The position numbers and the translations under genes are program-made. A stretch of 64,000 bases of DNA from Faecalibacterium taiwanense (GTDB taxonomy: Bacteria > Bacillota > Clostridia > Oscillospirales > Ruminococcaceae), in the NCBI RefSeq assembly GCF_036632915.2, contig NZ_CP155552.1:2480001-2544000 (forward strand), in the 5' to 3' direction. Shown piece after piece: positions 1-64,000 of the stretch (within the stretch, counting starts at the first letter, position 1; each line of letters opens with the position of its first letter). A model generated the notes under the pieces. It saw nothing but the letters and a program-made list of their open reading frames with translations. It ran no database searches and had not been told where the DNA came from.

Positions 1-153
1 TGGCGGTACTTCCCAAACCCAAGAATGTTTTCCGAATATGGCAGACAAAAGGGCTGGGAGCGTGAAAACCCGGCAACGGACTCCGGCAACCCGTCTGAAA
101 AAACGATGGACGGTTTTGTGGAGGTCACAGAACAGATGGAGCTTCCATTCTGA
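1..153 (+). CDS. C-terminal end of an element-encoded protein (partial)
   Basis: Frame 1 is open from the window edge to a TGA at 151-153, giving 50 residues. They are polar (YGRQKGWEREN, then ATDSGNPSEK) and end in an acidic-hydrophobic tail, TEQMELPF. A tail of that kind is typical of single-stranded DNA-binding proteins, whose last residues recruit partner proteins, so a transposon-borne SSB is possible. Too little is present to assign a family. It lies upstream of tnpW and tnpX and probably belongs to the same transposon. Confidence 0.45.
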   Translation, partial: WRYFPNPRMFSEYGRQKGWERENPATDSGNPSEKTMDGFVEVTEQMELPF

Positions 154-394
154 AAAGGACAGCCCGTTGCACCCCCTGTTGTTATCCCGTTGCCGAGCCG
201 GTTGCCGGGAAAAACCCCTTATTTCCGGGCTTTTCTCCCTTATAACAACCAAAACAACAAAAAAATAAAAGAAAAGTATAAATAGTAACCATCGCCAGAT
301 TGAGATTGTTTGCAAGGTCTTTTGAAGTCCGTTGCCGGACTTCGTTGCCGACACCCTCTGTCTGGCTATTTTCATGTATGGAGGATAACTGCCT
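154..394. other. Intergenic region with repeated GTTGCCG heptamers and a hairpin
   Basis: No convincing gene is seen here. GTTGCCG occurs four times between about 170 and 350. A perfect 8-bp hairpin, GAAGTCCG/CGGACTTC with a TTGC loop, lies at 324-343, about 50 bp ahead of tnpW. The middle is A-rich. A terminator for the upstream gene or a regulatory/recombinase-binding region is possible. Confidence 0.35.
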
Positions 395-592
395 ATGGCA
401 AAAAACAAAACAGAGATTCATGTGACCACTGTATTTGACGGGGAGCTTGACGCCACTGATGTGTTCGTCAGCCTGATTTCCCAGAAATACGGAAAGACAA
501 ATGCAAAAGAATATCTTGCTAAAAAGAAAGATATAGGCTATAATGAAGATGAGGTTCAAAAGAGCCAGATACCGTCTGGATTGTGTGGGTAA
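395..592 (+). CDS. tnpW: TnpW family transposon protein
   Basis: This 65-aa protein matches the TnpW family of Tn4451-type transposons: an N-terminal IHVTTVFDG segment, a central VFVSLISQKYG segment and the terminal signature EDEVQKSQIPSGLCG. The function of TnpW is not established. Its stop TAA (590-592) directly abuts the ATG of the recombinase at 593, so the two are probably translationally coupled. A GGAGGA Shine-Dalgarno sequence precedes the ATG at 395. The pairing with a large serine recombinase supports the assignment. Confidence 0.85.
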   Translation: MAKNKTEIHVTTVFDGELDATDVFVSLISQKYGKTNAKEYLAKKKDIGYNEDEVQKSQIPSGLCG

Positions 593-2263
593 ATGGCTAT
601 GATGAACGAAATGGAATACAGAACAATCGGTTCGGCACTTGCCGGGGGTTATCGTGCGGCGGTCTATTGCAGGCTGTCAAAGGACGATGACCTGCAAGGC
701 GAAAGTGCCAGTATCGCAAACCAGCGTGATATGCTGGAAAAATACTGCGAAAAGCAGGGATGGGAGGTTGTGGCAGTCTATCAGGACGATGGCTTCACAG
801 GTCTTAACATGGAGCGTCCTGACCTACAGAGAATGTTGAGAGCCATTGAGCGCAGGCAGATCAACCTTGTCATCACGAAAGACCTCAGCCGACTGGGGCG
901 TAATTATCTGCAAACCGGGCATTTGATTGAGGACTTTTTCCCAAGAAACGGTGTCCGCTATATCGCCATGAATGACGGCATCGACACCCTGCGGGATAAC
1001 AACGACATTGCCCCGTTCAAGAATATCCTGAACGAGATGTACAGCAAGGATATTTCCAAGAAAGTCCATTCCTCTTATCTTCTGAAAGCGCAGAAAGGAC
1101 AGTTTACCGGGTGTCTTGCCCCGTTTGGGTATCGGAAAGACCCGGAGGACAAAAACCATCTGCTCATTGACGAGGAAACCGCCCCGATTGTGCGGCTGAT
1201 TTTCGGATATGCCCTGAACGGTCATGGTCCGAACTATATCCGCAGACGGCTGGAGAAAGAAAAAATCCCCTGCCCTACATGGTGGAACCGGGAACGGGGG
1301 CTTCGCAATACCCGCACCAAATGGGAAAAGAAAGACCCAGAAAACGGGCGGTATATGTGGGACTTCTCCGTTATCAAAGACCTTTTGATGAATCCCGTCT
1401 ACACCGGGGCGATTGCTTCCCAGAAAAAGGACTACCGCTTCAAAATCGGCACGATTGGGGAAAAGAAGCCGGAGGACTGGATTGTGGTGGAGGGACAGCA
1501 TGAACCGCTGATTGACAGCATGAGCTTTGACATTGTGCAGAACAAGCTGAAATCCCGCCAGCGTCCGGGGCAGACCAATGAAATCAGCCTGTTTGCCGGA
1601 CTGTTAAAATGCGGCGAGTGTGGGAAGTCGCTGACGGTACGCTACACAAACGCTAAACATCCCCAGCGGATTTACTCCTGCAAGACCTACAATGCCTTTG
1701 GAAAGAACCACTGCACCCAGCACCGGATTGATTATGACACCCTTTACAGCCATGTGCTGCGGAAAATCCGGGAATGTGCCAGAGCTGCCCTGATGGACGG
1801 GGAAGCGGTTGCCGACCGCCTGACCAATACCTGTGAAGCCGAGCAGCGGGAACAGCGGGAAGCAATGGAACGCTCCCTTACAAGGGACGAGGAACGGATT
1901 GAGGTTCTGGACAAAATGGTCATGCGGCTTTATGAGGATATGATTGCAGGGCGTATCAGTGAGCAGAATTTCAACACCATGCTGGAAAAGACACAGACCG
2001 AGCAGACGGAGCTTAAAACAAAAGTGTCCGAGGGCAGAAAGCGGCTGTCCGATGAAGTCCAGCTTGCCAATGATGCAAAACAATGGGTGGAAGCCATTCA
2101 GGAATACGCCAACATCACAGAGCTGGACGCAGCCACCCTCAACCGCTTAATCAAAGAAATCGTTGTGCATGAGCGCATTGACGAAGATAAAACAAGACAC
2201 ATTTCTATCGAAATTCATTTTAATCTCAAACCCATCCCGGAGGTGGAACAGGTCACTGCCTGA
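593..2263 (+). CDS. tnpX: TnpX/TndX-like large serine recombinase
   Basis: A 556-aa large serine recombinase that would excise and insert its transposon through a circular intermediate. The resolvase domain starts near residue 20, with the presumed nucleophile Ser29 in YCRLSKDDD and the following ITKDLSRLGRN motif. A recombinase domain follows (about residues 170-300), then a zinc-ribbon pair (LKCGECGKS and the YSCKTY/HC cysteines, about 342-380) and a C-terminal coiled coil (about 410-500). It is shorter than TnpX of Tn4451 (about 700 aa) but complete. It acts on the element whose right end lies near 2357. Confidence 0.93.
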   Translation: MAMMNEMEYRTIGSALAGGYRAAVYCRLSKDDDLQGESASIANQRDMLEKYCEKQGWEVVAVYQDDGFTGLNMERPDLQRMLRAIERRQINLVITKDLSRLGRNYLQTGHLIEDFFPRNGVRYIAMNDGIDTLRDNNDIAPFKNILNEMYSKDISKKVHSSYLLKAQKGQFTGCLAPFGYRKDPEDKNHLLIDEETAPIVRLIFGYALNGHGPNYIRRRLEKEKIPCPTWWNRERGLRNTRTKWEKKDPENGRYMWDFSVIKDLLMNPVYTGAIASQKKDYRFKIGTIGEKKPEDWIVVEGQHEPLIDSMSFDIVQNKLKSRQRPGQTNEISLFAGLLKCGECGKSLTVRYTNAKHPQRIYSCKTYNAFGKNHCTQHRIDYDTLYSHVLRKIRECARAALMDGEAVADRLTNTCEAEQREQREAMERSLTRDEERIEVLDKMVMRLYEDMIAGRISEQNFNTMLEKTQTEQTELKTKVSEGRKRLSDEVQLANDAKQWVEAIQEYANITELDAATLNRLIKEIVVHERIDEDKTRHISIEIHFNLKPIPEVEQVTA

Positions 2264-2357
2264 CCTGTCCCGCCGGGACGGTTCTCTTAACAACACCATA
2301 TAGATTTTTTGTACGCCGCCGCCCGCCATCGAGCAGAGTTTTTACACCTAATTGGGG

Positions 2358-2438
2358 ATGAAACAGCTCATGGCTGGCGGCGGTGTCGCTCTGGTGGGCA
2401 TCACCCTCATTCCTCTGCTGTCTGGTCTGTTCGGCTAA
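2358..2438 (+). pseudogene. Maff2 family ICE protein, 3' remnant cut by the transposon
   Basis: The last 26 codons (MKQLMAGGGVALVG to PLLSGLFG, then TAA) match the C-terminal transmembrane half of Maff2, a small membrane protein encoded directly upstream of the VirB6-like gene in Tn1549/CTn-type ICEs. The N-terminal half is replaced by the right end of the TnpX transposon. The fragment keeps an ATG but no good ribosome-binding site, so the gene is probably dead, and expression of the conjugation operon may be affected. Confidence 0.75.
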
Positions 2439-2444
2439 GAGCCG

Positions 2445-2470
2445 CAGGCGGGTTTTCCCGCCTGTACATA
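2445..2470 (+). terminator. Hairpin followed by TACATA (copy 1)
   Basis: CAGGCGGG/CCCGCCTG stem with a TTTT loop at 2445-2464, followed directly by TACATA at 2465-2470 instead of a U-tract. It lies 6 bp after maff2. Confidence 0.6.
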
Positions 2471-2565
2471 CGCAATCGCTCTATCTTTGCTGTGGATAAC
2501 AGCCCTTTATCATAAGGAGCGCATTGCGGTACGAATCTCCACCCATCAATGAAAGGCGGTGTCTT

Positions 2566-2634
2566 ATGCAGTTTTTGACCCACATTATTTTTCTCCTGAA
2601 CCTTCTCAAGACCCTCATCAACCACTTCAGCTAA
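2566..2634 (+). CDS. Small hydrophobic peptide (22 aa)
   Basis: An ATG at 2566, preceded by AAAGGCGG, opens a 22-codon frame rich in Leu, Ile and Phe (for example IIFLLNLLKTLI) that ends in TAA at 2632. It lies between maff2 and the VirB6-like gene. The length and hydrophobicity suit a single membrane-associated helix. It could be a genuine micro-protein of the transfer module or a leader peptide. No family is recognised, and the case rests on the RBS and position only. Confidence 0.35.
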   Translation: MQFLTHIIFLLNLLKTLINHFS

Positions 2635-2647
2635 GGACGGTGACTGA

Positions 2648-3514
2648 ATGGAAACCGTTCTCAAAGCCATTGCCGACTGGATCAAAGGCATCCTGACGGC
2701 AGGCATTATGTCAAACCTTTCCGGGTTGTTCGATGATGTGAACACGCAGGTGGGAAACATCGCACAGCAGGTGGGCACTAAGCCCTCCAGTTTTGAGCCG
2801 AGAGTGTTCGCCATGATCGAAGCCCTCTCTCGGAATGTGGTGCTGCCCATTGCAGGCATCATTCTGACCTTCATCGCCTGTTATGAACTCATCGAGATGA
2901 TCACCCAGCACAACAACATGGCGCAGTTTGAGCCTGCCCTCATCATGCGCTGGATTTTTAAGACCGCTGTTTCGGTCTGGCTCATCAGCAATACTTTTGA
3001 TATTGTGATGGCGGTATTCGATGTCACCCAGAAGGTAGTGTCCGATTCCAGCAGCATCATTGCCGGAAACACCCGTGTCAACGACATTGGGCTTTCCATG
3101 CTGCAATCCAGCCTGATGCAGATGGATGTCGGACCCCTGTTCGGGCTTTTCCTGCAAAGTTTCTTCATCGGCATCACCATGCGCATCCTGTCCATCGTGA
3201 TTTTTGTCATCGTCTACGGAAGAATGATTGAAATTTACTGCATGGTGAGCCTTGCTCCCATTCCCATGGCAACATGGGGCAACCATGAACAGTCGCACAT
3301 GGGACAGAATTACCTGAAATGCCTGTTTGCGCTGGGCTTTCAGGGGTTTCTAATCTTGATTTGTGTTGCCATTTATGCCGTTCTGATACAGTCGGTAGCG
3401 ATTTCCGGGGATGCCATCAACTCTATCTGGAGCATTGTGGGCTACACCGTTCTGCTCTGTTTCAGCCTGTTCAAGACCAGCTCCGTGACAAAATCTGTCC
3501 TCGGAGCGCATTAA
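2648..3514 (+). CDS. VirB6/TrbL-like conjugal transfer membrane protein
   Basis: A 288-aa polytopic membrane protein. Hydrophobic segments lie near residues 65-85, 100-125, 160-205, 225-255 and 260-280. The overall pattern is that of the VirB6-like (CD1107-type) inner-membrane channel subunit of Gram-positive conjugation systems. It follows maff2 and is followed 13 bp later by prgI and then virB4, the standard order in Tn1549/CTn-type ICEs. The ATG at 2648 has an AAGGACGGTGA ribosome-binding region. Function is inferred from order and membrane topology. Confidence 0.85.
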   Translation: METVLKAIADWIKGILTAGIMSNLSGLFDDVNTQVGNIAQQVGTKPSSFEPRVFAMIEALSRNVVLPIAGIILTFIACYELIEMITQHNNMAQFEPALIMRWIFKTAVSVWLISNTFDIVMAVFDVTQKVVSDSSSIIAGNTRVNDIGLSMLQSSLMQMDVGPLFGLFLQSFFIGITMRILSIVIFVIVYGRMIEIYCMVSLAPIPMATWGNHEQSHMGQNYLKCLFALGFQGFLILICVAIYAVLIQSVAISGDAINSIWSIVGYTVLLCFSLFKTSSVTKSVLGAH

Positions 3515-3527
3515 AGGAGGTGCTTTA

Positions 3528-3893
3528 TTGGCTGCTTATATTTCCGTTCCCCGTGACCTGACGAAAGTGAAATCGAAGGTCGCATTCAATCTGACGAAAC
3601 GGCAACTGCTTTGTTTCGGCACAGCGGCTCTCATTGGAGTGCCGCTGTTTTTTGTTCTCCGGGATTCCGGCGGCAACACTGCTGCCACCCTCGGCATGAT
3701 GGCGGTGATGCTGCCGGCGTTCTTCCTTGGGATGTACGAGAAAAACGGTCAGCCCTTGGAAAAGCTGCTGTCGTACTATGTGCAGTCCCGGTTTGTCCGC
3801 CCGAAGATTCGCCCCTACAAGACCAACAACTACTATTCGATTTTGATGAAGGGAGGCGTGACCCATGATCCCGTTTTGGAAAAAGACCGGTAA
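3528..3893 (+). CDS. prgI: PrgI family conjugation protein
   Basis: A 121-aa protein with the PrgI layout: a soluble N-terminal start (YISVPRDLTKVK), two hydrophobic segments (about residues 28-45 and 50-70) and a basic C-terminal region (RFVRPKIRPYKTNNYYS). PrgI is a small membrane subunit of Gram-positive type IV secretion that partners VirB4. The start is TTG at 3528, set by AAAGGAGG 7 nt upstream. Its 3' end overlaps the start of virB4 at 3865, which implies coupled translation. Confidence 0.88.
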   Translation: MAAYISVPRDLTKVKSKVAFNLTKRQLLCFGTAALIGVPLFFVLRDSGGNTAATLGMMAVMLPAFFLGMYEKNGQPLEKLLSYYVQSRFVRPKIRPYKTNNYYSILMKGGVTHDPVLEKDR

Positions 3894-6258
3894 GCACAGC
3901 AAGCCCCAGTCTGCGCAGAAGCGCAGGCAGAACACAAAGCCTGCTGTTCCCCGGACCGCCCAGCAGTCCATCCCCATGCAGCGGATGTTCGAGGATGGCA
4001 CCTGTCGGGTGAAGCCCAACTATTACACCCGCACCATCCAGTATCAGGACATCAATTACCAGCTCGCCCAGCAGGAGGATAAGACCGCCATTTTTGAGGA
4101 ATGGTGCAGTTTTCTGAACTTCTTCGACAGCTCCATCAAATTTGAACTGTCCTTTGTGAACATGGCAACCGACAGCACCGAGTTTGAAAAGAGCATCCGC
4201 ATTCCGTTCCAGAAGGATGGCTTTGACGATGTTCGTGCCGAGTATTCCCAGATGCTGCGCCAGCAGCTTGCCAAGGGCAATAATGGTCTGACCAAGACCA
4301 AGTTCATCACCTTTGGCGTGGAGGGCGAGAGCATGGCACAGGTCAAGCCCCGGCTTGACCACATCCAGAATGACCTGCTGAACAACTTCCACCGGCTGGG
4401 TGTGCAGGCAAAGCCCTTGAACGGTGCCCAGCGGCTGAAACTCATGCACGATATGTTCAATATGGACGGTGCCAGCAAATTTCATTTTGACTGGAAAGAC
4501 CTTGTGAAAAGCGGACTTTCGGTGAAGGATGCCATTGCGCCCACCGCCTTTGCCTTCAAAAACTCCCGGACGTTCCAGATGGGCGGTATTTTTTGTGCCG
4601 CCAGCTTTCTGAGCATCACGGCATCCGACATCAGCGACCAGCTGCTGAAGGATTTTCTGGACATGGATTCCAGCCAGATCGTCACCATGCACATCCAGTC
4701 CGTTGACCAGAACCGTGCCATCAAGACGGTGAAGCGCACCATCACCGAACTGGACCGCAGTAAGATCGAGGAGCAGAAAAAAGCTATCCGTGCCGGGTAT
4801 GATATTGACATCATTCCGTCGGATTTGGCAACTTACGGACGGGATGCGAAAGCCCTGCTCAAAGAGTTGCAGAGCCAGAACGAGCGGATGTTCCTAGTCA
4901 CTTTTCTGGTGCTGAACACCGGGCGCACGGAACAGGAGTTGGAAAACAATGTCTTTCAGGCCAGCTCCATCGCCCAGAAGCACAACTGCAATCTGTGCCG
5001 GTTGGATTTCCAGCAGGAGCAGGGGCTGATGAGCAGCCTGCCGCTGGCAGATTGCCAGATCGAAATTCAGCGGGGACTGACCACCAGCAGCACGGCCATC
5101 TTCATTCCGTTCACCACACAGGAACTTTACCAGTCTGGCAAAGAAAGCCTGTATTACGGCCTGAACGCCCTGTCCAACAACCTCATCATGGTGGATCGTA
5201 AAAAGCTGAAAAACCCGAATGGCTTGATTCTCGGCACTCCGGGAAGCGGCAAAAGTTTCTCGGCAAAGCGTGAAATTGCCAACGCCTTTCTGGTGACGGA
5301 CGATGATATTATTATCAATGATCCCGAAGGCGAATACTCGCCGCTGGTGAACCGGCTGAAAGGTCAGGTCATCAAAATCAGCCCCAACAGCACCCAGTTC
5401 ATCAATCCCATGGACATCAATGCCAACTACTCCGAGGAAGATAACCCGCTTTCCCTGAAGGCTGACTTTATTCTTTCTTTGTGTGAACTGGTGGTGGGCG
5501 GCAAAGAAGGGCTACTGCCGGTGGAGAAAACCGTCATTGACCGCTGTGTGCATCTGATCTACCGCAAATATTTTGCGGACCCCTGCCCGGAGAATATGCC
5601 CATCCTTGAGGATTTGTACAACGCCCTACTCCAACAGGACGAGAAAGAAGCCCATCATGTTGCCACCGCACTGGAAATCTATGTGAAAGGCTCCCTGAAC
5701 CTGTTCAACCACCGCACCAATGTGAACGTCAACAAGCGCATCGTCTGCTATGACATCAAGGAACTGGGCAAGCAGATGAAGAAACTCGGTATGCTCATCG
5801 TGCAGGATCAGGTCTGGGGACGTGTCACCGCAAACCGCAGCAGCGGAAAGTCCACCCGGTATTATATGGACGAGATGCACCTGCTTCTGAAAGAGGAGCA
5901 GACTGCGGCGTATTCCGTGGAGATCTGGAAGCGTTTTCGCAAGTGGGGCGGCATCCCGACCGGATTAACACAGAACGTGAAAGATCTTCTTTCTTCTCGT
6001 GAGGTCGAGAATATTTTTGAAAATTCCGACATGATCATCATGCTGAATCAGGCGGCAGGAGATCGCCAGATTCTCGCAAAACAGCTCAACATCTCGCCCC
6101 ATCAGCTTTCCTATGTGACCCACTCCGGCGAGGGCGAAGGGCTGCTGTTCTTCGGCAATGTGATTCTGCCCTTTGTTGACCGGTTCCCCACCGATCTGGA
6201 ACTCTACCGCATTATGACCACCAAGTTGGGTGAAGTCTCGGAGGGTGCGCAGAAATGA
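3865..6258 (+). CDS. virB4: VirB4-like conjugation ATPase
   Basis: A 797-aa type IV secretion ATPase that powers mating-pair formation and DNA transfer. The N-terminal half is the TraC/VirB4 domain. The C-terminal half holds Walker A GTPGSGKS (from residue 457), an acidic INDPEGEY segment (about 484) and a Walker B-like YYMDEMHLLL (about 666), then an HGQ-type LTQNVKDLLSS segment. Length and order are normal and the gene is intact. It overlaps both prgI (3865-3893) and the next frame (6255-6258). Confidence 0.92.
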   Translation: MIPFWKKTGKHSKPQSAQKRRQNTKPAVPRTAQQSIPMQRMFEDGTCRVKPNYYTRTIQYQDINYQLAQQEDKTAIFEEWCSFLNFFDSSIKFELSFVNMATDSTEFEKSIRIPFQKDGFDDVRAEYSQMLRQQLAKGNNGLTKTKFITFGVEGESMAQVKPRLDHIQNDLLNNFHRLGVQAKPLNGAQRLKLMHDMFNMDGASKFHFDWKDLVKSGLSVKDAIAPTAFAFKNSRTFQMGGIFCAASFLSITASDISDQLLKDFLDMDSSQIVTMHIQSVDQNRAIKTVKRTITELDRSKIEEQKKAIRAGYDIDIIPSDLATYGRDAKALLKELQSQNERMFLVTFLVLNTGRTEQELENNVFQASSIAQKHNCNLCRLDFQQEQGLMSSLPLADCQIEIQRGLTTSSTAIFIPFTTQELYQSGKESLYYGLNALSNNLIMVDRKKLKNPNGLILGTPGSGKSFSAKREIANAFLVTDDDIIINDPEGEYSPLVNRLKGQVIKISPNSTQFINPMDINANYSEEDNPLSLKADFILSLCELVVGGKEGLLPVEKTVIDRCVHLIYRKYFADPCPENMPILEDLYNALLQQDEKEAHHVATALEIYVKGSLNLFNHRTNVNVNKRIVCYDIKELGKQMKKLGMLIVQDQVWGRVTANRSSGKSTRYYMDEMHLLLKEEQTAAYSVEIWKRFRKWGGIPTGLTQNVKDLLSSREVENIFENSDMIIMLNQAAGDRQILAKQLNISPHQLSYVTHSGEGEGLLFFGNVILPFVDRFPTDLELYRIMTTKLGEVSEGAQK

Positions 6259-6629
6259 GTGAACCGAAGCTGAACATCAAAGAGGAAGAAATATGTCGGT
6301 ACGCCCTACGTCTGGGGCGGTTCCACCCCGAAACCGGCTTTGATTGCAGCGGCTATGTCTGCTGGGTCTACAACCAGAACGGCTACGATGTGGGCAGAAC
6401 CACCGCCAACGGATTATGGCAGAAAAGCCAGCACATTTCCGAAGCAGAAGCAAAGCCCGGTGATCTGGTGTTCTTCAAGGGAACCTATGACACCCCCGGT
6501 ATGAGCCATACCGGGATATATCTCGGCAACGGGATGATGGTGTCTGCCGGCGATCCAATCAAGTACGCAAACATTCACTCGTCCTACTGGGAGCAATATC
6601 TCGCAGGTTTTGGACGGCTTTCAAAATGA
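6255..6629 (+). pseudogene. NlpC/P60 cell-wall hydrolase, internally deleted remnant
   Basis: In related ICEs this slot encodes a large CD1108-type lysozyme/NlpC-P60 hydrolase of several hundred residues. Here only about 12 N-terminal residues (MSEPKLNIKEEE) are joined to the last ~110. The C-terminal part keeps FDCSGYV with the catalytic Cys and SHTGIYLG with the His. The expected YVGTPYVWGG motif is present in the DNA at 6295-6325 but in another frame, and reading returns to the P60 frame near 6330. So a large deletion plus a frame change removed most of the enzyme. The 124-codon frame is open but probably not functional. Confidence 0.7.
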
Positions 6630-6644
6630 AACGGAGGATTATTT

Positions 6645-6911
6645 ATGGGTGAAAGACTGGAAAGACTCAAGGTGATGCTCAAAAAAGAGCAGGAACGCCG
6701 CATCAAGCTGAACAACCGCATTGCGATTCTGGAACGGCGCATTCAGGAGGAATCGGCGGCAGAGGTTGCCGACATGGTGCGCACTGCAAACGTGACCCCG
6801 GAACAGCTTGCGATCCTGCTGCGGCAGGCGGCAACTACGCCCCCGACCCCGGCTGCACTGTCCGCAGTCGGCGCAGAATTCGACAAGGAGGATATGGAAA
6901 ATGATGATTAA
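6645..6911 (+). CDS. DUF4315 family ICE protein
   Basis: An 88-aa, highly charged helical protein. Residues 1-40 form a coiled coil (LERLKVMLKKEQERR), and VTPEQLAILLRQ and an acidic tail follow. This is the DUF4315 pattern seen in Tn1549/CTn-type ICE transfer modules. Its function is unknown. A GGAGG site precedes the ATG. It overlaps the next gene (DUF4366) by 11 bp, consistent with one operon from virB6 to 7632. Confidence 0.85.
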   Translation: MGERLERLKVMLKKEQERRIKLNNRIAILERRIQEESAAEVADMVRTANVTPEQLAILLRQAATTPPTPAALSAVGAEFDKEDMENDD

Positions 6912-7632
6912 GAAATTCGGCGCACTGCTGCTGTCGGCGGTGCTGTGCATTGGCATTGCGGTTCCCGCTTTTGCCTTTGAGGGCGATACTGCCACGGTGG
7001 AACAGCCTGTTCTGCCGGAAGTCGTGGAGGAAGATGTTGTCACCATCACGGATGAAACCTCCGGCGCACTGACCCCGGAGGGCAATCTGACGTTGGTGGA
7101 CGATTACTACACCAATTATTCGGATGGCAGCGGCCAGCAGTTCATCACGCTGGTGTCGAAGTCTGGTGCGACATTTTATCTGGTAATCGACCGAAATAGC
7201 AAAGGCGCACAGACCGTACACTTTATGAACCTGGTGGATGAAGCCGACCTTCTGGCTCTGATGGAGGAAGAAGCTGCCGATGCCTACACTGCGGAAAAAG
7301 AAGCGGCGGCACAGGCGGAACTGGACAGGCTGAAAGCCGAGGAAGAAGCCAAGAAGGCTGCGGAAGCAGCGGCGTCATCCGGCACGGAACAGCCCAAGGA
7401 AAATAAGGTCACAAAAATCGCATCCGGCTTTCTGGGCGTGGTGGTGCTGATTGCGCTGGCGGCAGGCGGCGGCTTCTATTTCTATCGCCAGCAGATGCAG
7501 AAGAAAAAAGCCGAAAAAGAAGCCCTTGACCCCGATGCAAACTACACCGAGGACAAGGGCGATTTTGAGATCCCCACCGATGTGCCGGACGAGGACGAAG
7601 CCCCGGACGAGCAGGACACTGAACCCATCTGA
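6901..7632 (+). CDS. DUF4366 membrane-anchored surface protein
   Basis: A 243-aa protein with a Sec signal peptide (MMIKKFGALLLSAVLCIGIAV), an extracellular domain of about 120 residues (DUF4366), a charged Ala/Glu/Lys-rich coiled coil (about 125-165), one membrane segment (about 180-200, VVVLIALAAGGGFYFY) and an acidic cytoplasmic tail. This family ends the transfer gene block in such ICEs and may support the mating channel, but its role is unproven. The ATG at 6901 is chosen because AAGGAGG lies 9 nt upstream, although the frame is open further 5'. Confidence 0.85.
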   Translation: MMIKKFGALLLSAVLCIGIAVPAFAFEGDTATVEQPVLPEVVEEDVVTITDETSGALTPEGNLTLVDDYYTNYSDGSGQQFITLVSKSGATFYLVIDRNSKGAQTVHFMNLVDEADLLALMEEEAADAYTAEKEAAAQAELDRLKAEEEAKKAAEAAASSGTEQPKENKVTKIASGFLGVVVLIALAAGGGFYFYRQQMQKKKAEKEALDPDANYTEDKGDFEIPTDVPDEDEAPDEQDTEPI

Positions 7633-7638
7633 TTTTAA

Positions 7639-7661
7639 GGCGGCGTTTGCCGCCGTACATA
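7639..7661 (+). terminator. Hairpin followed by TACATA (copy 2)
   Basis: GGCGGC/GCCGCC stem with a GTTT loop at 7639-7654, then G and TACATA at 7656-7661. It follows the DUF4366 stop by 6 bp. There is no U-tract. Confidence 0.6.
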
Positions 7662-7669
7662 ATTACGAT

Positions 7670-8902
7670 TCAAATCGTCCAGATTGGAACGATATAGTTG
7701 TCCCGGTCGATCACGCCGACTTTGGGCTTCATGCAGACAATGGCACCTTTTCCGCGCGGAACGGATGCCTTGTCCAGCAGCGAGAACACCTTTGTCAACT
7801 CTGTTCCGGGATTGGAGGTCTTTTTGATCTCGATGGGATTCAGGACGCCATCCTGCTCCAGCACGATGTCGATTTCCTTGGCATCCTTATCCCGGTAATA
7901 GTACATGAACGGCTCCCTGCCGGTGTTCAGATAGGTTTTGGCGATTTCGGAAACGACATAGTTTTCAAGAATTGCCCCATTCATGGCACCGCATTCCAGA
8001 ACCTCGGCACTGCTCCACCGGGTCAGGTAGCAGACCAGCCCGGTATCGTAGAAATAGAGTTTCGGAGTTTTTACCAGACGCTTCAGCAGGTTGTTGGAGT
8101 AAGGGTGCAGATAGAAAATGATTCCAAGCGTTTCCAGAATGTGCAGCCAGTCTTTAGCCTGTTTCTGGTTGATGTCCGCATCCTGCGCAATGTCCGAAAC
8201 GTTCAGCATCTGAGAACAGCGGGCTGCAACCGCCGTCATAAAACGCAGGAACTTCAACGCATCAATGGCATCTGAAAGCTCTTTGACATCACGTTCGATA
8301 TAGGTAGACAGGTAGCTGCTGTAAAAAATCTGACTGTTCGTATTCTTTCCGCTTGCAATGGCCGGCATGGAGCCTTGATAGATCCGCTCAAAAATGCCCT
8401 TGGTGTCCACCGACTTGCTTTGTCTCTCCCGCTTCAGCAGGTCATCCAGATCAACCCGGAACGGCTCTGTTTCCGCTCCGTTCAGCTCCGACTGCGAAAG
8501 CGAGGTCATGGACAGCACGGCAACACGCCCTGCAAGAGATTCCTGTACTCCGCGCATCAACTTGAACACCTGCGAGCCGGTCAGCCAAAAGGCCCCCGGC
8601 TCCTGATGGGTGTCGGCATATACCTTAATATAGGTAAATAGCTCCGGGGCGTACTGTACCTCGTCGATCAGAACCGGTGGCTTATGCAGCTGCAAAAACA
8701 GCTCCGGGTCATTTTTTGCCAGTGCCCGATCGTTCAAATCATCCAGTGATACATAGCCACGGGAACTGCCCTCCATAAGCTTTTTCAGCATAGTCGTCTT
8801 GCCAACTTGTCGGGGACCCGTCACAAGAACGACCGGGTATTCCTGTGTGACTTGCTCCACAACTTTTTCCAGACTTCTTTGAATATACGCCATCTCATTC
8901 AC
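7670..8902 (-). CDS. AAA_14/DUF4143 family ATPase (cargo)
   Basis: A 410-aa ATPase of the AAA_14-DUF4143 family. Walker A is GPRQVGKT (29-36) and Walker B is VLIDEVQYA (about 75-83). An arginine-bearing LTGSQVFKLM sensor segment follows. The C-terminal DUF4143 part has the YFYDTGLVCYL motif and a nuclease-like EIDIVLEQDG...IEIKKT segment (about 340-365). The cellular role of the family is unclear. The gene is transcribed against the ICE operons, between the DUF4366 gene and topB, and the end of its coding region lies 9 bp from hairpin copy 2, which suggests an inserted cassette. Confidence 0.88.
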   Translation of the reverse strand: MNEMAYIQRSLEKVVEQVTQEYPVVLVTGPRQVGKTTMLKKLMEGSSRGYVSLDDLNDRALAKNDPELFLQLHKPPVLIDEVQYAPELFTYIKVYADTHQEPGAFWLTGSQVFKLMRGVQESLAGRVAVLSMTSLSQSELNGAETEPFRVDLDDLLKRERQSKSVDTKGIFERIYQGSMPAIASGKNTNSQIFYSSYLSTYIERDVKELSDAIDALKFLRFMTAVAARCSQMLNVSDIAQDADINQKQAKDWLHILETLGIIFYLHPYSNNLLKRLVKTPKLYFYDTGLVCYLTRWSSAEVLECGAMNGAILENYVVSEIAKTYLNTGREPFMYYYRDKDAKEIDIVLEQDGVLNPIEIKKTSNPGTELTKVFSLLDKASVPRGKGAIVCMKPKVGVIDRDNYIVPIWTI

Positions 8903-9012
8903 CGCCTTTATGCTTCGGCTGATTTTTCTTGCAATTCCATTTTAGCCGAAACGGTTGTAACTTGCAAGCACATTTTGCAATCCATAGAAACTTATAGAGG
9001 AGTTGATGCTTA

Positions 9013-9326
9013 TTGCCTTATCGCTTAGTTGTCAGCGAAAAGCCCTCCGTTGCGATGGCTTACGCAAAAGTCCTTGGTGTAACCAATCGCAAAGACGGCT
9101 ATCTGGAGGGCGGCGGCTATCTGGTCAGCTGGTGTATTGGTCATCTGGTGGAGCTGGCACCGCCCAACATCTACGATGAAAAGTACGTCAAGTGGAGCAT
9201 TGCCGATTTGCCCATCCTGCCGCAACAGTGGCAGTATCTTGTGTCTGCATCCACCAAGAAGCAGTTTGGTGTTCTGAAAGACCTGATGAACCGCCCGGAT
9301 GTTGACAGCATCGTCTGCGCGACAGA
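9013..9326 (+). pseudogene. topB: DNA topoisomerase III, 5' fragment
   Basis: The N-terminal TOPRIM start of a type IA topoisomerase: LVVSEKPSVAMAYAKVLG with the catalytic Glu, then a run to SIVCATDAG. The next expected residues (REGELIFR, part of the TOPRIM acidic motif) are found 10.9 kb away at 20231. The gene starts with TTG at 9013 behind GAGGAG. The reading frame ends within the inserted element at 9336. ICE-borne topoisomerase III is thought to help process transferred DNA, and here it is physically split. Confidence 0.9.
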
Positions 9327-9336
9327 TGCAGGATAG
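9327..9336 (+). repeat. Left inverted end of the element
   Basis: TGCAGGATAG next to the GA crossover dinucleotide at 9325-9326. It matches the reverse complement of 20221-20230 at nine of ten positions. Confidence 0.85.
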
Positions 9337-9422
9337 TGCGGTTGGGTGACTCAAGAGAAAGAAAAAAGAGACCTCATCTCGTCAAAAAACTAAATCATAA
9401 AAGCATCAAAGAGGGCATTCAA

Positions 9423-9704
9423 ATGAAACAAAATCGAATTTTTGACCAGAATAGTTCTCAAAAAGCACGTTCTTGGCACTATAATATGGACACCAACCGA
9501 GCGGAAGCCCAGTTCGCTGATGGCTCTGCCATTGCCATTGACTGCCTTGCCATCGAGGACGAATACGGCAATACCCCGGCACAGCGAGCTGAACTTGATT
9601 GGCTACTATACAACAAGCCCTTGGAGTGCGTCCAGCTTGTGCTGAGTGGTGAGATTGAGCATTATCTCTCACTTGGCTGTGACCATGGCAAACTGAAAGA
9701 CTAA
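9423..9704 (+). CDS. DUF6061 family element protein
   Basis: A 93-aa acidic protein that I match to DUF6061, a small family common in gut ICEs and IMEs, by the core ADGSAIAIDCLAIEDEYGN, ELDWLLYN and EIEHYLSLG. Its function is unknown. The ATG at 9423 follows AAAGAGG, and the frame is open upstream to 9336, but that stretch is element-end DNA. A strong terminator follows at 9719. A second, 5'-truncated copy of the same family is at 48173-48328. Confidence 0.75.
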   Translation: MKQNRIFDQNSSQKARSWHYNMDTNRAEAQFADGSAIAIDCLAIEDEYGNTPAQRAELDWLLYNKPLECVQLVLSGEIEHYLSLGCDHGKLKD

Positions 9705-9718
9705 CCTCTAAATAGGCC

Positions 9719-9770
9719 AAACAACCCGCTACTTGCAGTCGCTGCAAATGGCGGGTTGTTTGCTTATTTT
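9719..9770 (+). terminator. Rho-independent terminator after DUF6061
   Basis: Stem AACAACCCGC/GCGGGTTGTT with an inner TTGCAG/CTGCAA helix, followed by a T-rich tract (TTGCTTATTTT). Confidence 0.8.
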
Positions 9771-9790
9771 AAGTTTTTCCTTTGCTCATA

Positions 9791-9822
9791 GTAGTGCAAA
9801 ATCAATGTAGTGCAAAATCAAT
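9791..9822. repeat. Perfect 16-bp tandem duplication
   Basis: GTAGTGCAAAATCAAT occurs twice in a row. It lies at the 3' end of the degenerate minus-strand gene and supplies a second copy of its final codons. Confidence 0.9.
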
Positions 9823-10137
9823 GGCCCAACGGTCAAAGAAATCACAAATATCAGGCAAATCTACTGGTTTCTTATAAATGTCATTCTAAAATTCAATGGA
9901 TTTTGCTATTTCTAGCACTTGTTTTTTCGACACGAAAGTCGATTTAACCCTATATTTTATGTATCTCTCGATGATTTCAAGTTTGCCATTTTGGGGGCTT
10001 GATTATTGAGAAAATTCTAAATTCCAAAAAGGTCTATCATTTTCATCAATCGCATCGTTATTGAGAATAAGCACTGCACCACCACTTAACAGAGGAGGCA
10101 GCTGTAAATAGCTTATATTATTTATTGAGAAAATGAA
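9802..10137 (-). pseudogene. Degenerate small acidic protein gene (unknown family)
   Basis: On the minus strand, broken frames give coherent protein sequence: LLSGGAVLILNNDAID, ENDRPFWNLENFLNNQ, then after a frame change KLEIIERYIKYRV and KKQVLEIAKSIEF, a stop, and DLPDICDFFDRWAIDF. No start codon or RBS was found at its 5' end, which lies just after the stop of the next gene upstream (10141). The small size, acidity and position at the end of a secreted-protein cluster would suit an immunity-type protein, but that is a guess. Confidence 0.45.
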
Positions 10138-10140
10138 ACG

Positions 10141-10476
10141 CTATTGCAACAGTTGAATACTGTATATTTTATCAAATTGATACGGATCTGATAGCAACAC
10201 CTTACCGTTTGATATCACAAGAATGCTTTCGCCTTCTTTAAGATACGACAACTGAAGATTTCCTTTCAAGTAGTTTGATACGCCATAAATTATATAATTG
10301 TCATCCGTATCATATAATTGATTTTTTGCAGTCGCATAAATACAATTGTTCTTCAGGTCAACTTCTTCAATTATAAGTTCCGATTTTTTTCTTCCGAATG
10401 TATTCGATTGAAATAGAATGCAGAGAACCACTGCCACAAATGCTATGCCAACCATAATCTTCCGTTTGCATTTCAT
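10141..10476 (-). CDS. Small membrane-anchored protein, unknown
   Basis: A 111-aa protein with a basic N-terminus and one hydrophobic segment (residues 8-24, MVGIAFVAVVLCILF), then a beta-rich domain of about 85 residues (IYATAKNQLYDTDDNYIIYG, LKEGESILVI). It is likely anchored in the membrane with the domain outside. It is separated from the upstream protease gene by only 4 bp and is probably co-transcribed with it. No family is recognised. The domain pattern resembles small OB-like lipoprotein domains, a weak impression only. Confidence 0.7.
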   Translation of the reverse strand: MKCKRKIMVGIAFVAVVLCILFQSNTFGRKKSELIIEEVDLKNNCIYATAKNQLYDTDDNYIIYGVSNYLKGNLQLSYLKEGESILVISNGKVLLSDPYQFDKIYSIQLLQ

Positions 10477-10480
10477 TTTA

Positions 10481-11464
10481 TCAACCTCTGTATGAAAGGA
10501 ACAGCGTATAAAGCGATTGTGTTATTCTCAATGCCCCTGTATAAGAAGTTGGATATGAAGAACCATCAATTGTGCTTCCATCTTTATGGATTCCGATAGC
10601 TACATACCCAGCTCCAGAAATATATTCTACAAGAGGACCACCACTAAAGCCACCTGTCAAATCCCAATCGCCCTTGAGATATTTTGAAGTCTGACTTCTA
10701 ATATACCCAGAAGATTTACACATCCGATATCTCGCATCGGCACCATTTATTTGGCTCGGATAGCCATAAGCATACACCAACTGTGATGATGAATAATTGC
10801 TAGACTGCCAATGTAACCCAAGCCATCCCGTTTTCGTTCCTAAATTATTCTTGAGCGTAATAATCGCCCAATCCTCCGAACTTGTTCCAGCAAGATAAGA
10901 ATCACTAACAATCATCGAACTTGCCGATACATTTTCGCTTCCAAAAGGTTTACTATTATCAGATCGAGCAGGTGCGACATTTACCGACTTAACGTAGGCT
11001 TTTTCCTTTATACTGTATAGATTATGTGCTGCTGTTGCAAGTGCATTAGGCCCAATCATAAATCCAGAACCATAATTTGTCCCTCCATTATTGGTCGTTA
11101 TCTGTAGGCATACCGTACTACAATATGGTGTTGCCGTTGGATTATCAACAACAGTGATATCATTGCTTCCGATAATCGCATACAGATCGGATAGATCAAT
11201 ATCCGAAATCTTTCCATTTGGAAAATAGCCTGCAGTTGTCTCTCCATCCGTGAAGGAATTGGTTTCAACTATAATTTCCTCTATAGATTCTTCTTTTGTA
11301 TCAAAATCGTATCTATGGTATCTCTCGATATGAGATTTGCTTCCATCACTTTGATTATCTGCAAAAGCAGTCAGCCCAGAGTTAAGCTCCATTGAAGAAA
11401 GAGCCACAATCCCACTTGCTTTCAAAAAAATTCTACGAGATATTTTTTCACTAGCTATTTTAAT
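10481..11464 (-). CDS. Secreted trypsin-like serine protease (S1/V8 type)
   Basis: A chymotrypsin-fold protease with the triad visible as TAAHN (His, about residue 134 from the internal TTG), SSEDWAI (Asp, about 185) and GGFSGGP (Ser, about 262). The mature part resembles V8-like glutamyl endopeptidases. A downstream TTG (11425) would start inside a leader. Reading in frame from the ATT at 11464, which has AGAAGG just upstream, gives a full twin-arginine-like leader, SRRIFLKASGIVAL. I chose ATT, a rare start codon, for that reason, although a sequence error hiding a normal start is possible. The target protein is unknown. Confidence 0.8.
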   Translation of the reverse strand: MKIASEKISRRIFLKASGIVALSSMELNSGLTAFADNQSDGSKSHIERYHRYDFDTKEESIEEIIVETNSFTDGETTAGYFPNGKISDIDLSDLYAIIGSNDITVVDNPTATPYCSTVCLQITTNNGGTNYGSGFMIGPNALATAAHNLYSIKEKAYVKSVNVAPARSDNSKPFGSENVSASSMIVSDSYLAGTSSEDWAIITLKNNLGTKTGWLGLHWQSSNYSSSQLVYAYGYPSQINGADARYRMCKSSGYIRSQTSKYLKGDWDLTGGFSGGPLVEYISGAGYVAIGIHKDGSTIDGSSYPTSYTGALRITQSLYTLFLSYRG

Positions 11465-11617
11465 TTTCCTTCTTTACTTTTAGAGTATACACAAGATTTC
11501 TTATACATCAGTTGCTCTGCATTGGAAACACCTCCGTAAAATTTTTCATACGTTAGAGCCATCCTTATTTTAGATTTCAACTTTTACTTTCGCAAAAAAA
11601 TAAATACCACTGATTTT

Positions 11618-12325
11618 TTATCCAATAGCCGTGCTAAGATTTATCTCTATGGGATTCAACACATGCGTCTGCTGGCACAACCAAGCCCAATTATTCACTG
11701 TAGTAGTAAACAAGTCGTCATAGTTGTTGTCATATGCAAAATCAAATGTGTCATGAACGGTAATCAAGTAATACATTATAGAATTACCAATCATGAAGCC
11801 TGTTCCAGAGGTGCTTACCCTATGCAATGCATAGAATAAATCTGCATTATCAGACTTTTGAATTGTAAAAGACCAACTTCCTCCACTAAAATCTTTCAAG
11901 CCACTATTAAGTACTTTGTTTTTATAATTATTAAAAACTGTTGTCGTGTTTAACTTGTCAAGCAATGGCGTCGAAGAATCCGTCACACTCTCAGAATAGT
12001 CAATATTATATACAGAGAATTCAACCATAAGAGCCGCACATTCATATCCCTTATCCCGTGCAATTTGCGCAGCTGCCAACCATGCAAGCTGTGTATTATT
12101 TAACAAATTTCCAGATGCACGTGTTTGATCTTCATCTTTCATCTTATCGATAAACTTATTTAATTCATCTATCGACATTCCCGAAAAATCAACATGATAC
12201 TTATCATTCATGCTTTGAATAACAGGATTGCTAGCTTTACGGCTGCTTATGTTAGCAGCATAAGACACAGTATTTATCGAAAACAAAAAACACACTGAAA
12301 GAATTAATGATACGAACCTCTTCAT
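11618..12325 (-). CDS. Secreted protein of unknown function
   Basis: A 235-aa protein with a clear Sec signal peptide (MKRFVSLILSVCFLFSINTVSYAA). The mature part begins with a charged helical section (DELNKFIDKMKDEDQTRA), then a section rich in Asn, Thr and aromatic residues, including HRVSTSGTGFMIGNSIMYYLITVHDTFDFAYDNNYDD. No enzyme motif is seen. It lies between two other exported or anchored proteins and upstream of the protease, so it may be a substrate, a partner or the effector of this cluster. Confidence 0.75.
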   Translation of the reverse strand: MKRFVSLILSVCFLFSINTVSYAANISSRKASNPVIQSMNDKYHVDFSGMSIDELNKFIDKMKDEDQTRASGNLLNNTQLAWLAAAQIARDKGYECAALMVEFSVYNIDYSESVTDSSTPLLDKLNTTTVFNNYKNKVLNSGLKDFSGGSWSFTIQKSDNADLFYALHRVSTSGTGFMIGNSIMYYLITVHDTFDFAYDNNYDDLFTTTVNNWAWLCQQTHVLNPIEINLSTAIG

Positions 12326-12336
12326 AACGAACCTCC

Positions 12337-12885
12337 TTAAATTCTGTACTCTACTATATAAATTGTGTGCTTCTCATCATCCCAGACAACGAGACTAAAA
12401 TTCACATCTTCAGAATGTAAAAGCAATGTATTCATTTCGGCTTCCGAGCGTAGTTCCTTATGCTGACTATTATCATAAAGAAAAAAATTTCCACTTGCAA
12501 TTTCAGGAATCACAAAATCTAATCCAAAATATGACGACACATTTTTTAATATAGAAGATATGGTTGGAGAATCATTAATTTTCTCCCATGAATCGAGTTG
12601 ATGAATAATTTTGGCTGCATCCACATCGTAGTATACCGCTAACATTATCCCATCATTTTGCAATCCGCCATAAGCCTCATATATCAACGATTCAGAGTAT
12701 GTTGCTTTTCCAATTTTGAATTGTTTCAAATAATCTCGTTTTTCATATTTGCTTTTTCTTCCAAGCATAAAGCCCAAAAGCAAGCACAGTGCGACTATAG
12801 CTAGGTATCGGATAACTCGCGTTGGTCTCGCCTTTATAATTACCTCACACCTTTCTAACTTGCTGAAATATATAACAAACTCCAC
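12337..12885 (-). CDS. Membrane-anchored protein, unknown
   Basis: A 182-aa frame with one hydrophobic segment (about 27-43, YLAIVALCLLLGFMLG) followed by a charged outside domain of about 135 residues with no known motif. The start is uncertain. The ATG at 12885 abuts the end of the upstream gene and has no good RBS. The likely functional N-terminus is nearer the RPTRVIRY stretch, behind GAAAGGTGTGAGG, possibly using a non-ATG codon. It is 11 bp upstream of the 11618-12325 gene and in the same apparent operon. Confidence 0.65.
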   Translation of the reverse strand: MEFVIYFSKLERCEVIIKARPTRVIRYLAIVALCLLLGFMLGRKSKYEKRDYLKQFKIGKATYSESLIYEAYGGLQNDGIMLAVYYDVDAAKIIHQLDSWEKINDSPTISSILKNVSSYFGLDFVIPEIASGNFFLYDNSQHKELRSEAEMNTLLLHSEDVNFSLVVWDDEKHTIYIVEYRI

Positions 12886-13272
12886 TTATCTACTGGTACT
12901 TCCGGTAATGGTTTCGCTCCGTCCATCGGAATAGCTAAAGGTCGCAGAATACTCAAGCCTATAAGATTTTCCGGGCTTAGTGTTAAAGCTACTGCTCACC
13001 ATGCAGGTTGAGGTCGTGCTGCTGTTTGAGCAGCTACTTACTTTTTGCCATGTTCCAATTGTCCCCTTTTCATAGAGAACGCCTGAAACGCTGATTTTCT
13101 TTACTCCAGTTCGAGTCTGGGCATCAACCTGATAGTATGTTTGGTAAATAGATCCGTTGACCGTACTATCGCCTACATACCGTTCAGACTTTTCAGCGGC
13201 CATTGCGGTGCAGGCAAAGCTCAAGAGAATCACCGCTGAAACAACAATGGACAACAAACGCTTTTTCGACAT
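12886..13272 (-). CDS. Small secreted protein with a cysteine pair
   Basis: A 128-aa protein with a strong signal peptide (MSKKRLLSIVVSAVILLSFACTAMAA). The mature domain is about 100 residues, Ser/Thr/Tyr rich and predicted beta-rich, with two cysteines flanking a Ser/Thr stretch (SSCSNSSTTSTCMVSSS). The start at 13272 is set by GGAGGT 8 nt upstream, and the ATG at 13278 is too close to that site. It is the first gene of the exported-protein operon and lies behind the candidate sigma-factor promoter at 13322-13348. Function is unknown. Confidence 0.75.
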   Translation of the reverse strand: MSKKRLLSIVVSAVILLSFACTAMAAEKSERYVGDSTVNGSIYQTYYQVDAQTRTGVKKISVSGVLYEKGTIGTWQKVSSCSNSSTTSTCMVSSSFNTKPGKSYRLEYSATFSYSDGRSETITGSTSR

Positions 13273-13321
13273 AGACATACACCTCCGTTTTTTTGCTCCC
13301 ATCAAGAGCCTTTGTATAATC

Positions 13322-13348
13322 AACGCAATTCGCATTCGCTTCGTTTCA
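13322..13348 (-). promoter_or_regulatory. Candidate ECF-type promoter of the secreted-protein operon
   Basis: On the minus strand TGAAAC (13343-13348) and CGTT (13322-13325) are 17 nt apart, a spacing and composition typical of ECF sigma promoters. It lies about 50 bp upstream of the first secreted gene. Recognition by the neighbouring sigma factor is an inference. Confidence 0.35.
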
Positions 13349-13396
13349 ATTTTCAGGAGAAAATTTTTCAAATTTTCCATCTTTGTAAGTTCAGAC

Positions 13397-13439
13397 AAAA
13401 AGAAAGCCAGACATTTGTGAACTCTCACAAGTGTCCAGC
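13397..13439 (-). terminator. Terminator after the anti-sigma gene
   Basis: On the minus strand a 15-bp imperfect stem (GCTGGACACTTGTGA pairing with TCACAAATGTCTGGC) is followed by TTTCTTTTTG. It separates the sigma/anti-sigma pair from the secreted-protein genes. Confidence 0.8.
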
Positions 13440-13443
13440 TTTC

Positions 13444-14139
13444 TTAACGGATACCTTCCGCAATTTTCATAATCTCATCGTATGGAATGTTTCCCATAAC
13501 GGTATGTGTAATCCCCCGATGTTCCCAACTTAGAGTATAAACATTCTTTCCATGTTCATCCGTACTGGTTCCAAGTACACCATCTGCTTCTCCGACCTTT
13601 ACGGTTTCGTACACTGTATGCTCATTATCAAACAGGGACTGCTGCCCTGGCTGGATAATTGAGCAACGGACTGTGTAGCTTTCCTCTGTTTCTTTTGACG
13701 AGTAAACATGTAAAAAGTTTTCTGCTCGCTCAAATTTCTGCACATCGTCCATTTCAAAGCCGTTCGGCACATAATGGTCGCTGTATCCATCCGGGAGCCA
13801 CTCCAGCGGTTCGCCATCCACCTGATAAGTCAGCTGCATCTCAATGGGCAGAAATTTTTGAATCATCGTATAGACTGCCCTGCGGAAATCAGCGCTGACC
13901 GCAAGAGCACCAACCGTCAGCATTACGAGTGTCAATGCCGCAATTAGTACTCGTTTCAACACTGGGTGGTGCTTTTTCTTCTTTAAGGCCTCTGTCATTC
14001 GTTCGTCCCATTGGGACGTATCTGGGTAGATTTCCTCAAACTGCTTTGGCGTTGGAAGCGAATCCAGTTCTCTTTGCGCATCTGCACGAAGTGCCATCAT
14101 CAAAGCCGCATCAAATGAAATGTCTGTCCGCTCACTCAT
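13444..14139 (-). CDS. Anti-sigma factor with DUF4367-like outer domain
   Basis: A 231-aa single-pass membrane protein: an N-terminal cytoplasmic region of about 65 residues, one membrane segment (about 68-86, LIAALTLVMLTVGALAV) and an outer domain resembling DUF4367 (LTYQVDGEPLEWLPDGY, YTLSWEHRGITHTVMG). It overlaps the end of the ECF sigma gene by 8 bp. Proteins of this plan hold a partner ECF sigma factor at the membrane and release it on an outside signal. The signal is unknown. Confidence 0.8.
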   Translation of the reverse strand: MSERTDISFDAALMMALRADAQRELDSLPTPKQFEEIYPDTSQWDERMTEALKKKKHHPVLKRVLIAALTLVMLTVGALAVSADFRRAVYTMIQKFLPIEMQLTYQVDGEPLEWLPDGYSDHYVPNGFEMDDVQKFERAENFLHVYSSKETEESYTVRCSIIQPGQQSLFDNEHTVYETVKVGEADGVLGTSTDEHGKNVYTLSWEHRGITHTVMGNIPYDEIMKIAEGIR

Positions 14140-14662
14140 GGCTGTTCATCTCCTTCCATAATAGTTTTCGTCCTCGAAAGAGCCGTGTTCGTACCACTTC
14201 ATCCGTTAATCCCAGCGATTTTGCAATCTCACGGTTTGTATATCCCATTGCCAAAAGGCGTAGCGGATCACGGTACATCGGTTTCATTTGGCCAATCAGT
14301 TCTGTTAGACGTTCAATGTTATCGGTGCTAACTGCTGCATCATCCGGCACCGGAGCGGCATCTGGTTCGTTTGGGACATCTTCCAGCAATTCTTCTCGTT
14401 GTTTGCGAAGCATATCATATGCACGGCTTCTACTACAACTAACGAGATAAGCAGCGAGTTCGTGACAGTTTTCTCGATGAATTTTAGAAAAATTTTTTGC
14501 AACGTACAAAAATACCTCTTGTAGCACATCCTCTGCCAGATACGAATCATCCATGATTTTGTAAGCGGTATGGTAAACCAGCCGTTTGTATGTATTGTAC
14601 ACCTCGGTAAAATCTTCTTCAAAGTTTCGATCATCAAGCACACTTAGATATAACGCAAGCAA
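14132..14662 (-). CDS. ECF-type RNA polymerase sigma factor
   Basis: A sigma-70 family ECF protein of about 176 aa. Region 2 includes the segments YKRLVYHTAYKIM and LAEDVLQEVFLYVAKNF. A linker rich in Asp, Pro and Val follows, then region 4 with MGYTNREIAKSLGLTDEVVRTRLFRGRKLL. A TTG at 14662 is favoured because AGAGGTGA lies 8 nt upstream, and an overlapping GTG at 14671 would add three residues. A promoter-like pair is at 14695-14723. It probably drives the secreted-protein operon downstream of its anti-sigma gene. Confidence 0.85.
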   Translation of the reverse strand: MLALYLSVLDDRNFEEDFTEVYNTYKRLVYHTAYKIMDDSYLAEDVLQEVFLYVAKNFSKIHRENCHELAAYLVSCSRSRAYDMLRKQREELLEDVPNEPDAAPVPDDAAVSTDNIERLTELIGQMKPMYRDPLRLLAMGYTNREIAKSLGLTDEVVRTRLFRGRKLLWKEMNSHE

Positions 14663-14694
14663 CGCAGTCACCTCTATTCACATTGATTGTGTGT

Positions 14695-14723
14695 AGTGTA
14701 CCACGAACCAATAAAAATGTCGA
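14695..14723 (-). promoter_or_regulatory. Promoter of the sigma/anti-sigma pair
   Basis: On the minus strand TCGACA (14718-14723), a 17-nt spacer, then TACACT (14695-14700). It is about 33 bp upstream of the sigma gene. Confidence 0.45.
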
Positions 14724-14751
14724 ATACAACCAACTTTTGAAAAGGAGCGTG

Positions 14752-15075
14752 ATGCCATTGACCCAACCGAAAACCGATCTCGCCTATCTCCGCAGCGAGA
14801 AAGCCAAAGCAGAACAGCAGCTGCGCTACTACCAGCACCGGGAGAAAATTCTGGAACACCAGATACCGGAGCTGACCCGCAAGGCCCGTGTGCATCGGCT
14901 GTGTACCCGTGCCGGAATGCTGGAAAGTTTTCTGATTGCGCCGGAAGAACTCACCAACGATCAGGTGATGGAGCTGCTGAAAATCTCGTTCCGCCAGCCT
15001 GAAGTCGTGCTGGCACTTGCAAAGATGGTGCATGATGTTCACGAACGCAGCAACGTCCAAAAACCTTTAGAATAA
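14752..15075 (+). CDS. DUF3847 family mobilization-associated protein
   Basis: A 107-aa basic, helical protein. The first half is a coiled coil (YLRSEKAKAEQQLRYYQHREKILEHQI), then RKARVHRLCTRAGMLESFL. The pattern is that of DUF3847, usually encoded just upstream of MobA/MobL relaxases in gut elements and possibly a relaxosome accessory protein. The ATG at 14752 follows AAAGGAG. The next gene is the relaxase at 15339. Confidence 0.8.
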   Translation: MPLTQPKTDLAYLRSEKAKAEQQLRYYQHREKILEHQIPELTRKARVHRLCTRAGMLESFLIAPEELTNDQVMELLKISFRQPEVVLALAKMVHDVHERSNVQKPLE

Positions 15076-15078
15076 AGG

Positions 15079-15335
15079 GCGCAATTATACACCGTTCCGG
15101 TGAAATTGCGGTCTTGCAGACGGCTCGATGAAATCGAAGCTGGCGTTTGTGCGCCAGCCCGATTCCATCCCAAGGAAAACTGCATTTTCCTTGCGCTGCT
15201 TTGCAGCTATCCTTTTGCGGCTCCCGCCTGAGATCGAAGCGCATGGCACTCCGTTCTAAGGCGGCGAGCAAAACCGAATACAATTCCAGACCGTTCACCA
15301 AGAGCAATCTTGCTGGGCGGTCTTTTTGTTTGGGG
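15079..15335 (+). other. Candidate origin-of-transfer region
   Basis: This 257-bp non-coding stretch lies between DUF3847 and the relaxase, the usual place for oriT. It starts with a nested inverted repeat, CGCAATT...CACCG-TTC-CGGTG...AATTGCG (15079-15109), followed by a G/C-rich segment. It ends with a terminator-like hairpin, AGACCG/CGGTCT enclosing CAAGA/TCTTG (about 15288-15332), and TTTTTG. The nick site cannot be assigned from sequence alone. Confidence 0.45.
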
Positions 15336-15338
15336 GTG

Positions 15339-16930
15339 ATGCCTATTCCGTGTCCGCATTTCAAAATTACCATCGTCAAGCGCAGCCAAGGGCAGTCCGC
15401 TGTTGCCGGGGCCGCTTACCAAAGCGGCGAACGGCTGTTCAGCGAGTACGACCAGAGAACGAAATTCTACAACAAGAAGAAAGAACTTGTCCACGCTGAG
15501 ATCATGCTGCCATCCTATGCGCCGCCCGGATATGCAGACCGGGCGACCCTCTGGAACGCCGTAGAAGCTGTGGAGAACCAGTGGAACTCCCAGCTTGCCC
15601 GGCGCATCGTGCTGGCGTTCCCGGTGGAGGTGCCGAAAGAACGGTATCTGTCCATGATAAAGGAGTTCTGTCAGGAGCAGTTTGTTTCCAAAGGGATGAT
15701 CGCTGACTTCGCCATCCACGACAAGGAGATGGAAACCCACACGCCCACATTCTGCTGACCATCCGGGCAATGGATGAACACGGCAAGTGGCTTCCAAAAG
15801 CCAGAAAGGTTTACGACCTTGACGAGAACGGCGAGCGCATCCAACTTCCCTCCGGCAACTGGAAATGTCACAAGGAGAACACGGTGGACTGGAACGACCA
15901 GAAGTACGCCGAAATCTGGCGGCATAGCTGGGAAACCATCACCAACCGCTATCTGGAAGCAGCTGGCAGGCCAGAACGTGTTGCCCTGCGCTCCTTTGAG
16001 CGGCAGGGCATCCAGCAGATACCGACCGTGCATCTCGGCCCCGCTGCACACCAGATGGAAAAGCGTGGAGTAGAAACCTTTCTCGGCAATCTGAATCGTG
16101 ATATTCGAGCCGCCAACAGCCTGATGCAGTCCATCCGCAGTGCCATCCGTGGGCTGCAACGCTGGATCGCAGACCTGAACGAAAAGAAGCAGCTTCTTCT
16201 GGACGCTCTGGAAAAGGCAAAGGAACCCACATTGTCCGACCTTCTGGTGGACTATTTCAATCTCCGCAACGAACAGCGCAGCGATTGGTCTGGCAAGGCA
16301 AAACTGAAATGCACAGTCCGGGACTTTGAGGAAGTCAAACAGACGGTGGACTATCTGAAAGCCCATTCCCTGAACACCATCGAGGATTTGAACCAAGCCA
16401 TTGACAGCTTAAACCAGACCGCCGCCCCTCTCCGCAGGCAGTTGAAGCAGAACGAGAACCGGATGCGTTCGATTGCCCAGATCAAAGACGCTGCCGCCGT
16501 CCATGCCAAGCTGAAGCCCATCCACGATACCTTTATAAAGAAGAACTTCAAGCTGACAAAGAATGCCTATGCCAGCCAGCACAAGGAAGAACTGGACGCT
16601 TTCAATAAAGCTGTCCGCACTCTGATGAAACTGAACGGCAGCACAGCGGTAGATTTTTCGGCATTGGATGCCGAATTTTCTGCGCTGCAATCCAGCAGCG
16701 CAGAACTGCGTACCCAACTGGAAACCTTGCAGCCGGACATCTCCGCCCTGAAAAACATCCGCAAATATATCGACATGGTGCTGAATAAGCAGCAGCTTTC
16801 CGCACCGGGCGGTAAGATGCCGGAGAAGGAATCGGTGCTGAAACAGCTGGAGCAGCTTCAGCAGCTTCAGCAGAAAAAGTCCAACTACAAAACGATTTCT
16901 ACCACCCCAAACCGCGAAGAATCGCTCTAA
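15339..16930 (+). pseudogene. mobA: MobA/MobL family relaxase with one frame break
   Basis: The relaxase domain starts at ATG 15339 (HFKITIVKRSQGQSAVAGAAYQSG, with the family's conserved AAYRSG-like motif). The metal-binding histidine motif NPHAHILL is encoded at about 15731-15757 but in the +1 frame relative to the start. Adding one base near 15727 (GAGGATGGA expected, GAGATGGA found) restores a single protein of about 530 aa with a long helical C-terminal region and a Gln-rich LEQLQQLQQ tail. It may be a true pseudogene or an assembly error. It would nick oriT and lead the strand into a recipient using the ICE's channel. Confidence 0.85.
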
Positions 16931-17463
16931 ACGATCTTTCTGTCACCGATATGCCGTTGCAATCAGTGGCAGAAGTACATAATTCATTTGTTTTTTGCTG
17001 GCTTTTGGCTATTCTCGCTGGCTAGTGAGTAGAGGCGTACTTTTAAGGCAGAAATTTTCTCCAACACCCCCCATTTTAGGCCACTTTTTCTGTTAATAGT
17101 AGAAGCGCCTCTTTGAAAGCCGGTCATTTGTGACCTTTTTGTTAATTCTCAAAAAGATGGTTGTCTTTGGGCTGTTTTCGTTGCCTACCTATTGAGAGGA
17201 TTTTTTCAAAAGCGGAGATTTGGTCTCAAGAATTACAATTCAATTACAAGTTTCTCACCAATGCTACGAAACAGGCGTTCTCGATGCCTACCAAGTGTAG
17301 GGCATCTTTTTCAAGACCATTCTCGGACTATTATGACGTTTTGTTTACAAAATTGCTTGCAATGCTACGAAATGGCCTTTTTCATCGGCTACCAAGTAGA
17401 AGGATGTTTTTCGTCCGTCAAAGTCCAGAAATCTTCCATATGTTCCTTGACAAGTGAATAGTT
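16931..17463. other. Long AT-rich non-coding region with imperfect direct repeats
   Basis: No gene is seen. Two related blocks of about 53 bp begin with CAATGCTACGAAA and contain CTACCAAGT, at about 17259-17313 and 17360-17412. Their start points are 101 bp apart. T-runs (for example at 17140 and 17300) lie between them. The region sits between the relaxase and the RepA-like gene and could be an iteron-like or regulatory region. Confidence 0.4.
17259..17412. repeat. Pair of ~53-bp imperfect direct repeats
   Basis: Copies at 17259-17313 and 17360-17412 share CAATGCTACGAAA, a GGC/TTTTC-type middle and GCCTACCAAGT/GGCTACCAAGT. Their spacing is 101 bp. Confidence 0.55.
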
Positions 17464-17464
17464 C

Positions 17465-17620
17465 AATCGTCCGGTACTTCACAAAAGGTACTTCTGTAAC
17501 TCGCAGCCCGGTCATAACGAAGACGGGGTGGCTGAAATGCCAATGGTGCGGTGCAAGCCCGCCGCCGGACGATTCCCCACTCCTAGGGAAGTCGAGGACC
17601 AATATGGGAGACCTTAACTT
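17465..17620 (+). ncRNA. Structured RNA, copy A (unknown family)
   Basis: A closing stem of 10 perfect base pairs (AATCGTCCGG at 17465-17474 with CCGGACGATT at 17565-17574) encloses a core of about 75 nt that is roughly 85% identical to a second copy at 41546-41622. Inside are a hairpin GGCT/GCC around GAAAT and a stem GCGG/CCGC with the 7-nt loop TGCAAGC. The outer stem and the inner stem differ in sequence between the copies but stay paired. A G-rich tail (GTCGAGGACCAATATGGGAGA) is also shared. No group II intron, tmRNA, RNase P or SRP signature is seen. Confidence 0.65.
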
Positions 17621-17662
17621 ATTAACGCAGTTGAGCACTTGTTTCGTGCTTTTCTGCGACTG

Positions 17663-17694
17663 GAGAATTGGAACCCTCCAATTCTCGTTACATA
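17663..17694 (+). terminator. Hairpin followed by TACATA (copy 3)
   Basis: Ten-bp perfect stem GAGAATTGGA/TCCAATTCTC with an ACCC loop at 17663-17686, then GT and TACATA at 17689-17694. It lies between the structured RNA and the RepA-like gene. Confidence 0.6.
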
Positions 17695-17735
17695 CTCTTT
17701 GTTCCTGATTTCTGCTTCAGCTGGAGGTGATCAAC

Positions 17736-18068
17736 ATTTCAGAATATCTTACCACGCAAACTCCGCTGCCGCCGTTTCTCCCATACCCATGCTTCCTTTT
17801 GGAACTTGACCTGAGTCAGACTGCAAAAATGACTTATGTGTTGCTACTCGACCGTGCCACACTCTCGCAGAAAAATCTCTGGATAGATGAACGTGGATTC
17901 GTGTTTGTCATTTTTACGATTTGCTCTTTGGCTGAGCAGCTAGGGCGCAGCACTGTCAGTGTTTCCAGTGCGCTTAAGGAATTGGACGCTGCGGGATTGA
18001 TTGAGCGCAGACGAACGCGGTTTTCTTCGCCCAATCACATCTTTGTGAAAATTCCAAATGTTGAATAG
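17736..18068 (+). CDS. RepA N-terminal-like winged-helix protein
   Basis: A protein of about 110 aa resembling the N-terminal DNA-binding domain of RepA_N replication initiators. It has PLPPFLPYPCFLLELDLSQTAKMTYVLLLDRATLSQKN, then the winged-helix segment SLAEQLGRSTVSVSSALKELDAAGLIERRR. GTG 17727 overlaps the Shine-Dalgarno GGAGG. The ATT at 17736 is 8 nt after it, and homologues I recall start there with SEYL, so ATT is a likely start. It could control replication of the excised element or regulate it. Confidence 0.7.
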   Translation: MSEYLTTQTPLPPFLPYPCFLLELDLSQTAKMTYVLLLDRATLSQKNLWIDERGFVFVIFTICSLAEQLGRSTVSVSSALKELDAAGLIERRRTRFSSPNHIFVKIPNVE

Positions 18069-18291
18069 TTCTGCGTTTTTCACGATTCAAGAACCGCCAA
18101 AATCACGATTCTGTGATGCAGATTCTTAATGGCATCTGCAAAAGATATTTTTCCTATGCAGTATAGCAGCCTTTAAGACTGTATCGAAGAAAACTTTCAC
18201 CTAACCAACGTAATAAAACAAAAAGAGAAAAACGAATAGAATCCATCCATTCCTTTCCGTATTTGCACCACATGAATGAGGAGGTCTGCCC
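18069..18291. other. Intergenic region
   Basis: There is no gene. The first part repeats CACGATTC-like words (TTTTTCACGATTCAAG, AAAATCACGATTCTG) at about 18078-18120, a possible binding site for the upstream protein. A GAGGAGG site at the end serves the next gene. Confidence 0.3.
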
Positions 18292-18474
18292 TTGAACAAA
18301 GAAAAATCTGAGAAGAAGCCCACCACACGCAAACGTGCGCCGAGAAGTCCGAAGTCCGTGCGCCTGATCGTGGAACGCCATTATATCGGCAATGTGCCGA
18401 TGAATACGCTTTTTCAGCGGCTTGTGGAAGAAGAAATTCGTAAAACTGCCGAATCGTATCTCGCCGCTGGCTAA
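18292..18474 (+). CDS. Small basic protein upstream of the recombinase
   Basis: A 60-aa protein with a very basic N-terminus (KEKSEKKPTTRKRAPRSPKSV) and a helical C-terminus (NTLFQRLVEEEIRKTAESYLAAG). It starts with TTG at 18292 behind GAGGAGG. Its position before the recombinase parallels tnpW before tnpX at 395-593, so it may be a recombination-linked accessory protein such as a directionality factor. That role is inferred from place and charge only. Confidence 0.6.
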   Translation: MNKEKSEKKPTTRKRAPRSPKSVRLIVERHYIGNVPMNTLFQRLVEEEIRKTAESYLAAG

Positions 18475-18567
18475 TTGGACGTTTTACTGCGGAAAAGGGC
18501 TTGCATCGTCACGCAACATCCGCTACAATGTGATTGATGAGGTCTCTTTTCCATTATGGAGGTACAC

Positions 18568-20193
18568 ATGGAAAAGGACAAAAAAGTAACTGCTTTATAC
18601 TGCCGACTGTCAAAAGATGACGGTTCAAACAGCGAAAGCCTGAGCATCCGCACTCAAAAGTCAATGCTTATGGAGTATGCCACACGCAACGGTTTCGGGA
18701 ATTGCCAGTACTATGTTGATGATGGTTACAGCGGTACGAACTCTGACCGCCCTGCCTTTCAGGAACTTCTGGATGATATCCGGGAAGGAAAGGTGGCAAC
18801 AGTCATTACCAAAGACCAGTCCCGACTTGGACGCAACCACATCGAAACCGGAACGTATATGGAAATCTTCTTTCCTGAACACGGTGTCCGCTATATTGCA
18901 ATCAACGATGGTTATGATTCCAACGAGCAATCTCAGATGGATATTGCCCCGTTCCGAAACATCATCAATGAAATGTACGCCAAAGACACTTCCCGAAAAA
19001 TCAAGAGTGCCCTTCGGACACGCAAGAAAAGCGGAAAGTATATCTCCAGCGGCGCACCGTTTGGCTACCAGAAAGACCCTGCCGACCACAATCACCTTGT
19101 GATCGACCCGAACACCGCCCCCGTTGTTGAGTATATCTATTCAATGGCAGAGGAAGGGCTGGGGCTTCACCGCATCGCCAAGCGGCTCCACGATGAAAAA
19201 GTCTTGAAGCCGTGTTACTACAAGAAAGAGATGTTTGGCCGCTTTATTGATGATGAAAAGATGTATGATTGGGACAGTGCCTATATCAGTCAGGTTCTGC
19301 ACAGCCCAGTCTACGCCGGACACATCATCTACGAAGCCAAGCCCACCGTGTCCATGAAATCCAAAAAGCGGCGTTATATTCCGTTTGAAGAACGCGCTAT
19401 CGTTCCGAATACACATGAAGCAATCATCCCACAAGACCGTTGGGAGAACGTGCAGCGAATCCTTTACAGCCGTTCCAGTAGTTTTATGTGCGATAAGACC
19501 GACTACGACAATATCTTCAAAGGCATCGTCCGCTGTGCAGACTGCGGCAGAACGATGTTAGTCAAGGTCGAGCACAGGCGCAAACGTAACAGTGTTCTGG
19601 ATCAGACCTTTTATTGTTGCAGCACTTATCGGAAATATGGTGCGAAAGCCTGTGACTCGCATAATTTGGAAGCCCGTGTTCTGCATGAAGCTGTCTTTGC
19701 GGACATTCAGGCACACGCAAAGGCCGCTGTGAGCAATCGGGAAGCCCTTGTGAAGAAGATTGCAAATCAGATGCACCTCCGGGTGTCCTCTGACCGGGCG
19801 CAGCACAAACGGGATTTGAAGCAGTGTAAAGCACGAATCGCAGAAATCGAAGACCTGTATGCAAAACTTTATGAGGACGTATCAAAGGGACTTCTCCCGG
19901 AGAAACGTTTTCAAATGCTTGCAGATCGCTACGACAAAGAACAGGCTGAACTGACCGAAAAGATTGAGCAGTACGAGCGGGAAGGCCGTGCTGAACACGA
20001 TCAGCTGGACAAGATTCAGGATTTTATTGATGAAGTCAGCAAGTACGCTGGCATCACCGAACTGAACTATAAGATTCTGCATCAGCTGATTGACAAGATT
20101 CTGGTATCCAAAGCGGAAAAGGTCGATGGCGAATACGTCCAGAAAATCCAGATTTTCTACCGCTTTATCGGCCCATTGGATGCCATCGAGTAA
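18568..20193 (+). CDS. tnpX: TnpX/TndX-like large serine recombinase of the inserted element
   Basis: A 541-aa large serine recombinase. The resolvase domain has Ser15 in YCRLSKDDG and ITKDQSRLGRN. A recombinase domain follows, then a zinc ribbon (VRCADCGRTM and the FYCCSTY/KACDSH cysteines, about 330-375) and a coiled coil (about 405-480). The ATG at 18568 follows GGAGG, and the ATG at 18556 is less well placed. It ends 37 bp before the right inverted end at 20230 and is the obvious enzyme for excision and insertion at GA sites. It is clearly diverged from the 593-2263 enzyme, so the two elements moved independently. Confidence 0.93.
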   Translation: MEKDKKVTALYCRLSKDDGSNSESLSIRTQKSMLMEYATRNGFGNCQYYVDDGYSGTNSDRPAFQELLDDIREGKVATVITKDQSRLGRNHIETGTYMEIFFPEHGVRYIAINDGYDSNEQSQMDIAPFRNIINEMYAKDTSRKIKSALRTRKKSGKYISSGAPFGYQKDPADHNHLVIDPNTAPVVEYIYSMAEEGLGLHRIAKRLHDEKVLKPCYYKKEMFGRFIDDEKMYDWDSAYISQVLHSPVYAGHIIYEAKPTVSMKSKKRRYIPFEERAIVPNTHEAIIPQDRWENVQRILYSRSSSFMCDKTDYDNIFKGIVRCADCGRTMLVKVEHRRKRNSVLDQTFYCCSTYRKYGAKACDSHNLEARVLHEAVFADIQAHAKAAVSNREALVKKIANQMHLRVSSDRAQHKRDLKQCKARIAEIEDLYAKLYEDVSKGLLPEKRFQMLADRYDKEQAELTEKIEQYEREGRAEHDQLDKIQDFIDEVSKYAGITELNYKILHQLIDKILVSKAEKVDGEYVQKIQIFYRFIGPLDAIE

Positions 20194-20220
20194 CAAAGTC
20201 AGAAAAGTCACCTCCGAGAA

Positions 20221-20230
20221 CTATCCTACA
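20221..20230 (-). repeat. Right inverted end of the element
   Basis: CTATCCTACA, followed by the GA crossover dinucleotide at 20231-20232 and then resumed topB sequence. Confidence 0.85.
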
Positions 20231-22001
20231 GACGCAGGGCGCGAGGGAGAACTGATCTTCCGCTTGGTGTACCAGCAAGCAGGCTGCAAAAAGCCCTCTT
20301 CTCGCCTATGGCTGTCCAGCATGGAGGAAAACGCTATCCGGGAGGGCTTCGCCCACCTCAAACCGTCAACTGAATACGATGCGCTGTACAATGCAGCACT
20401 CTGCCGGGAACGTGCCGACTGGATGGTCGGTATCAATGCGTCCCGGCTTTTTCGTGTCTGTACGGTCAACCGCTGGCGGTGGGGCGTGTTATGACCCCGG
20501 TGCTTGCTATGACGGTAGTGCGGGAAGCCGCCATCGCCGCCTTTGTGCCGAAAAAGTTCTACACCGTAGAACTTGAACTGACCAGCGGATGCACGGCATC
20601 CAGCCGCCGCATTCCCGAAAAATCCGTTGCCGAAAACCTGCTGGAAGCCTGCCGAAAGGAGATGGTAGCAACGATCCAGCGCATCACCCGCAAGGAAAAG
20701 TCCGAGAGTCCGCCGCCGCTGTACGACCTAACCACCCTTCAGCGGGATGCTAACCGCCTGCTGGGGTACAGCGCACAGCAGACGCTGGACTATGTGCAGA
20801 GCCTGTATGAGAAGAAACTTACCACTTATCCCAGAACTGATAGCTGCTATATCACCGACGATGACGAGGAAATGCTGGAGGAACTGACCGAGGAGTTGGA
20901 AGGTTTTCTCGACATTGCCCCGGAAGATGTGGACGAGGCTGTGCCCCGGACACGGCGCACCGTCAACAGGGAAAAAGTCACCGACCACCACGCCATTCTG
21001 CCCACTCGCAGTATGCTGCAAGCCGATCTGGACTCACTGCCCAAGGGGAGCAGAACGTCCTGAAGCTCATCATCGCCCGGACGCTGATGGCAGTCAGCAA
21101 GCCCTTCCGTTATCTGGAAACCCTGCTGACCACCGAATGTGCCGGGGAGGAATTTACCGCCAAAGGCAAGGAGATTCTGGAGGAAGGCTGGAAAGCAGTG
21201 GAGCGCAAGGTGTTGGCAGACATCCTGAACCGGAAACAGGAACTCACCGCCCTGCCCAATGCGGCAGAAAACGAGTGCGGCATCCTCAATGCAGAGCTGA
21301 AGGAGGGTCAAACGTCCCCACCGAAGCATTTTACCGAGGACACCCTGCTGCACTCGATGGAGACCGCCAGTGCGGACAGTATGCCGGAGGGTGTGGAGCG
21401 TCAGGGCATCGGAACCCCAGCGACCCGTGCCGCTACTATCGAAAAGCTGGTGGCGAAAGGTTTTCTGGAACGCAAAGGTGACAGGAAAACGAAAGTGCTG
21501 CTGCCAACCGACAATGGTAAAGCCCTTATCACCGTAATGCCCGAAGAAATCCAGTCACCGGAAATGACCGCCGACTGGGAAACGAAACTGTTGCGCATCG
21601 AGCGCGGCGAGATGGAGCTGGAAGAATTTATGACCGAAATCAAAGATATGATCTCCTCGCTGGTCAATACCACCGAGGCTATGAAGGGAGCAAATGTGCT
21701 TATGAAGAACAAAATCGTTGGTGTCTGCCCGAACTGCGGCAAGTCTGTTGTGGAGCGCGAAAAGGGCTATTTCTGTGAGAACCGGGAGTGCCGTTTCGTG
21801 CTGTGGAAGGACAATGCGTTCTTCAAGCGTCTGGGAAAGCGTCTGGATTCCCATGTTGCGGACAAGCTGCTGCGGGATGGTCGCATCCGCCTGAAGGACT
21901 GCCGCAGTGCCAAGGGCAAGACCTACAATGCTACCGTCCTGCTGTCCACCGAAGCGGATGGCCGCAGCAAGTTTTCTCTGGAATTTGAGGGTGGCCGCTG
22001 A
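20231..22001 (+). pseudogene. topB: DNA topoisomerase III, 3' fragment with two frame breaks
   Basis: This continues the 5' fragment at 9013-9326: DAGREGELIFRLVYQQAG, then the CALCRERADWMVG-type segment, the active-site LTTYPRTDSCYITDD tyrosine region (about 20818-20860) and the zinc-finger C-terminus (VCPNCGKSV, ECRFVLWKDN). Two one-base losses break the frame, in TTTTT at 20448-20452 (RLFSCLYGQPLAVGRVM expected) and in GGGG at 21045-21048 (LPKGEQNVLKLI expected). Both are homopolymers and may be sequencing errors. The 10.9-kb insertion upstream is real disruption. Confidence 0.88.
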
Positions 22002-22918
22002 TGGATCAGAAAACGGAAGCCCTCTATCTCATCAACGGAGACAAATTTCTGCATCTGCGTGAAAATGGCGCAGGGGTCGGCTTTGCCACCTACAACTGCG
22101 CCACCGGTGAACCGCAGGAGTTTGGGCAGATCTCCAAGCAGAATCTGCCTCCGGATGGTCGCAATGCCATTCCCGCCGCCCGGAACTGGTATCTGTTTGA
22201 GCTTTCCAGCGATATCCGCAAGGCAATTCAGGAGGTCAGCTTGCAGCACCTCGATACCATCCCGCAGTCTGGTGTCCGCAGGCGGCGTATCTGGGATGAC
22301 CCCACGATTCCCAGAGATGATGTCCGGCTCATCAACAGCCACTACGATGATCTCTACCGGGTGCCGAATCATGGCGTGATTCAGGTTGACCGTTCCGATG
22401 GCAGCAGTTACACGGCACGGGTCGAGCATATGGATGACTATCATTTTGATCTGGGCGAGTATGGGAACGTCTATCACATCTGTCAGTTCGGCGAGATGAT
22501 GGAGCGCAGCGGTTCGACCGCCTATCCCGAAATCCAGACACAGGACGAGCAGGGCGCATGGGAACTGGGTGGCAAGGGCTACCTTGCCATCCAGAGTTGC
22601 GAGGATGGCTGGGATTATACCCTGTATCACAGTGACTTTTCCGTGATGGACGGAGGACAGACCGATGCTCCCGAACTGACGATTCAGGAAGTGCGCGAGG
22701 AAATCCTTGAAGCGCACCACATGGAAAAGGGGCGGCGTGTGCTGAAAGACTATGACCTCATCATGGACAAGGTTGCCGAAGCCGAAGAACTGGGGCTGTC
22801 TGACCGTCCTTCCACACTGGAAAAGCTGGCAGAACTGGCTGGTGCAAAAGAAAAATGCGATGCCCCGGAATGCAACCCTTTTGGATGTAAGAAAGCGAGG
22901 AATGTCCATGAACTTTGA
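22001..22918 (+). CDS. LPD16/YodL-type ICE accessory protein
   Basis: A 305-aa acidic protein that follows topB with a one-base stop/start overlap (TGATG). The middle has RRRRIWDDPTIPRDDVRLINSHYDDLYRVP, and the C-terminal half has GWDYTLYHSDFSVMDGGQ and a helical tail, which I associate with the LPD16/DUF4316-like proteins encoded next to ICE methylase-helicases. The biochemical role is unknown. It overlaps the TTRAP gene by 11 bp. Confidence 0.65.
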   Translation: MDQKTEALYLINGDKFLHLRENGAGVGFATYNCATGEPQEFGQISKQNLPPDGRNAIPAARNWYLFELSSDIRKAIQEVSLQHLDTIPQSGVRRRRIWDDPTIPRDDVRLINSHYDDLYRVPNHGVIQVDRSDGSSYTARVEHMDDYHFDLGEYGNVYHICQFGEMMERSGSTAYPEIQTQDEQGAWELGGKGYLAIQSCEDGWDYTLYHSDFSVMDGGQTDAPELTIQEVREEILEAHHMEKGRRVLKDYDLIMDKVAEAEELGLSDRPSTLEKLAELAGAKEKCDAPECNPFGCKKARNVHEL

Positions 22919-23165
22919 CCACGAAGAACTGATGCTGATGATGCTTTACAACACCGGCACCCGGCTGGGGCTTATCCATGAACTGCGGCTCATGCAGTGC
23001 TACCTGATGCCGGATGAAACTGCCCTGCGGGAACTGTCCGAGGGCGTTATCGAAAAGCTGAAACTGCTGACCGATGCGGAGTTTTCCAATCTGGAATTTT
23101 CCCGGACTGACTTTTGCCGCCTGCAGGCGGCGTACATAAGGACTACCAATTTCTTGAAAACATGA
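22908..23165 (+). CDS. Transposon-transfer assisting (TTRAP) family protein, altered C-terminus
   Basis: An 85-aa protein: MNFDHEELMLMMLYNTGTRLGLIHELRLM, then LTDAEFSNLEFS, the TTRAP pattern found in Tn1549-like ICEs. The ATG at 22908 lies 7 nt after GCGAGG. The 3' end runs through the hairpin at 23116, coding CRLQAAYI, and a second copy of that coding (FCRLQAAYIEKSYKP) lies 1.66 kb away at about 24772-24822, after the OLD gene. The original tail was therefore probably displaced by insertion of the OLD cassette. Confidence 0.75.
   Translation: MNFDHEELMLMMLYNTGTRLGLIHELRLMQCYLMPDETALRELSEGVIEKLKLLTDAEFSNLEFSRTDFCRLQAAYIRTTNFLKT
23116..23138 (+). repeat. Hairpin followed by TACATA (copy 4), left edge of the OLD cassette
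   Basis: GCCGCC/GGCGGC stem with a TGCA loop (23116-23131), then G and TACATA (23133-23138). With the 19 bp before it, it forms a ~42-bp direct repeat with 24757-24800. Confidence 0.7.
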
Positions 23166-23208
23166 TATACTTATTGCTGTACCTTGTTTCCATCAAGGCC
23201 CGTGGGAG

Positions 23209-24696
23209 ATGATTGTAGAAATGAATAAAATAACATTAAAAGAAATCCGTTTCAAAAAATTAAAAGGGTTGTCAAACGTAACCATCAAATTCTCAAAGCC
23301 TCTAACAGCTATTATGGGCGTCAATGGGTCCGGAAAAACAACTGTAATACATGCATTAGCATGCTTGTACAATCCAGACGGGAACGGTGAGAATCATATA
23401 TTTCCTGAATTTTTTACTCCAAATACAGATGCTTCATGGTCTGGCAGTGAATTGGAAGCCGTTAACGAAATTATTGGAACCGATGGTGTTCCTACATTGC
23501 TTCCACCTAAAAAGTATTACAAGGCGTTCGACCGCTGGGCACCACGTTATCAGACTCGTTCAAAGAGAAACGTATATTATATTGGAATAGAAACCTGCCT
23601 CCCGGATATTGAAAAGAAAAACCAAACAACAAAAATTTCATATGTTTCTCAATGCCAAACCAGCAATGTGGCACGAAAAACAATTCAAGGTGCAGCGGGC
23701 ATTCTAAACAAAAATTATACTGCATTGATGGACAATTGCTATAAAGGAACTCATTTTCCGGGCGTTGAGTTAAGCGATGGTCTCAAATACTCATCACTTA
23801 GCATGGGGTCAGGTGAGCAGCGCACAATTAAAATTCTTGAAAAAGTCACTCGTGCAGAAAAATATTCACTAATTTTAGTCGATGAACTTGATTTGCTACT
23901 TCATGTATCTGCTTTTCGGAAATTAGTTAAAGAACTCAATAGAATAGCTGTTGAGAAGAAATTACAAATTGTATTCACAACTCACTCATTAGAAATTCTT
24001 TCTATGTCTGAATATATCGGAATACAATATATTGAAAATGTAACGTCCCCCACAGGATCAGCAAACTCATTCGTTTATGATAGACTCAGTGAAGAACTGA
24101 TTTATAACATGTCCGGCGAATGTAATAAACCCGTCAAAATATATGTGGAAGATTCCCTTGCGAAAGATATTGTTCACGAAATTGTTAGAGACTTGCAAAT
24201 GACATTTCTTGTTGAGATTTGCAAATTTGGCGCAATCGAAAACGCTTTCACCCTTGCCGCAAGCTTTATCATAGAGCAAAGAGATACTAGAAACATCCTT
24301 ATTGTCACTGATGGTGATAAATACTGTACTGATTCCGAAAGGATGGATCACATTGAGAAAAAATTATGTGGGACAGAAGATGATGCTGAAGACAAACGTC
24401 AGGCAGCACTTCAGTTGATTCATCAATTTTCCTTACCCACTAGCACCCCACCAGAAAAATTTTTACATCAAATAATATTGGAAACATTTCCTCAAGATAA
24501 TAGTATCTATCAAGCTGCTCAAGCGATTCAGGGCGTTAATGATTCGCATGAATGGATTAGTAACATTTGTGATCGATTGGATGAAAGCCAAGAGACAATT
24601 ATCAGAGAAATTTTTAAATACGCAAGCAGCCATGAACTGTTCCTTTCTTATATTGACAATATAAAGACGTGGCTGAGCCAACACCAAAACATCTAA
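23209..24696 (+). CDS. OLD-family ATPase-nuclease (cargo, likely defence)
   Basis: A 495-aa protein of the OLD family: an N-terminal ABC-type ATPase with Walker A GVNGSGKT (37-44), signature-like SLSMGSGEQR (about 202-211), Walker B LILVDELDLLL and the H-loop FTTHSLEIL. A C-terminal TOPRIM nuclease domain follows, with KIYVEDSLAKDIVHE (about 305) and ILIVTDGDK (about 363). Such enzymes act in anti-phage systems (OLD, GajA-like, PARIS-like), alone or with partners, and no partner gene is adjacent. Base composition is clearly AT-richer than the flanking ICE genes, a sign of separate acquisition. Confidence 0.88.
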   Translation: MIVEMNKITLKEIRFKKLKGLSNVTIKFSKPLTAIMGVNGSGKTTVIHALACLYNPDGNGENHIFPEFFTPNTDASWSGSELEAVNEIIGTDGVPTLLPPKKYYKAFDRWAPRYQTRSKRNVYYIGIETCLPDIEKKNQTTKISYVSQCQTSNVARKTIQGAAGILNKNYTALMDNCYKGTHFPGVELSDGLKYSSLSMGSGEQRTIKILEKVTRAEKYSLILVDELDLLLHVSAFRKLVKELNRIAVEKKLQIVFTTHSLEILSMSEYIGIQYIENVTSPTGSANSFVYDRLSEELIYNMSGECNKPVKIYVEDSLAKDIVHEIVRDLQMTFLVEICKFGAIENAFTLAASFIIEQRDTRNILIVTDGDKYCTDSERMDHIEKKLCGTEDDAEDKRQAALQLIHQFSLPTSTPPEKFLHQIILETFPQDNSIYQAAQAIQGVNDSHEWISNICDRLDESQETIIREIFKYASSHELFLSYIDNIKTWLSQHQNI

Positions 24697-24756
24697 CTGT
24701 CTGAGGGTACAATCAAAAGCTGAGATTGATAGTCACTGTGCATCTTCCGAGCCTGT

Positions 24757-24800
24757 GTTTTTCGCCAACTGATTTTTGCCGCCTACAGGCGGCGTACATA
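24757..24800 (+). repeat. Hairpin followed by TACATA (copy 5), right edge of the OLD cassette
   Basis: GCCGCC/GGCGGC stem with a TACA loop (24778-24793), then G and TACATA (24795-24800). The preceding TTTTTCGCCAACTGATTTTT matches TTTTCCCGGACTGACTTTT at 23097. Confidence 0.7.
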
Positions 24801-24910
24801 GAAAAAAGTTACAAACCCTAAAAGATGCGGTCTTGATAGCATCACTCCGTTCGTGTTATACTATTATTACTTTACCATTTCAGATTCAAAACAGAAAGCG
24901 AGGAAAGCCA

Positions 24911-25300
24911 ATGGACAACGAAAAACGCTCTCCCATCGACCGCCTGCTTTTTGCAACCTTCCTGAAGGGTCGCACATCTTCTCGTGACCTTTTGGATGAA
25001 AAAGGCGAAATGACCCCAGAGGACAACCAGAAAATTTTGAACGAGACCAACGAGATCATCAACGATGATTCTACCTACCCGTTCATCAGCTACCTATCCG
25101 ACCTCCTTGCAAAATCCAAGCCGTCCGATGCCGCAGTCAAACAGCTGCATAGTCTCATCGACCAGATTTCCGCAGCCACCGGGCATGACAGCACAGACAT
25201 TTTCCGTGTGCTTCTGGCGAAGCTGATTGAAAAGCCCGAAGAACAGCAGACATTCGACACTCTGCTGGAACTGGCTGAAAAGATTGCCGCAAAACACTAA
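24911..25300 (+). CDS. Conserved-looking ICE protein, unknown
   Basis: A 129-aa acidic, helical protein. It begins MDNEKRSPIDRLLFATFLKGRTSSRDLL and ends in alternating hydrophobic/charged helices (LLAKLIEKPEEQQTFDTLLELAEKIAAKH). The ATG at 24911 is preceded by GAGGAAAG. It has the codon use of the surrounding ICE genes. No family is recognised and no catalytic motif is seen. It lies directly before the large methylase-helicase gene and may be co-transcribed with it. Confidence 0.7.
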   Translation: MDNEKRSPIDRLLFATFLKGRTSSRDLLDEKGEMTPEDNQKILNETNEIINDDSTYPFISYLSDLLAKSKPSDAAVKQLHSLIDQISAATGHDSTDIFRVLLAKLIEKPEEQQTFDTLLELAEKIAAKH

Positions 25301-25383
25301 AATAACTTTACATGGAATCCATGGCGAGTGACCTATATGGTTGCTCGCTTTTTCTTTACCCTAAAATCGGAAGGAGGAACGCA

Positions 25384-28300
25384 ATGCCAAACAAAACCGA
25401 AGAATATCTCGCCCTTGTCCAGCGCACGGCCAACGGCCTGACACGTTACTGGGAAAGCTGGACGGACTATCTGACCACCGCATCCCGGCTGTACAAGTAC
25501 CCCTTTGCAGATCAACTCATGATCTACGCCCAGCGCCCGGATGCCACCGCCTGCGCCGACTTTGACATCTGGAACAACCGGATGAACCGCTATGTGCGCC
25601 GGGGTGCCAAGGGCATCGCCCTACTGGATGAATCCAGCGGATTTCCCCGCCTGCACTACGTTTTTGACGTAAGCGACACCGGGGTGCGCCGCAATTCCCG
25701 CGACCCGGAGGTGTGGCAATACAACGACGACCTGAAGCAGCCGGTTTCGGAAATGTTGAGCAAGACCTACGGCATCAGCGGAGAGCGTGTCAGCCAGCAG
25801 CTTGCGGATGTTGCCGGGAAGTTGGTCGCTGATTACTGGGATAACAACGGTGGAGACATCCGTGCCATCGTTGACGGTTCGCTGCTGATGGATTATGATG
25901 AAGCCGGAGTGGAGATGCAGTTCAAGTCCGCCGCCGCCATCAGCGTCACCTACACGCTGCTGGAACGCTGCGGCTTTGAGCCTGCCGGGTGGTTCGACAA
26001 GGACGATTTTCAGGCAATCTACAATTTCTCCACCCCGGATGCCGTCTTTGCCCTCGGCGCAGCCGTCAGCGACATGAGCCGGGAGGTGCTGCGGAACATT
26101 GAGCGCACCGTAAAAACCACCATTCGCCGCCGCAATGCAGAAAGGAGCCAATATGAATTTGAGCAGCAGGAACGTGACCTACTCGACCGTCGGGGACTAC
26201 CAGCTCCCGAACCTGACCCTGAACCAGCCCCGGAAGCCGCTGGGCAGGTACGGCAGGCTGCGCCGGACGTATCTGATGCAGCAGCGCTCGGTGCTGTACC
26301 ACACGATGCTTCTGAACGGGAGCCTGTATCCGCACCTGATGGAGGTAGAGCAGACGGCAGAGAGCCGGATGCAGCAGACCATGGCGCAGCTTCTGAAACA
26401 GGACCCCGCCCCGGACAAGGAGCAGAACCAGATGGCGTGGGTGCAGCACATGAACAGCCTGAAAGCACAGGCCGAGGAACTGGTGCTGACGGAGCTGATC
26501 TACAGCTAAGTTTTCTGGATGCGAACATCCCTACCGAAGCCCAGCAAATTGAAACCATCGACCGAGCGGAGAGCGAAAAAACGCCCTCCGCTTTTGTTTT
26601 GTCGCAGGCTGAAATTGAGAACGAGTTGCGTAAGCACGGTTCGGGATTTACGGGCGGCAAGCAGCGCATTATGGCGCTGTACCAGACCCAGCCTGACCGC
26701 AAACTCCGTGCCAAAGCACTGGCAAAGGAGTACGGCATTGGTGGGCATTCCCACGATTTTCTGGACGGAAGCCGAGGTTTTGTGAATCACGACTGGAAGG
26801 GACTGGAATTTGACCACTACCCCGACCACCAGAAAATTACCCTGAAATGGGCGCAGGTGGAACAGTATATCGACCTGATGATCCAATCCGACCGCTACCT
26901 CACCGACAAGGAGAAGGAACAGCGTACTGCCAGACAGGAAGCTGAGTGTCAGCTTCCGATGCTGGATGGCACTGTTGCCGCAGAGTACACTGCTCTGAAA
27001 GAACAGTATCCCAACACCCTCGTGGGCTTTGAACTGAACGGTAACTATCTGTTCTATGACAAAGATGCCGTTGCTGTGGAGCGGATTCTGCGCACCAATT
27101 TTCTGTCACAGGAAAATGTGCTTGGCAAAGTCAAAGTAACTGGTTTTCCGAGTGAGCAGTGGGCAGCAGAATCTAAAAAGCTGTGGGCAGCGGGCAACAA
27201 CGTCTATCTGGCTGGCTTGAACGAAGATGGCTCCCACCACCAGGCAAAATATCTCCGGGAAGCGGATTATCTGCCAATCGGCAGCATCATCAAGCTGGAT
27301 GGCCGGGATTTTCGGGTGGAACACGTTAATTTTACGTTCAAATCCGTCAGCTTGCAGGACATGGAGCTGACGAAAAACAGACTGCCCATTTTCCGCAATG
27401 AGCATCTTCCGCACATCAGAGAACTGTACGAAGAACAGCAGGCCGCAGCCATTGATCTGGTTCCCGAAAAAGAGGTCAGCTATAAGGTCGGGGACGAAGT
27501 TGTAGTAGACCTTCCCACCAGAACGATTGAAGGAACAGTAGGCTATATCGGTGATACCGATGTGCGCATCGACACCAGTGCACACGGGCAGTCGTGGGAT
27601 AACGAAGTTATCAACAAACGTCAATTCGAGGACGCTCTGCGGCAGGTTGAGCCGGAACTTTCCGATGAGGAACTGGACGAACTGCCCATCTCTGCTGTGA
27701 TGGACGGAAAGGTGCAGACCTTCCCGGATGCTGCTGCCTTGGATGAAGCCCTGAATGCTGAACCTGCGCCGGAGCCTGCTGGGAACTTCCGCATCACAGA
27801 CGACCATCTGGGCGAGGGCGGCGCAAAGCAGAAGTATGCCCGGAACATTGAAGCCATCCGCACCCTGTTCAAATTGGAACAGGAGCATCGTGGTGCCACC
27901 GCCGAGGAACAGCAGGTGCTTTCCCAGTATGTAGGCTGGGGCGGTCTGGCGGATGCTTTTGACCCCGGCAAAGATAGTTGGGCGAAGGAATATGCGGAGC
28001 TGAAAGGGCTGCTTTCCGAGGACGAATACGCCGCCGCCCGTTCCAGCACCCTGAACGCCCACTACACCAGCCCCACCGTTATCCGTGGTATCTACGATGC
28101 CGTGGAGCACATGGGTTTCCAGTCTGGCAATATTTTGGAGCCGTCCATGGGTGTGGGCAACTTCTTTGGAATGCTGCCGGACACCATGCAGGATAGCCGC
28201 TTATACGGCGTGGAACTGGACAGCATCACCGGGCGCATTGCGAAAAAGCTGTATCCGCAGGCAGACATTACTGTGGCGGGCTTTGAGACCACCGACCGCC

Positions 28301-30184
28301 GTGATTTCTACGATTTGGCGGTGGGCAACGTGCCATTTGGTCAGTACAAAGTCAACGATAAGGCGTACAACAAGCTGGGATTTTCCATCCACAACTACTT
28401 TTTCGCCAAAGCCATCGACCAAGTGCGTCCGGGCGGCGTGGTGGCGTTCGTCACCAGCCGCTACACCATGGATAGCAAGGACAGCACCGCCCGCAAGCAC
28501 ATGGCAGAACGTGCTGATCTGCTGGGTGCAATCCGTCTTCCGAACAATGCGTTCCGTGCCAATGCTGGCACAGATGTTGTCAGCGACATTATCTTTTTGC
28601 AAAAGCGTGACCGCCCTGCGGACATTGAGCCTGCATGGGTGCAGCTTGGCAAGACCGAGGACGGATTTGCCATCAACCAGTATTTCGTAGACCACCCGGA
28701 GATGGTGCTGGGCGAGCTGACCACAGAAAGCACCCAGTACGGACGGGAGGAATTGACCGTTGCCCCCATCGAGGGTGCAAACCTTGCCGACCAGCTTGCC
28801 GAGGCAGTGCAGCATATTGAGGGGCAATACACCGAAGTTGAGGTGGAAACACCAGATATTGCGGATGCCGAAAATGAGAAGCACATTCTCCCGGCTGATC
28901 CCGATGTAAAAACTTCTCCTACACTGTGGTGGACGGAGAGGTGTTCTACCGGGAAAATTCCGTGATGACGCAGGTGGAGCTGTCCGGCACCGCCAAGGGC
29001 GTGTCACCGGTATGGTGGAGCTGCGGCAGATCGTCAACGAGCTGATTCAGCAGCAGTTGGAGGATTCCCCGGACGAGGACATCAAGGCAACGCAGGAGCG
29101 TTTGAACGCGGCCTACGATGCCTTTACCGCAAAGTACGGTCTGTTGAACGACCGCAAAAATGGGCGACTATTTGAGCAGGATTCCTCGTATTATCTGCTC
29201 TGTTCGCTGGAAAATCTGGACGAGCAGGGACAGCTGAAATCTAAGGCGGATATGTTCTCCAAGAGGACGATTCGCCCGGAACGGATTATCACCAGTGTGG
29301 ATACTCCCAGTGAAGCACTGGCAGTATCTATGGGAGAGCATGGCAGAGTAGACTTGCCCTATATGGCAGAACTGCTCGGCACTCCCGGCGAGTATGACCG
29401 CATCACCACCGAACTGCAAGGCGTGATCTTCAAAGACCCCAGTGCAGACCCGACTGACCCGGAAGCGGGCTGGCAGATGGCAGACGAATATCTTTCCGGT
29501 GATGTCCGTGCGAAACTCCGCTTTGCCCGACTTGCCGCCGAAACAAATCCTGAATTTGCAATCAACGTGACTGCACTGGAAAAGGCACAGCCCAAAGAAC
29601 TGGAAGCATCCGAAATTGATGTGCGGCTGGGTGCAACGTGGCTTGCCCCTGAAATTATCCAGAAATTCATGCAGGAGACCTTTCAGGTTCCGTACTATCT
29701 GCGCCGTGATGTGAATGTGCGGTTCTCTCCGTATACGGCAGAATGGCGTGTGCAGGGAAAATCCGCATTGGGGCATGGCGATATTATGTCCACGGAAACC
29801 TACGGAACGCACCGTGCCAATGCCTACAAGATTCTGGAAGATACGCTTAATCTCAAAGATGTCCGCATCTATGACACAATCGAAGATGCCGAGGGCAAAC
29901 CAAAACGCGTGCTGAACAAAAACGAGACCACCCTCGCCCAGCAGAAACAACAGGCAATCAAGGATGCTTTTGCAAACTGGATTTGGCAAGACCCCCAGCG
30001 GCGTATCTCACTGGTGAAGCAGTATAACGAATTATTCAACTCCACTCGTCCCCGCGAATACGATGGCTCGCATATTCATTTCGTGGGGATGAACCCTGAA
30101 ATCACGCTCCGAGAACATCAGAGGAATGCCATTGCTCATGTGCTTTATGGCGGTAATACGTTACTTGTCGTACATAATTCCTAG
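25384..30184 (+). pseudogene. ICE methylase-helicase polyprotein, truncated and frame-broken
   Basis: The start ATG 25384 follows AAGGAGG. The N-terminal domain (residues 1-280) begins with the segment EYLALVQRTANGLTRYWESW and is followed by a Pro/Glu/Ala-rich linker. The methylase part has NILEPSMGVGNFFGMLP and the AVGNVPFGQYKVND motif (IV-like). Helicase homology begins with ITLREHQRNAIAHVLYGGNTLL and then stops at 30163, where unrelated DNA joins. The SF2 Walker A and all later motifs are missing. One-base losses at AAAAA (28908-28912) and GGG (28997-28999) also break the frame. The full-length family exceeds 2,000 aa and is linked to protecting or processing transferred DNA. Confidence 0.85.
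26153..26509 (+). CDS. tnpV: TnpV family protein overprinted on the helicase linker
   Basis: A 118-aa protein in frame +1 relative to the methylase-helicase gene and wholly inside it. It matches the TnpV family along its length: TVGDYQLPNLTL, KPLGRYGRLRRTYL, HTMLLNGSLYPHLMEVEQTAESRM and the C-terminal AEELVLTELIYS. The ATG at 26153 has AAAGGAG 6 nt upstream, unlike a chance frame. The helicase frame through the same DNA is a low-complexity Pro/Glu/Ala/Asp linker. TnpV is encoded on Tn4451-type elements, and its function is not established. Confidence 0.75.
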   Translation: MNLSSRNVTYSTVGDYQLPNLTLNQPRKPLGRYGRLRRTYLMQQRSVLYHTMLLNGSLYPHLMEVEQTAESRMQQTMAQLLKQDPAPDKEQNQMAWVQHMNSLKAQAEELVLTELIYS

Positions 30185-30301
30185 AGAAAGAGAAAGCATA
30201 AACAAGCTGTAATTCGTGCGTGTTCTAAAAATATCAGAGAGGTTCTGCACGGCAGTTGCCCAAGCTGCCCCACGCAGGTAAATATCTCTCGTCAGTTCCA
30301 C
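30161..30301 (-). pseudogene. Last gene of the defence-like operon, truncated at the ICE junction
   Basis: Downstream of the DndD-like gene, GAGGAGGG is followed by GTG at 30301 (overlapping its stop) and 46 codons: VELTRDIYLRGAAWATA, VQNLSDIFRTRTNYSL, FMLSLSLGIMYDK. A TAA then arises exactly where the sequence joins the ICE helicase (about 30163). The start and RBS look real. The end looks like a truncation of a longer gene. Its place after a dndD-like gene recalls the dndD-dndE order, but homology to DndE cannot be shown from this fragment. Confidence 0.55.
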
Positions 30302-32247
30302 AAGAATCCCTCCTCTACATGAGCCACATTCTTTTCCTCATTGCTCTGGATTGTCCATACAGAGCCGATGCTCTCTTTACTGAACACTTCCTGCAAATCA
30401 TCCTTGGAAAACAGGATTACCTGCGGAGCAAATTGAGGGAGTTCATCGACAACATTCTGGCGCTGAATCATATCCAGTTTCGAGAATGGACCGTCCAAAA
30501 CCAACGGATATTCTTTTCCTTTGAGACTTCCCTCACTTTGAAGCATCTTTAGAATGCCGCCAATGTATGCAAACGAAACGACCGCAAACTGTCCTTCTGA
30601 CTTTGACTCATCATTGTAGCTATCCGTAATCCGAACAGAAAACTCTGGAGTGACAGATACTTTTCTCTGGCTTGTCAGCATACGGTTGATAAGATCCTGA
30701 ATATTTATCTCAAGTTTTTGGCTAAAGGCCAAAGACTCCTTCTCCAGCTGACTCTGAAATCCTTCCGAAACAGTTTTCAAGATTTCAATTCTACGCTGTG
30801 CAATCTTTCCAGCCTGACTTTGCTTTGTCTTTTCGTCAAATTCGTTCATTTTTTCTTCAGAAGCGCATTCCAAGCCTTAATCTTTGTTGAATAGTCTGTA
30901 AGTCGCTTATCAAGTTCTCTGATTTCCTGCTCTGCCTGCTGCCGCTGTACAATCAGGTCTTCAACATCAGCACTCTTTTTTCTTCCTCGTCGAGTTGACG
31001 GATTGCCTGTTCACAGGCTTCAGCTTCAGCATTGTTATGGGATACTGCAATGATTTTTGCATCAATAGTACCCTTATCGTATCCCTTTCCCCACAATCTA
31101 GCCGTTTGAACAAACTCATTATAGAGATTGGTATACGATTTCGGAGGTAGCATATCCAAAAATCCTTCTAAGTGCTTTCGCTCATCCTCTCCTAATGGTC
31201 TTCCACAAATGCACTCTGTGGTACTTTTGGATAGGAGATAGTGTAAGAGCCTTTTCTGCAAACCGGCAGGGAGCTTATTCTGAGCGATTTTTAGATTGAT
31301 TTTATTCTTCGCATCATCAACAGATTTTGAAATCAGCAGCGGAGGAAACATATCCATTACCGCATCACCAAACTGTTTTTTGCTTTCATCGGCATTGCTC
31401 AGGAACACATCTCTCTGACGTTTCAATTTACGCCGCTCTGCCTCATATTCTGCCTTTGATTTATGCTTTCCGATCTGTTCCGATACGCTCTGAATAGCCT
31501 GCTGAAGTTCTGATTTACGAGTATTATCTTTTTCGAGTGCATCTTTCAGTCGTCCAATTTGGGATTGAATCCCTTCAATGTCCGTTTTCAATGCTTTTGT
31601 TTCACTATCACTTGCAATCGTGCCTTTGCTCAAAAACAGCTTTCCCAACGCCGTTGTCTTCAAATCATCTCGACCAATATCATTTAGAGCTGCTTCAATT
31701 ACATCAAGGTCAAACATCGAATAAAGTGCCGACTTCAGCTTATCAGCCGAATCCCTCCCTTTAACGCGAAGGTCGGCAATCATGCTCTCGCCATCAAAAA
31801 AGAAATAATCGGAAAGTCCAGAGGGAATCAATTTTTCAATAACATCTCGTGGGTTATCCACTCTGCGCCAGTTATGATCCTCATCCTCTACACTCACCGA
31901 AAAATCTTCCGCAACCTTAACAGATTCCTGCAAACCTTTTTTATAGGTATACATCCGCCTTGCAGAATACTTTTTCCTTCGTGCTCAAAGTCAATGCAGC
32001 CTAAAACCGGGAATTCCTCTCCAAGAGCAGCTTTGCTTTCATACTGATGATTGTAAAGTCTATCAGTGGTAGTTTTATTGAAATGAACTTTACCATAAAA
32101 GACCCACTGGAACAGCTGGTGCAAGGTGGTTTTGCCATCACCGTTTCTGCCATAGATGATTGTCACCTTTCCGTCTGTTGAGCAACGAATCTCTCCATGA
32201 TCCTTAAAATTTCTGAAGTTTTCAAATTCAATTTTGCTGATCTTCAT
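30292..32247 (-). CDS. DndD/Rad50-like SMC-type ATPase (frame broken three times)
   Basis: A protein of about 650 aa when three one-base losses are repaired: TTTTT 31971-31975, TTTTTT 30976-30981 and AA 30861-30862 (plus-strand bases). Walker A is GRNGDGKT (33-40). A long coiled coil follows, with a zinc-hook-like ECICGRPLGE near the middle. A C-terminal ABC signature (KSEGQFAVVSFAYIGG) and Walker B (YPLVLDGPFSKLD) follow. This is the DndD/SbcC-like plan of an ATP-driven DNA-binding or nicking component. The ATG overlaps the 55-aa gene upstream. Unrepaired, the operon's ATPase would be dead. Confidence 0.8.
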
Positions 32248-32395
32248 CTGTTACCACCTTCTCAAGCTCTCCCAAGATTGAGTTTACAATACTGCTTTTG
32301 CTCTGTGTCCCAGAAATCAATTTGTTTCGTAGCGCAGTCTGCTCCAATTCCCTTATGTACTCTGTCATGTGGGCTACTGCCTCCTGATCATTCAT
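32228..32395 (-). CDS. Small 55-aa operon protein
   Basis: A 55-aa frame whose ATG overlaps the helicase stop (GAATGA) and whose stop overlaps the ATPase start, so both neighbours are coupled to it. The sequence is helical and acidic: EAVAHMTEYIRELEQTALRNKL, then SIVNSILGELEKVV. It is a likely genuine small subunit or adaptor of the system. No family is recognised. Confidence 0.65.
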   Translation of the reverse strand: MNDQEAVAHMTEYIRELEQTALRNKLISGTQSKSSIVNSILGELEKVVTDEDQQN

Positions 32396-34436
32396 CTACA
32401 TCAACCTCCATATCTTCATAGTCATAAGCATTTACATCTTCCTCAGTCAATCCATATTCCATCAATCGACCGTTCAAATCATCCTGAAGTTCATTCCAGT
32501 TCAGTGCGAGGTGTGCATATTCTCTATATCGGCGCAATTCAATTTTCGCCCATGTACTCATATCGTTAGGCGGCAACACAATGACATCATAGATTTTTGC
32601 ATACTGCTTATTCTTATACAATCGAAGGATACGACCTCTACGTTGCACGAACTCACGATAATCGTCATTGCTTGATAAAATCAATGCACTTTTAATCGAC
32701 GGGATATTTATGCCCTCATCCAAACAGCGAATTGCCGCCAACGCAGTAATTTCTCCCTTATTAAAAGCGTCTACCAACTCCATACGGTCATCCATGCTTT
32801 CAGTCGCTGTAAATTGACTTGCCTTGTACTCATGTTGAGCCAGTACCTTTTTTATAGCTTGGATGTGTCGGAGTTCAGCACCTGTTTGATTATCAAAGAG
32901 TTTTCCATCACCGCAGTAAACCACTATATGATCTTTCTCATCAATTTGGTCAACAATTCGGTCGATGTTTTCCATTTTCTCGCTCGACATAGAAATCACT
33001 CTCAAACGACCTCTGAGCGACTTCACGAGCAAATCCGGGTTAATGCACCTTCCATTCTTGAAACAGGATAATATTTTTTGATTGAACGATCGGAATTGAG
33101 CAACTTCAGAATCTGTTGCATTCACATAAATCGGATAGTAATAATATGGAACCAGAAATCCTCGTTCCAAGGCGCTTTCAATCGGAAGACTAAACACCTG
33201 TCCGCCGAAGAACTTCATAAGTTCTTGTCCTTTTTGTGCCGAGCTTCCGCTGAAAGGTGTCGCACTCAATCCGAGCATATACTGAAATTGTTTATGCAGC
33301 GCATCCGGTCGCTCTGTAAAACGATGTGCTTCGTCTACAATCAGCAGCTTCTGCTCTCTTGAATATCCAAGAGTCTTGTTAAAACGTTGCATCTTAAACG
33401 ATGCAATCGTAGAAATAACAATAATCTGTAGGTCTTTCTGATACTTCTTGCGAATTATCAAATCCGAGAGTTGACTTTCCCATTTTGCATTTTCCGAGGA
33501 CACCATAACAATTTTTGCATCTGGAAACGCCTTTATTACGTCATCTGCCCATTGGCGAACCAAATGTTTGTATGGCGCACAGATTACGACCATCGCAGGG
33601 TGCTGTTCTAATAATTTTTTTGCAGAAAAAATTGCTGTCCAAGTTTTTCCTGTACCAGTTGCCATAACATAAAAGCCATGGTAGTCATTTGCAACCCATG
33701 CTGCGATGGCTTCTTCCTGATAATCTCTAAGTTTAATAGGATCTTTAGCATCTTCCGCTTCAGTTTTTTTGTTGTGAATAATCGTAATCAAATTTTCTTT
33801 TGCGGACTCACTATAACTCAGGACATTAACATATGGATTTTTCCCTTGCCAAAGGGATTCAAACTCGTTTTCTTCCTCCTCAATTACATCATTTTCCGTT
33901 TCGTCCCAGCTCTTTACTACACGAATTTTCTCATAGTTGTTTTGATAGGCATTGATGCTTGAATTGGCTGAGCCGAAAAAGACGATAGCATTCCCCTCAA
34001 AGTCTTTTATAATACCTAGTTTATCATGGTAAATTCCAACAGAAGTCAATGTTGCGATCTTGATGTCTAATGTGCCTGAAGCGATGAGGTCAACCAACAA
34101 CTGTAACTTCACCTCATCAAACTCTTGGAAACTACTCATAAAGTCGCGCGTTGCCGCATCCGTTATAACCTTATCTCTTTTTTCATATCCAAGGTTGATT
34201 GCCTGAATATCTTCTTCGCTTAACTGCGGACTTGCAATCAGCTGAATTTTTCCACCATTTCGGAACAGAGACACAATTCCATCCATAATGGGGAGAAACA
34301 CACTGGATGAAAAAAAGCCAACACTTCTCTGGTAGGACTTTGCATACCGCAACGCTGGAACAAGAAACGCTTTTGGAATATTATCATCCCCGTAGCTGAT
34401 ATAGCTGCGTTTAATGTCCAGATTTTTTAATCCCAT
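32388..34436 (-). CDS. PLD-domain SF2 helicase (defence-like)
   Basis: A 682-aa fusion. Residues 1-200 form a phospholipase D-like nuclease domain with one HxKx4D motif, IYHDKLGIIKD, and VFFGSANSS. Residues 230-640 form an SF2 helicase with LRDYQEEAI, Walker A MATGTGKT (about 263), IVDEAHRF (DEAH box), LSATP and the motif VI QRRGRILRL. PLD-helicase fusions occur in several restriction-like defence systems and in this case probably couple DNA or RNA translocation to cleavage. It overlaps both neighbours by a few bases and is intact. Confidence 0.88.
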   Translation of the reverse strand: MGLKNLDIKRSYISYGDDNIPKAFLVPALRYAKSYQRSVGFFSSSVFLPIMDGIVSLFRNGGKIQLIASPQLSEEDIQAINLGYEKRDKVITDAATRDFMSSFQEFDEVKLQLLVDLIASGTLDIKIATLTSVGIYHDKLGIIKDFEGNAIVFFGSANSSINAYQNNYEKIRVVKSWDETENDVIEEEENEFESLWQGKNPYVNVLSYSESAKENLITIIHNKKTEAEDAKDPIKLRDYQEEAIAAWVANDYHGFYVMATGTGKTWTAIFSAKKLLEQHPAMVVICAPYKHLVRQWADDVIKAFPDAKIVMVSSENAKWESQLSDLIIRKKYQKDLQIIVISTIASFKMQRFNKTLGYSREQKLLIVDEAHRFTERPDALHKQFQYMLGLSATPFSGSSAQKGQELMKFFGGQVFSLPIESALERGFLVPYYYYPIYVNATDSEVAQFRSFNQKILSCFKNGRCINPDLLVKSLRGRLRVISMSSEKMENIDRIVDQIDEKDHIVVYCGDGKLFDNQTGAELRHIQAIKKVLAQHEYKASQFTATESMDDRMELVDAFNKGEITALAAIRCLDEGINIPSIKSALILSSNDDYREFVQRRGRILRLYKNKQYAKIYDVIVLPPNDMSTWAKIELRRYREYAHLALNWNELQDDLNGRLMEYGLTEEDVNAYDYEDMEVDVDE

Positions 34437-36052
34437 AGATTTTCCTCCAAAATAGAATCGCCATACTCTCCCGCAAGCAACTCGTCAATATCAAAAATCG
34501 GTATTTCTCCTTTATAATCCGGGTCTTTATAGGCATACTCAAACGATTCTGCACACATTTTCCCTTTTGGCGAAGCCAAAGGAATTGCATATCTAAATTG
34601 TTTATTTGAAGCCGCAAGATCAATTTTGTGAGACCACTTTTTTAGAACGCTGTACACAAGCCAATCCGTCCATGGAACATTAACTTTAGGAAGTTCTCTC
34701 AAGCCAATTATCTTATAGATTGGTGTTGTTTCTTCAATCTCACCGACAACAATATTTTCAACTTGCTGCGCAATCTGTTCATCCACGCCAATAGATACTA
34801 TTCTCATCATCTTCTGATCGCTAATCATCAAATATTCATCATTGCAGCTGTCAATAAAATCCAATGTAGAATTTATTACAAGATGGTTTTCATTTGCAAA
34901 AGAACTCAATTCTTTTAGATCGTAGGATTCATGTGAGTAGACTTCTTCGCGCAGAACATCCGATGTTCCGGTAATTTCCACTCCCTGTTGTGCAATAAAT
35001 GGTCTTGTGAACTTATAGTCATCTCTGAAAAGATACTCGATCAAGCTATATGCCGAGAACGGATAAAACACACCATTTCTTGTAAAAATTTCCGGGCGTT
35101 CGATCGAAACCAAATTATAGAGTTCTTTAATGTGATGCTGTGCCCCATCAGCAATAATTGCGTCAATGTTTTGTTTCAGATACTCCCTCTCGCTCTCACT
35201 TATGCGCAGTTTACTGGCATGGATATATTTGCCAAAGCAGTTGATGATTTCAGGACTTTCAATCGCAAACTGAATCACAATATCGGGCACACCGGGAAAA
35301 TGTTTTTGAATTTGAGCACGGTCAACCTGAAAAGCTGCTTCTTTAATAAAATCAATGATAGTGGGGTACAGAGAAGTGTCCTCACCATCTTTGGACAGAT
35401 AATCTCGTGTGAAAACAAACTCATCCCCATAGAGTTCATGTAAGATACCCTGCAAATAGTATTTGTTATCGACTCCCTCTTTTTCCAAATCTTCCTTAAA
35501 AACTTCATACAGCGTATTCATAAGGAAGATCGAAGATTGGCTTTCCTCAATATAGCTGTGAATCCGATTTGCAAGTTCCTTGGAAATATATTCTTTTTGT
35601 TTTAATTTATAGCAGCCCTTTCCACAGAGCACTCCGATTCGGGAAACTGCTGCAACTAATGCATGGTCATTCACAGGAAGGTTGACATCGCCATATTTTT
35701 CTTTTATGTTATCTCGGAACGTTTTAATTTCTGTTGCAGAACCCGTGCAAAAGCCGTTTGGGTATTTTTCTGAAAGAATGTCTCGATAAATCGAAGCCAG
35801 CGACAGACGAGAACGATGGTATGTTTCACCTGTTAATTTGTACAACCCATCAATTTCTTTAATAACAAGATCCTCTGGAAGACCCATCTCTATCGCATCA
35901 GTAATATAGCTGACCATCTTTTTTGATGTAAACACATCAGGAAGCGATTCAATATATGTCGAAATCTTTTCAGGGATGCTATTATTTCCTACAATTAGAA
36001 CATCTAATCCCTTGTCATAAATGAAATTTCCGTTGTGGCTACCTTCCATCAA
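34427..36052 (-). CDS. Large unknown operon protein (possibly continuous with the upstream gene)
   Basis: A 541-aa protein with no motif I recognise. The N-terminal 150 residues resemble repeated helical DNA-binding or adaptor modules (TSKKMVSYITDAIEMGLPEDLV, LKEIDGLYKLTG-like), and the C-terminal part is mixed. Its start overlaps the stop of the upstream gene by 4 bp. Adding one T in TTTT (plus-strand AAAA, 36051-36054) would fuse both into one protein of about 946 aa (REFFF-L-MEGSHN), so two genes or one long gene are both possible. Confidence 0.65.
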   Translation of the reverse strand: MMEGSHNGNFIYDKGLDVLIVGNNSIPEKISTYIESLPDVFTSKKMVSYITDAIEMGLPEDLVIKEIDGLYKLTGETYHRSRLSLASIYRDILSEKYPNGFCTGSATEIKTFRDNIKEKYGDVNLPVNDHALVAAVSRIGVLCGKGCYKLKQKEYISKELANRIHSYIEESQSSIFLMNTLYEVFKEDLEKEGVDNKYYLQGILHELYGDEFVFTRDYLSKDGEDTSLYPTIIDFIKEAAFQVDRAQIQKHFPGVPDIVIQFAIESPEIINCFGKYIHASKLRISESEREYLKQNIDAIIADGAQHHIKELYNLVSIERPEIFTRNGVFYPFSAYSLIEYLFRDDYKFTRPFIAQQGVEITGTSDVLREEVYSHESYDLKELSSFANENHLVINSTLDFIDSCNDEYLMISDQKMMRIVSIGVDEQIAQQVENIVVGEIEETTPIYKIIGLRELPKVNVPWTDWLVYSVLKKWSHKIDLAASNKQFRYAIPLASPKGKMCAESFEYAYKDPDYKGEIPIFDIDELLAGEYGDSILEENLWD

Positions 36053-37266
36053 AAGAAAAATTCTCGTGCGTGTAAAGGAAAATACTTTTCAATATCCTCA
36101 CGATGGATTACAGGGTCTCCACCTTTTTCTGCTGAAACTTTAGCAATAAATCGTACCTGACTTTCCTTTCTCTCGAATATTCTAACAGCCTTACTTTCAA
36201 TCTGGCGAATTCTTTCTCTGGTGATGCCATGCTTGCTGCCAATTTCTTCCAATGTGCGTCCATGTGCTCTTAAATGAAGAACATCCTTGACATTATCTCT
36301 CGGACACGAAGCGTCCCAAAGCTCCTGAGCTTCTTGGGTGAGATCAAATGTGCACCAAGACAAGAAACTTTTCAAAATAACATAATCGTTATAATCCAAA
36401 TCATTTATCAAATCGGGCGTTTTCAGAATTGTTGAGTTTGCAAAGAATCGACAAAGAATATCCTGTGTTTCCTTATCGTCGGTATATGCAACAATATAAT
36501 ATTTAGCCAAGCTATTTTTTCTGGACGAAGGAATTCTATCAATAACCTCATAGATTTCCTCTTTTCTTTTTTGTCTTTTTGAGAAATCCAGAAGGCAACC
36601 AATAATTAAAGCTACACTTTGTGGATTATTTTTGCATTGCTCTAAAATATCACCATCCAGAAGTTTATATCCATCCTCATATATTTTCACTTTGTCAGCG
36701 TACTGTTCCGGGAAACCATCTTCTTCCGCAAAGGAAAAATCACCATTAAAAATTCGATCTCTGTACTGATAAAAATATGCCTTTTTCAAAGCCGAAGCAC
36801 TTCTATCATCATACCTGAGCGACTTAGTATCCGCTGCATCCGATTCTTTGCCCATCAGATTACTTCCATTCGCCTTAGAAAATCCGTTTTTTAATTCAGA
36901 AACGAACTGATCAACCTCTGACAAAGAAAGTTTTCCAAAGCCCTTAATATTGCACAGATCACTTTCTGTACAATTCAGTAAGTCTTCTACTGTAAACACA
37001 CCGATTTTTTTAAGGCAATTTGCAGTCCTAACAGAAAACCGAGGCGTATCTATTTGTATCAAGCGAAAATTATCTGGGTCTAAACTGTTTTTTTCGCCGT
37101 AGGTCATTTCGACTTGATGCACATTTATTCCATGACGACTCAGGATTGCAATAACTTCTCGACCTCTTATATTCAAGCCATGCGCAATATCCACAATCGG
37201 CTTTCCTTTTTTATACAACTCAACGATTGTCTCTGGGGTAAACTGTTCCATATTATTGTATTTCAT
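36049..37266 (-). CDS. Alpha-CTD/HhH plus sigma-region-4 domain protein
   Basis: A 405-aa protein with two transcription-type modules. Residues about 75-120 resemble the RNA polymerase alpha C-terminal domain (VRTANCLKKIGVFTVEDLLNC, then SDLCNIKGFGKLSLSEV, helix-hairpin-helix). Residues about 335-380 match sigma-70 region 4 (RAHGRTLEEIGSKHGITRERIRQIESKAVRIF). An N-terminal HTH (TIVELYKKGKPIVDIAHGLNIRG) is also visible. This combination inside a defence-like operon is unusual. It may bind the operon promoter, host polymerase or foreign promoters. Confidence 0.75.
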   Translation of the reverse strand: MKYNNMEQFTPETIVELYKKGKPIVDIAHGLNIRGREVIAILSRHGINVHQVEMTYGEKNSLDPDNFRLIQIDTPRFSVRTANCLKKIGVFTVEDLLNCTESDLCNIKGFGKLSLSEVDQFVSELKNGFSKANGSNLMGKESDAADTKSLRYDDRSASALKKAYFYQYRDRIFNGDFSFAEEDGFPEQYADKVKIYEDGYKLLDGDILEQCKNNPQSVALIIGCLLDFSKRQKRKEEIYEVIDRIPSSRKNSLAKYYIVAYTDDKETQDILCRFFANSTILKTPDLINDLDYNDYVILKSFLSWCTFDLTQEAQELWDASCPRDNVKDVLHLRAHGRTLEEIGSKHGITRERIRQIESKAVRIFERKESQVRFIAKVSAEKGGDPVIHREDIEKYFPLHAREFFF

Positions 37267-37280
37267 CTACTGCTCCAGCT

Positions 37281-38282
37281 TCAATTAGAATGCAGAAATA
37301 TTTTTTGCTGTTCTATAATGGACTCAACCATTTTCCGATACTGGAAAACAACACTTTCAGGGGATCTAATAACGATTCTGCCGCCCCACCCGAAAATCCA
37401 TCTGAAAAAATTCGGACTTGCGCTGACCGTTACCTGCGCGGAAAAATGATCATCATCATACCTCTCAGTATGAACATCTATTCCAAACTGATCTATGATA
37501 TATTTCATCAGAGCATTTTCAACTATTAGCGTGATTTTTTCCGACTTATATGTGTCAAACATTTGAAACACTCCAAGTGCATACTCCGAAGTGTCAAAAT
37601 CTGCTGGCATGGGATAGGCATCCTCACTCAAGATTTCCGGTTGACGCGCTATTCTGTCTATACGGAATGTATGAACGCGGTTTCTCGCTTCATAAAAACC
37701 TACAACATAATAATAGTCCCCGTTCCAAATTAATGAATATGGGCTTATGCAGTAAGGCTTTCCCCCATTTTTTATGATAAGATTCTTTTGCTCGTCGTAT
37801 TCAGTATAATAGAAAGAAATTTTTTTGCCAGAATTAATTGCGGAATTGATTGCATCAATTATGTAATACGTCTTTTCATTTTCGGATTTAACCTTACTTG
37901 TATTGATAAGGTTTCGCCTGAGTTCTTCCTTGCTTTCCTCGCTTGCAAGGCTTGTGAGTTTTTCTACAAGTGCCTCGCTCTTTTTTGCAGATATGAATCG
38001 GGATGCTTGAACCGCATCTATTAGAAGTTTTAATTCTGGGAGATCAAATGTTCGATCGTTGACATAATACTTCTTGCTACGCGACCTGATTTCTACAACG
38101 TCTATTCCACTGCTGCATAATAGTTCGACATATTTTGAAACAGTCGTTCGATGCATTCGGATACCATACATGGAATCAAAATACTGAAGAATCTGATTGG
38201 TTGACAGAGGATGATCTACATCCGAATAGCGCATAAGTATTTTGTATAGGTACAGAACTCGAAGCGATGTTTCATTTTGCAT
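37281..38282 (-). CDS. WYL-domain transcriptional regulator
   Basis: A 333-aa regulator: N-terminal winged HTH (LSTNQILQYFDSMYGIRMHRTTVSKYVELL, about 23-55) and a WYL domain (about 150-230) with ISPYSLIWNGDYYYVVGFYEARNRVHTFRIDRI, followed by a WCX-like C-terminal extension (NFFRWIFGWGGRIVIRSPE). WYL proteins commonly control phage-defence loci and sense nucleic-acid ligands. It is the first gene of the operon, 14 bp upstream of the next gene, and has a promoter and palindrome upstream at 38342-38401. Confidence 0.88.
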   Translation of the reverse strand: MQNETSLRVLYLYKILMRYSDVDHPLSTNQILQYFDSMYGIRMHRTTVSKYVELLCSSGIDVVEIRSRSKKYYVNDRTFDLPELKLLIDAVQASRFISAKKSEALVEKLTSLASEESKEELRRNLINTSKVKSENEKTYYIIDAINSAINSGKKISFYYTEYDEQKNLIIKNGGKPYCISPYSLIWNGDYYYVVGFYEARNRVHTFRIDRIARQPEILSEDAYPMPADFDTSEYALGVFQMFDTYKSEKITLIVENALMKYIIDQFGIDVHTERYDDDHFSAQVTVSASPNFFRWIFGWGGRIVIRSPESVVFQYRKMVESIIEQQKIFLHSN

Positions 38283-38341
38283 TTAAGATTCACGCCCCTG
38301 CCATCTTCATTTCGCACAAAATTGACAATACTATATTTATA

Positions 38342-38401
38342 ATAATACTTCATTCTCCACAACAATGCAACCATGAGATGTCATCATATGGTGACATCTC
38401 A
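38342..38401 (-). promoter_or_regulatory. Promoter and 28-bp palindrome of the defence-like operon
   Basis: On the minus strand TTGCAT (38365-38370), a 17-nt spacer, then TATTAT (38342-38347), about 60 bp before the WYL gene. Just upstream of the -35 lies a perfect inverted repeat, TGAGATGTCA-N8-TGACATCTCA (38374-38401), well placed as the binding site of a dimeric regulator such as the WYL protein. Confidence 0.65.
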
Positions 38402-38445
38402 CAAGTAAAGTTGTTCAGCATTGCTTTATTAGACACCATATTGTT

Positions 38446-38676
38446 TTACGGCAAGGCTTTTTCCTCGTCGGATTCTGCCTGGGGGACATTTTTCAAAATC
38501 CTTTTATATTCTTTATACAACCGTCTTGCCCTTTCTGGAAACTTTCCGTTAGCATCCCGTAGCGCGTCAAATTCCCTCTCAGCGTATCCCTGCCAGTACG
38601 AACTGAGGTTTCCTTCTCTCGCATCAATTATGCAATCCTCTATTTCAGAGTAACCAATTTCATCGTAGTCAAGCAT
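38446..38676 (-). CDS. Small acidic protein, unknown
   Basis: A 76-aa protein that starts MLDYDEIGYSEIEDCII behind GAGAGGTGG (ATG at 38676). It contains YWQGYAEREFDALRDANGKFPERARRLYKEYKRIL. It is transcribed in the same direction as the WYL operon, 160 bp upstream, with the palindrome in between. No family is recognised. It may belong to the imported defence segment or to the ICE. Confidence 0.5.
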   Translation of the reverse strand: MLDYDEIGYSEIEDCIIDAREGNLSSYWQGYAEREFDALRDANGKFPERARRLYKEYKRILKNVPQAESDEEKALP

Positions 38677-38829
38677 TTTCCACCTCTCAGCGACACATTT
38701 GATTTTTTCGTTCTCATACAAACAGTCTATCACGAATGACTGATTATATCAATTAAAAATTGTAGATAGAATCGTCCGGTTTTGAGCCTTCTCTCGACTA
38801 CAATAAGATAGAGAAGGAGGGCGGCAGTT

Positions 38830-39137
38830 ATGTACGAGAAACTTTTTCAAAGAGGCTTGCTGAACTACGGATACAAAAAGGTGTCTCCGCAAGGGATATG
38901 AGTCTTTCCCTCGGACAGAATCCCGGATACATTCGTGCTATCGAGAGTGGATCAGCGTTTCCTGCCATGTCGAGCTTCTTCTATATTTGCGAATATCTCA
39001 ACGTAACTCCGCAAGAATTTTTTGATTTCAATGAAGACCATGCAGATGGAATCAATGCACTTGTAAATCAACTCGATAAACTTGATGAAGAACAGATTCA
39101 AACTCTCACAGCCTTTATAAAGACTATTGTTAAGTAG
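38830..39137 (+). CDS. XRE-type HTH regulator with one frame break
   Basis: With one T added to TTTTT (38843-38847) the ATG at 38830, behind GGAGGG, reads through as MYEKLFSKRLAELRIQKGVS and ARDMSLSLGQNPGYIRAIESG. This is a classic Cro/C1 helix-turn-helix (about 8-60), with LNVTPQEFFDF and a short helical C-terminus. As sequenced, only the last 79 codons are open, from a weak start at 38898. It is a small regulator typical of ICE control regions and is probably functional if the break is an error. Confidence 0.75.
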
Positions 39138-39155
39138 GTAAGAACAACAGCAAAA

Positions 39156-39185
39156 ATGCCCACCAGCTTTCAAGCCGGTGGGCAT
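39156..39185 (-). terminator. Terminator between convergent genes
   Basis: ATGCCCACC/GGTGGGCAT stem. On the minus strand it is followed by TTTTTG, so it ends the zinc-ribbon transcript. Confidence 0.8.
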
Positions 39186-39189
39186 TCTC

Positions 39190-39390
39190 TTATTTGTACC
39201 GTATTACAGGTAGCTGCTTTACTTTGCCGCTAACCATTTTACGTTCAAGTGCAAAGACCATATCTGGAGTGCGTTCAAAGAAACCAATATCACGCTTCCA
39301 GCTTGTTCCGCACTTGCAATGAAACAGACCTATGAACTGCTGCTTCATCTTGCGCCCGCAATTCGGACAGATACGCTTGCTTGCGCCCAT
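39190..39390 (-). CDS. Zinc-ribbon ICE protein
   Basis: A 66-aa basic protein with two metal-binding pairs, CPNCGRKM and FHCKCGTSW, followed by FFERTPDMVFALERKM and a basic tail. It is a short zinc-ribbon protein of a kind common in gut ICE regulatory regions, with unknown function. It lies 6 bp downstream of the coiled-coil gene and shares its transcript, ending at the terminator 39156-39185. Confidence 0.75.
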   Translation of the reverse strand: MGASKRICPNCGRKMKQQFIGLFHCKCGTSWKRDIGFFERTPDMVFALERKMVSGKVKQLPVIRYK

Positions 39391-39396
39391 AACGCA

Positions 39397-39732
39397 TCAC
39401 TGGAGCTTGGCAAGGATTTCTTCAGCAGTCATACCACTGGCCAACAGCTTCTTCAGCACATCCTCGGCTTCGCCTTTCTTGGCTTCCTCTGCTGCCTTTG
39501 CTTCAACAGCAGCCTTCTTTACTTCAGCCTTCGCCAGATCTTTAGTCGCAGCCTTTAGATTGGCCTTTTTGGTTTTCAGCTGCGCCTTCAGATCATCGAT
39601 ATTGGCAATCAGCGCAGCAACCTCAGATTCGAGTTTTTCCTTTTCTGCGGCCTTTTCTGCAACGACTGCTGCATAATCAACGGTAACTTTTACGGTACGG
39701 GTCTTGTTCTTGCTTCCCTTGGGTCTTGCCAT
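39397..39732 (-). CDS. Lys/Ala-rich coiled-coil protein
   Basis: A 111-aa protein with an AT-hook-like basic start (MARPKGSKNKTRTVKV), then a continuous coiled coil (about 25-90) rich in Ala, Lys and Glu and a small C-terminal helix (ASGMTAEEILAKLQ). It resembles small nucleoid-like proteins of ICEs. DNA binding is inferred from the RPKGSKNK start. A GGAGG site precedes the ATG. It is upstream of the zinc-ribbon gene. Confidence 0.75.
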   Translation of the reverse strand: MARPKGSKNKTRTVKVTVDYAAVVAEKAAEKEKLESEVAALIANIDDLKAQLKTKKANLKAATKDLAKAEVKKAAVEAKAAEEAKKGEAEDVLKKLLASGMTAEEILAKLQ

Positions 39733-39919
39733 GATAATGTCCTCCTATACGGTGGAATGATTTGGTACTTATAAGTATATTTCTATATAGTTAAAATTGC
39801 AATAGACAATTCGTACTGCCTAAGACATTGATGAAATATTGTCATCTTTTCGTCAATATACGCAGGTGCGTACACGAAAAATTTCAATATCCGTTACTAT
39901 CATGCAAAGGAGGCGCAGC

Positions 39920-40185
39920 ATGATAGTAAAAGATGTTATTGAGCTGTCTGTAAAGGACGCTGTGGCGATTCGTTTCAAAGAGATTTGTGACCAGCGGGGA
40001 TTTGTCCAAATGAACTTGCTGTCCGTTCCGGTGTTACGCCATCTACCGTTTACAGTATGCTCGATTCCTCCCGACACAGTGTTTCTATCGGGACGATCAA
40101 AAAACTCTGCGACGGCCTTAACATTTCTCTTGGAGAGTTTTTCTCCTGCCCTTTGTTTGATGATCTTGAGCAGGAAATTCAATAG
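39920..40185 (+). CDS. XRE-type HTH regulator with one frame break
   Basis: The ATG at 39920 follows AGGAGG. Adding one A at AAA (40008-40010) gives an 88-aa helix-turn-helix protein: AVAIRFKEICDQRGFVQNELAV, RSGVTPSTVYSMLDSSRHSVS, IGTIKKLCDGLNISLGEFFS. As sequenced, the frame changes in the middle of the HTH. It is a Cro/C1-type regulator typical of ICE control regions. One of several cases in which a single homopolymer base decides the annotation. Confidence 0.7.
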
Positions 40186-40245
40186 GAGTACTTACACTCC
40201 CTTGATTCGATTTCGCCAACAACCTGACCGGATTTGAGGAAGCCT

Positions 40246-40683
40246 ATGCCTACGATTAACTTGAAAGAGCATTATCCCACCACATACACTGAGGATTTTT
40301 TTGCTGAAGTTTCGGAGGAAATCCATCAGTTATTTATTGATTTTAAGCATCAAGAAGATGCTTTTCTACGTCAAGTAAGCCGATATCATGCATATCATTC
40401 ACTGGATGATCCGACTTTTCCAGTAGAGCAATGTGTCCTTTTTCAGAAACCGGCTCTCGTGGATTCTGTCGAACAGCGGCATTCTGCTATGAGCATTTAT
40501 GAAGCCATTCTGTCCCTCCCACCCAAACAGGCCAAACGGTGCTACGATCACTATTATCAGGGATTTAAGCTATCAGATATTGCGCAAAAAGAGGGTGTAA
40601 CAGCAGGAAGTGTCTCGGAGTGTATTAAATCCGCTTTATCTACACTTCGAGAAAGATGCAACTTCTTTAACTTTTGCGATTGA
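40246..40683 (+). CDS. Sigma-70 region 4-like protein
   Basis: A 145-aa protein whose C-terminal half has a region-4 helix-turn-helix: LPPKQAKRCYDHYYQGFKLSDIAQKEGVTAGSVSECIKSAL. The N-terminal part lacks region 2, so it is more likely an ICE regulator of the sigma-like family than an active sigma factor. The ATG at 40246 is preceded by GAGGAAG. It lies between two XRE regulators in the ICE control region. Confidence 0.8.
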   Translation: MPTINLKEHYPTTYTEDFFAEVSEEIHQLFIDFKHQEDAFLRQVSRYHAYHSLDDPTFPVEQCVLFQKPALVDSVEQRHSAMSIYEAILSLPPKQAKRCYDHYYQGFKLSDIAQKEGVTAGSVSECIKSALSTLRERCNFFNFCD

Positions 40684-40818
40684 ACCCTAACTTTTATCCG
40701 TTTTTTGTCCTATATAATATAGGGATGTTTTTCTCTATCATGGAGAGCGCACCGTGCATTCTCCATGCTCCGCCCCATAACATTGCCATAATCGACAAAG
40801 GAAAGGACGAAGAAAGCA

Positions 40819-40962
40819 ATGAAAAGAAGATTGATTGAGTACGAACCCAGCCCCGGCAGTCAAGCGAACTGCCAGTGTCGAATGTCCGCCCGCGCTCTGA
40901 CCCTGTGGTGTGGCCTGTGGCTGCACTCCTGCATGGTCGGAGGGCTGGCTTATGTACTTTAA
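40819..40962 (+). CDS. Small 47-aa protein coupled to the XRE gene
   Basis: A 47-codon frame from ATG 40819 (GGACGAAGAAAG upstream), with a basic N-terminus (MKRRLIEYEPSPG), three Cys residues and a hydrophobic C-terminal half (LTLWCGLWLHSCMVGGLAYVL). It overlaps the start of the XRE gene at 40952 by 11 bp, and the XRE gene's RBS is inside it, which suggests translational coupling. A -10-like TATAAT lies at about 40713. No family is recognised. Confidence 0.5.
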   Translation: MKRRLIEYEPSPGSQANCQCRMSARALTLWCGLWLHSCMVGGLAYVL

Positions 40963-41272
40963 TCCTTACGCCGCTGGTTATAGAATCCAGAAATTACGCA
41001 AAGCACATGGACTGACACAAGAAGAAGCCGCAATCAAACTGAACATTAGTGATCGGCACATGAGAAGTCTGGAAAAAGGCACTTATGCACCGCTGGACTT
41101 GTTTGTTGAGATTGCAGTACATTTTGATGTCACTCTGGATTACCTCATTCTTGGGCAAGTTGAAACAAAAACTGAGCTGGCACTCAGTAAAAAAATCAAT
41201 GACCAGAAGCAGGCTATGAAATCGTTGAGGGAACATCTTCTGGCATTTGCAATGGAGATTGAGGTCGAATAA
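40952..41272 (+). CDS. XRE-type HTH regulator
   Basis: A 106-aa Cro/C1-family protein: IQKLRKAHGLTQEEAAIKLNISDRHMRSLEKGTYAPLDLFVEIA (about 12-55) is a full helix-turn-helix, followed by DVTLDYLILG and a helical tail. The ATG at 40952 follows CGGAGGG. It is the standard repressor-like gene of ICE control regions. The gene is intact and followed by a strong terminator at 41284. Confidence 0.85.
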   Translation: MYFNPYAAGYRIQKLRKAHGLTQEEAAIKLNISDRHMRSLEKGTYAPLDLFVEIAVHFDVTLDYLILGQVETKTELALSKKINDQKQAMKSLREHLLAFAMEIEVE

Positions 41273-41283
41273 CAAATCTACGG

Positions 41284-41315
41284 GAAGTCGGAGAGTGATC
41301 TCCGGCTTCTTTTTT
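41284..41315 (+). terminator. Terminator after the XRE gene
   Basis: GAAGTCGGAGA/TCTCCGGCTTC stem with a GTGA loop, followed by TTTTTT. Confidence 0.9.
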
Positions 41316-41346
41316 GTTGTCAAAAAATCAAACGTGTCTATGTGAT

Positions 41347-41370
41347 ACCGGAAGGAAAGCTTCCGGTTTT
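41347..41370 (+). terminator. Second hairpin upstream of structured RNA copy B
   Basis: ACCGGAAG/CTTCCGGT stem with a GAAAG loop, then TTT and further T-rich DNA. Confidence 0.6.
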
Positions 41371-41524
41371 GCTGCTTTTTCAGTTGAAAAAGCCCAAAAA
41401 GCGGAAGGAATGCATCCTAAAAAGGCAATCGGTTTTCAGGTACACTATGGTCACAGCAAGGGCAACACCCCAGACGGGGAGAAACCCAAATCTGGAAACC
41501 GTACCTTGAAAATTGAATATCATT

Positions 41525-41743
41525 CCCTCGGACAAAATAATGAAACTTCCGTAACTCGCGGCCCGGTCATAAAGAAGACGGGGTGGCTGAAGAAGCCAAT
41601 GTGGAGTGGGGTGCAAGTCCCCACTTACCGAGGTGTATTCCAAATCCAACGGGGGTCGAGGACAAATAGGTTGGAAAAACTTAAAGCAAAACTTCAAAGC
41701 CCACCACCGGGATTCTTCTGAACCACGGCGATGGGCTTTTTCC
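41525..41743 (+). ncRNA. Structured RNA, copy B (unknown family), with terminator
   Basis: A closing stem CCTCGG (41526-41531) with CCGAGG (41628-41633) encloses the conserved core (41546-41622): CTTCCGTAACTCGCGGCC, CGGTCATAAAGAAGACGGGG, the hairpin GGCT-GAAGA-AGCC, and GGGG-TGCAAGT-CCCC, whose 7-nt loop resembles a T-loop. A GTCGAGGAC box follows, as in copy A. The unit ends in an imperfect AGCCCAC/TGGGCT hairpin and TTTTT (about 41697-41743). It lies in a gene-free gap between the XRE and zinc-finger genes. Confidence 0.7.
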
Positions 41744-41782
41744 ATACCGAACACTCACCTATACGAAACGGAGGTAATGATT

Positions 41783-42028
41783 ATGAGCCGTAATTTTACT
41801 CGCAAGCCCGATGAATCGACCCTGACCACCCTCTGCCCGCACTGCCTGAGTGCTTTCCGCAATGCGCGCGGCATCCGTGTCCGTCGTGCTGACCCCTACC
41901 AGCTCACCAAGGAACCCTGCACCTACTGCCAGACCCGTTTTGGCTACGACTACTACATCCAGCCCACTAGCCCGAAAGCCACCTATTTTAAGAAAGGTCG
42001 GTTCGATGATGAAATTGACTGCGCTTAA
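41783..42028 (+). CDS. Zinc-finger ICE protein
   Basis: An 81-aa protein with two metal-binding pairs (CPHCLSAF and CTYCQTRF) spaced like a treble-clef or ribbon domain, and basic flanks (RGIRVRRADPY). The ATG at 41783 lies 8 nt after GGAGG, and the ATG at 41777 is too close. It overlaps the ParB-like gene by 23 bp, so the two are co-translated. It is a small ICE-conserved type protein and its function is unknown. Confidence 0.7.
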   Translation: MSRNFTRKPDESTLTTLCPHCLSAFRNARGIRVRRADPYQLTKEPCTYCQTRFGYDYYIQPTSPKATYFKKGRFDDEIDCA

Positions 42029-43031
42029 GATTGACCCGGAGTTTCAGGGCAAGATTCCGCCGCTGACATCTGAGGAGCTGGATCAGCTCGAAAAGAACAT
42101 CGTCAGCGATGGCAAGGTCATCAACCCCATCATCGTGTGGAATGGACTGATTATTGACGGTCATAACCGTTACGCAATTCTTCAGAAGCATCCCGACATC
42201 CCATATACCGTCCACGAGAAAACGTTTGCAGACCGTTATGAAGTAATCATTTGGATTTGCAAGAATCAGCTAGGGCGGCGCAACCTCACCCCGGAACAGA
42301 AAAAGTACCTTATCGGGAAACAGTATGAAGCCGAAACTCAAGCTCGTGGCTTTCAGGGAAATCAATACACCGTTTTGGTGAATGACACAATGCGTCATTC
42401 ACCAAAAAACGAATTAACTTGCGAACGAATAGCAAATGAAGCGGGCGTGGGACGCACCTATGTTGTGAAAGCAAAGCAATACGCCAAAGGTGTAGATGCT
42501 GCCGAGGAAGCAGTTCCCGGAACACGCAGGAAAGTCCTTTCCGGCGAGGTAAAACCGACCGCAGCCGAGATTGCATCCGTTGCTCGCGCACCGCCCGAAG
42601 ATCGTCCGGCACTTGTCGAAAAAATCTGTGCTCCCAAAGAAACAAAAAAGTCCAGCAGTAAATCAACATCCAAATCAAAGAAAGTTGAAAAGTCCACTAC
42701 TTCTATCGCTCCATGTGAAGTCCAAGCAGAGCCAGCAGTCATTGAAGTCCCTCCTGAACCGATCATTCAGTCAAAGCAAAAACAGACTGCATTGCAAACG
42801 ATTCGCACACTATCTACAAAAATGGAATCAGTTGAACAGGTGGCTGATGCCGAAGGAATGCTCAGCGAAGTGGCATCCGCAGCAGACAGCATGATCTATC
42901 GTCTAAATGTTTGCTTTGAACATTACCCAGAGTTCCTCAAAAACCCAAAAATCCGTCAGAAAGTCGTTGGACTTTTGCAGAAAGCAAAGGATTATATCGT
43001 AAAATTGGAAGGAGAATTTGCCTATGATTAA
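42006..43031 (+). CDS. ParB/Srx-domain DNA-binding protein
   Basis: A protein of about 340 aa. The N-terminal ParB-like domain has KIDPEFQGKIPPLTSEELDQLEKNI, INPIIVWNGLIIDGHNRYAI and RYEVIIWICKNQLGRRNL. An HTH-type segment (LTCERIANEAGVGRTYVVKAKQYAKG) follows, then a Ser/Lys-rich linker and a helical C-terminus. It is probably a partition-like or regulatory protein of the ICE. The start is ATG 42006 or 42009. It overlaps the zinc-finger gene and the next gene. Confidence 0.82.
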   Translation: MMKLTALKIDPEFQGKIPPLTSEELDQLEKNIVSDGKVINPIIVWNGLIIDGHNRYAILQKHPDIPYTVHEKTFADRYEVIIWICKNQLGRRNLTPEQKKYLIGKQYEAETQARGFQGNQYTVLVNDTMRHSPKNELTCERIANEAGVGRTYVVKAKQYAKGVDAAEEAVPGTRRKVLSGEVKPTAAEIASVARAPPEDRPALVEKICAPKETKKSSSKSTSKSKKVEKSTTSIAPCEVQAEPAVIEVPPEPIIQSKQKQTALQTIRTLSTKMESVEQVADAEGMLSEVASAADSMIYRLNVCFEHYPEFLKNPKIRQKVVGLLQKAKDYIVKLEGEFAYD

Positions 43032-43794
43032 ACTTGTTCATCACGAAATGGTCATCAACAGCAAGTTTCTGGAAGTTCCGCGCAGCTACTACCAGCGGAA
43101 CCTCAATGCCAACCGTGTCAAGCGAATCGCCGCCGAGTTTGATGAGCGCATCGCCAATGCCCCCAAGGTCAGCTACCGGGACGGTCACTACTATGTTTTC
43201 GATGGTCAGCACACCATCGCCGCCCGCAAGCTGCTGAACAACAACTGCGACTTGAACATCGTCTGCAAGGTTTATTCGGGATTGACGGAACAGCAGGAAG
43301 CCTTGCTGTTTGCACAGCAGACCGGCGTTTCTGCCCCGCTGACCGCAGGCGCAAAAATGCGCGCCAAGATTCGCGGCGGCGACCCGGAAGCCATTGCATT
43401 TCTGAACGCCACCAACCGTGCAGGCTTTGGTCTGAGCTTTGCTCAGAGCCACGCAAAGTGGAAAATCGCCTGCATCGCTACGGCCTTTGCCGAGTATCGG
43501 AAACACGGTGCGCGCATTTACACCGATGCGCTCCGTGTGCTGGCAGAAGCATGGGAGGGCGATATTGATTCCCTCCGTGCCGAGGTATTGCAGGGCGTGA
43601 CACAGTTTGTCGCTCTGTACGACCACGAGTATGACCCTATTCGCCTGATTCGGCAGCTCCAGCGCACCAGCCCTGTGGCGATTTATCGCAGCGGTCAGGC
43701 AATGACCGGGCCGAACTATCAGAAGTATATGCTCCAGATTCTGAAAGCCTACAACGGCTCCAGTCGCACAAAAAGCCTTCCCATCAAGCAGTAA
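43024..43794 (+). CDS. DUF6551/ParB-like protein
   Basis: A 256-aa protein with a ParB-like core: RVKRIAAEFDERIANAPKVSYRDGHYYVFDGQHTIAA, then LTEQQEALLFAQQTGVSAPLTAGAKMRA. This matches the DUF6551 type common in gut ICEs. The ATG at 43024 follows GGAGAA and overlaps the upstream stop by 8 bp. A nuclease or DNA-binding role by analogy to ParB/DGQHR-like domains is inference only. The gene is intact. Confidence 0.75.
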   Translation: MIKLVHHEMVINSKFLEVPRSYYQRNLNANRVKRIAAEFDERIANAPKVSYRDGHYYVFDGQHTIAARKLLNNNCDLNIVCKVYSGLTEQQEALLFAQQTGVSAPLTAGAKMRAKIRGGDPEAIAFLNATNRAGFGLSFAQSHAKWKIACIATAFAEYRKHGARIYTDALRVLAEAWEGDIDSLRAEVLQGVTQFVALYDHEYDPIRLIRQLQRTSPVAIYRSGQAMTGPNYQKYMLQILKAYNGSSRTKSLPIKQ

Positions 43795-43830
43795 GTCATT
43801 TCCCTGCTTATGGCAGATTTCCTTTTCACT

Positions 43831-43866
43831 GCAAAAGCCGTCCTGCTGGGCGGCTTTTGCTACATA
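43831..43866 (+). terminator. Hairpin followed by TACATA (copy 6)
   Basis: Stem GCAAAAGCCG/CGGCTTTTGC with a 10-nt loop (43831-43860), followed directly by TACATA (43861-43866). It lies 37 bp after the DUF6551 gene. Confidence 0.65.
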
Positions 43867-43896
43867 TTACAAAGGGGCTTGGTCGTTATCGTTTAT

Positions 43897-44289
43897 GTGA
43901 CAAGAAATTTCGGCTTCCGCCGTGGAGAAATCTACTTTGCCGATTTAGACCCACACTATGGTTCAGAGCAGGGCGGCAAACGTCCTGTTATTGTTATTCA
44001 AAATAATACAGGAAACAAATTTTCGCCGACTGTCATTGTAGCCGCAGTGACCTCTAAGATTTCCAAAAAGCCCAATCAGCCGACCCATGTTCTCATTGAT
44101 AAGAACCCGGCGTTTAATCGTCCATCTGTTGTACTACTGGAGCAGCTTTTCACCATCGATAAAGAGCGCATCAACAATTTCATGGGGCTGACAAGCGACT
44201 GGGAAATGGCGCAAATAGAGAAAGCTCTGAAATGCAGTCTGGCACTGGATCAGGAAAATTTGGTCAAAAACGATTCCAAAACAGCATAA
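43897..44289 (+). CDS. mazF: MazF/PemK family endoribonuclease toxin
   Basis: A 130-aa MazF-like protein: RRGEIYFADLDPHYGSEQGGKRPVIVIQNN with the family's conserved Arg, then SPTVIVAAVTSKISK and a LLEQLFTIDKERI segment. MazF cleaves mRNA at short motifs. GTG 43897 is assigned as the start but has no clear RBS, and a non-ATG start closer to AAAGGGG (43871) is possible. No MazE-like antitoxin gene is adjacent, so it may be an orphan or be controlled differently. Confidence 0.82.
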   Translation: MTRNFGFRRGEIYFADLDPHYGSEQGGKRPVIVIQNNTGNKFSPTVIVAAVTSKISKKPNQPTHVLIDKNPAFNRPSVVLLEQLFTIDKERINNFMGLTSDWEMAQIEKALKCSLALDQENLVKNDSKTA

Positions 44290-44327
44290 CAGACGAAAAA
44301 ATCACAAATGGTAAACTCGCAATTTTG

Positions 44328-44372
44328 GCATCCTTGCAATCATGGAGCAATCTGGATATCCTTGGAGCAGGA
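44328..44372. repeat. 45-bp repeat upstream of the Xis-like gene
   Basis: Copy 1 of an imperfect 45-bp direct repeat (partner 46424-46468). Each copy contains ATCCTTG twice, 28 bp apart, and ends CTTGGAGCAGGA. It is a candidate arm-type site for integrase or excisionase. Confidence 0.6.
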
Positions 44373-44426
44373 TGGCATTCAATGGCATCTGGAAAGCAAT
44401 CACTCATAATAGAAAAGAGGTACAAT

Positions 44427-44645
44427 ATGGCATTTGCAAGAACTGAAATCAAGGAACTGGAACCCATGGTCAAGTCGGGCAAGAAGCGTTTTGTCCGCTA
44501 TCAGGAGGGTGCAGAACTCTACTCGATGGGTCTGCATACATTTGAACAGCTCGCAAAGGAAGCAGGAGCAATTTACAAGATTCGCCGCGTGGTGCTGGTG
44601 AATCTGGACATTTTTGATGAGTATCTGGACACCTTCCGTATGTGA
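44427..44645 (+). CDS. Xis-like DUF6462 protein
   Basis: A 72-aa protein: KSGKKRFVRYQEGAELYSMGLHTFEQLAKEAGAIYKIRRVVLVN, an excisionase-like winged-helix pattern typical of the small gene before the Tn916-type integrase. The ATG at 44427 follows AAAAGAGG. It probably steers integrase towards excision. In related ICEs it abuts int, but here the AAA_34 gene separates them. Confidence 0.82.
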   Translation: MAFARTEIKELEPMVKSGKKRFVRYQEGAELYSMGLHTFEQLAKEAGAIYKIRRVVLVNLDIFDEYLDTFRM

Positions 44646-44654
44646 GCATTTTGC

Positions 44655-44685
44655 ACCTCCGGCGCACCGCCGGAGGTCTTACATA
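44655..44685 (+). terminator. Hairpin followed by TACATA (copy 7)
   Basis: Nine-bp stem ACCTCCGGC/GCCGGAGGT with a GCACC loop (44655-44677), then CT and TACATA (44680-44685). It lies between the Xis-like gene and the AAA_34 cargo gene. Confidence 0.65.
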
Positions 44686-44769
44686 AAACCCTGTTACCTG
44701 TTCTTGTGATTCTGGGAAGATTAGAGTATAATGAACATAGTAACATTTGCTGAGATGGGAGGGTGCCGC

Positions 44770-46362
44770 ATGGGCAGTTATCTGAATCCGGGCAGCAAGG
44801 GCTTTCAGGAAAGCCTGAACTCTGAGATCTATGTGGATAAGTCCGGGCTGATCGAAAAGACGAACGCTGTCATCAACACCCGGCAGAAGTTCATCTGCGT
44901 CAGCCGCCCCAGACGCTTCGGCAAGTCGATGGCTGCGGATATGCTTGCAGCCTACTACGACCGCGGCGAAGATACCGCATCCCTGTTTGACCCTCTGAAA
45001 ATCAGCAAGACGGGTTCTTATCAGCAGCATCGGAACCAGTACGATGTCCTCAAGGTCAATATGCAGGAATTTCTGAGCATGACGCACAGCATGGATGAAA
45101 TGCTGACCATGCTGCAAAAGTATCTGGTCTTTGACCTGACCGACCACTTTCAGGAAGTGCGTTTTCGGGATGAGAGCAACCTCATTCAGGTGATGAAGGA
45201 CATCTACGCAAAAACAAAACGGTCGTTTGTGATCCTGATTGACGAGTGGGATTGCCTGTTCCGGGAATATCAGCAAAATCAGGATGCACAGAAGAAATAT
45301 CTGGACTTCCTGCGGGCATGGCTGAAAGACAAGGATTATGTTGCACTGGCCTATATGACGGGTATTCTGCCCATCAAGAAATATGGCTCCCATTCTGCGC
45401 TGAATATGTTCACGGAGTATTCCATGACCGACCCCGGTGATCTGGCAGAATACTTTGGTTTCACCGAACAAGAAGTGGCTGCTCTCTGTGACAAGTATCA
45501 GATGAACTTTGAGGAAGCCAGAGCATGGTACGATGGCTATGACCTGATTGCCCACCGGCAGTCCGGCGATGTGCATTATTCTATGTACAGCCCGAAATCG
45601 GTTGTGGAAGCTATGCTGCGGCACAAGTTCGGCACCTACTGGAACCAGACCGAAACCTACGAAGCCCTGAAAATTTACATCCAGATGGATATGGATGGTT
45701 TGCAGGATGCTGTGGTCAGAATGCTTGCTGGCGAGCGTGTAAAGATCAACACCGGTACATTCAGCAACGATATGACCACTTTCTCCTGCAAAGACGATGT
45801 GCTGACGCTGCTGGTGCATCTGGGCTATCTGACCTACGATAGTTCAAGCGAAACCGTGACGATTCCCAACAAGGAAGTTTCGCAGGAGTACGTCAATGCC
45901 ATCAGCACGATGAACTGGAAAGGAGTCATGGATTCCGTTGACGCATCCCGCAAGCTGCTCGAAGCATTGTGGGCAATGGATGTGGATGCCGTGGCCGCCG
46001 GCATCGACAAGGCACATGAAGAAGTCTCTATCCTGCAATACAACGATGAAAACTCCCTGAGCTGCACCATCAATCTGGCGTTCTATTTTGCGCGGGAGTA
46101 TTACACGCTGGTGCGTGAACTGCCCGCAGGCAAAGGCTTTGCGGATGTGTGCTTTATTCCCCGCAGGCTGCATCAGGATAAGCCCGCTGTGGTGATCGAA
46201 CTGAAATGGGACAAGAGCGCATCCGGCGCATTGGCTCAAATCAAGAACAAGAACTATGGGGATGCGTTGAAGGACTATCAGGGAAACCTGCTGCTGGTAG
46301 GCATCAACTACGACAAAACCACGAAGAAGCATGAGTGCCTGATTGAAAAGATTCAAAAGTAA
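44770..46362 (+). CDS. AAA_34 ATPase with PDDEXK_9 nuclease-like domain (cargo)
   Basis: A 530-aa protein. The N-terminal AAA_34 ATPase domain has YVDKSGLIEKTN, Walker A-like RPRRFGKSM (about 50-60), Walker B-like FVILIDEWDCLF and the MTGILPIKKYG segment. The C-terminal PDDEXK_9 domain has GFADVCFIPRRL and AVVIELKWDK (about 475-490), matching D...ExK of PD-(D/E)XK enzymes. The ATG at 44770 follows GGGAGG. The family is widespread in gut bacteria and its role is unknown, possibly defence or toxin-like. It sits between xis and int as cargo. Confidence 0.85.
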   Translation: MGSYLNPGSKGFQESLNSEIYVDKSGLIEKTNAVINTRQKFICVSRPRRFGKSMAADMLAAYYDRGEDTASLFDPLKISKTGSYQQHRNQYDVLKVNMQEFLSMTHSMDEMLTMLQKYLVFDLTDHFQEVRFRDESNLIQVMKDIYAKTKRSFVILIDEWDCLFREYQQNQDAQKKYLDFLRAWLKDKDYVALAYMTGILPIKKYGSHSALNMFTEYSMTDPGDLAEYFGFTEQEVAALCDKYQMNFEEARAWYDGYDLIAHRQSGDVHYSMYSPKSVVEAMLRHKFGTYWNQTETYEALKIYIQMDMDGLQDAVVRMLAGERVKINTGTFSNDMTTFSCKDDVLTLLVHLGYLTYDSSSETVTIPNKEVSQEYVNAISTMNWKGVMDSVDASRKLLEALWAMDVDAVAAGIDKAHEEVSILQYNDENSLSCTINLAFYFAREYYTLVRELPAGKGFADVCFIPRRLHQDKPAVVIELKWDKSASGALAQIKNKNYGDALKDYQGNLLLVGINYDKTTKKHECLIEKIQK

Positions 46363-46378
46363 ATATTCCATACCGGGT

Positions 46379-46408
46379 CGCCGTTTCATTTGAAACGGCG
46401 ATTTTTTT
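46379..46408 (+). terminator. Terminator after the AAA_34 gene
   Basis: CGCCGTTTCA/TGAAACGGCG stem followed by a run of seven T. Confidence 0.9.
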
Positions 46409-46423
46409 GTTTCCCAGAATCCG

Positions 46424-46468
46424 ACATCCTTGCAATGATGGAGAACATAGAGTATCCTTGGAGCAGGA
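46424..46468. repeat. 45-bp repeat upstream of the integrase gene
   Basis: Copy 2 of the repeat at 44328-44372, same length, with ATCCTTG twice 28 bp apart. It is 84 bp before int. Confidence 0.6.
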
Positions 46469-46551
46469 CAGCAAAAAGTGATTGCAAAATCTCTGATGCA
46501 GTCCATCAGGATATGGCTGTTTTCCTCTAATCTGAAAATGAGGTGAGAAGA

Positions 46552-47783
46552 ATGGCAACAAAAGCAAGAAAAGATTCCCGTGGATACGCTTTGAAAAAAG
46601 GCGAATCCCAGCGTAAAGATGGTCGCTATGTGTTCCGCTATACTACGATTCGCGGTGAGCAAAAAGCGGTCTATGCAAAGGAGTTGAGCGAACTAAGAAA
46701 AAAGAGGTCAAAATTCGCAGAGCAATCGAGGATGGTCTTGACCCCGACCGTGCAGAGCGCATTACGTTGAACGAACTGTTTGACGAGTACATTTCCCAGA
46801 AGTACGACCTGAAGCAATCCACCCTGACCAACTACAAATATATATACAACCACTATGTCCGTGTCGATTTCGGGAAACGGCGCATCAGCAAGATCAAATA
46901 TACGGATGTGAAGAAGTTCTACTACTCCCTGATCATGGAAAAAGGCTTTAAGCCGAACAGCATGGAGATCGTGAATACTTTGCTGCATCCGACCTTTACA
47001 ATGGCCGTCCGTGATGGACTGCTGCGTTTGAATCCTACGGAGGGCGTTATGACCGAAATCAAGAAAAGCCATAGTTGGGAAAAGAAAAAGCGTCATGCGC
47101 TTACCATTCCTGAACAGAAAGCCTTCACCAATTACATCGCCAACAGCGAGGAGTATCGCGGATGGTATCCACTGTTTACAGTAATGCTGGGTACTGGCTG
47201 TCGCATTGGCGAAGTATTGGGTCTGCGGTGGCAGGACATTGACTTCAAGAATCGAACGATCAGCATCAATCACAATCTGGTCTATCGCGTTCAGGAAGAT
47301 GGCTCCTGCACGAATCATGTCAACTCCCCTAAAACCAGCGCAGGCATCCGTATCATCCCGATGCTGGATGATGTGTTCGACGCATTTCTGGAAGAATATC
47401 AGTATCAAAAAGTGATTGGATTCTCCACGGATGAAATTGATGGTTATTCTGGATTTGTGTTCTGTACGGGGGAAGGCAAGGTCTATCTGCCGGGAATGAT
47501 CAATCGCACGATTCATGCAATCTGTGCAGACTACAATAAGGAGGAAGCAGCCAAGGCTGATGCAGAAAATCGTGACCCGATTCTCCTGCCCAACTTTAGC
47601 TGCCATCATCTCCGGCATACGTTCTGCACCCGCTTCTGCGAAAACGAAACCAACCTGAAAGTCATTCAGGAAATCATGGGTCATGCGGACATCACCACCA
47701 CAATGGATGTGTACGCAGAAGCGACCCAAGAAAAGAAGAAAGCATCTATGACCGCATTGCAGAGTGCGCTGCTCGTGCGGTAA
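46552..47783 (+). CDS. int: Tn916-type tyrosine recombinase (integrase) with one frame break
   Basis: Adding one A to AAAAAA (46698-46703) gives a single integrase of about 410 aa: an arm-binding domain (KKGESQRKDGRYVFRYTT), a core-binding domain (YISQKYDLKQSTLTNYKYIY) and a catalytic domain. The catalytic residues include Arg in TGCRIGEVLGLRWQD, the HHLRHTFCTR box and the Tyr in TTTMDVYAEAT. It is the enzyme for ICE insertion and excision. As sequenced, the arm-binding domain is separated from the rest, and a homopolymer error is likely. Confidence 0.88.
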
Positions 47784-48172
47784 AATCGGATGCGATATAA
47801 CCGAAATGTTCTCCTCTGCTGGACAAAGAAGCACATCTCGTTTATCACGGTTTGACAGTGACCAACACCCGTTGTCACGTTTTCCGTCACGCTCCATCAA
47901 AAAAGGGCCGTGACCAAAACTGTACACAACTTTCGTGGACGCTGTTGGAGCTTGTTGGAGGGTTCATTGAAAAGAGGGTTTACTTCGTGGACGTTGTTGG
48001 AGTCTGACGGACGATAACAGAGCCAGTTCTTGCCACATCCCCACGATGAAGCCGATTGAGCAGTAAATTTCCAATTTAAGCGAAACAAAGCCTGAAACTT
48101 CTTGATGTACCGAGAAGTTTCAGGCTTTTTCTTTTGATGAATTTCCAGTAAAAACTGCACCATACGCCAAAC
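47784..48172. other. Region downstream of int, likely to contain the ICE right end
   Basis: There is no gene. A 19-bp imperfect direct repeat TTCGTGGACG[C/T]TGTTGGAG lies at 47932-47950 and 47984-48002, with an extra TTGTTGGAG at 47952. A terminator follows at 48091. ICEs of this type end within a few hundred bp of int, so attR should be here, but no partner end is available to define it. Confidence 0.45.
48091..48130 (+). terminator. Strong rho-independent terminator
   Basis: CCTGAAACTTCT/AGAAGTTTCAGG stem (48091-48124) followed by CTTTTTC. Confidence 0.9.
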
Positions 48173-48328
48173 GTGGAGGACGAATACGGCAACACCCCGG
48201 CACAGCGGGCAGAGCTGGACTGGCTGCTCTACAACAAGCCCTTGGAGTATGCCCATCTTGTGCTGGGTGGGGAGATTGAGCATTATCTCTCGCTTGGTTG
48301 CGACCACGGCAGGCTGGAAGAGCAATAA
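48173..48328 (+). pseudogene. DUF6061 gene, 3' fragment
   Basis: The sequence encodes VEDEYGNTPAQRAELDWLLYN, then KPLEYAHLVLGGEIEHYLSLG and CDHGRLEEQ, very close to the last ~50 residues of the 9423-9704 protein. The first ~40 codons are missing. The GTG at 48173 has no RBS. As DUF6061 is an element gene, this remnant beyond int marks either the other side of the ICE boundary or the scar of another element. Confidence 0.75.
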
Positions 48329-48338
48329 CATAACAAAC

Positions 48339-48379
48339 ACAGCCCCGCTTTGGCGAAGGAGAAGCCAAAGCGGGGCTGT
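48339..48379 (-). terminator. Terminator downstream of the GH32 gene
   Basis: A 16-bp perfect stem, ACAGCCCCGCTTTGGC with its complement, and a 9-nt loop. On the minus strand it is followed by T-rich DNA (GTTTGTTATG). Confidence 0.85.
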
Positions 48380-48412
48380 ATTCAATGAAGGAGAAATGAA
48401 AGGAATATCAGG

Positions 48413-49888
48413 TTACAAATTCAGCTCAAACTGTTCCACCGTAACAGTTGCTTTGCCGTCTGCGGCAAAGGTGATGCCGTCGGCAGACTGGGGGGTGTAG
48501 ATCCATGCGGTCATGGTCTGTTCACCGTCGTTGGCGAAAACTTCGATGCTGTTTTTATCCAGCAGGATGCGGAGCTTCAGGGCACCGTTCTGGCTGCGCA
48601 CCTTGCAGCTGCGGCGGTGAACAATGTCGGCACGGGAACCGGCATAGCTGCGATCCAGCGTCAGCTCGGAGGTGTAGGGGTCGTAGGTCAGGCTGGTGTA
48701 ATGGTCTGCATCAGCAGCCAGCTTCAGGGTGAAGGAGCGGTATTCGCCGGGCTGCACCGTGACGGTCAGATCCGCCACACGGCCCTTGATGCCTTCCAGA
48801 GAAGTTTCGCTTTGCACCGTCACATTTTCGTGCAGGGTACGCTTGCCGTGGACGGCGTCCAGCTCCCGCACCGGGGCCTGAACAATACGTCCATCCTTGA
48901 TGTGCAGCTCGCGGGGGCAGATGGTCTGCCCGAACCACTTGCAGCCCTGGGGCTTATCCTCGGTGTCCGACCATGTCTGCAGCCATGCGGTCATGATGCG
49001 GCGGCCGTCCGGGGCAAGGGTGGTCTGGGTGGCGTAGAAGTCGATGCCGCCGTCCATCAGCTGCACGTTTTCCTTGGTGAAGGTGTGGGTGGCTTCGTCG
49101 TAGCTGCCGATGAAGGCAATCACGTTGTGACCGTTGTGGAACTCGCCCTTGGGCAGCATCTCCATGGGGCCGAGCATCAAGACCTGCTTGCCGTCCAGCG
49201 GGAAGAAGTCCGGGCACTCCCACATTTTGCCGTACTGATTGTTGCAGCGTTCCAACACCGTGACAAAGTGCCAGTCGAAGCCGTCCTTGCTCTGGAACAG
49301 TGCCGCTGCGCCGCTGCCGTCCTCGGCCAGGCAGACGGTGACGGCGGAGTAGGTGCCGTCGGCCTCACGCCAGATCTTGGGGTCCCGGAAATCAAACTTG
49401 CTGAAGCCTTCCGGCAGGTCTTTCTGGGTCAGCACCGGGTTGCAGGCAGGCTTTTCGTAGTTGAGACCGTCACCAATGGCGATGCTCTGGGTCTGGATAT
49501 CCCGCATCTCCCCATTGGGCTGCTTTTCTGCCACCACGCTGGTGTACATCAGCAGCTGCTTGCCGTCATCCATCTCGGTAGCAGAACCGGAGAAGCAGCC
49601 GGGGCCGTTGTCCGCCGGGGAATCCGGGGCAAGCGCACAGGGCAGATACTCCCAGTGCAGCAGGTCGGTGCTGACCGCGTGACCCCAGTGCATGGGCGCC
49701 CACCGCACATCGTAGGGGTTATACTGATAGAACTGATGATACTTCCCTTTATAATAAGAGAAGCCGTTGGGGTCGTTGAGCCAGCCCACATAAGGAGTCA
49801 TGTGGTAAGCAGGGCGTTCCGCCGGGGAAATGGCTGCGCCGTGCTCGGCCTCGTAGGCACGGGCTTTTTGTAAAGTTAAATCGTTCAT
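48413..49888 (-). CDS. GH32 sucrose/fructan hydrolase
   Basis: A 491-aa glycoside hydrolase family 32 enzyme that splits sucrose, sucrose-6-phosphate or short fructans to release fructose. The N-terminal five-bladed propeller has WLNDPNG (nucleophile Asp39), FDFRDPK (about 165, transition-state Asp) and WECPDFF (about 216, acid/base Glu). A C-terminal beta-sandwich (about 345-491) includes IEVFANDGEQTMTAW. There is no signal peptide, so it is cytoplasmic. The ATG at 49888 follows TTGGAGG. It is the last gene of the importer operon read from 53526. Confidence 0.92.
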   Translation of the reverse strand: MNDLTLQKARAYEAEHGAAISPAERPAYHMTPYVGWLNDPNGFSYYKGKYHQFYQYNPYDVRWAPMHWGHAVSTDLLHWEYLPCALAPDSPADNGPGCFSGSATEMDDGKQLLMYTSVVAEKQPNGEMRDIQTQSIAIGDGLNYEKPACNPVLTQKDLPEGFSKFDFRDPKIWREADGTYSAVTVCLAEDGSGAAALFQSKDGFDWHFVTVLERCNNQYGKMWECPDFFPLDGKQVLMLGPMEMLPKGEFHNGHNVIAFIGSYDEATHTFTKENVQLMDGGIDFYATQTTLAPDGRRIMTAWLQTWSDTEDKPQGCKWFGQTICPRELHIKDGRIVQAPVRELDAVHGKRTLHENVTVQSETSLEGIKGRVADLTVTVQPGEYRSFTLKLAADADHYTSLTYDPYTSELTLDRSYAGSRADIVHRRSCKVRSQNGALKLRILLDKNSIEVFANDGEQTMTAWIYTPQSADGITFAADGKATVTVEQFELNL

Positions 49889-49912
49889 GGAATCCTCCAA
49901 GGGAAAGAATTC

Positions 49913-51583
49913 TTATGCGTAGTAAGCATCCAGATATTTCTGCATAATGCCCAGATAGTCGGACAGACCGTAGTCTTCCAGCTTGCTCAGATATTCGTTC
50001 CACTCTGCATCCTTCGTGCCGTTCATGATCCAGTCGGCCTTCTGCGTATTCATGTAGGTCTGCAGATCTGCCTGCAGGTTAGAGACCTGCTCGGTGTCCT
50101 CGCTGCTCATAAAGACATTGGGATAGACATAATCGTTGTTCATATCCGGGGTGTAGATCTCCTTGATCCAGTCCAGACGGTACTGTGCATCGTCCGGGCA
50201 GGTAACGTATACACCATAGTAATCATCCAGAACCGCCAGAGGTCCACTGACACACTGCGCTTCACGGACTTCCACGGGAGAAGCATCGCCCAGAGGAGCG
50301 TGCTTCAGCATGGGCTCGCCCTTATCGTTGGTGGACAGTTCAAAAATGTTAAAGCCTTCCGCATCGCCGTAAGTACCCCAGTTGTTCTGCGGAGACTGGA
50401 GGGGTGCGTACATCTGATCCAGCCATGCGCAAACCAGTGCAGGATTAGTCGCCTTTGCGGTGACAACGCATCTGCCGCGGGCAAAGCCGCTGGTGAAAGA
50501 ACCGTTCTGCGGGGTGATATTGCGGGTATCGGCGGTCAGGGCGGGCAGCGGCTCCCAGTCGGTCAGGTTGTCAATGTTGGCAACATCCCAGCTGAAGCAG
50601 ACACCATAGCGGCCAGCCTTGCCCTTGGAAACATAGGTGGACCACTCCTGCGTGAAGCACTCCGGGTCAATGAGCTTCTCGGCATACAGCTTGTGCAGCC
50701 AGTCCAGACCATCACGGTAGCCCTGCTGGGTGGCGGCACAGATGACTTTCCGGTCGTTGGTAACGGCGATATGGCGGTCTTTGTCTGCATCGCCGTAGCC
50801 TTCGCCAAAGCCATTGATGAGGATGCTGGGGTCCTGATCGCCGTTGTTGACGATGCAGGACATGGGGATGATGTCGCCGTCAATGCCATACTCTGCCTTG
50901 ATAGAAGCGGCGTTATCACGGAATGCAATCAGCACCTGCTCAAACTCGTCCACTGTGGTGGGCATCGACAGACCGAGGAAGTTCAGCCACTTGGTATTGA
51001 TGAAGCTCATGTTGCCAATGGTCTGGATGGCGGTCTTTTCCGAGCCGAGCTGCTCGATCCAGGGCAGTGCCCAGATGTGGCCATCGCTGTCGGTGCACAT
51101 GGTGCGGTACTCCGGGTACTGCTCAAAGACCTTCTGGAGATAAGGCATATTGTTGTCAATGTAGTCTTCCAGATTGAGGATGACACCCTGATCTGCGTAG
51201 CGCAGCAGATTGCTGTCGGTAAAATCAGCAGTAAAAACGAAATCCGTCAGGGTGTTGGGGTTGGACATATTCAGGGTGATCTTATCGCTCCACTGGTCGG
51301 ACTGGATGGCGGTCCAGTCGATGTGCACATTGGTCTGCTCTTCCAGACGCTTGAAGATGGTGCGGTTGTTCGGTTCGGGTTCGCTGCCCACAGGGAAGCT
51401 GGTCATACCGGTAAAGGTGACCTTTTCGGACAGCGGAAATGTAACGGCACCGGTCACGTCCACATCTGCGGCAGCAGAATTGCCGCTGCCGGTGGATTTG
51501 CCGCCACAGGCAGACAGAGCAGCGGCAGAACCCGCCAGAGCGCAGACTTTGAGGAAGTTGCGGCGAGAGATCAGCTTTTTCAT
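49913..51583 (-). CDS. Sugar ABC transporter solute-binding lipoprotein
   Basis: A 556-aa extracellular binding protein of the LplA-like type. The leader MKKLISRRNFLKVCALAG has a twin-arginine motif and ends in the lipobox LSAC, so Cys near residue 26 is probably lipidated. The mature part has the family's FKRLEEQTNVHIDW and PTTVDEFEQVL segments. The start at 51583 is fixed by the leader, although the frame is open further upstream. It delivers sugar, presumably sucrose or fructosides given the neighbours, to the permeases encoded upstream. Confidence 0.9.
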   Translation of the reverse strand: MKKLISRRNFLKVCALAGSAAALSACGGKSTGSGNSAAADVDVTGAVTFPLSEKVTFTGMTSFPVGSEPEPNNRTIFKRLEEQTNVHIDWTAIQSDQWSDKITLNMSNPNTLTDFVFTADFTDSNLLRYADQGVILNLEDYIDNNMPYLQKVFEQYPEYRTMCTDSDGHIWALPWIEQLGSEKTAIQTIGNMSFINTKWLNFLGLSMPTTVDEFEQVLIAFRDNAASIKAEYGIDGDIIPMSCIVNNGDQDPSILINGFGEGYGDADKDRHIAVTNDRKVICAATQQGYRDGLDWLHKLYAEKLIDPECFTQEWSTYVSKGKAGRYGVCFSWDVANIDNLTDWEPLPALTADTRNITPQNGSFTSGFARGRCVVTAKATNPALVCAWLDQMYAPLQSPQNNWGTYGDAEGFNIFELSTNDKGEPMLKHAPLGDASPVEVREAQCVSGPLAVLDDYYGVYVTCPDDAQYRLDWIKEIYTPDMNNDYVYPNVFMSSEDTEQVSNLQADLQTYMNTQKADWIMNGTKDAEWNEYLSKLEDYGLSDYLGIMQKYLDAYYA

Positions 51584-51659
51584 GGTATTTTCTCCTTTTT
51601 CATGTTTCTTTTTTCGTGTAACAGATGAGCGTACCTGCTTATAAAATTCTGGAATATCC

Positions 51660-52565
51660 TCAGCCTTTAATGGAACCAGCCATGATGCCGGCATCAAAAT
51701 ACTTCTGGAAGAAGGGATACATCACCAGCAGCGGCAGACTGGAAATAATAATGGTTGCATATTTGAGCAGCTCTGCCATCTTGGCACGTTCGGCAGTGCT
51801 CTGGATATCTGCGATCATGCCGGATTCCGGCTGGCTCTGGATCAGGATGGAACGCAGCACCAGCTGCAGCGGCTGCTTCGATGCGCTGTTCAGGTAGATC
51901 ATGGCGTCAAAGTAGCTGTTCCACATGGCCACGAACTGCCACAGGGCCAGAACTGCCACCACCGGCATACAGACGGGCAGCAGGATCTTGAAGAAGTAAA
52001 GCATCTCGCTGGCTCCATCCACATCCGCAGCTTCGCGCAGCTCACGCGGGATGCCTTGATAATAGGTACGGGCAATGATCATGTTCCACACGCTGAATGC
52101 TCCCGGCAGAATGACCGCCCACATGGAATCCAGCAGACCCAGATTGTTGATGAGCAGGTAGGTGGGGATCAGACCGCCGCTGAAAAACATCGTGATCACA
52201 AACAATGTGTTGAAGATCCCTTTGCCTTTGAAGTCCGGCAGCGACATGGGATAAGCGGCAAGCATCGTCACAGCTACCGAGATGATGGTGAAGATGATCG
52301 AGTAAAGCACCGCGTTCCTGAAGCCGACCCAGATCTGCTTGTCCGAAACGACACGCTGGTAAGCATCCAGACTCCACTTGCTGAAATCAAAGGAGATGCC
52401 CTTGTTTTGCAGAGTGACCGGGTCCATAAAGGACGCGATGACGATGTAGATCATCGGAACGATGATCGCCAGCAGGAACAAGCCCAGAAGTGCGTAGCCG
52501 CAGTACAGGATGATCTTATCTTGTCTGGTGTAGAGGGCCATTTTTGATTTTTTCTGTTTTGCCAT
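51660..52565 (-). CDS. Carbohydrate ABC permease (LplC/MalG-like)
   Basis: A 301-aa permease with six hydrophobic segments and an EAA loop, LREAADVDGASEMLYFFKILLPVCMPV (about residues 178-205). It is the second membrane subunit of the importer. The ATG at 52565 follows AAGGAGG. It lies 13 bp downstream of the LplB-like gene. No ATP-binding subunit is encoded in the cluster, so a shared MsmK-type ATPase elsewhere in the genome is expected. Confidence 0.92.
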   Translation of the reverse strand: MAKQKKSKMALYTRQDKIILYCGYALLGLFLLAIIVPMIYIVIASFMDPVTLQNKGISFDFSKWSLDAYQRVVSDKQIWVGFRNAVLYSIIFTIISVAVTMLAAYPMSLPDFKGKGIFNTLFVITMFFSGGLIPTYLLINNLGLLDSMWAVILPGAFSVWNMIIARTYYQGIPRELREAADVDGASEMLYFFKILLPVCMPVVAVLALWQFVAMWNSYFDAMIYLNSASKQPLQLVLRSILIQSQPESGMIADIQSTAERAKMAELLKYATIIISSLPLLVMYPFFQKYFDAGIMAGSIKG

Positions 52566-52578
52566 GGTAAACCCCTCC

Positions 52579-53526
52579 TTACAAGCCCTTGCCATCGTTC
52601 ATTTTGGCAACGATCTTGTTCACTGCGATCAGCAGGATGACGTTGACAACGGTGTTGAACAGACCGACTGCCGTGGAAAAGCTGTAATCGCCGTCCAACA
52701 GGCCCTTTTTATAAACGTACGTTGCAATGATCTCGGCAGTGTTCAGGTTCAGGTCCGTTTGCAGGGCATAGGCTTTTTCAAAACCGATGCTCATGATGTT
52801 GCCTGCCTGCAGGATAAACTGAATAACGACCATATCCTTAATGGCGGGCCACTCCACCGTCATGATCTGCTGGATCAGGTTTGCGCCGTCGATCATCGCA
52901 GCTTCCTTCAGATCTTTGCTGGCGTTAGAAAGGGATGCGGTGTACATGATGGATGCCCAGCCGGCACCCTGCCAGATGCCGCTGATGATGTAGATGGGGC
53001 GGAACGCTTCCGGCAGCGTCATGAAGTTGATGCTGGTGTGAAGCAGGCCGTTCACCGGACCGGTGACACTCAGCAGCACCCGGACGATGCCGCACAGCAC
53101 GATGACCGAGATGAAGTTGGGCATATACAGCACCAGCTGCACCTTCTGCTTGATCTTCTTGCTCTCGATACGGTTGAGCAGGAATGCCAGCAGGATGGGG
53201 ATCGGGAAGCCCCACAGCAGACCGTAGACGCTCAGCTTCAGGGTGTTGATCAGATAGCGCTGGAAGTCCGGCGAGGACATGAAGCGGGTAAAGTTTTTGA
53301 AGCCTACCCACTCGCTGCCCCAGATGCCCTTGAAGGGATTGTACTTCTGGAACGCGATCAGAACACCGCCCATGGGAGCGTACTTGAACACCAGCGTCAG
53401 CGCCACGGCAGGCAGCAGGAACAACAGGTAAAGCTGCCAATGCCGTTTGATGTAGACCCATGTGTTGTGCAGCTTGCGTTCTGCTGTCAGCACAGCCGTT
53501 TCCGGCGAGGCCGTCTTTGCTTTCAT
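52579..53526 (-). CDS. Carbohydrate ABC permease (LplB-like)
   Basis: A 315-aa permease. The N-terminal WQLYLLFLLPAVALTLVFKYAPMGG is a long first membrane segment, followed by five more and the EAA loop LKEAAMIDGANLIQQIMTVEWPAI (about 218-240). It pairs with the LplC-like subunit. It is the first gene of the minus-strand importer-hydrolase operon, transcribed from the divergent promoter region at 53527-53884. Confidence 0.92.
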   Translation of the reverse strand: MKAKTASPETAVLTAERKLHNTWVYIKRHWQLYLLFLLPAVALTLVFKYAPMGGVLIAFQKYNPFKGIWGSEWVGFKNFTRFMSSPDFQRYLINTLKLSVYGLLWGFPIPILLAFLLNRIESKKIKQKVQLVLYMPNFISVIVLCGIVRVLLSVTGPVNGLLHTSINFMTLPEAFRPIYIISGIWQGAGWASIMYTASLSNASKDLKEAAMIDGANLIQQIMTVEWPAIKDMVVIQFILQAGNIMSIGFEKAYALQTDLNLNTAEIIATYVYKKGLLDGDYSFSTAVGLFNTVVNVILLIAVNKIVAKMNDGKGL

Positions 53527-53572
53527 GAATCATTCTCCTCCTTTTTGATTTGCTTGCCGTTTGATTCGCACT

Positions 53573-53669
53573 TTACATTTGCACCTTTGAATTTTACGTT
53601 TTTCACTTCTATTGTGCAAATGTAAAATCCTTTGATTTATTTATACCACTCACGCAAGCGAATGTCAAC
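53573..53669 (-). promoter_or_regulatory. Promoter and operators of the importer operon
   Basis: On the minus strand TTGACA (53663-53668), a 17-nt spacer, then TATAAA (53640-53645). Just downstream lies an inverted repeat, TTTACATTTGCAC (53573-53585) and GTGCAAATGTAAA (53614-53626), where a bound repressor would block transcription. The LacI-type protein encoded divergently is the likely ligand-responsive repressor. Confidence 0.75.
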
Positions 53670-53726
53670 GATAATTCATGGTATACATCAAAAATTATTG
53701 TGGATTTGTACAGATGCACAAATTCA

Positions 53727-53797
53727 AAAGTGCGCAAATATGCAAAATGATGATTTGCATTTTTGCATTTGACTAATTTGTGCATTTGCACTATACT
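53727..53797 (+). promoter_or_regulatory. Promoter and operator-like repeats of the LacI gene
   Basis: TTGACT (53769-53774), a 17-nt spacer, then TATACT (53792-53797). The spacer holds the near-palindrome GTGCATTTGCAC, and GCAAATATGCAAAA and TTTGCATTTTTGCA lie just upstream. These words match the operators of the divergent promoter, so autoregulation is likely. Confidence 0.7.
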
Positions 53798-53884
53798 GGA
53801 GTCGCAAAGAATAAGATCCGTCACCGGACTTTATCTATAAAAGAAAGAACACCCGCTCCTATTTATAAAGAAAGAGGATGACTT

Positions 53885-54940
53885 ATGGCAACCAAAGTCA
53901 CCATTCAGGATATTGCAAACGAACTGCAGCTTTCCCGCAACACAGTTTCAAAGGCCATCAACAACACCGGTGTGCTGGCAGATGCCACACGGGAGAAGAT
54001 CCTGCGCAAAGCCGCCGAAATGGGCTATAAGCAGTTTGCCTATCTGCCGCTGTTTCAGGAAGACACTGCAAAAGCAGCAGAGCATTCCATTCTGCCGAGT
54101 GACAAACGGGAGATCGCCATGCTGACGACCCAGTTTCTGAGCAGCTCTCACTTTTCCTCCATGATGCTGGATCGTTTCCAGTCGGAAATCGAGCATCTGC
54201 ATAGCTGTACGACCATTCATCGCATTTCTCCCATAGAGCTGAAAGAGAAAAAGCTTCCATCTTCTCTCAACATCCAGCGCACAGCCGGCATCATCTGCAT
54301 TGAAGTATTCGACTATGACTACGCACAGATGCTGTGCGATCTGGATGTTCCGCTACTGTTTGTAGACACCCCTGTGATGGATATGCGTCCTCCCCTTAAA
54401 GCCGACCGCCTTTATATGGAAAACCGCATTGAGGTCCAGAATGCGGTGGCTCACATGGTCCAGCGCGGCAAAAAACGCATCAGCTTTGCGGGGGATAAAA
54501 ACCACTGTCAGTCCTTCTTTGAGCGTTATATGGCTTATAAGGATGCAGTGGAGTACTTTGGTCTGACAGAAGGCCTGAGCACCTGTGCGATGCCATCTGG
54601 ACAGCAGAACTATCCGGTATCCCTGTACGAAACCATACGTCGGTTCAAAACGATGCCGGATGCCTTTGTCTGCGCCAATGACTTTGTTGCCATGGATCTG
54701 GTCAAGGCATTGAATGAGCTGGGGTATTCGGTTCCCGATGATATCTGGGTCTGCGGCTTCGATGACAGTCAGGAGGCTTCCTACTTTGCCCCCCATCTGA
54801 CTTCGATCCATATCCATGGACAGATCATGGGCTACACCGCTGCCAATCTGCTTATGACCCGCATCGAAGAGCCATCGCTGAACTATCGCACCGTCTATAC
54901 GGAAACCAACCTGATCCTGCGCGAATCCACAGGAGATTGA
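53885..54940 (+). CDS. LacI-family transcriptional regulator
   Basis: A 351-aa repressor: N-terminal HTH VTIQDIANELQLSRNTVSKAINNTG with a hinge helix (TREKILRKAAEMGY), then a periplasmic-binding-like sensor domain with DVPLLFVDTPV, DAFVCANDFVAMDLV and DDIWVCGFDDSQEAS. It is encoded divergently from the sugar importer and leads the yesL-like/kinase/GH13 cluster. The operators it probably binds are the GTGCAAATG-type repeats between the two promoters. The inducer is probably a sucrose-derived sugar. Confidence 0.9.
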   Translation: MATKVTIQDIANELQLSRNTVSKAINNTGVLADATREKILRKAAEMGYKQFAYLPLFQEDTAKAAEHSILPSDKREIAMLTTQFLSSSHFSSMMLDRFQSEIEHLHSCTTIHRISPIELKEKKLPSSLNIQRTAGIICIEVFDYDYAQMLCDLDVPLLFVDTPVMDMRPPLKADRLYMENRIEVQNAVAHMVQRGKKRISFAGDKNHCQSFFERYMAYKDAVEYFGLTEGLSTCAMPSGQQNYPVSLYETIRRFKTMPDAFVCANDFVAMDLVKALNELGYSVPDDIWVCGFDDSQEASYFAPHLTSIHIHGQIMGYTAANLLMTRIEEPSLNYRTVYTETNLILRESTGD

Positions 54941-54957
54941 GCGAAAGGAGAACCCCC

Positions 54958-55608
54958 ATGCGTGACCTGTGCAATACGGACAAGCCGCTGTTTGCTGTGC
55001 TGACGAAATTGACTTACAGTGCTTACCTGAACATCTTATGGCTCGTGTGCAGCCTGCCCATCGTTACCATAGGAGCTTCTACGACCGCATTGTTCTACGT
55101 CACGCTCAAAATGGCGGAAGATCGGGACGATGGTCTGACCCGGATGTTTTTTAAGGCGTTCCGGGAAAATTTTAAGCCTGCCACAAAACTCTGGCTGATC
55201 CTGCTGGCAGTCGGCAGTTTGCTGGCTGTGGATGGCTTTGTGCTGCGCCGAATGTGGAGCGAAAACATTTTCTGGACGCTGCTCACTGCAGTGCTTATTG
55301 GTGCGGCAGTTCTGTACGGCATCGTTCTGCTGTATGCCTTTCCTCTGCTGGCACGGTTTGAAAACACCACCTTCGGCATCCTGAAAACAGCGTTTCTCGT
55401 GGGTGTCCGGTATCTGTTTTGCACCCTGCTGATGGCGGCGATCTATGGCATCATGGGGTACGTCATAGTGTTTGTGTTCACGCCTGCATTCCTGCTGGGC
55501 ATGGGCTTCTGCGCAATGCTCTGCTCCTTTCTGATGCTTCGGATCCTCTATCTGATCGGTGGAGACCCTGATGCAGTACACGAGGAATACGACCATGACA
55601 AAAACTGA
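54958..55608 (+). CDS. DUF624 (YesL-like) membrane protein
   Basis: A 216-aa protein with five or so membrane segments (for example about 20-45, 75-95, 105-130 and 160-195) and the DUF624 hallmark start LTKLTYSAYLNILWLVCSLPIVTIGASTTALFYV. YesL-like proteins accompany oligosaccharide ABC importers, but their role is unknown. The ATG at 54958 follows AAAGGAG, 17 bp after lacI. It overlaps the next gene by 14 bp. Confidence 0.85.
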   Translation: MRDLCNTDKPLFAVLTKLTYSAYLNILWLVCSLPIVTIGASTTALFYVTLKMAEDRDDGLTRMFFKAFRENFKPATKLWLILLAVGSLLAVDGFVLRRMWSENIFWTLLTAVLIGAAVLYGIVLLYAFPLLARFENTTFGILKTAFLVGVRYLFCTLLMAAIYGIMGYVIVFVFTPAFLLGMGFCAMLCSFLMLRILYLIGGDPDAVHEEYDHDKN

Positions 55609-56212
55609 CCGGGATACGCTCCGCTCCCTCCATGGGCGCAAAAAGTGGGAGCACATCTGGGCATATTACAAGCTGCCCATTGCGATCGTGCTCATCGTCG
55701 TCTATATCCTCGGGTATACAGCCTACCGTCATGTGACGAAAAAAGAGGATGTGCTTTACCTTGGTCTGGTAAATATCACTGCCGGGTCTGATCTGACGGA
55801 ACAGCTTACCACCGGCTTTGCCGAGGCGCAGGGTCTGACCAAAAAGCAACAGGTCGATCTGCTGTCCGGCTTGCTGCTCAGTGAAAGCGAACGCGCAGAG
55901 GAGCAGTATGTATATGCTTCGGAGATGAAGCTGCTGGGTGCAGTCAGTGCCCAGCGGTTAGATGTTGTTCTGATGGACGAATATGCACGGGATCGACTGT
56001 TGGCAGATGATTATTTTCTCGATCTGCGGACACTGGATGCGTCTTTCCATGCACTGTCGGGTCTGAACGCCGGTGGGACCGTGCTGGATATTTCGGACAC
56101 GCCGTTTGTCAGGCAGGCAGGTTTTTCTGGCAAGGTCTATCTTGGGGTAGTGCAGAATGCACCGCACCCGGAGCGTGCAGCCGCTTACATTCATTATCTG
56201 TTCCAGCGGTGA
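55595..56212 (+). CDS. Single-pass membrane protein linked to YesL
   Basis: A 205-aa protein with one membrane segment (about 27-44, LPIAIVLIVVYILGYTAY) and an outside domain of about 155 residues (VLYLGLVNITAGSDLTEQL, RLDVVLMDEYARDRLLADDY). The domain recalls a truncated solute-binding fold. It is translationally coupled to the DUF624 gene. No family name is assigned, and an accessory role in sugar uptake is inferred from context. Confidence 0.75.
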   Translation: MTKTDRDTLRSLHGRKKWEHIWAYYKLPIAIVLIVVYILGYTAYRHVTKKEDVLYLGLVNITAGSDLTEQLTTGFAEAQGLTKKQQVDLLSGLLLSESERAEEQYVYASEMKLLGAVSAQRLDVVLMDEYARDRLLADDYFLDLRTLDASFHALSGLNAGGTVLDISDTPFVRQAGFSGKVYLGVVQNAPHPERAAAYIHYLFQR

Positions 56213-56255
56213 CCGTTGGGTTTTAGCTTATAGGATAAAAATAAGGAGAAAACGC

Positions 56256-57187
56256 ATGGACATTTTAACGATTGGTGAAGTTTTGATCGACCTGACCCAG
56301 ACCGGCAAGGATGCGCGCGGCATCCCCCAGTTTGCCGCAAACCCCGGCGGTGCACCGGCCAATCTGGCTGTGGCTGCTTCCAGACTGGGCGCACAGACCG
56401 CCTTTATCGGCAAGGTGGGTGCGGATGCCTTTGGCCGCTACCTGAAAGAGGTTCTGGCAGAAAACAAAGTGGACGTTTCCGGCATGGCGGTGGATGCAGA
56501 CCATCCCACCACCATGGCAGTCGTCTCGGTGGATGCCACCGGCGAGCGGGATTTCAGCTTCTACCGCAGCGCCAACGCTGACGTGATGCTGTGCAAGGAG
56601 GATATTTCGGACGAGGCTTTGAAAGCTGCCAAAATCGTCCACTTCGGCTCTGTCAGCCTGACCGCTGACCCCTCCCGCACTGCCACGCTGGATGCTGCCG
56701 CCCGCGCCAAAAAGCTGGGTGCTACCATCACCTACGACCCCAACTACCGTGCAAACCTCTGGAAGAACAAAGAGGATGCCATTGCCCAGATGAAAACGCC
56801 CCTGCCGCTGGTGGATATCCTGAAGGTGTCCGATGAAGAACTTCCCTGCTCACCGGCACCACCGATTGTGAAAGCGGCACGGCACAACTGGCACAGAACG
56901 GCATCCGGCTGATTTTTGTCACCTTGGGTGCAAACGGCGTATTCTACCGCTTTGGGGACAAGACCGGCCATGTGGCAGGTGTCCCCTGCAAGGTGGGTGA
57001 TACCAACGGCGCAGGCGATACCTTCTTTGGGGCTGCCCTGTCCAAGCTCTGCAAGGAGAAGCTGGACACCCTGACCGTGGACAAGTTGGAAGGCATTCTG
57101 GCCTTTGCCAACAAAGCGGCCAGCATCACCACCAGCCGCCATGGCGCCATCCCCGCCATGCCCACCCTTGCAGAAGTGGAGGGCTGA
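56256..57187 (+). CDS. PfkB-family fructokinase with one frame break
   Basis: Adding one C at CCC (56844-56846) restores an intact kinase of about 310 aa: MDILTIGEVLIDLTQTG, the NPGGAPANLAVAASRLG sugar-binding motif, then LLTGTTDCESGTAQLA across the break, LIFVTLGANGVF and the GDTNGAGDTFFGA motif with the catalytic Asp. It phosphorylates fructose released by the GH32 or GH13 enzymes. A core sugar gene broken only at a short C-run points to an assembly error. It is 3 bp upstream of the GH13 gene. Confidence 0.9.
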
Positions 57188-57190
57188 ACC

Positions 57191-59023
57191 ATGGCAGCAA
57201 AACAGGAATTTGCATCCCGATTTGCCAAGCACAAGGACGAGCTGGAATGGCTGTTCATGGAACTGTACCACAACCGGGAAGGGCTGGAGGTTCTGGAGCG
57301 GGAGATGGCAGAAGCCTACAACGCCCGCAGTGCTGAGCTGAAAGCACTGGACAAGGCACGCTCTGCCGACCCGGAGTGGTACAAGCGGGGCAATATGTTC
57401 GGCATGACCATGTACACCGACCTCTTTGCCGGAAATCTGAAAGAACTGGCAAAGAAGCTGCCCTACCTCAAGGAGCAGAAGCTGACCTATCTGCACCTGA
57501 TGCCCCTGCTGCAGATGCCCCATTCCCACAACGATGGCGGCTATGCGGTGGAGGATTTTGACACCGTAGACCCGGCCCTTGGCACCAACAAGGATCTGGA
57601 AAACCTGACCCGGGAGCTGCGGAAAGCCGGCATCAGCCTGTGTCTGGATTTTGTCATGAACCACACCGCCAGCACCCACCGCTGGGCCATGGCGGCAAAG
57701 GCAGGCGACCCGTGGTTTCAGGCCTATTACCACCTCTACGAGGACCGCACCATCCCCGACCAGTACGAGCAGACGGTGCCTCAGGTGTTCCCTAACACCG
57801 CACCCGGCAACTTTACATGGTGCGAAGAAATGCACAAGTGGGTACTGACCACCTTCCACGATTATCAGTGGGATCTGAACTACGCAAACCCGGCGGTGTT
57901 CGTGGACATGACCAAGAGCATCCTGCACCTTGCCAATCTCGGCGTAGAGGTGTTCCGCATTGATGCCGTACCCTATATCTGGAAGCAGCTGGGCACCACC
58001 TGCCGCAATCTGCCGCAGGTGCACACCATCGTGCGGATGCTGCGCATGGTGCTGGAATGCGTCTGCCCGGCGGTCATCCTCAAGGGCGAGGTGGTCATGG
58101 CTCCCAAGGAGCTGGCCGCCTATTTCGGCACCCCGGAAAAACCGGAATGCCACATGCTCTACAACGTGTCCACCATGGTCAACCTGTGGGGCGCCCTTGC
58201 CAGCCGGGATACCCGGCTGCTGAAGGCGCAGCTGGATGCCCTCCACGCCCTGCCGGACAACTGCTGGTTCGTGAACTATCTGCGCTGCCACGATGATATC
58301 GGCTGGGGTCTGGACGAGACGGTGGAAAAACGGCTTGGCATTGACCCGCAAAAGCACAAGGAATATCTGTACCACTTCTATGAGGGCAATTTCCCCGGCA
58401 GCTGGGCAAAGGGCGAGCTGTACAACTACGACCCTGCCACCGGCGATGCCCGGAGCTGCGGCACCACCGCAAGCCTGTGCGGCGTGGAGCAGGCACTGGA
58501 AAAGGACGATAAAACCGCACTGGACTACGCCGTAAAGCGTGACCTGCTGCTGCACACTGCTATGGCGTTTTTGCAGGGCTTCCCCATGCTGAACTGCGGG
58601 GATGAAATTGCACAGCTCAATGGCTGGGACTACAAAAACGACCCTGACCGTGTGGAGGACAGCCGCAATCTGCACCGCAGCAAATTCAACTGGGAGGACG
58701 CAAAGCAGCGCACCCGGAAGGGCACGCTGCAAAACCAGCTGTGGCAGGGCATGGAGCAGCTGCGCCAAATGCGTGCAGACCCCTGCTTTGCCCCGGATGC
58801 GTGGGTGACCACATGGGACAGCCATAACCCCGGCGTGCTGGCGCTGGTACGCAAGCGCGGTGAGGAAACGCTGGTGGGGCTGTTCAACTTTACCGAGTAC
58901 CCGGCAGGGGCAAGTCTGGACGCTCTGGGCGGCGAGTATCACACCCCGGAGGGCACTTCCGTCTGGCTGGCGGATGTGGAACTGGAGCCGTATCAGGCAC
59001 TGCTGGTAAAAACAAATAAGTAA
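57191..59023 (+). CDS. GH13 amylosucrase-like enzyme
   Basis: A 610-aa GH13 enzyme of the amylosucrase subfamily. A helical N-terminal domain (1-85) precedes the (beta/alpha)8 barrel with FVMNHTAS, FRIDAVPYIW (nucleophile Asp258), ILKGEVVM (acid/base Glu300) and LRCHDDIG (Asp368). A C-terminal beta domain ends the protein. Such enzymes transfer glucose from sucrose to a glucan or hydrolyse it, freeing fructose for the adjacent kinase. There is no signal peptide. It closes the lacI operon, and a terminator follows at 59030. Confidence 0.9.
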   Translation: MAAKQEFASRFAKHKDELEWLFMELYHNREGLEVLEREMAEAYNARSAELKALDKARSADPEWYKRGNMFGMTMYTDLFAGNLKELAKKLPYLKEQKLTYLHLMPLLQMPHSHNDGGYAVEDFDTVDPALGTNKDLENLTRELRKAGISLCLDFVMNHTASTHRWAMAAKAGDPWFQAYYHLYEDRTIPDQYEQTVPQVFPNTAPGNFTWCEEMHKWVLTTFHDYQWDLNYANPAVFVDMTKSILHLANLGVEVFRIDAVPYIWKQLGTTCRNLPQVHTIVRMLRMVLECVCPAVILKGEVVMAPKELAAYFGTPEKPECHMLYNVSTMVNLWGALASRDTRLLKAQLDALHALPDNCWFVNYLRCHDDIGWGLDETVEKRLGIDPQKHKEYLYHFYEGNFPGSWAKGELYNYDPATGDARSCGTTASLCGVEQALEKDDKTALDYAVKRDLLLHTAMAFLQGFPMLNCGDEIAQLNGWDYKNDPDRVEDSRNLHRSKFNWEDAKQRTRKGTLQNQLWQGMEQLRQMRADPCFAPDAWVTTWDSHNPGVLALVRKRGEETLVGLFNFTEYPAGASLDALGGEYHTPEGTSVWLADVELEPYQALLVKTNK

Positions 59024-59029
59024 AGCGGA

Positions 59030-59078
59030 ATACTCCGGTAACTTTCTCTTGGTTGGAAAGTTGCCGGAGTATTTTTGT
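59030..59078 (+). terminator. Terminator of the lacI-GH13 operon
   Basis: A long stem, ATACTCCGGTAACTTTC with its near-complement, followed by TTTTTG. Confidence 0.9.
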
Positions 59079-59162
59079 TTCGCGCAAACTGCAAGGTCAC
59101 TGGATCATTGAAATGTCGGAGATGATTGCCACCGCCAATGCCACGCGTGCCTGCGCAAAAAA

Positions 59163-59195
59163 TTCCCCCGATACCGGGTATCCGGTATCGGGGGG
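59163..59195 (-). terminator. Terminator of the surface-protein gene
   Basis: CCCCCGATACCGG/CCGGTATCGGGGG stem with a GTAT loop. On the minus strand it is followed by AATTTTTTG. Confidence 0.9.
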
Positions 59196-59235
59196 ATCTG
59201 TCATTCTGAGGCTTTACGGAGGAAGCGCTCAGAGG

Positions 59236-62200
59236 TTACTTTTTGGGGAACGCCTTGTTCCAGATCTCAATGGTCTTGAACTTGGGCATCCAGCCGTCCG
59301 ATTCAAACTTGCCTTCCCGTGCATCCAGCAGACCCTGCTCCACGCACCACTGAGCGGCCTTGGCCTGCTCGGCATCGGTGATGTCTGCAAAGGCGGGCTG
59401 TGCGGCAGGTTCGGGCTTGCCCTTCTCAGTCCAGATGAGCAGTGCCAGCTGGCCACGGTTTGCCGGGATGGCTGCGCCCTCGGGCAGGAGGTCGTTCAGG
59501 ATGACGCGGGTGGCGATCTCGTAGCCGCCCCAGATGGCTGCACCGCCCACGGCCACGGCGGCAATGGTGCCACCTGTGGTATCCATGGGTGCAGGTTCTA
59601 CGCCGAAGTCTTCATCAATAGGTTCGTCCGGGTCGGCCACCGCGCTGGCCGACCAGTGGGCGATCAGTTTGACCGGGTAAACGGGCATCTCAAACGTCGT
59701 GGCCGCGCTCTTGGCATTGTCCAGCTTGAGCTGCAGATTTTCCGGAATGCCACCGGGGAATTTCTCGTAGAAGCTATCGGGGTACACGATCTCCCATTCC
59801 ACGAACTCCATGCCGGGGTATTTCTCGGCATCATACGGGGTAGCTGTGATCTCCACCGTGGTGCCGATCTCTGCGGGGATATCGCTGCCCTCGTCCAGAG
59901 TGGACTTTGCCGTGCCGCCCTCAACAGTAACGGTACTCCTCAGCACGGAAGCGGGGATGCTGTAAACGGCGGTCAGCTTCACGCCTTCCTGCGGCATGGT
60001 AAAGACGATCTTTTCCGTGCCCTTTTCCGTTTCGGAGCCCAGACTGCCCTCGGTCGGGGCAAAGGCGGTGCTGGTGCCATTTTCCACCTTCCAGTGATGG
60101 AACGACTCATTCTCCTTGACAGGCTCATTGGCTTCGATCGTGACGGTCTGGCCCGGCTGTACGAGCACCGTGCCCGTCTGTCTTTCGCCCTTTCCGACGC
60201 GGATCGTGCCGTTCTTCACTGTGACTTGCATATCTAATACAGGTGCCGGGAAGCTATAAGAAGCTTTCAGCTCCACCGGGCTGGCCGGCATGGTGAAGAT
60301 CATATTTTTTTCGGCATTTTTCTGCTCTTCGGTCAGTTCAAAGCTTTCCGGGCTGATCACTTTCCAGCCGCCGAACTTTGTAACACTCGGGTTTTTGTTC
60401 TCACCGCTCACTGTGACCTTTTCGCCTGCAAAGGCGGTAGTCAGTTTTCCATCAGTGTCACCAACGACCTGCGCGGTGCCGTTTTTCACGGTAATGCTGT
60501 AAGTCTCCCTCGGCTCAATGCGCAGGTATCTTTTATCTATTGTCTCAGGAATCGGGGTAATGCGGGAGTCCTTGTACTCCGAAGATTTGGCGTACTCCGA
60601 AGATTTGGCCATGATATAGACATAGGGTTTGCCATTCGCCTGAGTGAAGCTCACTTTGCCAAGGTTATCGTAACTGTAACGGTTACTGTCCAGTTCCACA
60701 ATACCGCTGCATGTGATCTCTGCGCCGTCCTGACCGATCGAACGATTCACACTGCCGGACGTCACCGTCACATTGTTTGCACTGTTCACCTTCAGCTTCG
60801 AAACTGTCGTGCCATGCTCATTACCAAGCTTTATATCGCCAATACAGTCAATAATCGTTTCGCCGCTAATGCCGCCTTCGGTCGTGACCGTGTCTGCCTT
60901 CACGGTAAGGCCATTCGTTATCAGGTTTCGGCCGTCACCACGCGAACCGCCCCAATTTTCGAGGATCACATCACCGGAACAGCTGATCTCCGCCTTGCCT
61001 TGAATTGCTGCAGCCGCATTGCCACCTGGCTTGGTCACTTTCACATCCTTTGCGCCGTTTACGGTCAGGTCACCGTTCACAACGTGGGACGCATCCGCTT
61101 CCAGATCAATGGAAACATCCGCCGGTGCATTGATGGTCAGGCTGCCTTCAAAGAAATTTCCATCCTTCAGCTTCAGGGTCTTTTCCGCAATGTCATAGCA
61201 GAGGGCACCGTTTCCAAGGATGTCTTCATAGTTCTTTCTGGTAACAGGCGTATCATTGATTTTGATTTTGAAATACTGTACAATTTCGCCAACCTGATTG
61301 CCGTCCTTGTCCAGTTTGGTGATCGTGCCAAGCAGCTTGCTGGGGTCGATTTCAGCTTCCTCTTGACCATTGCCGATATAAATGTCATCGGCATCTACAG
61401 TTTTCAGCGTAACATTGCCGCCGGTGATCTGGATGTTTTCGCCTTTGCCATACACTCGCCCGCCGCCGATGGCCGCAACAGGGCCGTTTCCGCCGCCAGA
61501 CTCTGCATGTACCGTGCCGCCCTCAATGGTAATGTTTTTGCCGTCACCTTGATAGCCGCCGCCAATGCCTGCTGCTTCGCCACCGGGTATCGCCGTTACA
61601 TTACCATCGCGAATCGTAATATTTTGACCCGCTGCGCTTTGACCTCCGCCAATGCCTGCACCCCATGTACCGCCGTTGGCCTTGATCGTACCGCCTTCAA
61701 TAACAATATTGCTGGCATTTTTATTCCGTGCGCCGCCAATGCCTGCGCCGCCCTGACCGCCGTAGGCCTCCAGCGAGCCGGTGCCGTCGATGGTCAGGGT
61801 CCCGTCATCGTCGGCCTTTTCCACACCGGCGTGGTCCGTGCCGCTTTGCAGGGTATTCGTTCGTGCCTGCAATGATCAGCTCCACATTGCCGCTGACCGA
61901 GACTGCCGCATTGGAAGTAGTCTCGATATTGACATTAGACAGTGTGACTTTTGCACCCATGGTGCCGCCTTTGATGGTAATGGTATTGTGCGTCTGGCTG
62001 CCGTCCGTTGTGATAGACAGATTGCCCCTTTGCTGGGCTTCATTATTGCCCTGCTGGACATACTGTTTGTCATCAGCCCCAATATAGACTGTGATGCTGC
62101 CGTATTTGAGATTCATCTGATACTCAGTTTCTACCTCCGTACCGTTCTCTTCGTCCAGCACGCTCACCGCGCTTTTGGCGGCGGTGCTCTGCTGGAGCAG

Positions 62201-62302
62201 GGCATCGGTGCTTGCGGCCAGAGCCGGGGCGGAAAGGGTGAACATCATGCATGCTGCCAGCGCAGCGGAAGCCGCCCGCCGGGCCAAAATATTTCGTTTC
62301 AT
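59236..62302 (-). CDS. Secreted repeat-rich surface protein with SLH-like C-terminus (frame broken)
   Basis: The start at 62302 follows AAAGGAGG and gives a signal peptide (RAASAALAACMMFTLSAPALAA). A beta-helix-like region of Gly-rich repeats follows (AGIGGG, NITIEGGTV, then DVILE/VKVT-type repeats), then Bacterial-repeat-like modules (FHHWKVENGT, KLTAVYSIP), one hydrophobic segment and a C-terminal SLH-like domain (PAFADITDAEQAKAAQWCVEQGLLD). The frame breaks at TTCGTTCG (plus strand, 61856-61863), either a 4-bp CGAA duplication or one lost base. About 1,020 aa when repaired. It is probably exposed on the cell surface. Confidence 0.8.
59446..59981. repeat. Near-identical block shared with 62731-63271
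   Basis: About 540 bp of high nucleotide identity between the two surface-protein genes, from CAGCTGGCC... to ...GCGGTCAGCTTCAC. The DNA diverges on both sides. Confidence 0.85.
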
Positions 62303-62472
62303 AGGGGTTCCTCCTTTGCGAAAATTATTACGGGGGGGGGTATGCATTACGGTACTTTGATTATCTCACACTTTACCGGATTTTGGAAGCAAACCTGCGT
62401 GAATCGCCCTAAAAGCAGCGTGAAAAGCATGATTTGTGCCGGTTCTGTTGCAGATGCCCGGCCCGCAGGCAC

Positions 62473-62516
62473 AGCAAAGCCCCCGGCAGGTTTGCGCCTG
62501 CCGGGGGCTGTTTGCT
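62473..62516 (-). terminator. Terminator of the second surface-protein gene
   Basis: AGCCCCCGGCAGG/CCTGCCGGGGGCT stem with a TTTGCG loop, just downstream of the stop at 62520. Confidence 0.85.
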
Positions 62517-62519
62517 GTT

Positions 62520-64000
62520 TTACTGCTTGGGGAACGCCTTATTCCACACTTCGATCACCTTGAACTTCGGGGTCCAGCCTTCGGGCTCAAAGCGGTCGCC
62601 CTTGGCATCCATGGTGCCCTGCTCGGTGCACCACTGTGCGGCCTTTGCCATATCGGGGTCGGTCACATCCGCAAAGGCGGGTGCGCCTGCGGGTTCGGGT
62701 CTGCCTGCGGTGTTCCACACCAGCAGGGCCAGCTGGCCGCGGTTTGCCGGGATGGCTGCGCCCTCGGGCAGGAGGCCGTTCAGGATGACGCGGGTGGCGA
62801 TCTCGTAGCCGCCCCAGATGGCTGCACCGCCAACGGCCACGGCGGCAATTGCACCGCCCGTGGTATCCATGGGTGCAGGTTCTACGCCGAAGTCTTCATC
62901 AATAGGTTCGTCCGGGTCAGGCTTGGCCACCGGGCTTGCCGACCAGTGGGCGATCAGTTTGACCGGGTAAACGGGCATCTTAAACGTCGTGGTCGCGCTC
63001 TTGGCATTGTCCAGCTTGAGCTGCAGATTTTCCGGAATGCCACCGGGGAATTTCTCGTAGAAGCTATCGGGGTACTTGATCTCCCATTCCACGAACTCCA
63101 TGCCGGGGTATTTCTCGGCATCATATGGGGTAGCTGTGATCTTCACCTCGGTGCCGATCTCTGCGGGGATATCGCTGCCCTCGCCCAGAGTGGACTTTGC
63201 CGTGCCGCCCTCAACAGTAACGGTACTCCTCAGCACGGAAGCGGGGATGCTGTAAACGGCGGTCAGCTTCACATTGCCTTTGGGCATATCAAAGCTGATC
63301 TCTGCGGTGCCTGCTTCAGTCGCAGAACCCAGACTGCCCTCGGTCGGGTCAAAGCTGGTGCTTCCCTCTTCCACCTTCCAGTGGTGGAACTTCACGCCCT
63401 TGGCGGCATCCTCATCGGTGGGTGCGTTGGCCTTGACGGTGACCGTTTCGCCCTCAAAGGCGGTAGTAATCTGGCCGGTGGTGTCGTCGCCCACCTGAGC
63501 GGTGCCGTTCGCAACGGTAATACTGTAGTAAGTCTCCCTCGGCTCAATGCGCAGGTAGCTGCTTTCTACCGTATCAGGGAGCGGATGGATGCGCGGGTCG
63601 ATCAGCTTTGCATCCTCGGCTTCGCTGGTATAGTAGACGTATTTTTTGCCGTCTGCCTGTGTAAAGTCAACAGTGCCCACAGGGCCACCCTCTGCGGTAT
63701 TCTTCAGGATCACAGTGCCGGAAGCCGTGATCTTGGTGTTTTCGGAAATCGCTTGTGTGTCCTTGATTATAACAGTAACATTATCAGCCTTGTCGATCGT
63801 CAGGTTTTTCGCCGCTCTACCGTCGGTACTCTCAATGGTCACGTCACCCTCGCTGGTGATAGTCGCATCGTAATTCACCGCAGCTGCACAGTTTGTATAA
63901 ATGTTTACTTTGCTGGAATTTATAATATTCAGGCTTCCGTTCACGGCCATGAATCCGCCGCTGATATCCACCTCGCCGGTGCAGTCGATCGTGCTGGTAT
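62520..64000 (-). CDS. Paralogous secreted repeat-rich surface protein (partial)
   Basis: The C-terminal ~490 residues of a second protein of the same plan: beta-helix-like repeats (SEGDVTIESTDGRAAKNLTID), two Bacterial-repeat-like modules, a hydrophobic segment and the SLH-like end (PAFADVTDPDMAKAAQWCTEQG). The reading frame runs off the window at 64000. About 540 bp of its 3' half is almost identical to 59446-59981, so recent duplication or gene conversion is likely. It lies 218 bp upstream of the start of its paralogue. Confidence 0.85.
   Translation of the reverse strand, partial: TSTIDCTGEVDISGGFMAVNGSLNIINSSKVNIYTNCAAAVNYDATITSEGDVTIESTDGRAAKNLTIDKADNVTVIIKDTQAISENTKITASGTVILKNTAEGGPVGTVDFTQADGKKYVYYTSEAEDAKLIDPRIHPLPDTVESSYLRIEPRETYYSITVANGTAQVGDDTTGQITTAFEGETVTVKANAPTDEDAAKGVKFHHWKVEEGSTSFDPTEGSLGSATEAGTAEISFDMPKGNVKLTAVYSIPASVLRSTVTVEGGTAKSTLGEGSDIPAEIGTEVKITATPYDAEKYPGMEFVEWEIKYPDSFYEKFPGGIPENLQLKLDNAKSATTTFKMPVYPVKLIAHWSASPVAKPDPDEPIDEDFGVEPAPMDTTGGAIAAVAVGGAAIWGGYEIATRVILNGLLPEGAAIPANRGQLALLVWNTAGRPEPAGAPAFADVTDPDMAKAAQWCTEQGTMDAKGDRFEPEGWTPKFKVIEVWNKAFPKQ

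Follow-up and report, generated by a model that had tools for sequence, protein, structure and literature searches.

A cut-down PbeABCD operon with an alphaCTD/sigma region 4/winged-helix head protein on a mobile element of Faecalibacterium

Operon content and gene identities

On profile matches and gene order, the core of this operon is the known anti-virus system PbeABCD, and the whole is a cut-down copy carried by a mobile element. The locus lies on the minus strand of the window (the whole stretch of 64,000 nucleotides analysed), where the ORF and profile check gives closely packed ORFs from 38282 to 30161. We regard it as very probably a 3'-truncated member of the PbeABCD (CxC ABC-ATPase/DndE) systems in a Clostridia subtype, with a head protein that would read promoter-type DNA, this copy being probably inactive. 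The features are:

37281..38282, minus strand: WYL-domain regulator, 333 aa (Pfam WYL, 2.4e-11)
36049..37266, minus strand: head gene, N-terminal part, 405 aa, alphaCTD and sigma-70 region 4 (Pfam RNA_pol_A_CTD 1.4e-14, Sigma70_r4 3.3e-9; aligns with the N-terminal part of P0001)
34427..36049, minus strand: head gene, C-terminal part, 541-aa ORF, winged-helix region (96% identical to P0001)
32388..34436, minus strand: PbeA, PLD (HKD) nuclease and SF2 helicase, 682 aa, frame intact (PADLOC PbeA 3.6e-199, residues 3-651)
32228..32395, minus strand: PbeB, 55-aa small protein (position, size, alignment)
31894..32247, minus strand: PbeC piece 1, Walker A (PADLOC PbeC 6.8e-21; 62% to L106 PbeC)
30953..31954, minus strand: PbeC piece 2, coiled coil and CIC hook (PADLOC PbeC 1.5e-29; CICG)
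30292..30873, minus strand: PbeC piece 3, C-terminal ATPase part (PADLOC PbeC 5.3e-20)
30161..30301, minus strand: PbeD, first 46 residues only (56.5% identical to residues 1-46 of the PbeD-position protein of L106)
30160..30170, no strand: junction between the ICE helicase gene and truncated pbeD (ICE-helicase homology ends at 30167 with L133, L136 and L151, at 30159 with L134)
25312..30184, plus strand: 5' part of the ICE helicase gene, two ORFs (84% to the intact G416 gene, L151)
39155..41707, plus strand: ICE right-hand module flanking the Pbe cargo (96.6% identical to G416 L150 17347-19901)

As annotated, the operon content is six genes, encoding the WYL protein, one large protein, PbeA, PbeB, PbeC and a cut PbeD. 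The original prediction had described a seven-gene, WYL-controlled candidate new defence system from the sequence alone. Its minus-strand run of ORFs with a WYL protein (Pfam 2.4e-11) and its gene cluster are confirmed, its count is not, and its claim of novelty fell when the named-system check with PADLOC matched PbeA and PbeC. The identification is beyond chance, given a PbeA profile that spans residues 3-651 and the same gene order in four other genomes. A WYL homologue (33%) lies directly upstream of the head gene in L178, and in the same-genus genome G416 the Pbe operon carries another (47%) at its far end. A promoter scan 5' of the WYL gene found four promoter-like sites versus 2.4 in shuffles, with no usable signal.

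PbeA carries the motifs HDKLGIIKD, GSAN, GTGKT, DEAH and QRRGRILR. The predicted PLD-SF2 helicase domains were present, with a PLD motif that is HxKx5D (HDKLGIIKD, residue 137) and not HxKx4D as had been stated; the spacing is identical in nine of the nine PbeA proteins compared. No confirmed PbeA relative was found in viral contigs. The 55-aa ORF was correctly called, sits between pbeA and pbeC in the slot of PbeB, a small and rapidly evolving protein, and aligns with the small proteins in the same slot of L106, L175, L176 and L178; because PbeB has no profile match in the window or in L178, its assignment is by position, size and alignment only. Both this ORF and the 46-aa one, once thought to lie outside known systems, fit the PbeB and PbeD slots. 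The DndD/Rad50-like ATPase of the original prediction is indeed an ATPase with a CxC (CIC), although not a single ORF: pbeC is split into three ORFs, and a short stretch in yet another frame between the last two brings the frame changes to three. A run of six A coincides with or adjoins each of these, with six-letter A/T runs at 31937, 30976 and 30849, and intact, near-identical PbeC proteins exist (P0141; 98.9, 99.7 and 97.3% over the three pieces).

The head gene

Judged against their homologues, the 405-aa and 541-aa ORFs are halves of one protein of about 943 aa, combining an alphaCTD, sigma region 4 and winged helices. P0001 joins both parts in a single chain. Among the listed matches of the 541-aa ORF, 114 of 120 have a length of 830-944 aa, and those that were aligned span both parts. 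Two separate genes, one for a sigma protein and one for a 541-aa unknown, are ruled out by these full-length homologues; of the earlier annotation the ORFs survive and their separation does not. The frame change adjoins TTTTTCTTTT on the coding strand, and P0065, which is 99% identical, continues across the break.

The alphaCTD and sigma-region-4 domains had been recognised in the original prediction, and both (1.4e-14 and 3.3e-9) are backed by sequence and by fold (single-domain matches: VIA-align). Sigma region 2 is absent by Pfam, Sigma70_r4 being the only sigma match, and with region 4 alone the head protein does not appear to be a bona fide sigma-70 factor; the sigma factors of G416, G463 and G721 have both r2 and r4 in Pfam. 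The sigma4.2 helix and two alphaCTD DNA-contact positions are strictly conserved, against a low overall identity. The 541-aa part retrieved nothing over the cut-off in Pfam, PADLOC or NCBIfam. Using the whole head model, Foldseek returned no PDB match at E<=0.001; the best whole-model matches are winged-helix arrays, none of them significant, and no HARE-HTH name occurs among the matches of the winged-helix part. The protein was found neither in plasmids (E<=1e-30) nor in phages (E<=1e-20). In four of five loci its gene and pbeA overlap.

The junction, the ICE and the modification genes

The truncated small protein of the original prediction is the PbeD N-terminus, a 46-aa ORF cut at the junction with the ICE helicase gene; the window has no full-length PbeD (169-177 aa in four intact relatives, versus 46 residues here). 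The ICE helicase gene itself has two frame changes, near 28908 and 28997, and the intact G416 helicase ORF (L151) extends 2474 bp past the junction. At the junction near 30167, pbeD lacks its remaining part and the ICE helicase some 824 codons. The junction 30-mer was not found in viral contigs. A relation of PbeD to DndE is stated in PMC10853773; our hhalign comparison gave a probability of 0.1 with shallow input (4 and 5 sequences), and the predicted PbeD model has a pLDDT of only 36.7.

Conjugation genes are present, consistent with an ICE, and carriage as ICE cargo, which had been proposed, is upheld. The G416 stretch that matches the right-hand module (L150 17347-19901) likewise adjoins a WYL gene and a Pbe operon; a different Pbe operon occupies the same cargo site in a same-genus ICE.

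No TIGR03183 (dndC) match was found in the window's genome; the same search gave a match in G223, a weak one in G416, and only matches below the cut-off in 5 of 14 control genomes. With the G793 DndC as query nothing was found in the window's genome, and the G416-type protein matched 53 residues only (E=5.3e-4). DndFGH did not occur among the best 25 PADLOC rows per protein for the eight ORFs scanned. The earlier reader had no means of seeing that two genes form a single one, that PbeC is interrupted and PbeD shortened, or that the modification genes are missing.

Occurrence in other genomes

The head gene precedes the most closely related clusters: four other genomes share the gene order, each with the head gene directly 5' of a complete pbeABCD, as a check for co-conservation had called for; the predicted transcription-linked component of the operon is supported by this co-conservation as well as by sequence and fold. 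Downstream (3') of these four pbeABCD sets lie dndBCDEA in three and a PAPS-reductase-like and cysteine-desulfurase pair in one.

What appears to be new here is an initiation-factor-like gene (the head gene or a full sigma-70 factor) in 7 of the 13 PbeA-query loci, together with head-protein relatives that also adjoin PDC-M33 and BREX genes. The 13 loci come from 12 genomes (two large samples overlap), and G822 (L178), found via the head-gene query alone, lies outside them. The search for sigma-like genes in these loci used head proteins as queries and Pfam on ten selected proteins; the other six loci could therefore hold a more distant sigma factor that escaped it. The head protein is absent from Pbe loci whose PbeA is just 30-46% identical to that of the window, and distant relatives of it occur, by eye, amid housekeeping-looking genes in other loci. 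Of the 20 loci surrounding relatives of the head gene (L106-L125), only L106, L107 and L123 had selected neighbours scanned with PADLOC, and the rest were compared to a small reference set; with so few loci scanned, the absence of a known defence neighbour from 14 of the 20 is weak. A contig scan with alignment A2 yielded 124 confirmed loci, and the 80 of them that were screened gave no match to PbeA, PbeC or the 541-aa part (tblastn E<=1e-4); its patterns picked up ordinary sigma factors, and these 80 loci are excluded from all counts. We found no paper on PDC-M33.

Interpretation

A genuinely new defence system, unrelated to Pbe or Dnd, is very improbable. The 541-aa part is without a match over the cut-off in Pfam, PADLOC and NCBIfam, and the alphaCTD/sigma4 component was not found by term search in the main text of PMC6459918 or PMC10853773, but the PbeA and PbeC profile matches together with synteny refute the core of this idea, and four loci carry complete pbeABCD with sulfur-transfer genes. 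Errors of assembly behind the broken ORFs and the 30167 junction, with an intact locus in the living strain, are also unlikely. An A/T run of at least five is at or beside five of the six frame changes (three in pbeC, one in the head gene, one of the two in the ICE helicase), intact near-identical PbeC proteins are known (P0141), and P0065 reads through the head-gene break; however, GGG is the site of the sixth frame change, no homopolymer of at least five letters lies at the junction, and over ten 20-kb stretches the mean ORF is 360 aa, versus 358 aa in another complete genome of the genus. These equal lengths give no sign of general sequencing noise, so genome-wide noise is unsupported, and local homopolymer errors are possible.

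Under the truncated-Pbe reading, the Clostridia-subtype operon would run (WYL), alphaCTD/sigma4/winged-helix head protein, PbeA, PbeB, PbeC, PbeD, phosphorothioation genes. The WYL protein may set expression, and the head protein may read promoter-type DNA, the -35 hexamer via sigma4.2 and an UP-like minor groove via alphaCTD; it would thereby add promoter specificity, whether coupled to PbeA as a subunit that reads DNA or acting as a switch for transcription of its own operon. That it only regulates transcription of the operon, alongside the WYL protein, is quite plausible, if short of probable; on this view alphaCTD and sigma4 would bring it to the operon promoter, where it would recruit or block RNA polymerase, and it would take no part in DNA attack. 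In favour of this, it has an alphaCTD and an unchanged sigma4.2 recognition helix, its relatives occur with unrelated systems (Pbe, PDC-M33, BREX) as a generic regulator's might, and distant ones sit, by eye, among housekeeping-looking genes. Yet for a plain regulator, a protein of about 900 aa with a long array of winged helices is large, four of five loci show an overlap of its gene with pbeA, and the window and L178 already have a WYL regulator. The same overlap, DNA-contact residues that are strictly conserved although overall identity is low, and the winged-helix arrays as top whole-model matches (none significant) would fit a DNA-reading subunit of the Pbe effector complex that would steer PbeA and PbeC to promoter-like or unmodified invader DNA. 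We hold this candidate role possible and on balance doubtful; against it, the protein is absent from those Pbe loci in which PbeA shares 30-46% identity with the PbeA of the window.

A partial deletion of the ICE would have removed most of PbeD and probably also the modification genes, and the copy is therefore probably inactive; it is probably a dead remnant that matters little by itself. The conserved extra gene, overlapping pbeA and with an unchanged -35-recognition helix, may offer a handle on target choice or switching of PbeABCD. Relatives at two other kinds of defence locus, and full sigma factors in another Pbe clade, suggest that transcription initiation and phage defence are linked more widely. 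A bolder proposal, which we offer speculatively and think rather improbable, is that initiation-factor modules recur in anti-phage loci as interchangeable parts, reading cell or invader promoter DNA and tying defence to transcription start sites. Such modules would be the alphaCTD-sigma4-winged-helix protein in Pbe-Dnd, PDC-M33 and BREX loci, or a full sigma-70 factor in Ssp-Pbe loci, and the tie could be phage-promoter sensing or a private promoter specificity for the operon.

Comparison with known systems

PbeABCD mediates a phosphorothioate-dependent block of virus DNA replication (Xiong et al. 2019, PMC6459918). Its mechanism is disputed, a replication block without cutting (PMC6459918) standing against nuclease action (PMC10853773), where PbeC and PbeD are proposed as DNA scanners and PbeA as acting on DNA. 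Similar to PbeABCD and DndCDEA-PbeABCD as described in PMC6459918, the window has a PLD-SF2 helicase PbeA, a small PbeB, an ATPase PbeC and PbeD in the same order, and its relatives adjoin phosphorothioation genes. Unlike them, it has PbeD cut, PbeC broken and no dndC found in the genome, and it adds the alphaCTD/sigma4/winged-helix head gene and a WYL gene. The HKD-SF2 protein, small protein, CxC-hook ATPase and DndE-cognate slot also agree with the CxC ABC-ATPase/DndE-anchored systems (Rakesh et al. 2024, PMC10853773), whose partners are methylases, MTaX1 and nucleases, no alphaCTD/sigma4 protein being named in the part available. The PglW profile of BREX type 2 matches weakly across the head-protein alphaCTD (1.3e-4); PglW is described as having a kinase ahead of an alphaCTD-like domain, with three winged helices after that (PMC12839542), whereas no kinase or NERD domain is among the Pfam matches of the window proteins.

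In SspABCD loci, a second Pbe clade exemplified by L186 (SspB 4.1e-60, SspC 1.4e-134), PbeA-PbeC and a PbeD-position gene follow as in the window type; the initiation-factor-like gene there is a full sigma-70 factor, in contrast to the window's head protein. Aravind and Iyer reportedly described, in 2012, bacterial alphaCTD-sigma-HARE-HTH proteins that join RNA polymerase alpha and sigma features with winged-helix domains; to our knowledge these have no link to Pbe loci, and the window's head protein differs in having no HARE-HTH match. MzaA of the MZA system (NCBIfam NF041931), a sigma-70-like protein in an anti-phage system, weakly matches the head-protein sigma4 (3.3e-10). MzaA matches cover more of a sigma factor, whereas the head protein has an alphaCTD and no sigma region 2 match; the G463 sigma factor matches MzaA well (4.4e-61), at a score below that profile's cut-off.

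A PbeABCD core behind a WYL gene

The window corresponds to C1:2480001-2544000 of the source genome (G000; 2.96 Mb, one contig). The locus within it is a series of minus-strand genes:

38282 onward, minus: WYL protein, 333 aa, first of the series (Pfam WYL over cut-off)
within 38282-30161, minus: 405-aa ORF (Pfam RNA_pol_A_CTD and Sigma70_r4 over cut-offs)
within 38282-30161, minus: 541-aa ORF (no Pfam match over cut-off)
within 38282-30161, minus: PLD-helicase, 682 aa (Pfam ResIII/helicase/PLDc_2 over cut-offs)
within 38282-30161, minus: 55-aa ORF (no Pfam match over cut-off)
within 38282-30161, minus: DndD-like ATPase in three ORFs (Pfam AAA_23 over cut-off)
ending at 30161, minus: 46-aa ORF, last of the series (no Pfam match over cut-off)

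The original prediction took this operon for a candidate new defence system and called for a PADLOC run, which instead returned a named one: the PLD-helicase was matched as PbeA (3.6e-199 over residues 3-651) and each of the three ATPase pieces as PbeC. TIGR04095, the NCBIfam model for phosphorothioation restriction, gave a further match that scores below its cut-off. Passages of PMC6459918 attribute to PbeABCD a block on virus replication that depends on phosphorothioate and needs all four genes, and passages of PMC10853773 equate PbeA with an HKD-SF2 protein, PbeB with a small protein, PbeC with the CxC ATPase and PbeD with a cognate of DndE. In the window, PbeA contains HxKx5D, GSxN and helicase motifs, PbeC contains a CIC hook, the 55-aa PbeB aligns with the small proteins of four other loci, and the 46 residues of the last ORF match the start of PbeD. 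Judged by sequence, the core of the operon is PbeABCD, its ORFs fitting the published slots one by one. The predicted DndD-like ATPase with a CxC motif is borne out by the hook and the PbeC matches, but it occupies three ORFs, not one. Neither PbeB nor PbeD had a library match, even in intact relatives. Because comparing the PbeD and DndE profiles lent no support and the quality of the PbeD structure model was too poor for use, the link between these two proteins rests on the passages of PMC10853773.

The head protein is encoded by one gene

The 405-aa and 541-aa ORFs had been read as separate genes. A search with the 541-aa ORF retrieved at least 155 proteins at E<=0.001 among the best 7995 candidates scored; 114 of the 120 listed homologues are 830-944 aa long, and most of the 120 contain both alphaCTD and Sigma70_r4. 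P0001, a database protein of 943 aa, shares 96% identity with the 541-aa part and runs unbroken into the 405-aa part. Since full-length homologues carry both parts in one chain, the two ORFs are a single gene, here called the head gene. The split adjoins TTTTTCTTTT, and P0065, itself incomplete, is unsplit at the break site with 99% identity over the overlap. Head gene and pbeA share 4-14 nt in four of five loci; in the fifth, L176, a gap of 2 nt separates them. A 545-aa database protein, P0125, joins a window-like head-gene N-terminus directly to a PbeA C-terminus, and is either an internal deletion or a chimaera.

Complete operons and Pbe subtypes

Same-order co-occurrence in other genomes, a check proposed with the original prediction, was found in four loci with head protein and pbeABCD, whose PbeA proteins are 60-62% identical to that of the window. 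Three of them, L106 (G223), L175 (G793) and L178 (G822), read head protein-PbeA-PbeB-PbeC-PbeD-DndB-DndC-DndD-DndE-DndA, with DndA cut by the end of each sequence stretch. DndB, DndC, DndD and DndE of L106 score over NCBIfam cut-offs and the DndA part of L175 matches at 2e-80; the remaining Dnd names in L175 and L178 were assigned by similarity to L106. A WYL gene (33%) is the next gene upstream of the head gene in L178. In the fourth locus, L176 (G659), head protein-PbeABCD is followed by a gene resembling PAPS reductase (Pfam 1.1e-8; its SspD/BrxP matches are weak) and then a NifS-like cysteine desulfurase.

PbeA queries matched 2 of 61 genomes of relatives (E<=1e-60), 6 of 391 of the class (E<=1e-40) and 6 of 392 of G223's order (E<=1e-60), counting the own genome; pooled, they gave 13 loci from 12 genomes. 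In four of these loci (G000, G223, G659, G793) the head gene stands ahead of pbeA, and three include a full sigma-70 factor with Sigma70_r2 and r4 (G416, G463, G721). Neither was seen in the other six (G066 twice, G059, G287, G145, G622), where the contig of one G066 locus (L145) stops 230 bp upstream of pbeA. Outside the window, each of the four PbeA proteins at about 60% identity, that of G822 among them, comes with the head gene, which is absent from loci whose PbeA is 30-46% identical to the window's; by this distribution of sequences, it is a marker of one Pbe subtype and not of the entire family. The sigma-70 factors belong to a second Pbe clade:

L151, 8481-9638: full sigma-70 factor (Sigma70 regions 2 + 4)
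L185, 13622-14710: full sigma-70 factor (Sigma70 regions 2 + 4)
L186, 3016-4212: full sigma-70 factor (Sigma70 regions 2 + 4)

For modification, L186 has Ssp-type genes, encoding SspB (4.1e-60; Pfam DUF4007 as well), SspC (1.4e-134) and a BrxP/SspD-like protein, together with a DndA-like gene. L147 and L148, whose modification genes are similar, showed no sigma factor. Beside the sigma factor of L186 lies a DUF4357 protein (4197-4754; Pfam 9.3e-14).

Other neighbourhoods and possible role of the head protein

Matches to the 541-aa part were obtained in 18 of 391 class genomes, 15 of them at just 21-29% identity, and 20 head-protein neighbourhoods in 17 genomes were examined. AlphaCTD-sigma4 relatives adjoin PDC-M33ABC in L107, L118, L120 and L122 and BREX BrxP-BrxC-PglZ in L123, and precede Pbe-Dnd in L106. 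At 14 of the 20 loci no neighbour matched the reference gene set, and many of these surroundings look housekeeping by eye. Five non-window loci exceed 30% identity, four of them Pbe and one PDC-M33 (G303). In L118 the adjacent gene encodes a fusion of a C5 methylase with an NgoFVII-type nuclease; in L122 it encodes a C5 methylase.

Aravind and Iyer reportedly described, in 2012, bacterial proteins joining RNA polymerase alpha and sigma features, so the head-protein family itself is not new. Within the literature searched, its place in Pbe loci appears unreported. The main text of PMC6459918 does not mention sigma, RNA polymerase or WYL; that of PMC10853773 lacks WYL and alpha-CTD and mentions sigma once, for a DndH variant. 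Passages of PMC12839542 and PMC12707154 make no mention of a head-type component of Pbe loci, and in literature naming both PbeABCD and WYL, the WYL passages deal with other matters. Pbe is described in the literature as targeting virus DNA without phosphorothioate. In our working model, PbeC and PbeD would scan DNA, PbeA would translocate and then act, and the head protein would add promoter-DNA reading. That it reads promoter DNA as a regulator is a plausible if tentative assignment; that it does so as a targeting subunit is somewhat less likely.

The ICE cargo site and the state of the window copy

The proposal that the operon is ICE cargo is upheld by the conjugation genes that the window carries (TrbL/VirB6, a TraG P-loop (VirB4-like) protein, MobA/MobL and a tyrosine integrase) and by an ICE of the same-genus genome G416 with a Pbe operon at the same site. 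The G416 operon reads sigma-70 factor-DndC-like-DUF4007/SspB-like-1204 aa-DndA-like-PbeA-PbeC-PbeD-position gene-two more ORFs-WYL, and is flanked, just as in the window, by this helicase on one side and by this right-hand ICE module (window 39155-41707 = L150 17347-19901, 96.6%) on the other. One cargo site thus holds two different Pbe operons within a genus (G416 C14, L150/L151, versus window 26812-41707); therefore, the site accepts Pbe operons.

Matches of the ICE helicase gene to its same-genome counterparts stop at 30167 (L133, L136) or 30159 (L134). The match to the G416 helicase (L151) also stops there, where the G416 ORF continues for 2474 bp (~824 codons); the window sequence past the junction is pbeD in reverse. 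A deletion or rearrangement probably fused the helicase gene to pbeD with loss of the intervening DNA, in which, going by relatives, phosphorothioation genes are likely to have lain. For dndC, G000 gave no TIGR03183 match (control matches: G223 609.7 bits, G416 22.9 bits) and none with G793 DndC as query; the G416-type DndC-like protein found a 53-residue match only (E=5.3e-4). Protection by the window copy is unlikely, because PbeD is cut and no dndC was found.

The fusion at 30167 is an event separate from six frame changes, of which pbeC has three, the head gene one and the ICE helicase two (near 28908 and 28997). Five coincide with or adjoin an A/T run of at least 5, such runs making up 348 of the 8122 bases of the locus, and the sixth lies at GGG. 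PbeC proteins that are intact and near-identical exist (P0141, at 98.9, 99.7 and 97.3% to the successive pieces). Across ten 20-kb stretches, mean ORF length is 360 aa in G000 versus 358 aa in G412, a complete genome of the same genus, and the fraction of bases in ORFs of at least 250 aa is 0.733 versus 0.719. The 2.5 kb common to the window and G416 (96.6%) contain two indels, both in homopolymers. Given the A/T runs, the intact PbeC relatives and the comparable ORF lengths of the two genomes, the frame changes are due either to local errors in the reads or to recent slippage as the locus decays.

Five more ICE-helicase matches lie in G000 C1 at 2937838, 2020204, 901448, 843547 and 2774605, one with an internal stop. 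Two serine recombinases with DUF4368 inside the ICE (window 593-2263 and 18556-20193) suggest nested elements, and an AAA_15/AAA_21 ATPase, AbiEii-like by Pfam, at 23209-24696 is a possible further defence gene. The stretch 43018-46362, which separates the integrase from the Pbe cargo, encodes a DUF6551 protein, a PemK-like toxin (3.7e-32) and a protein matching AAA-ATPase_like + PDDEXK_9.
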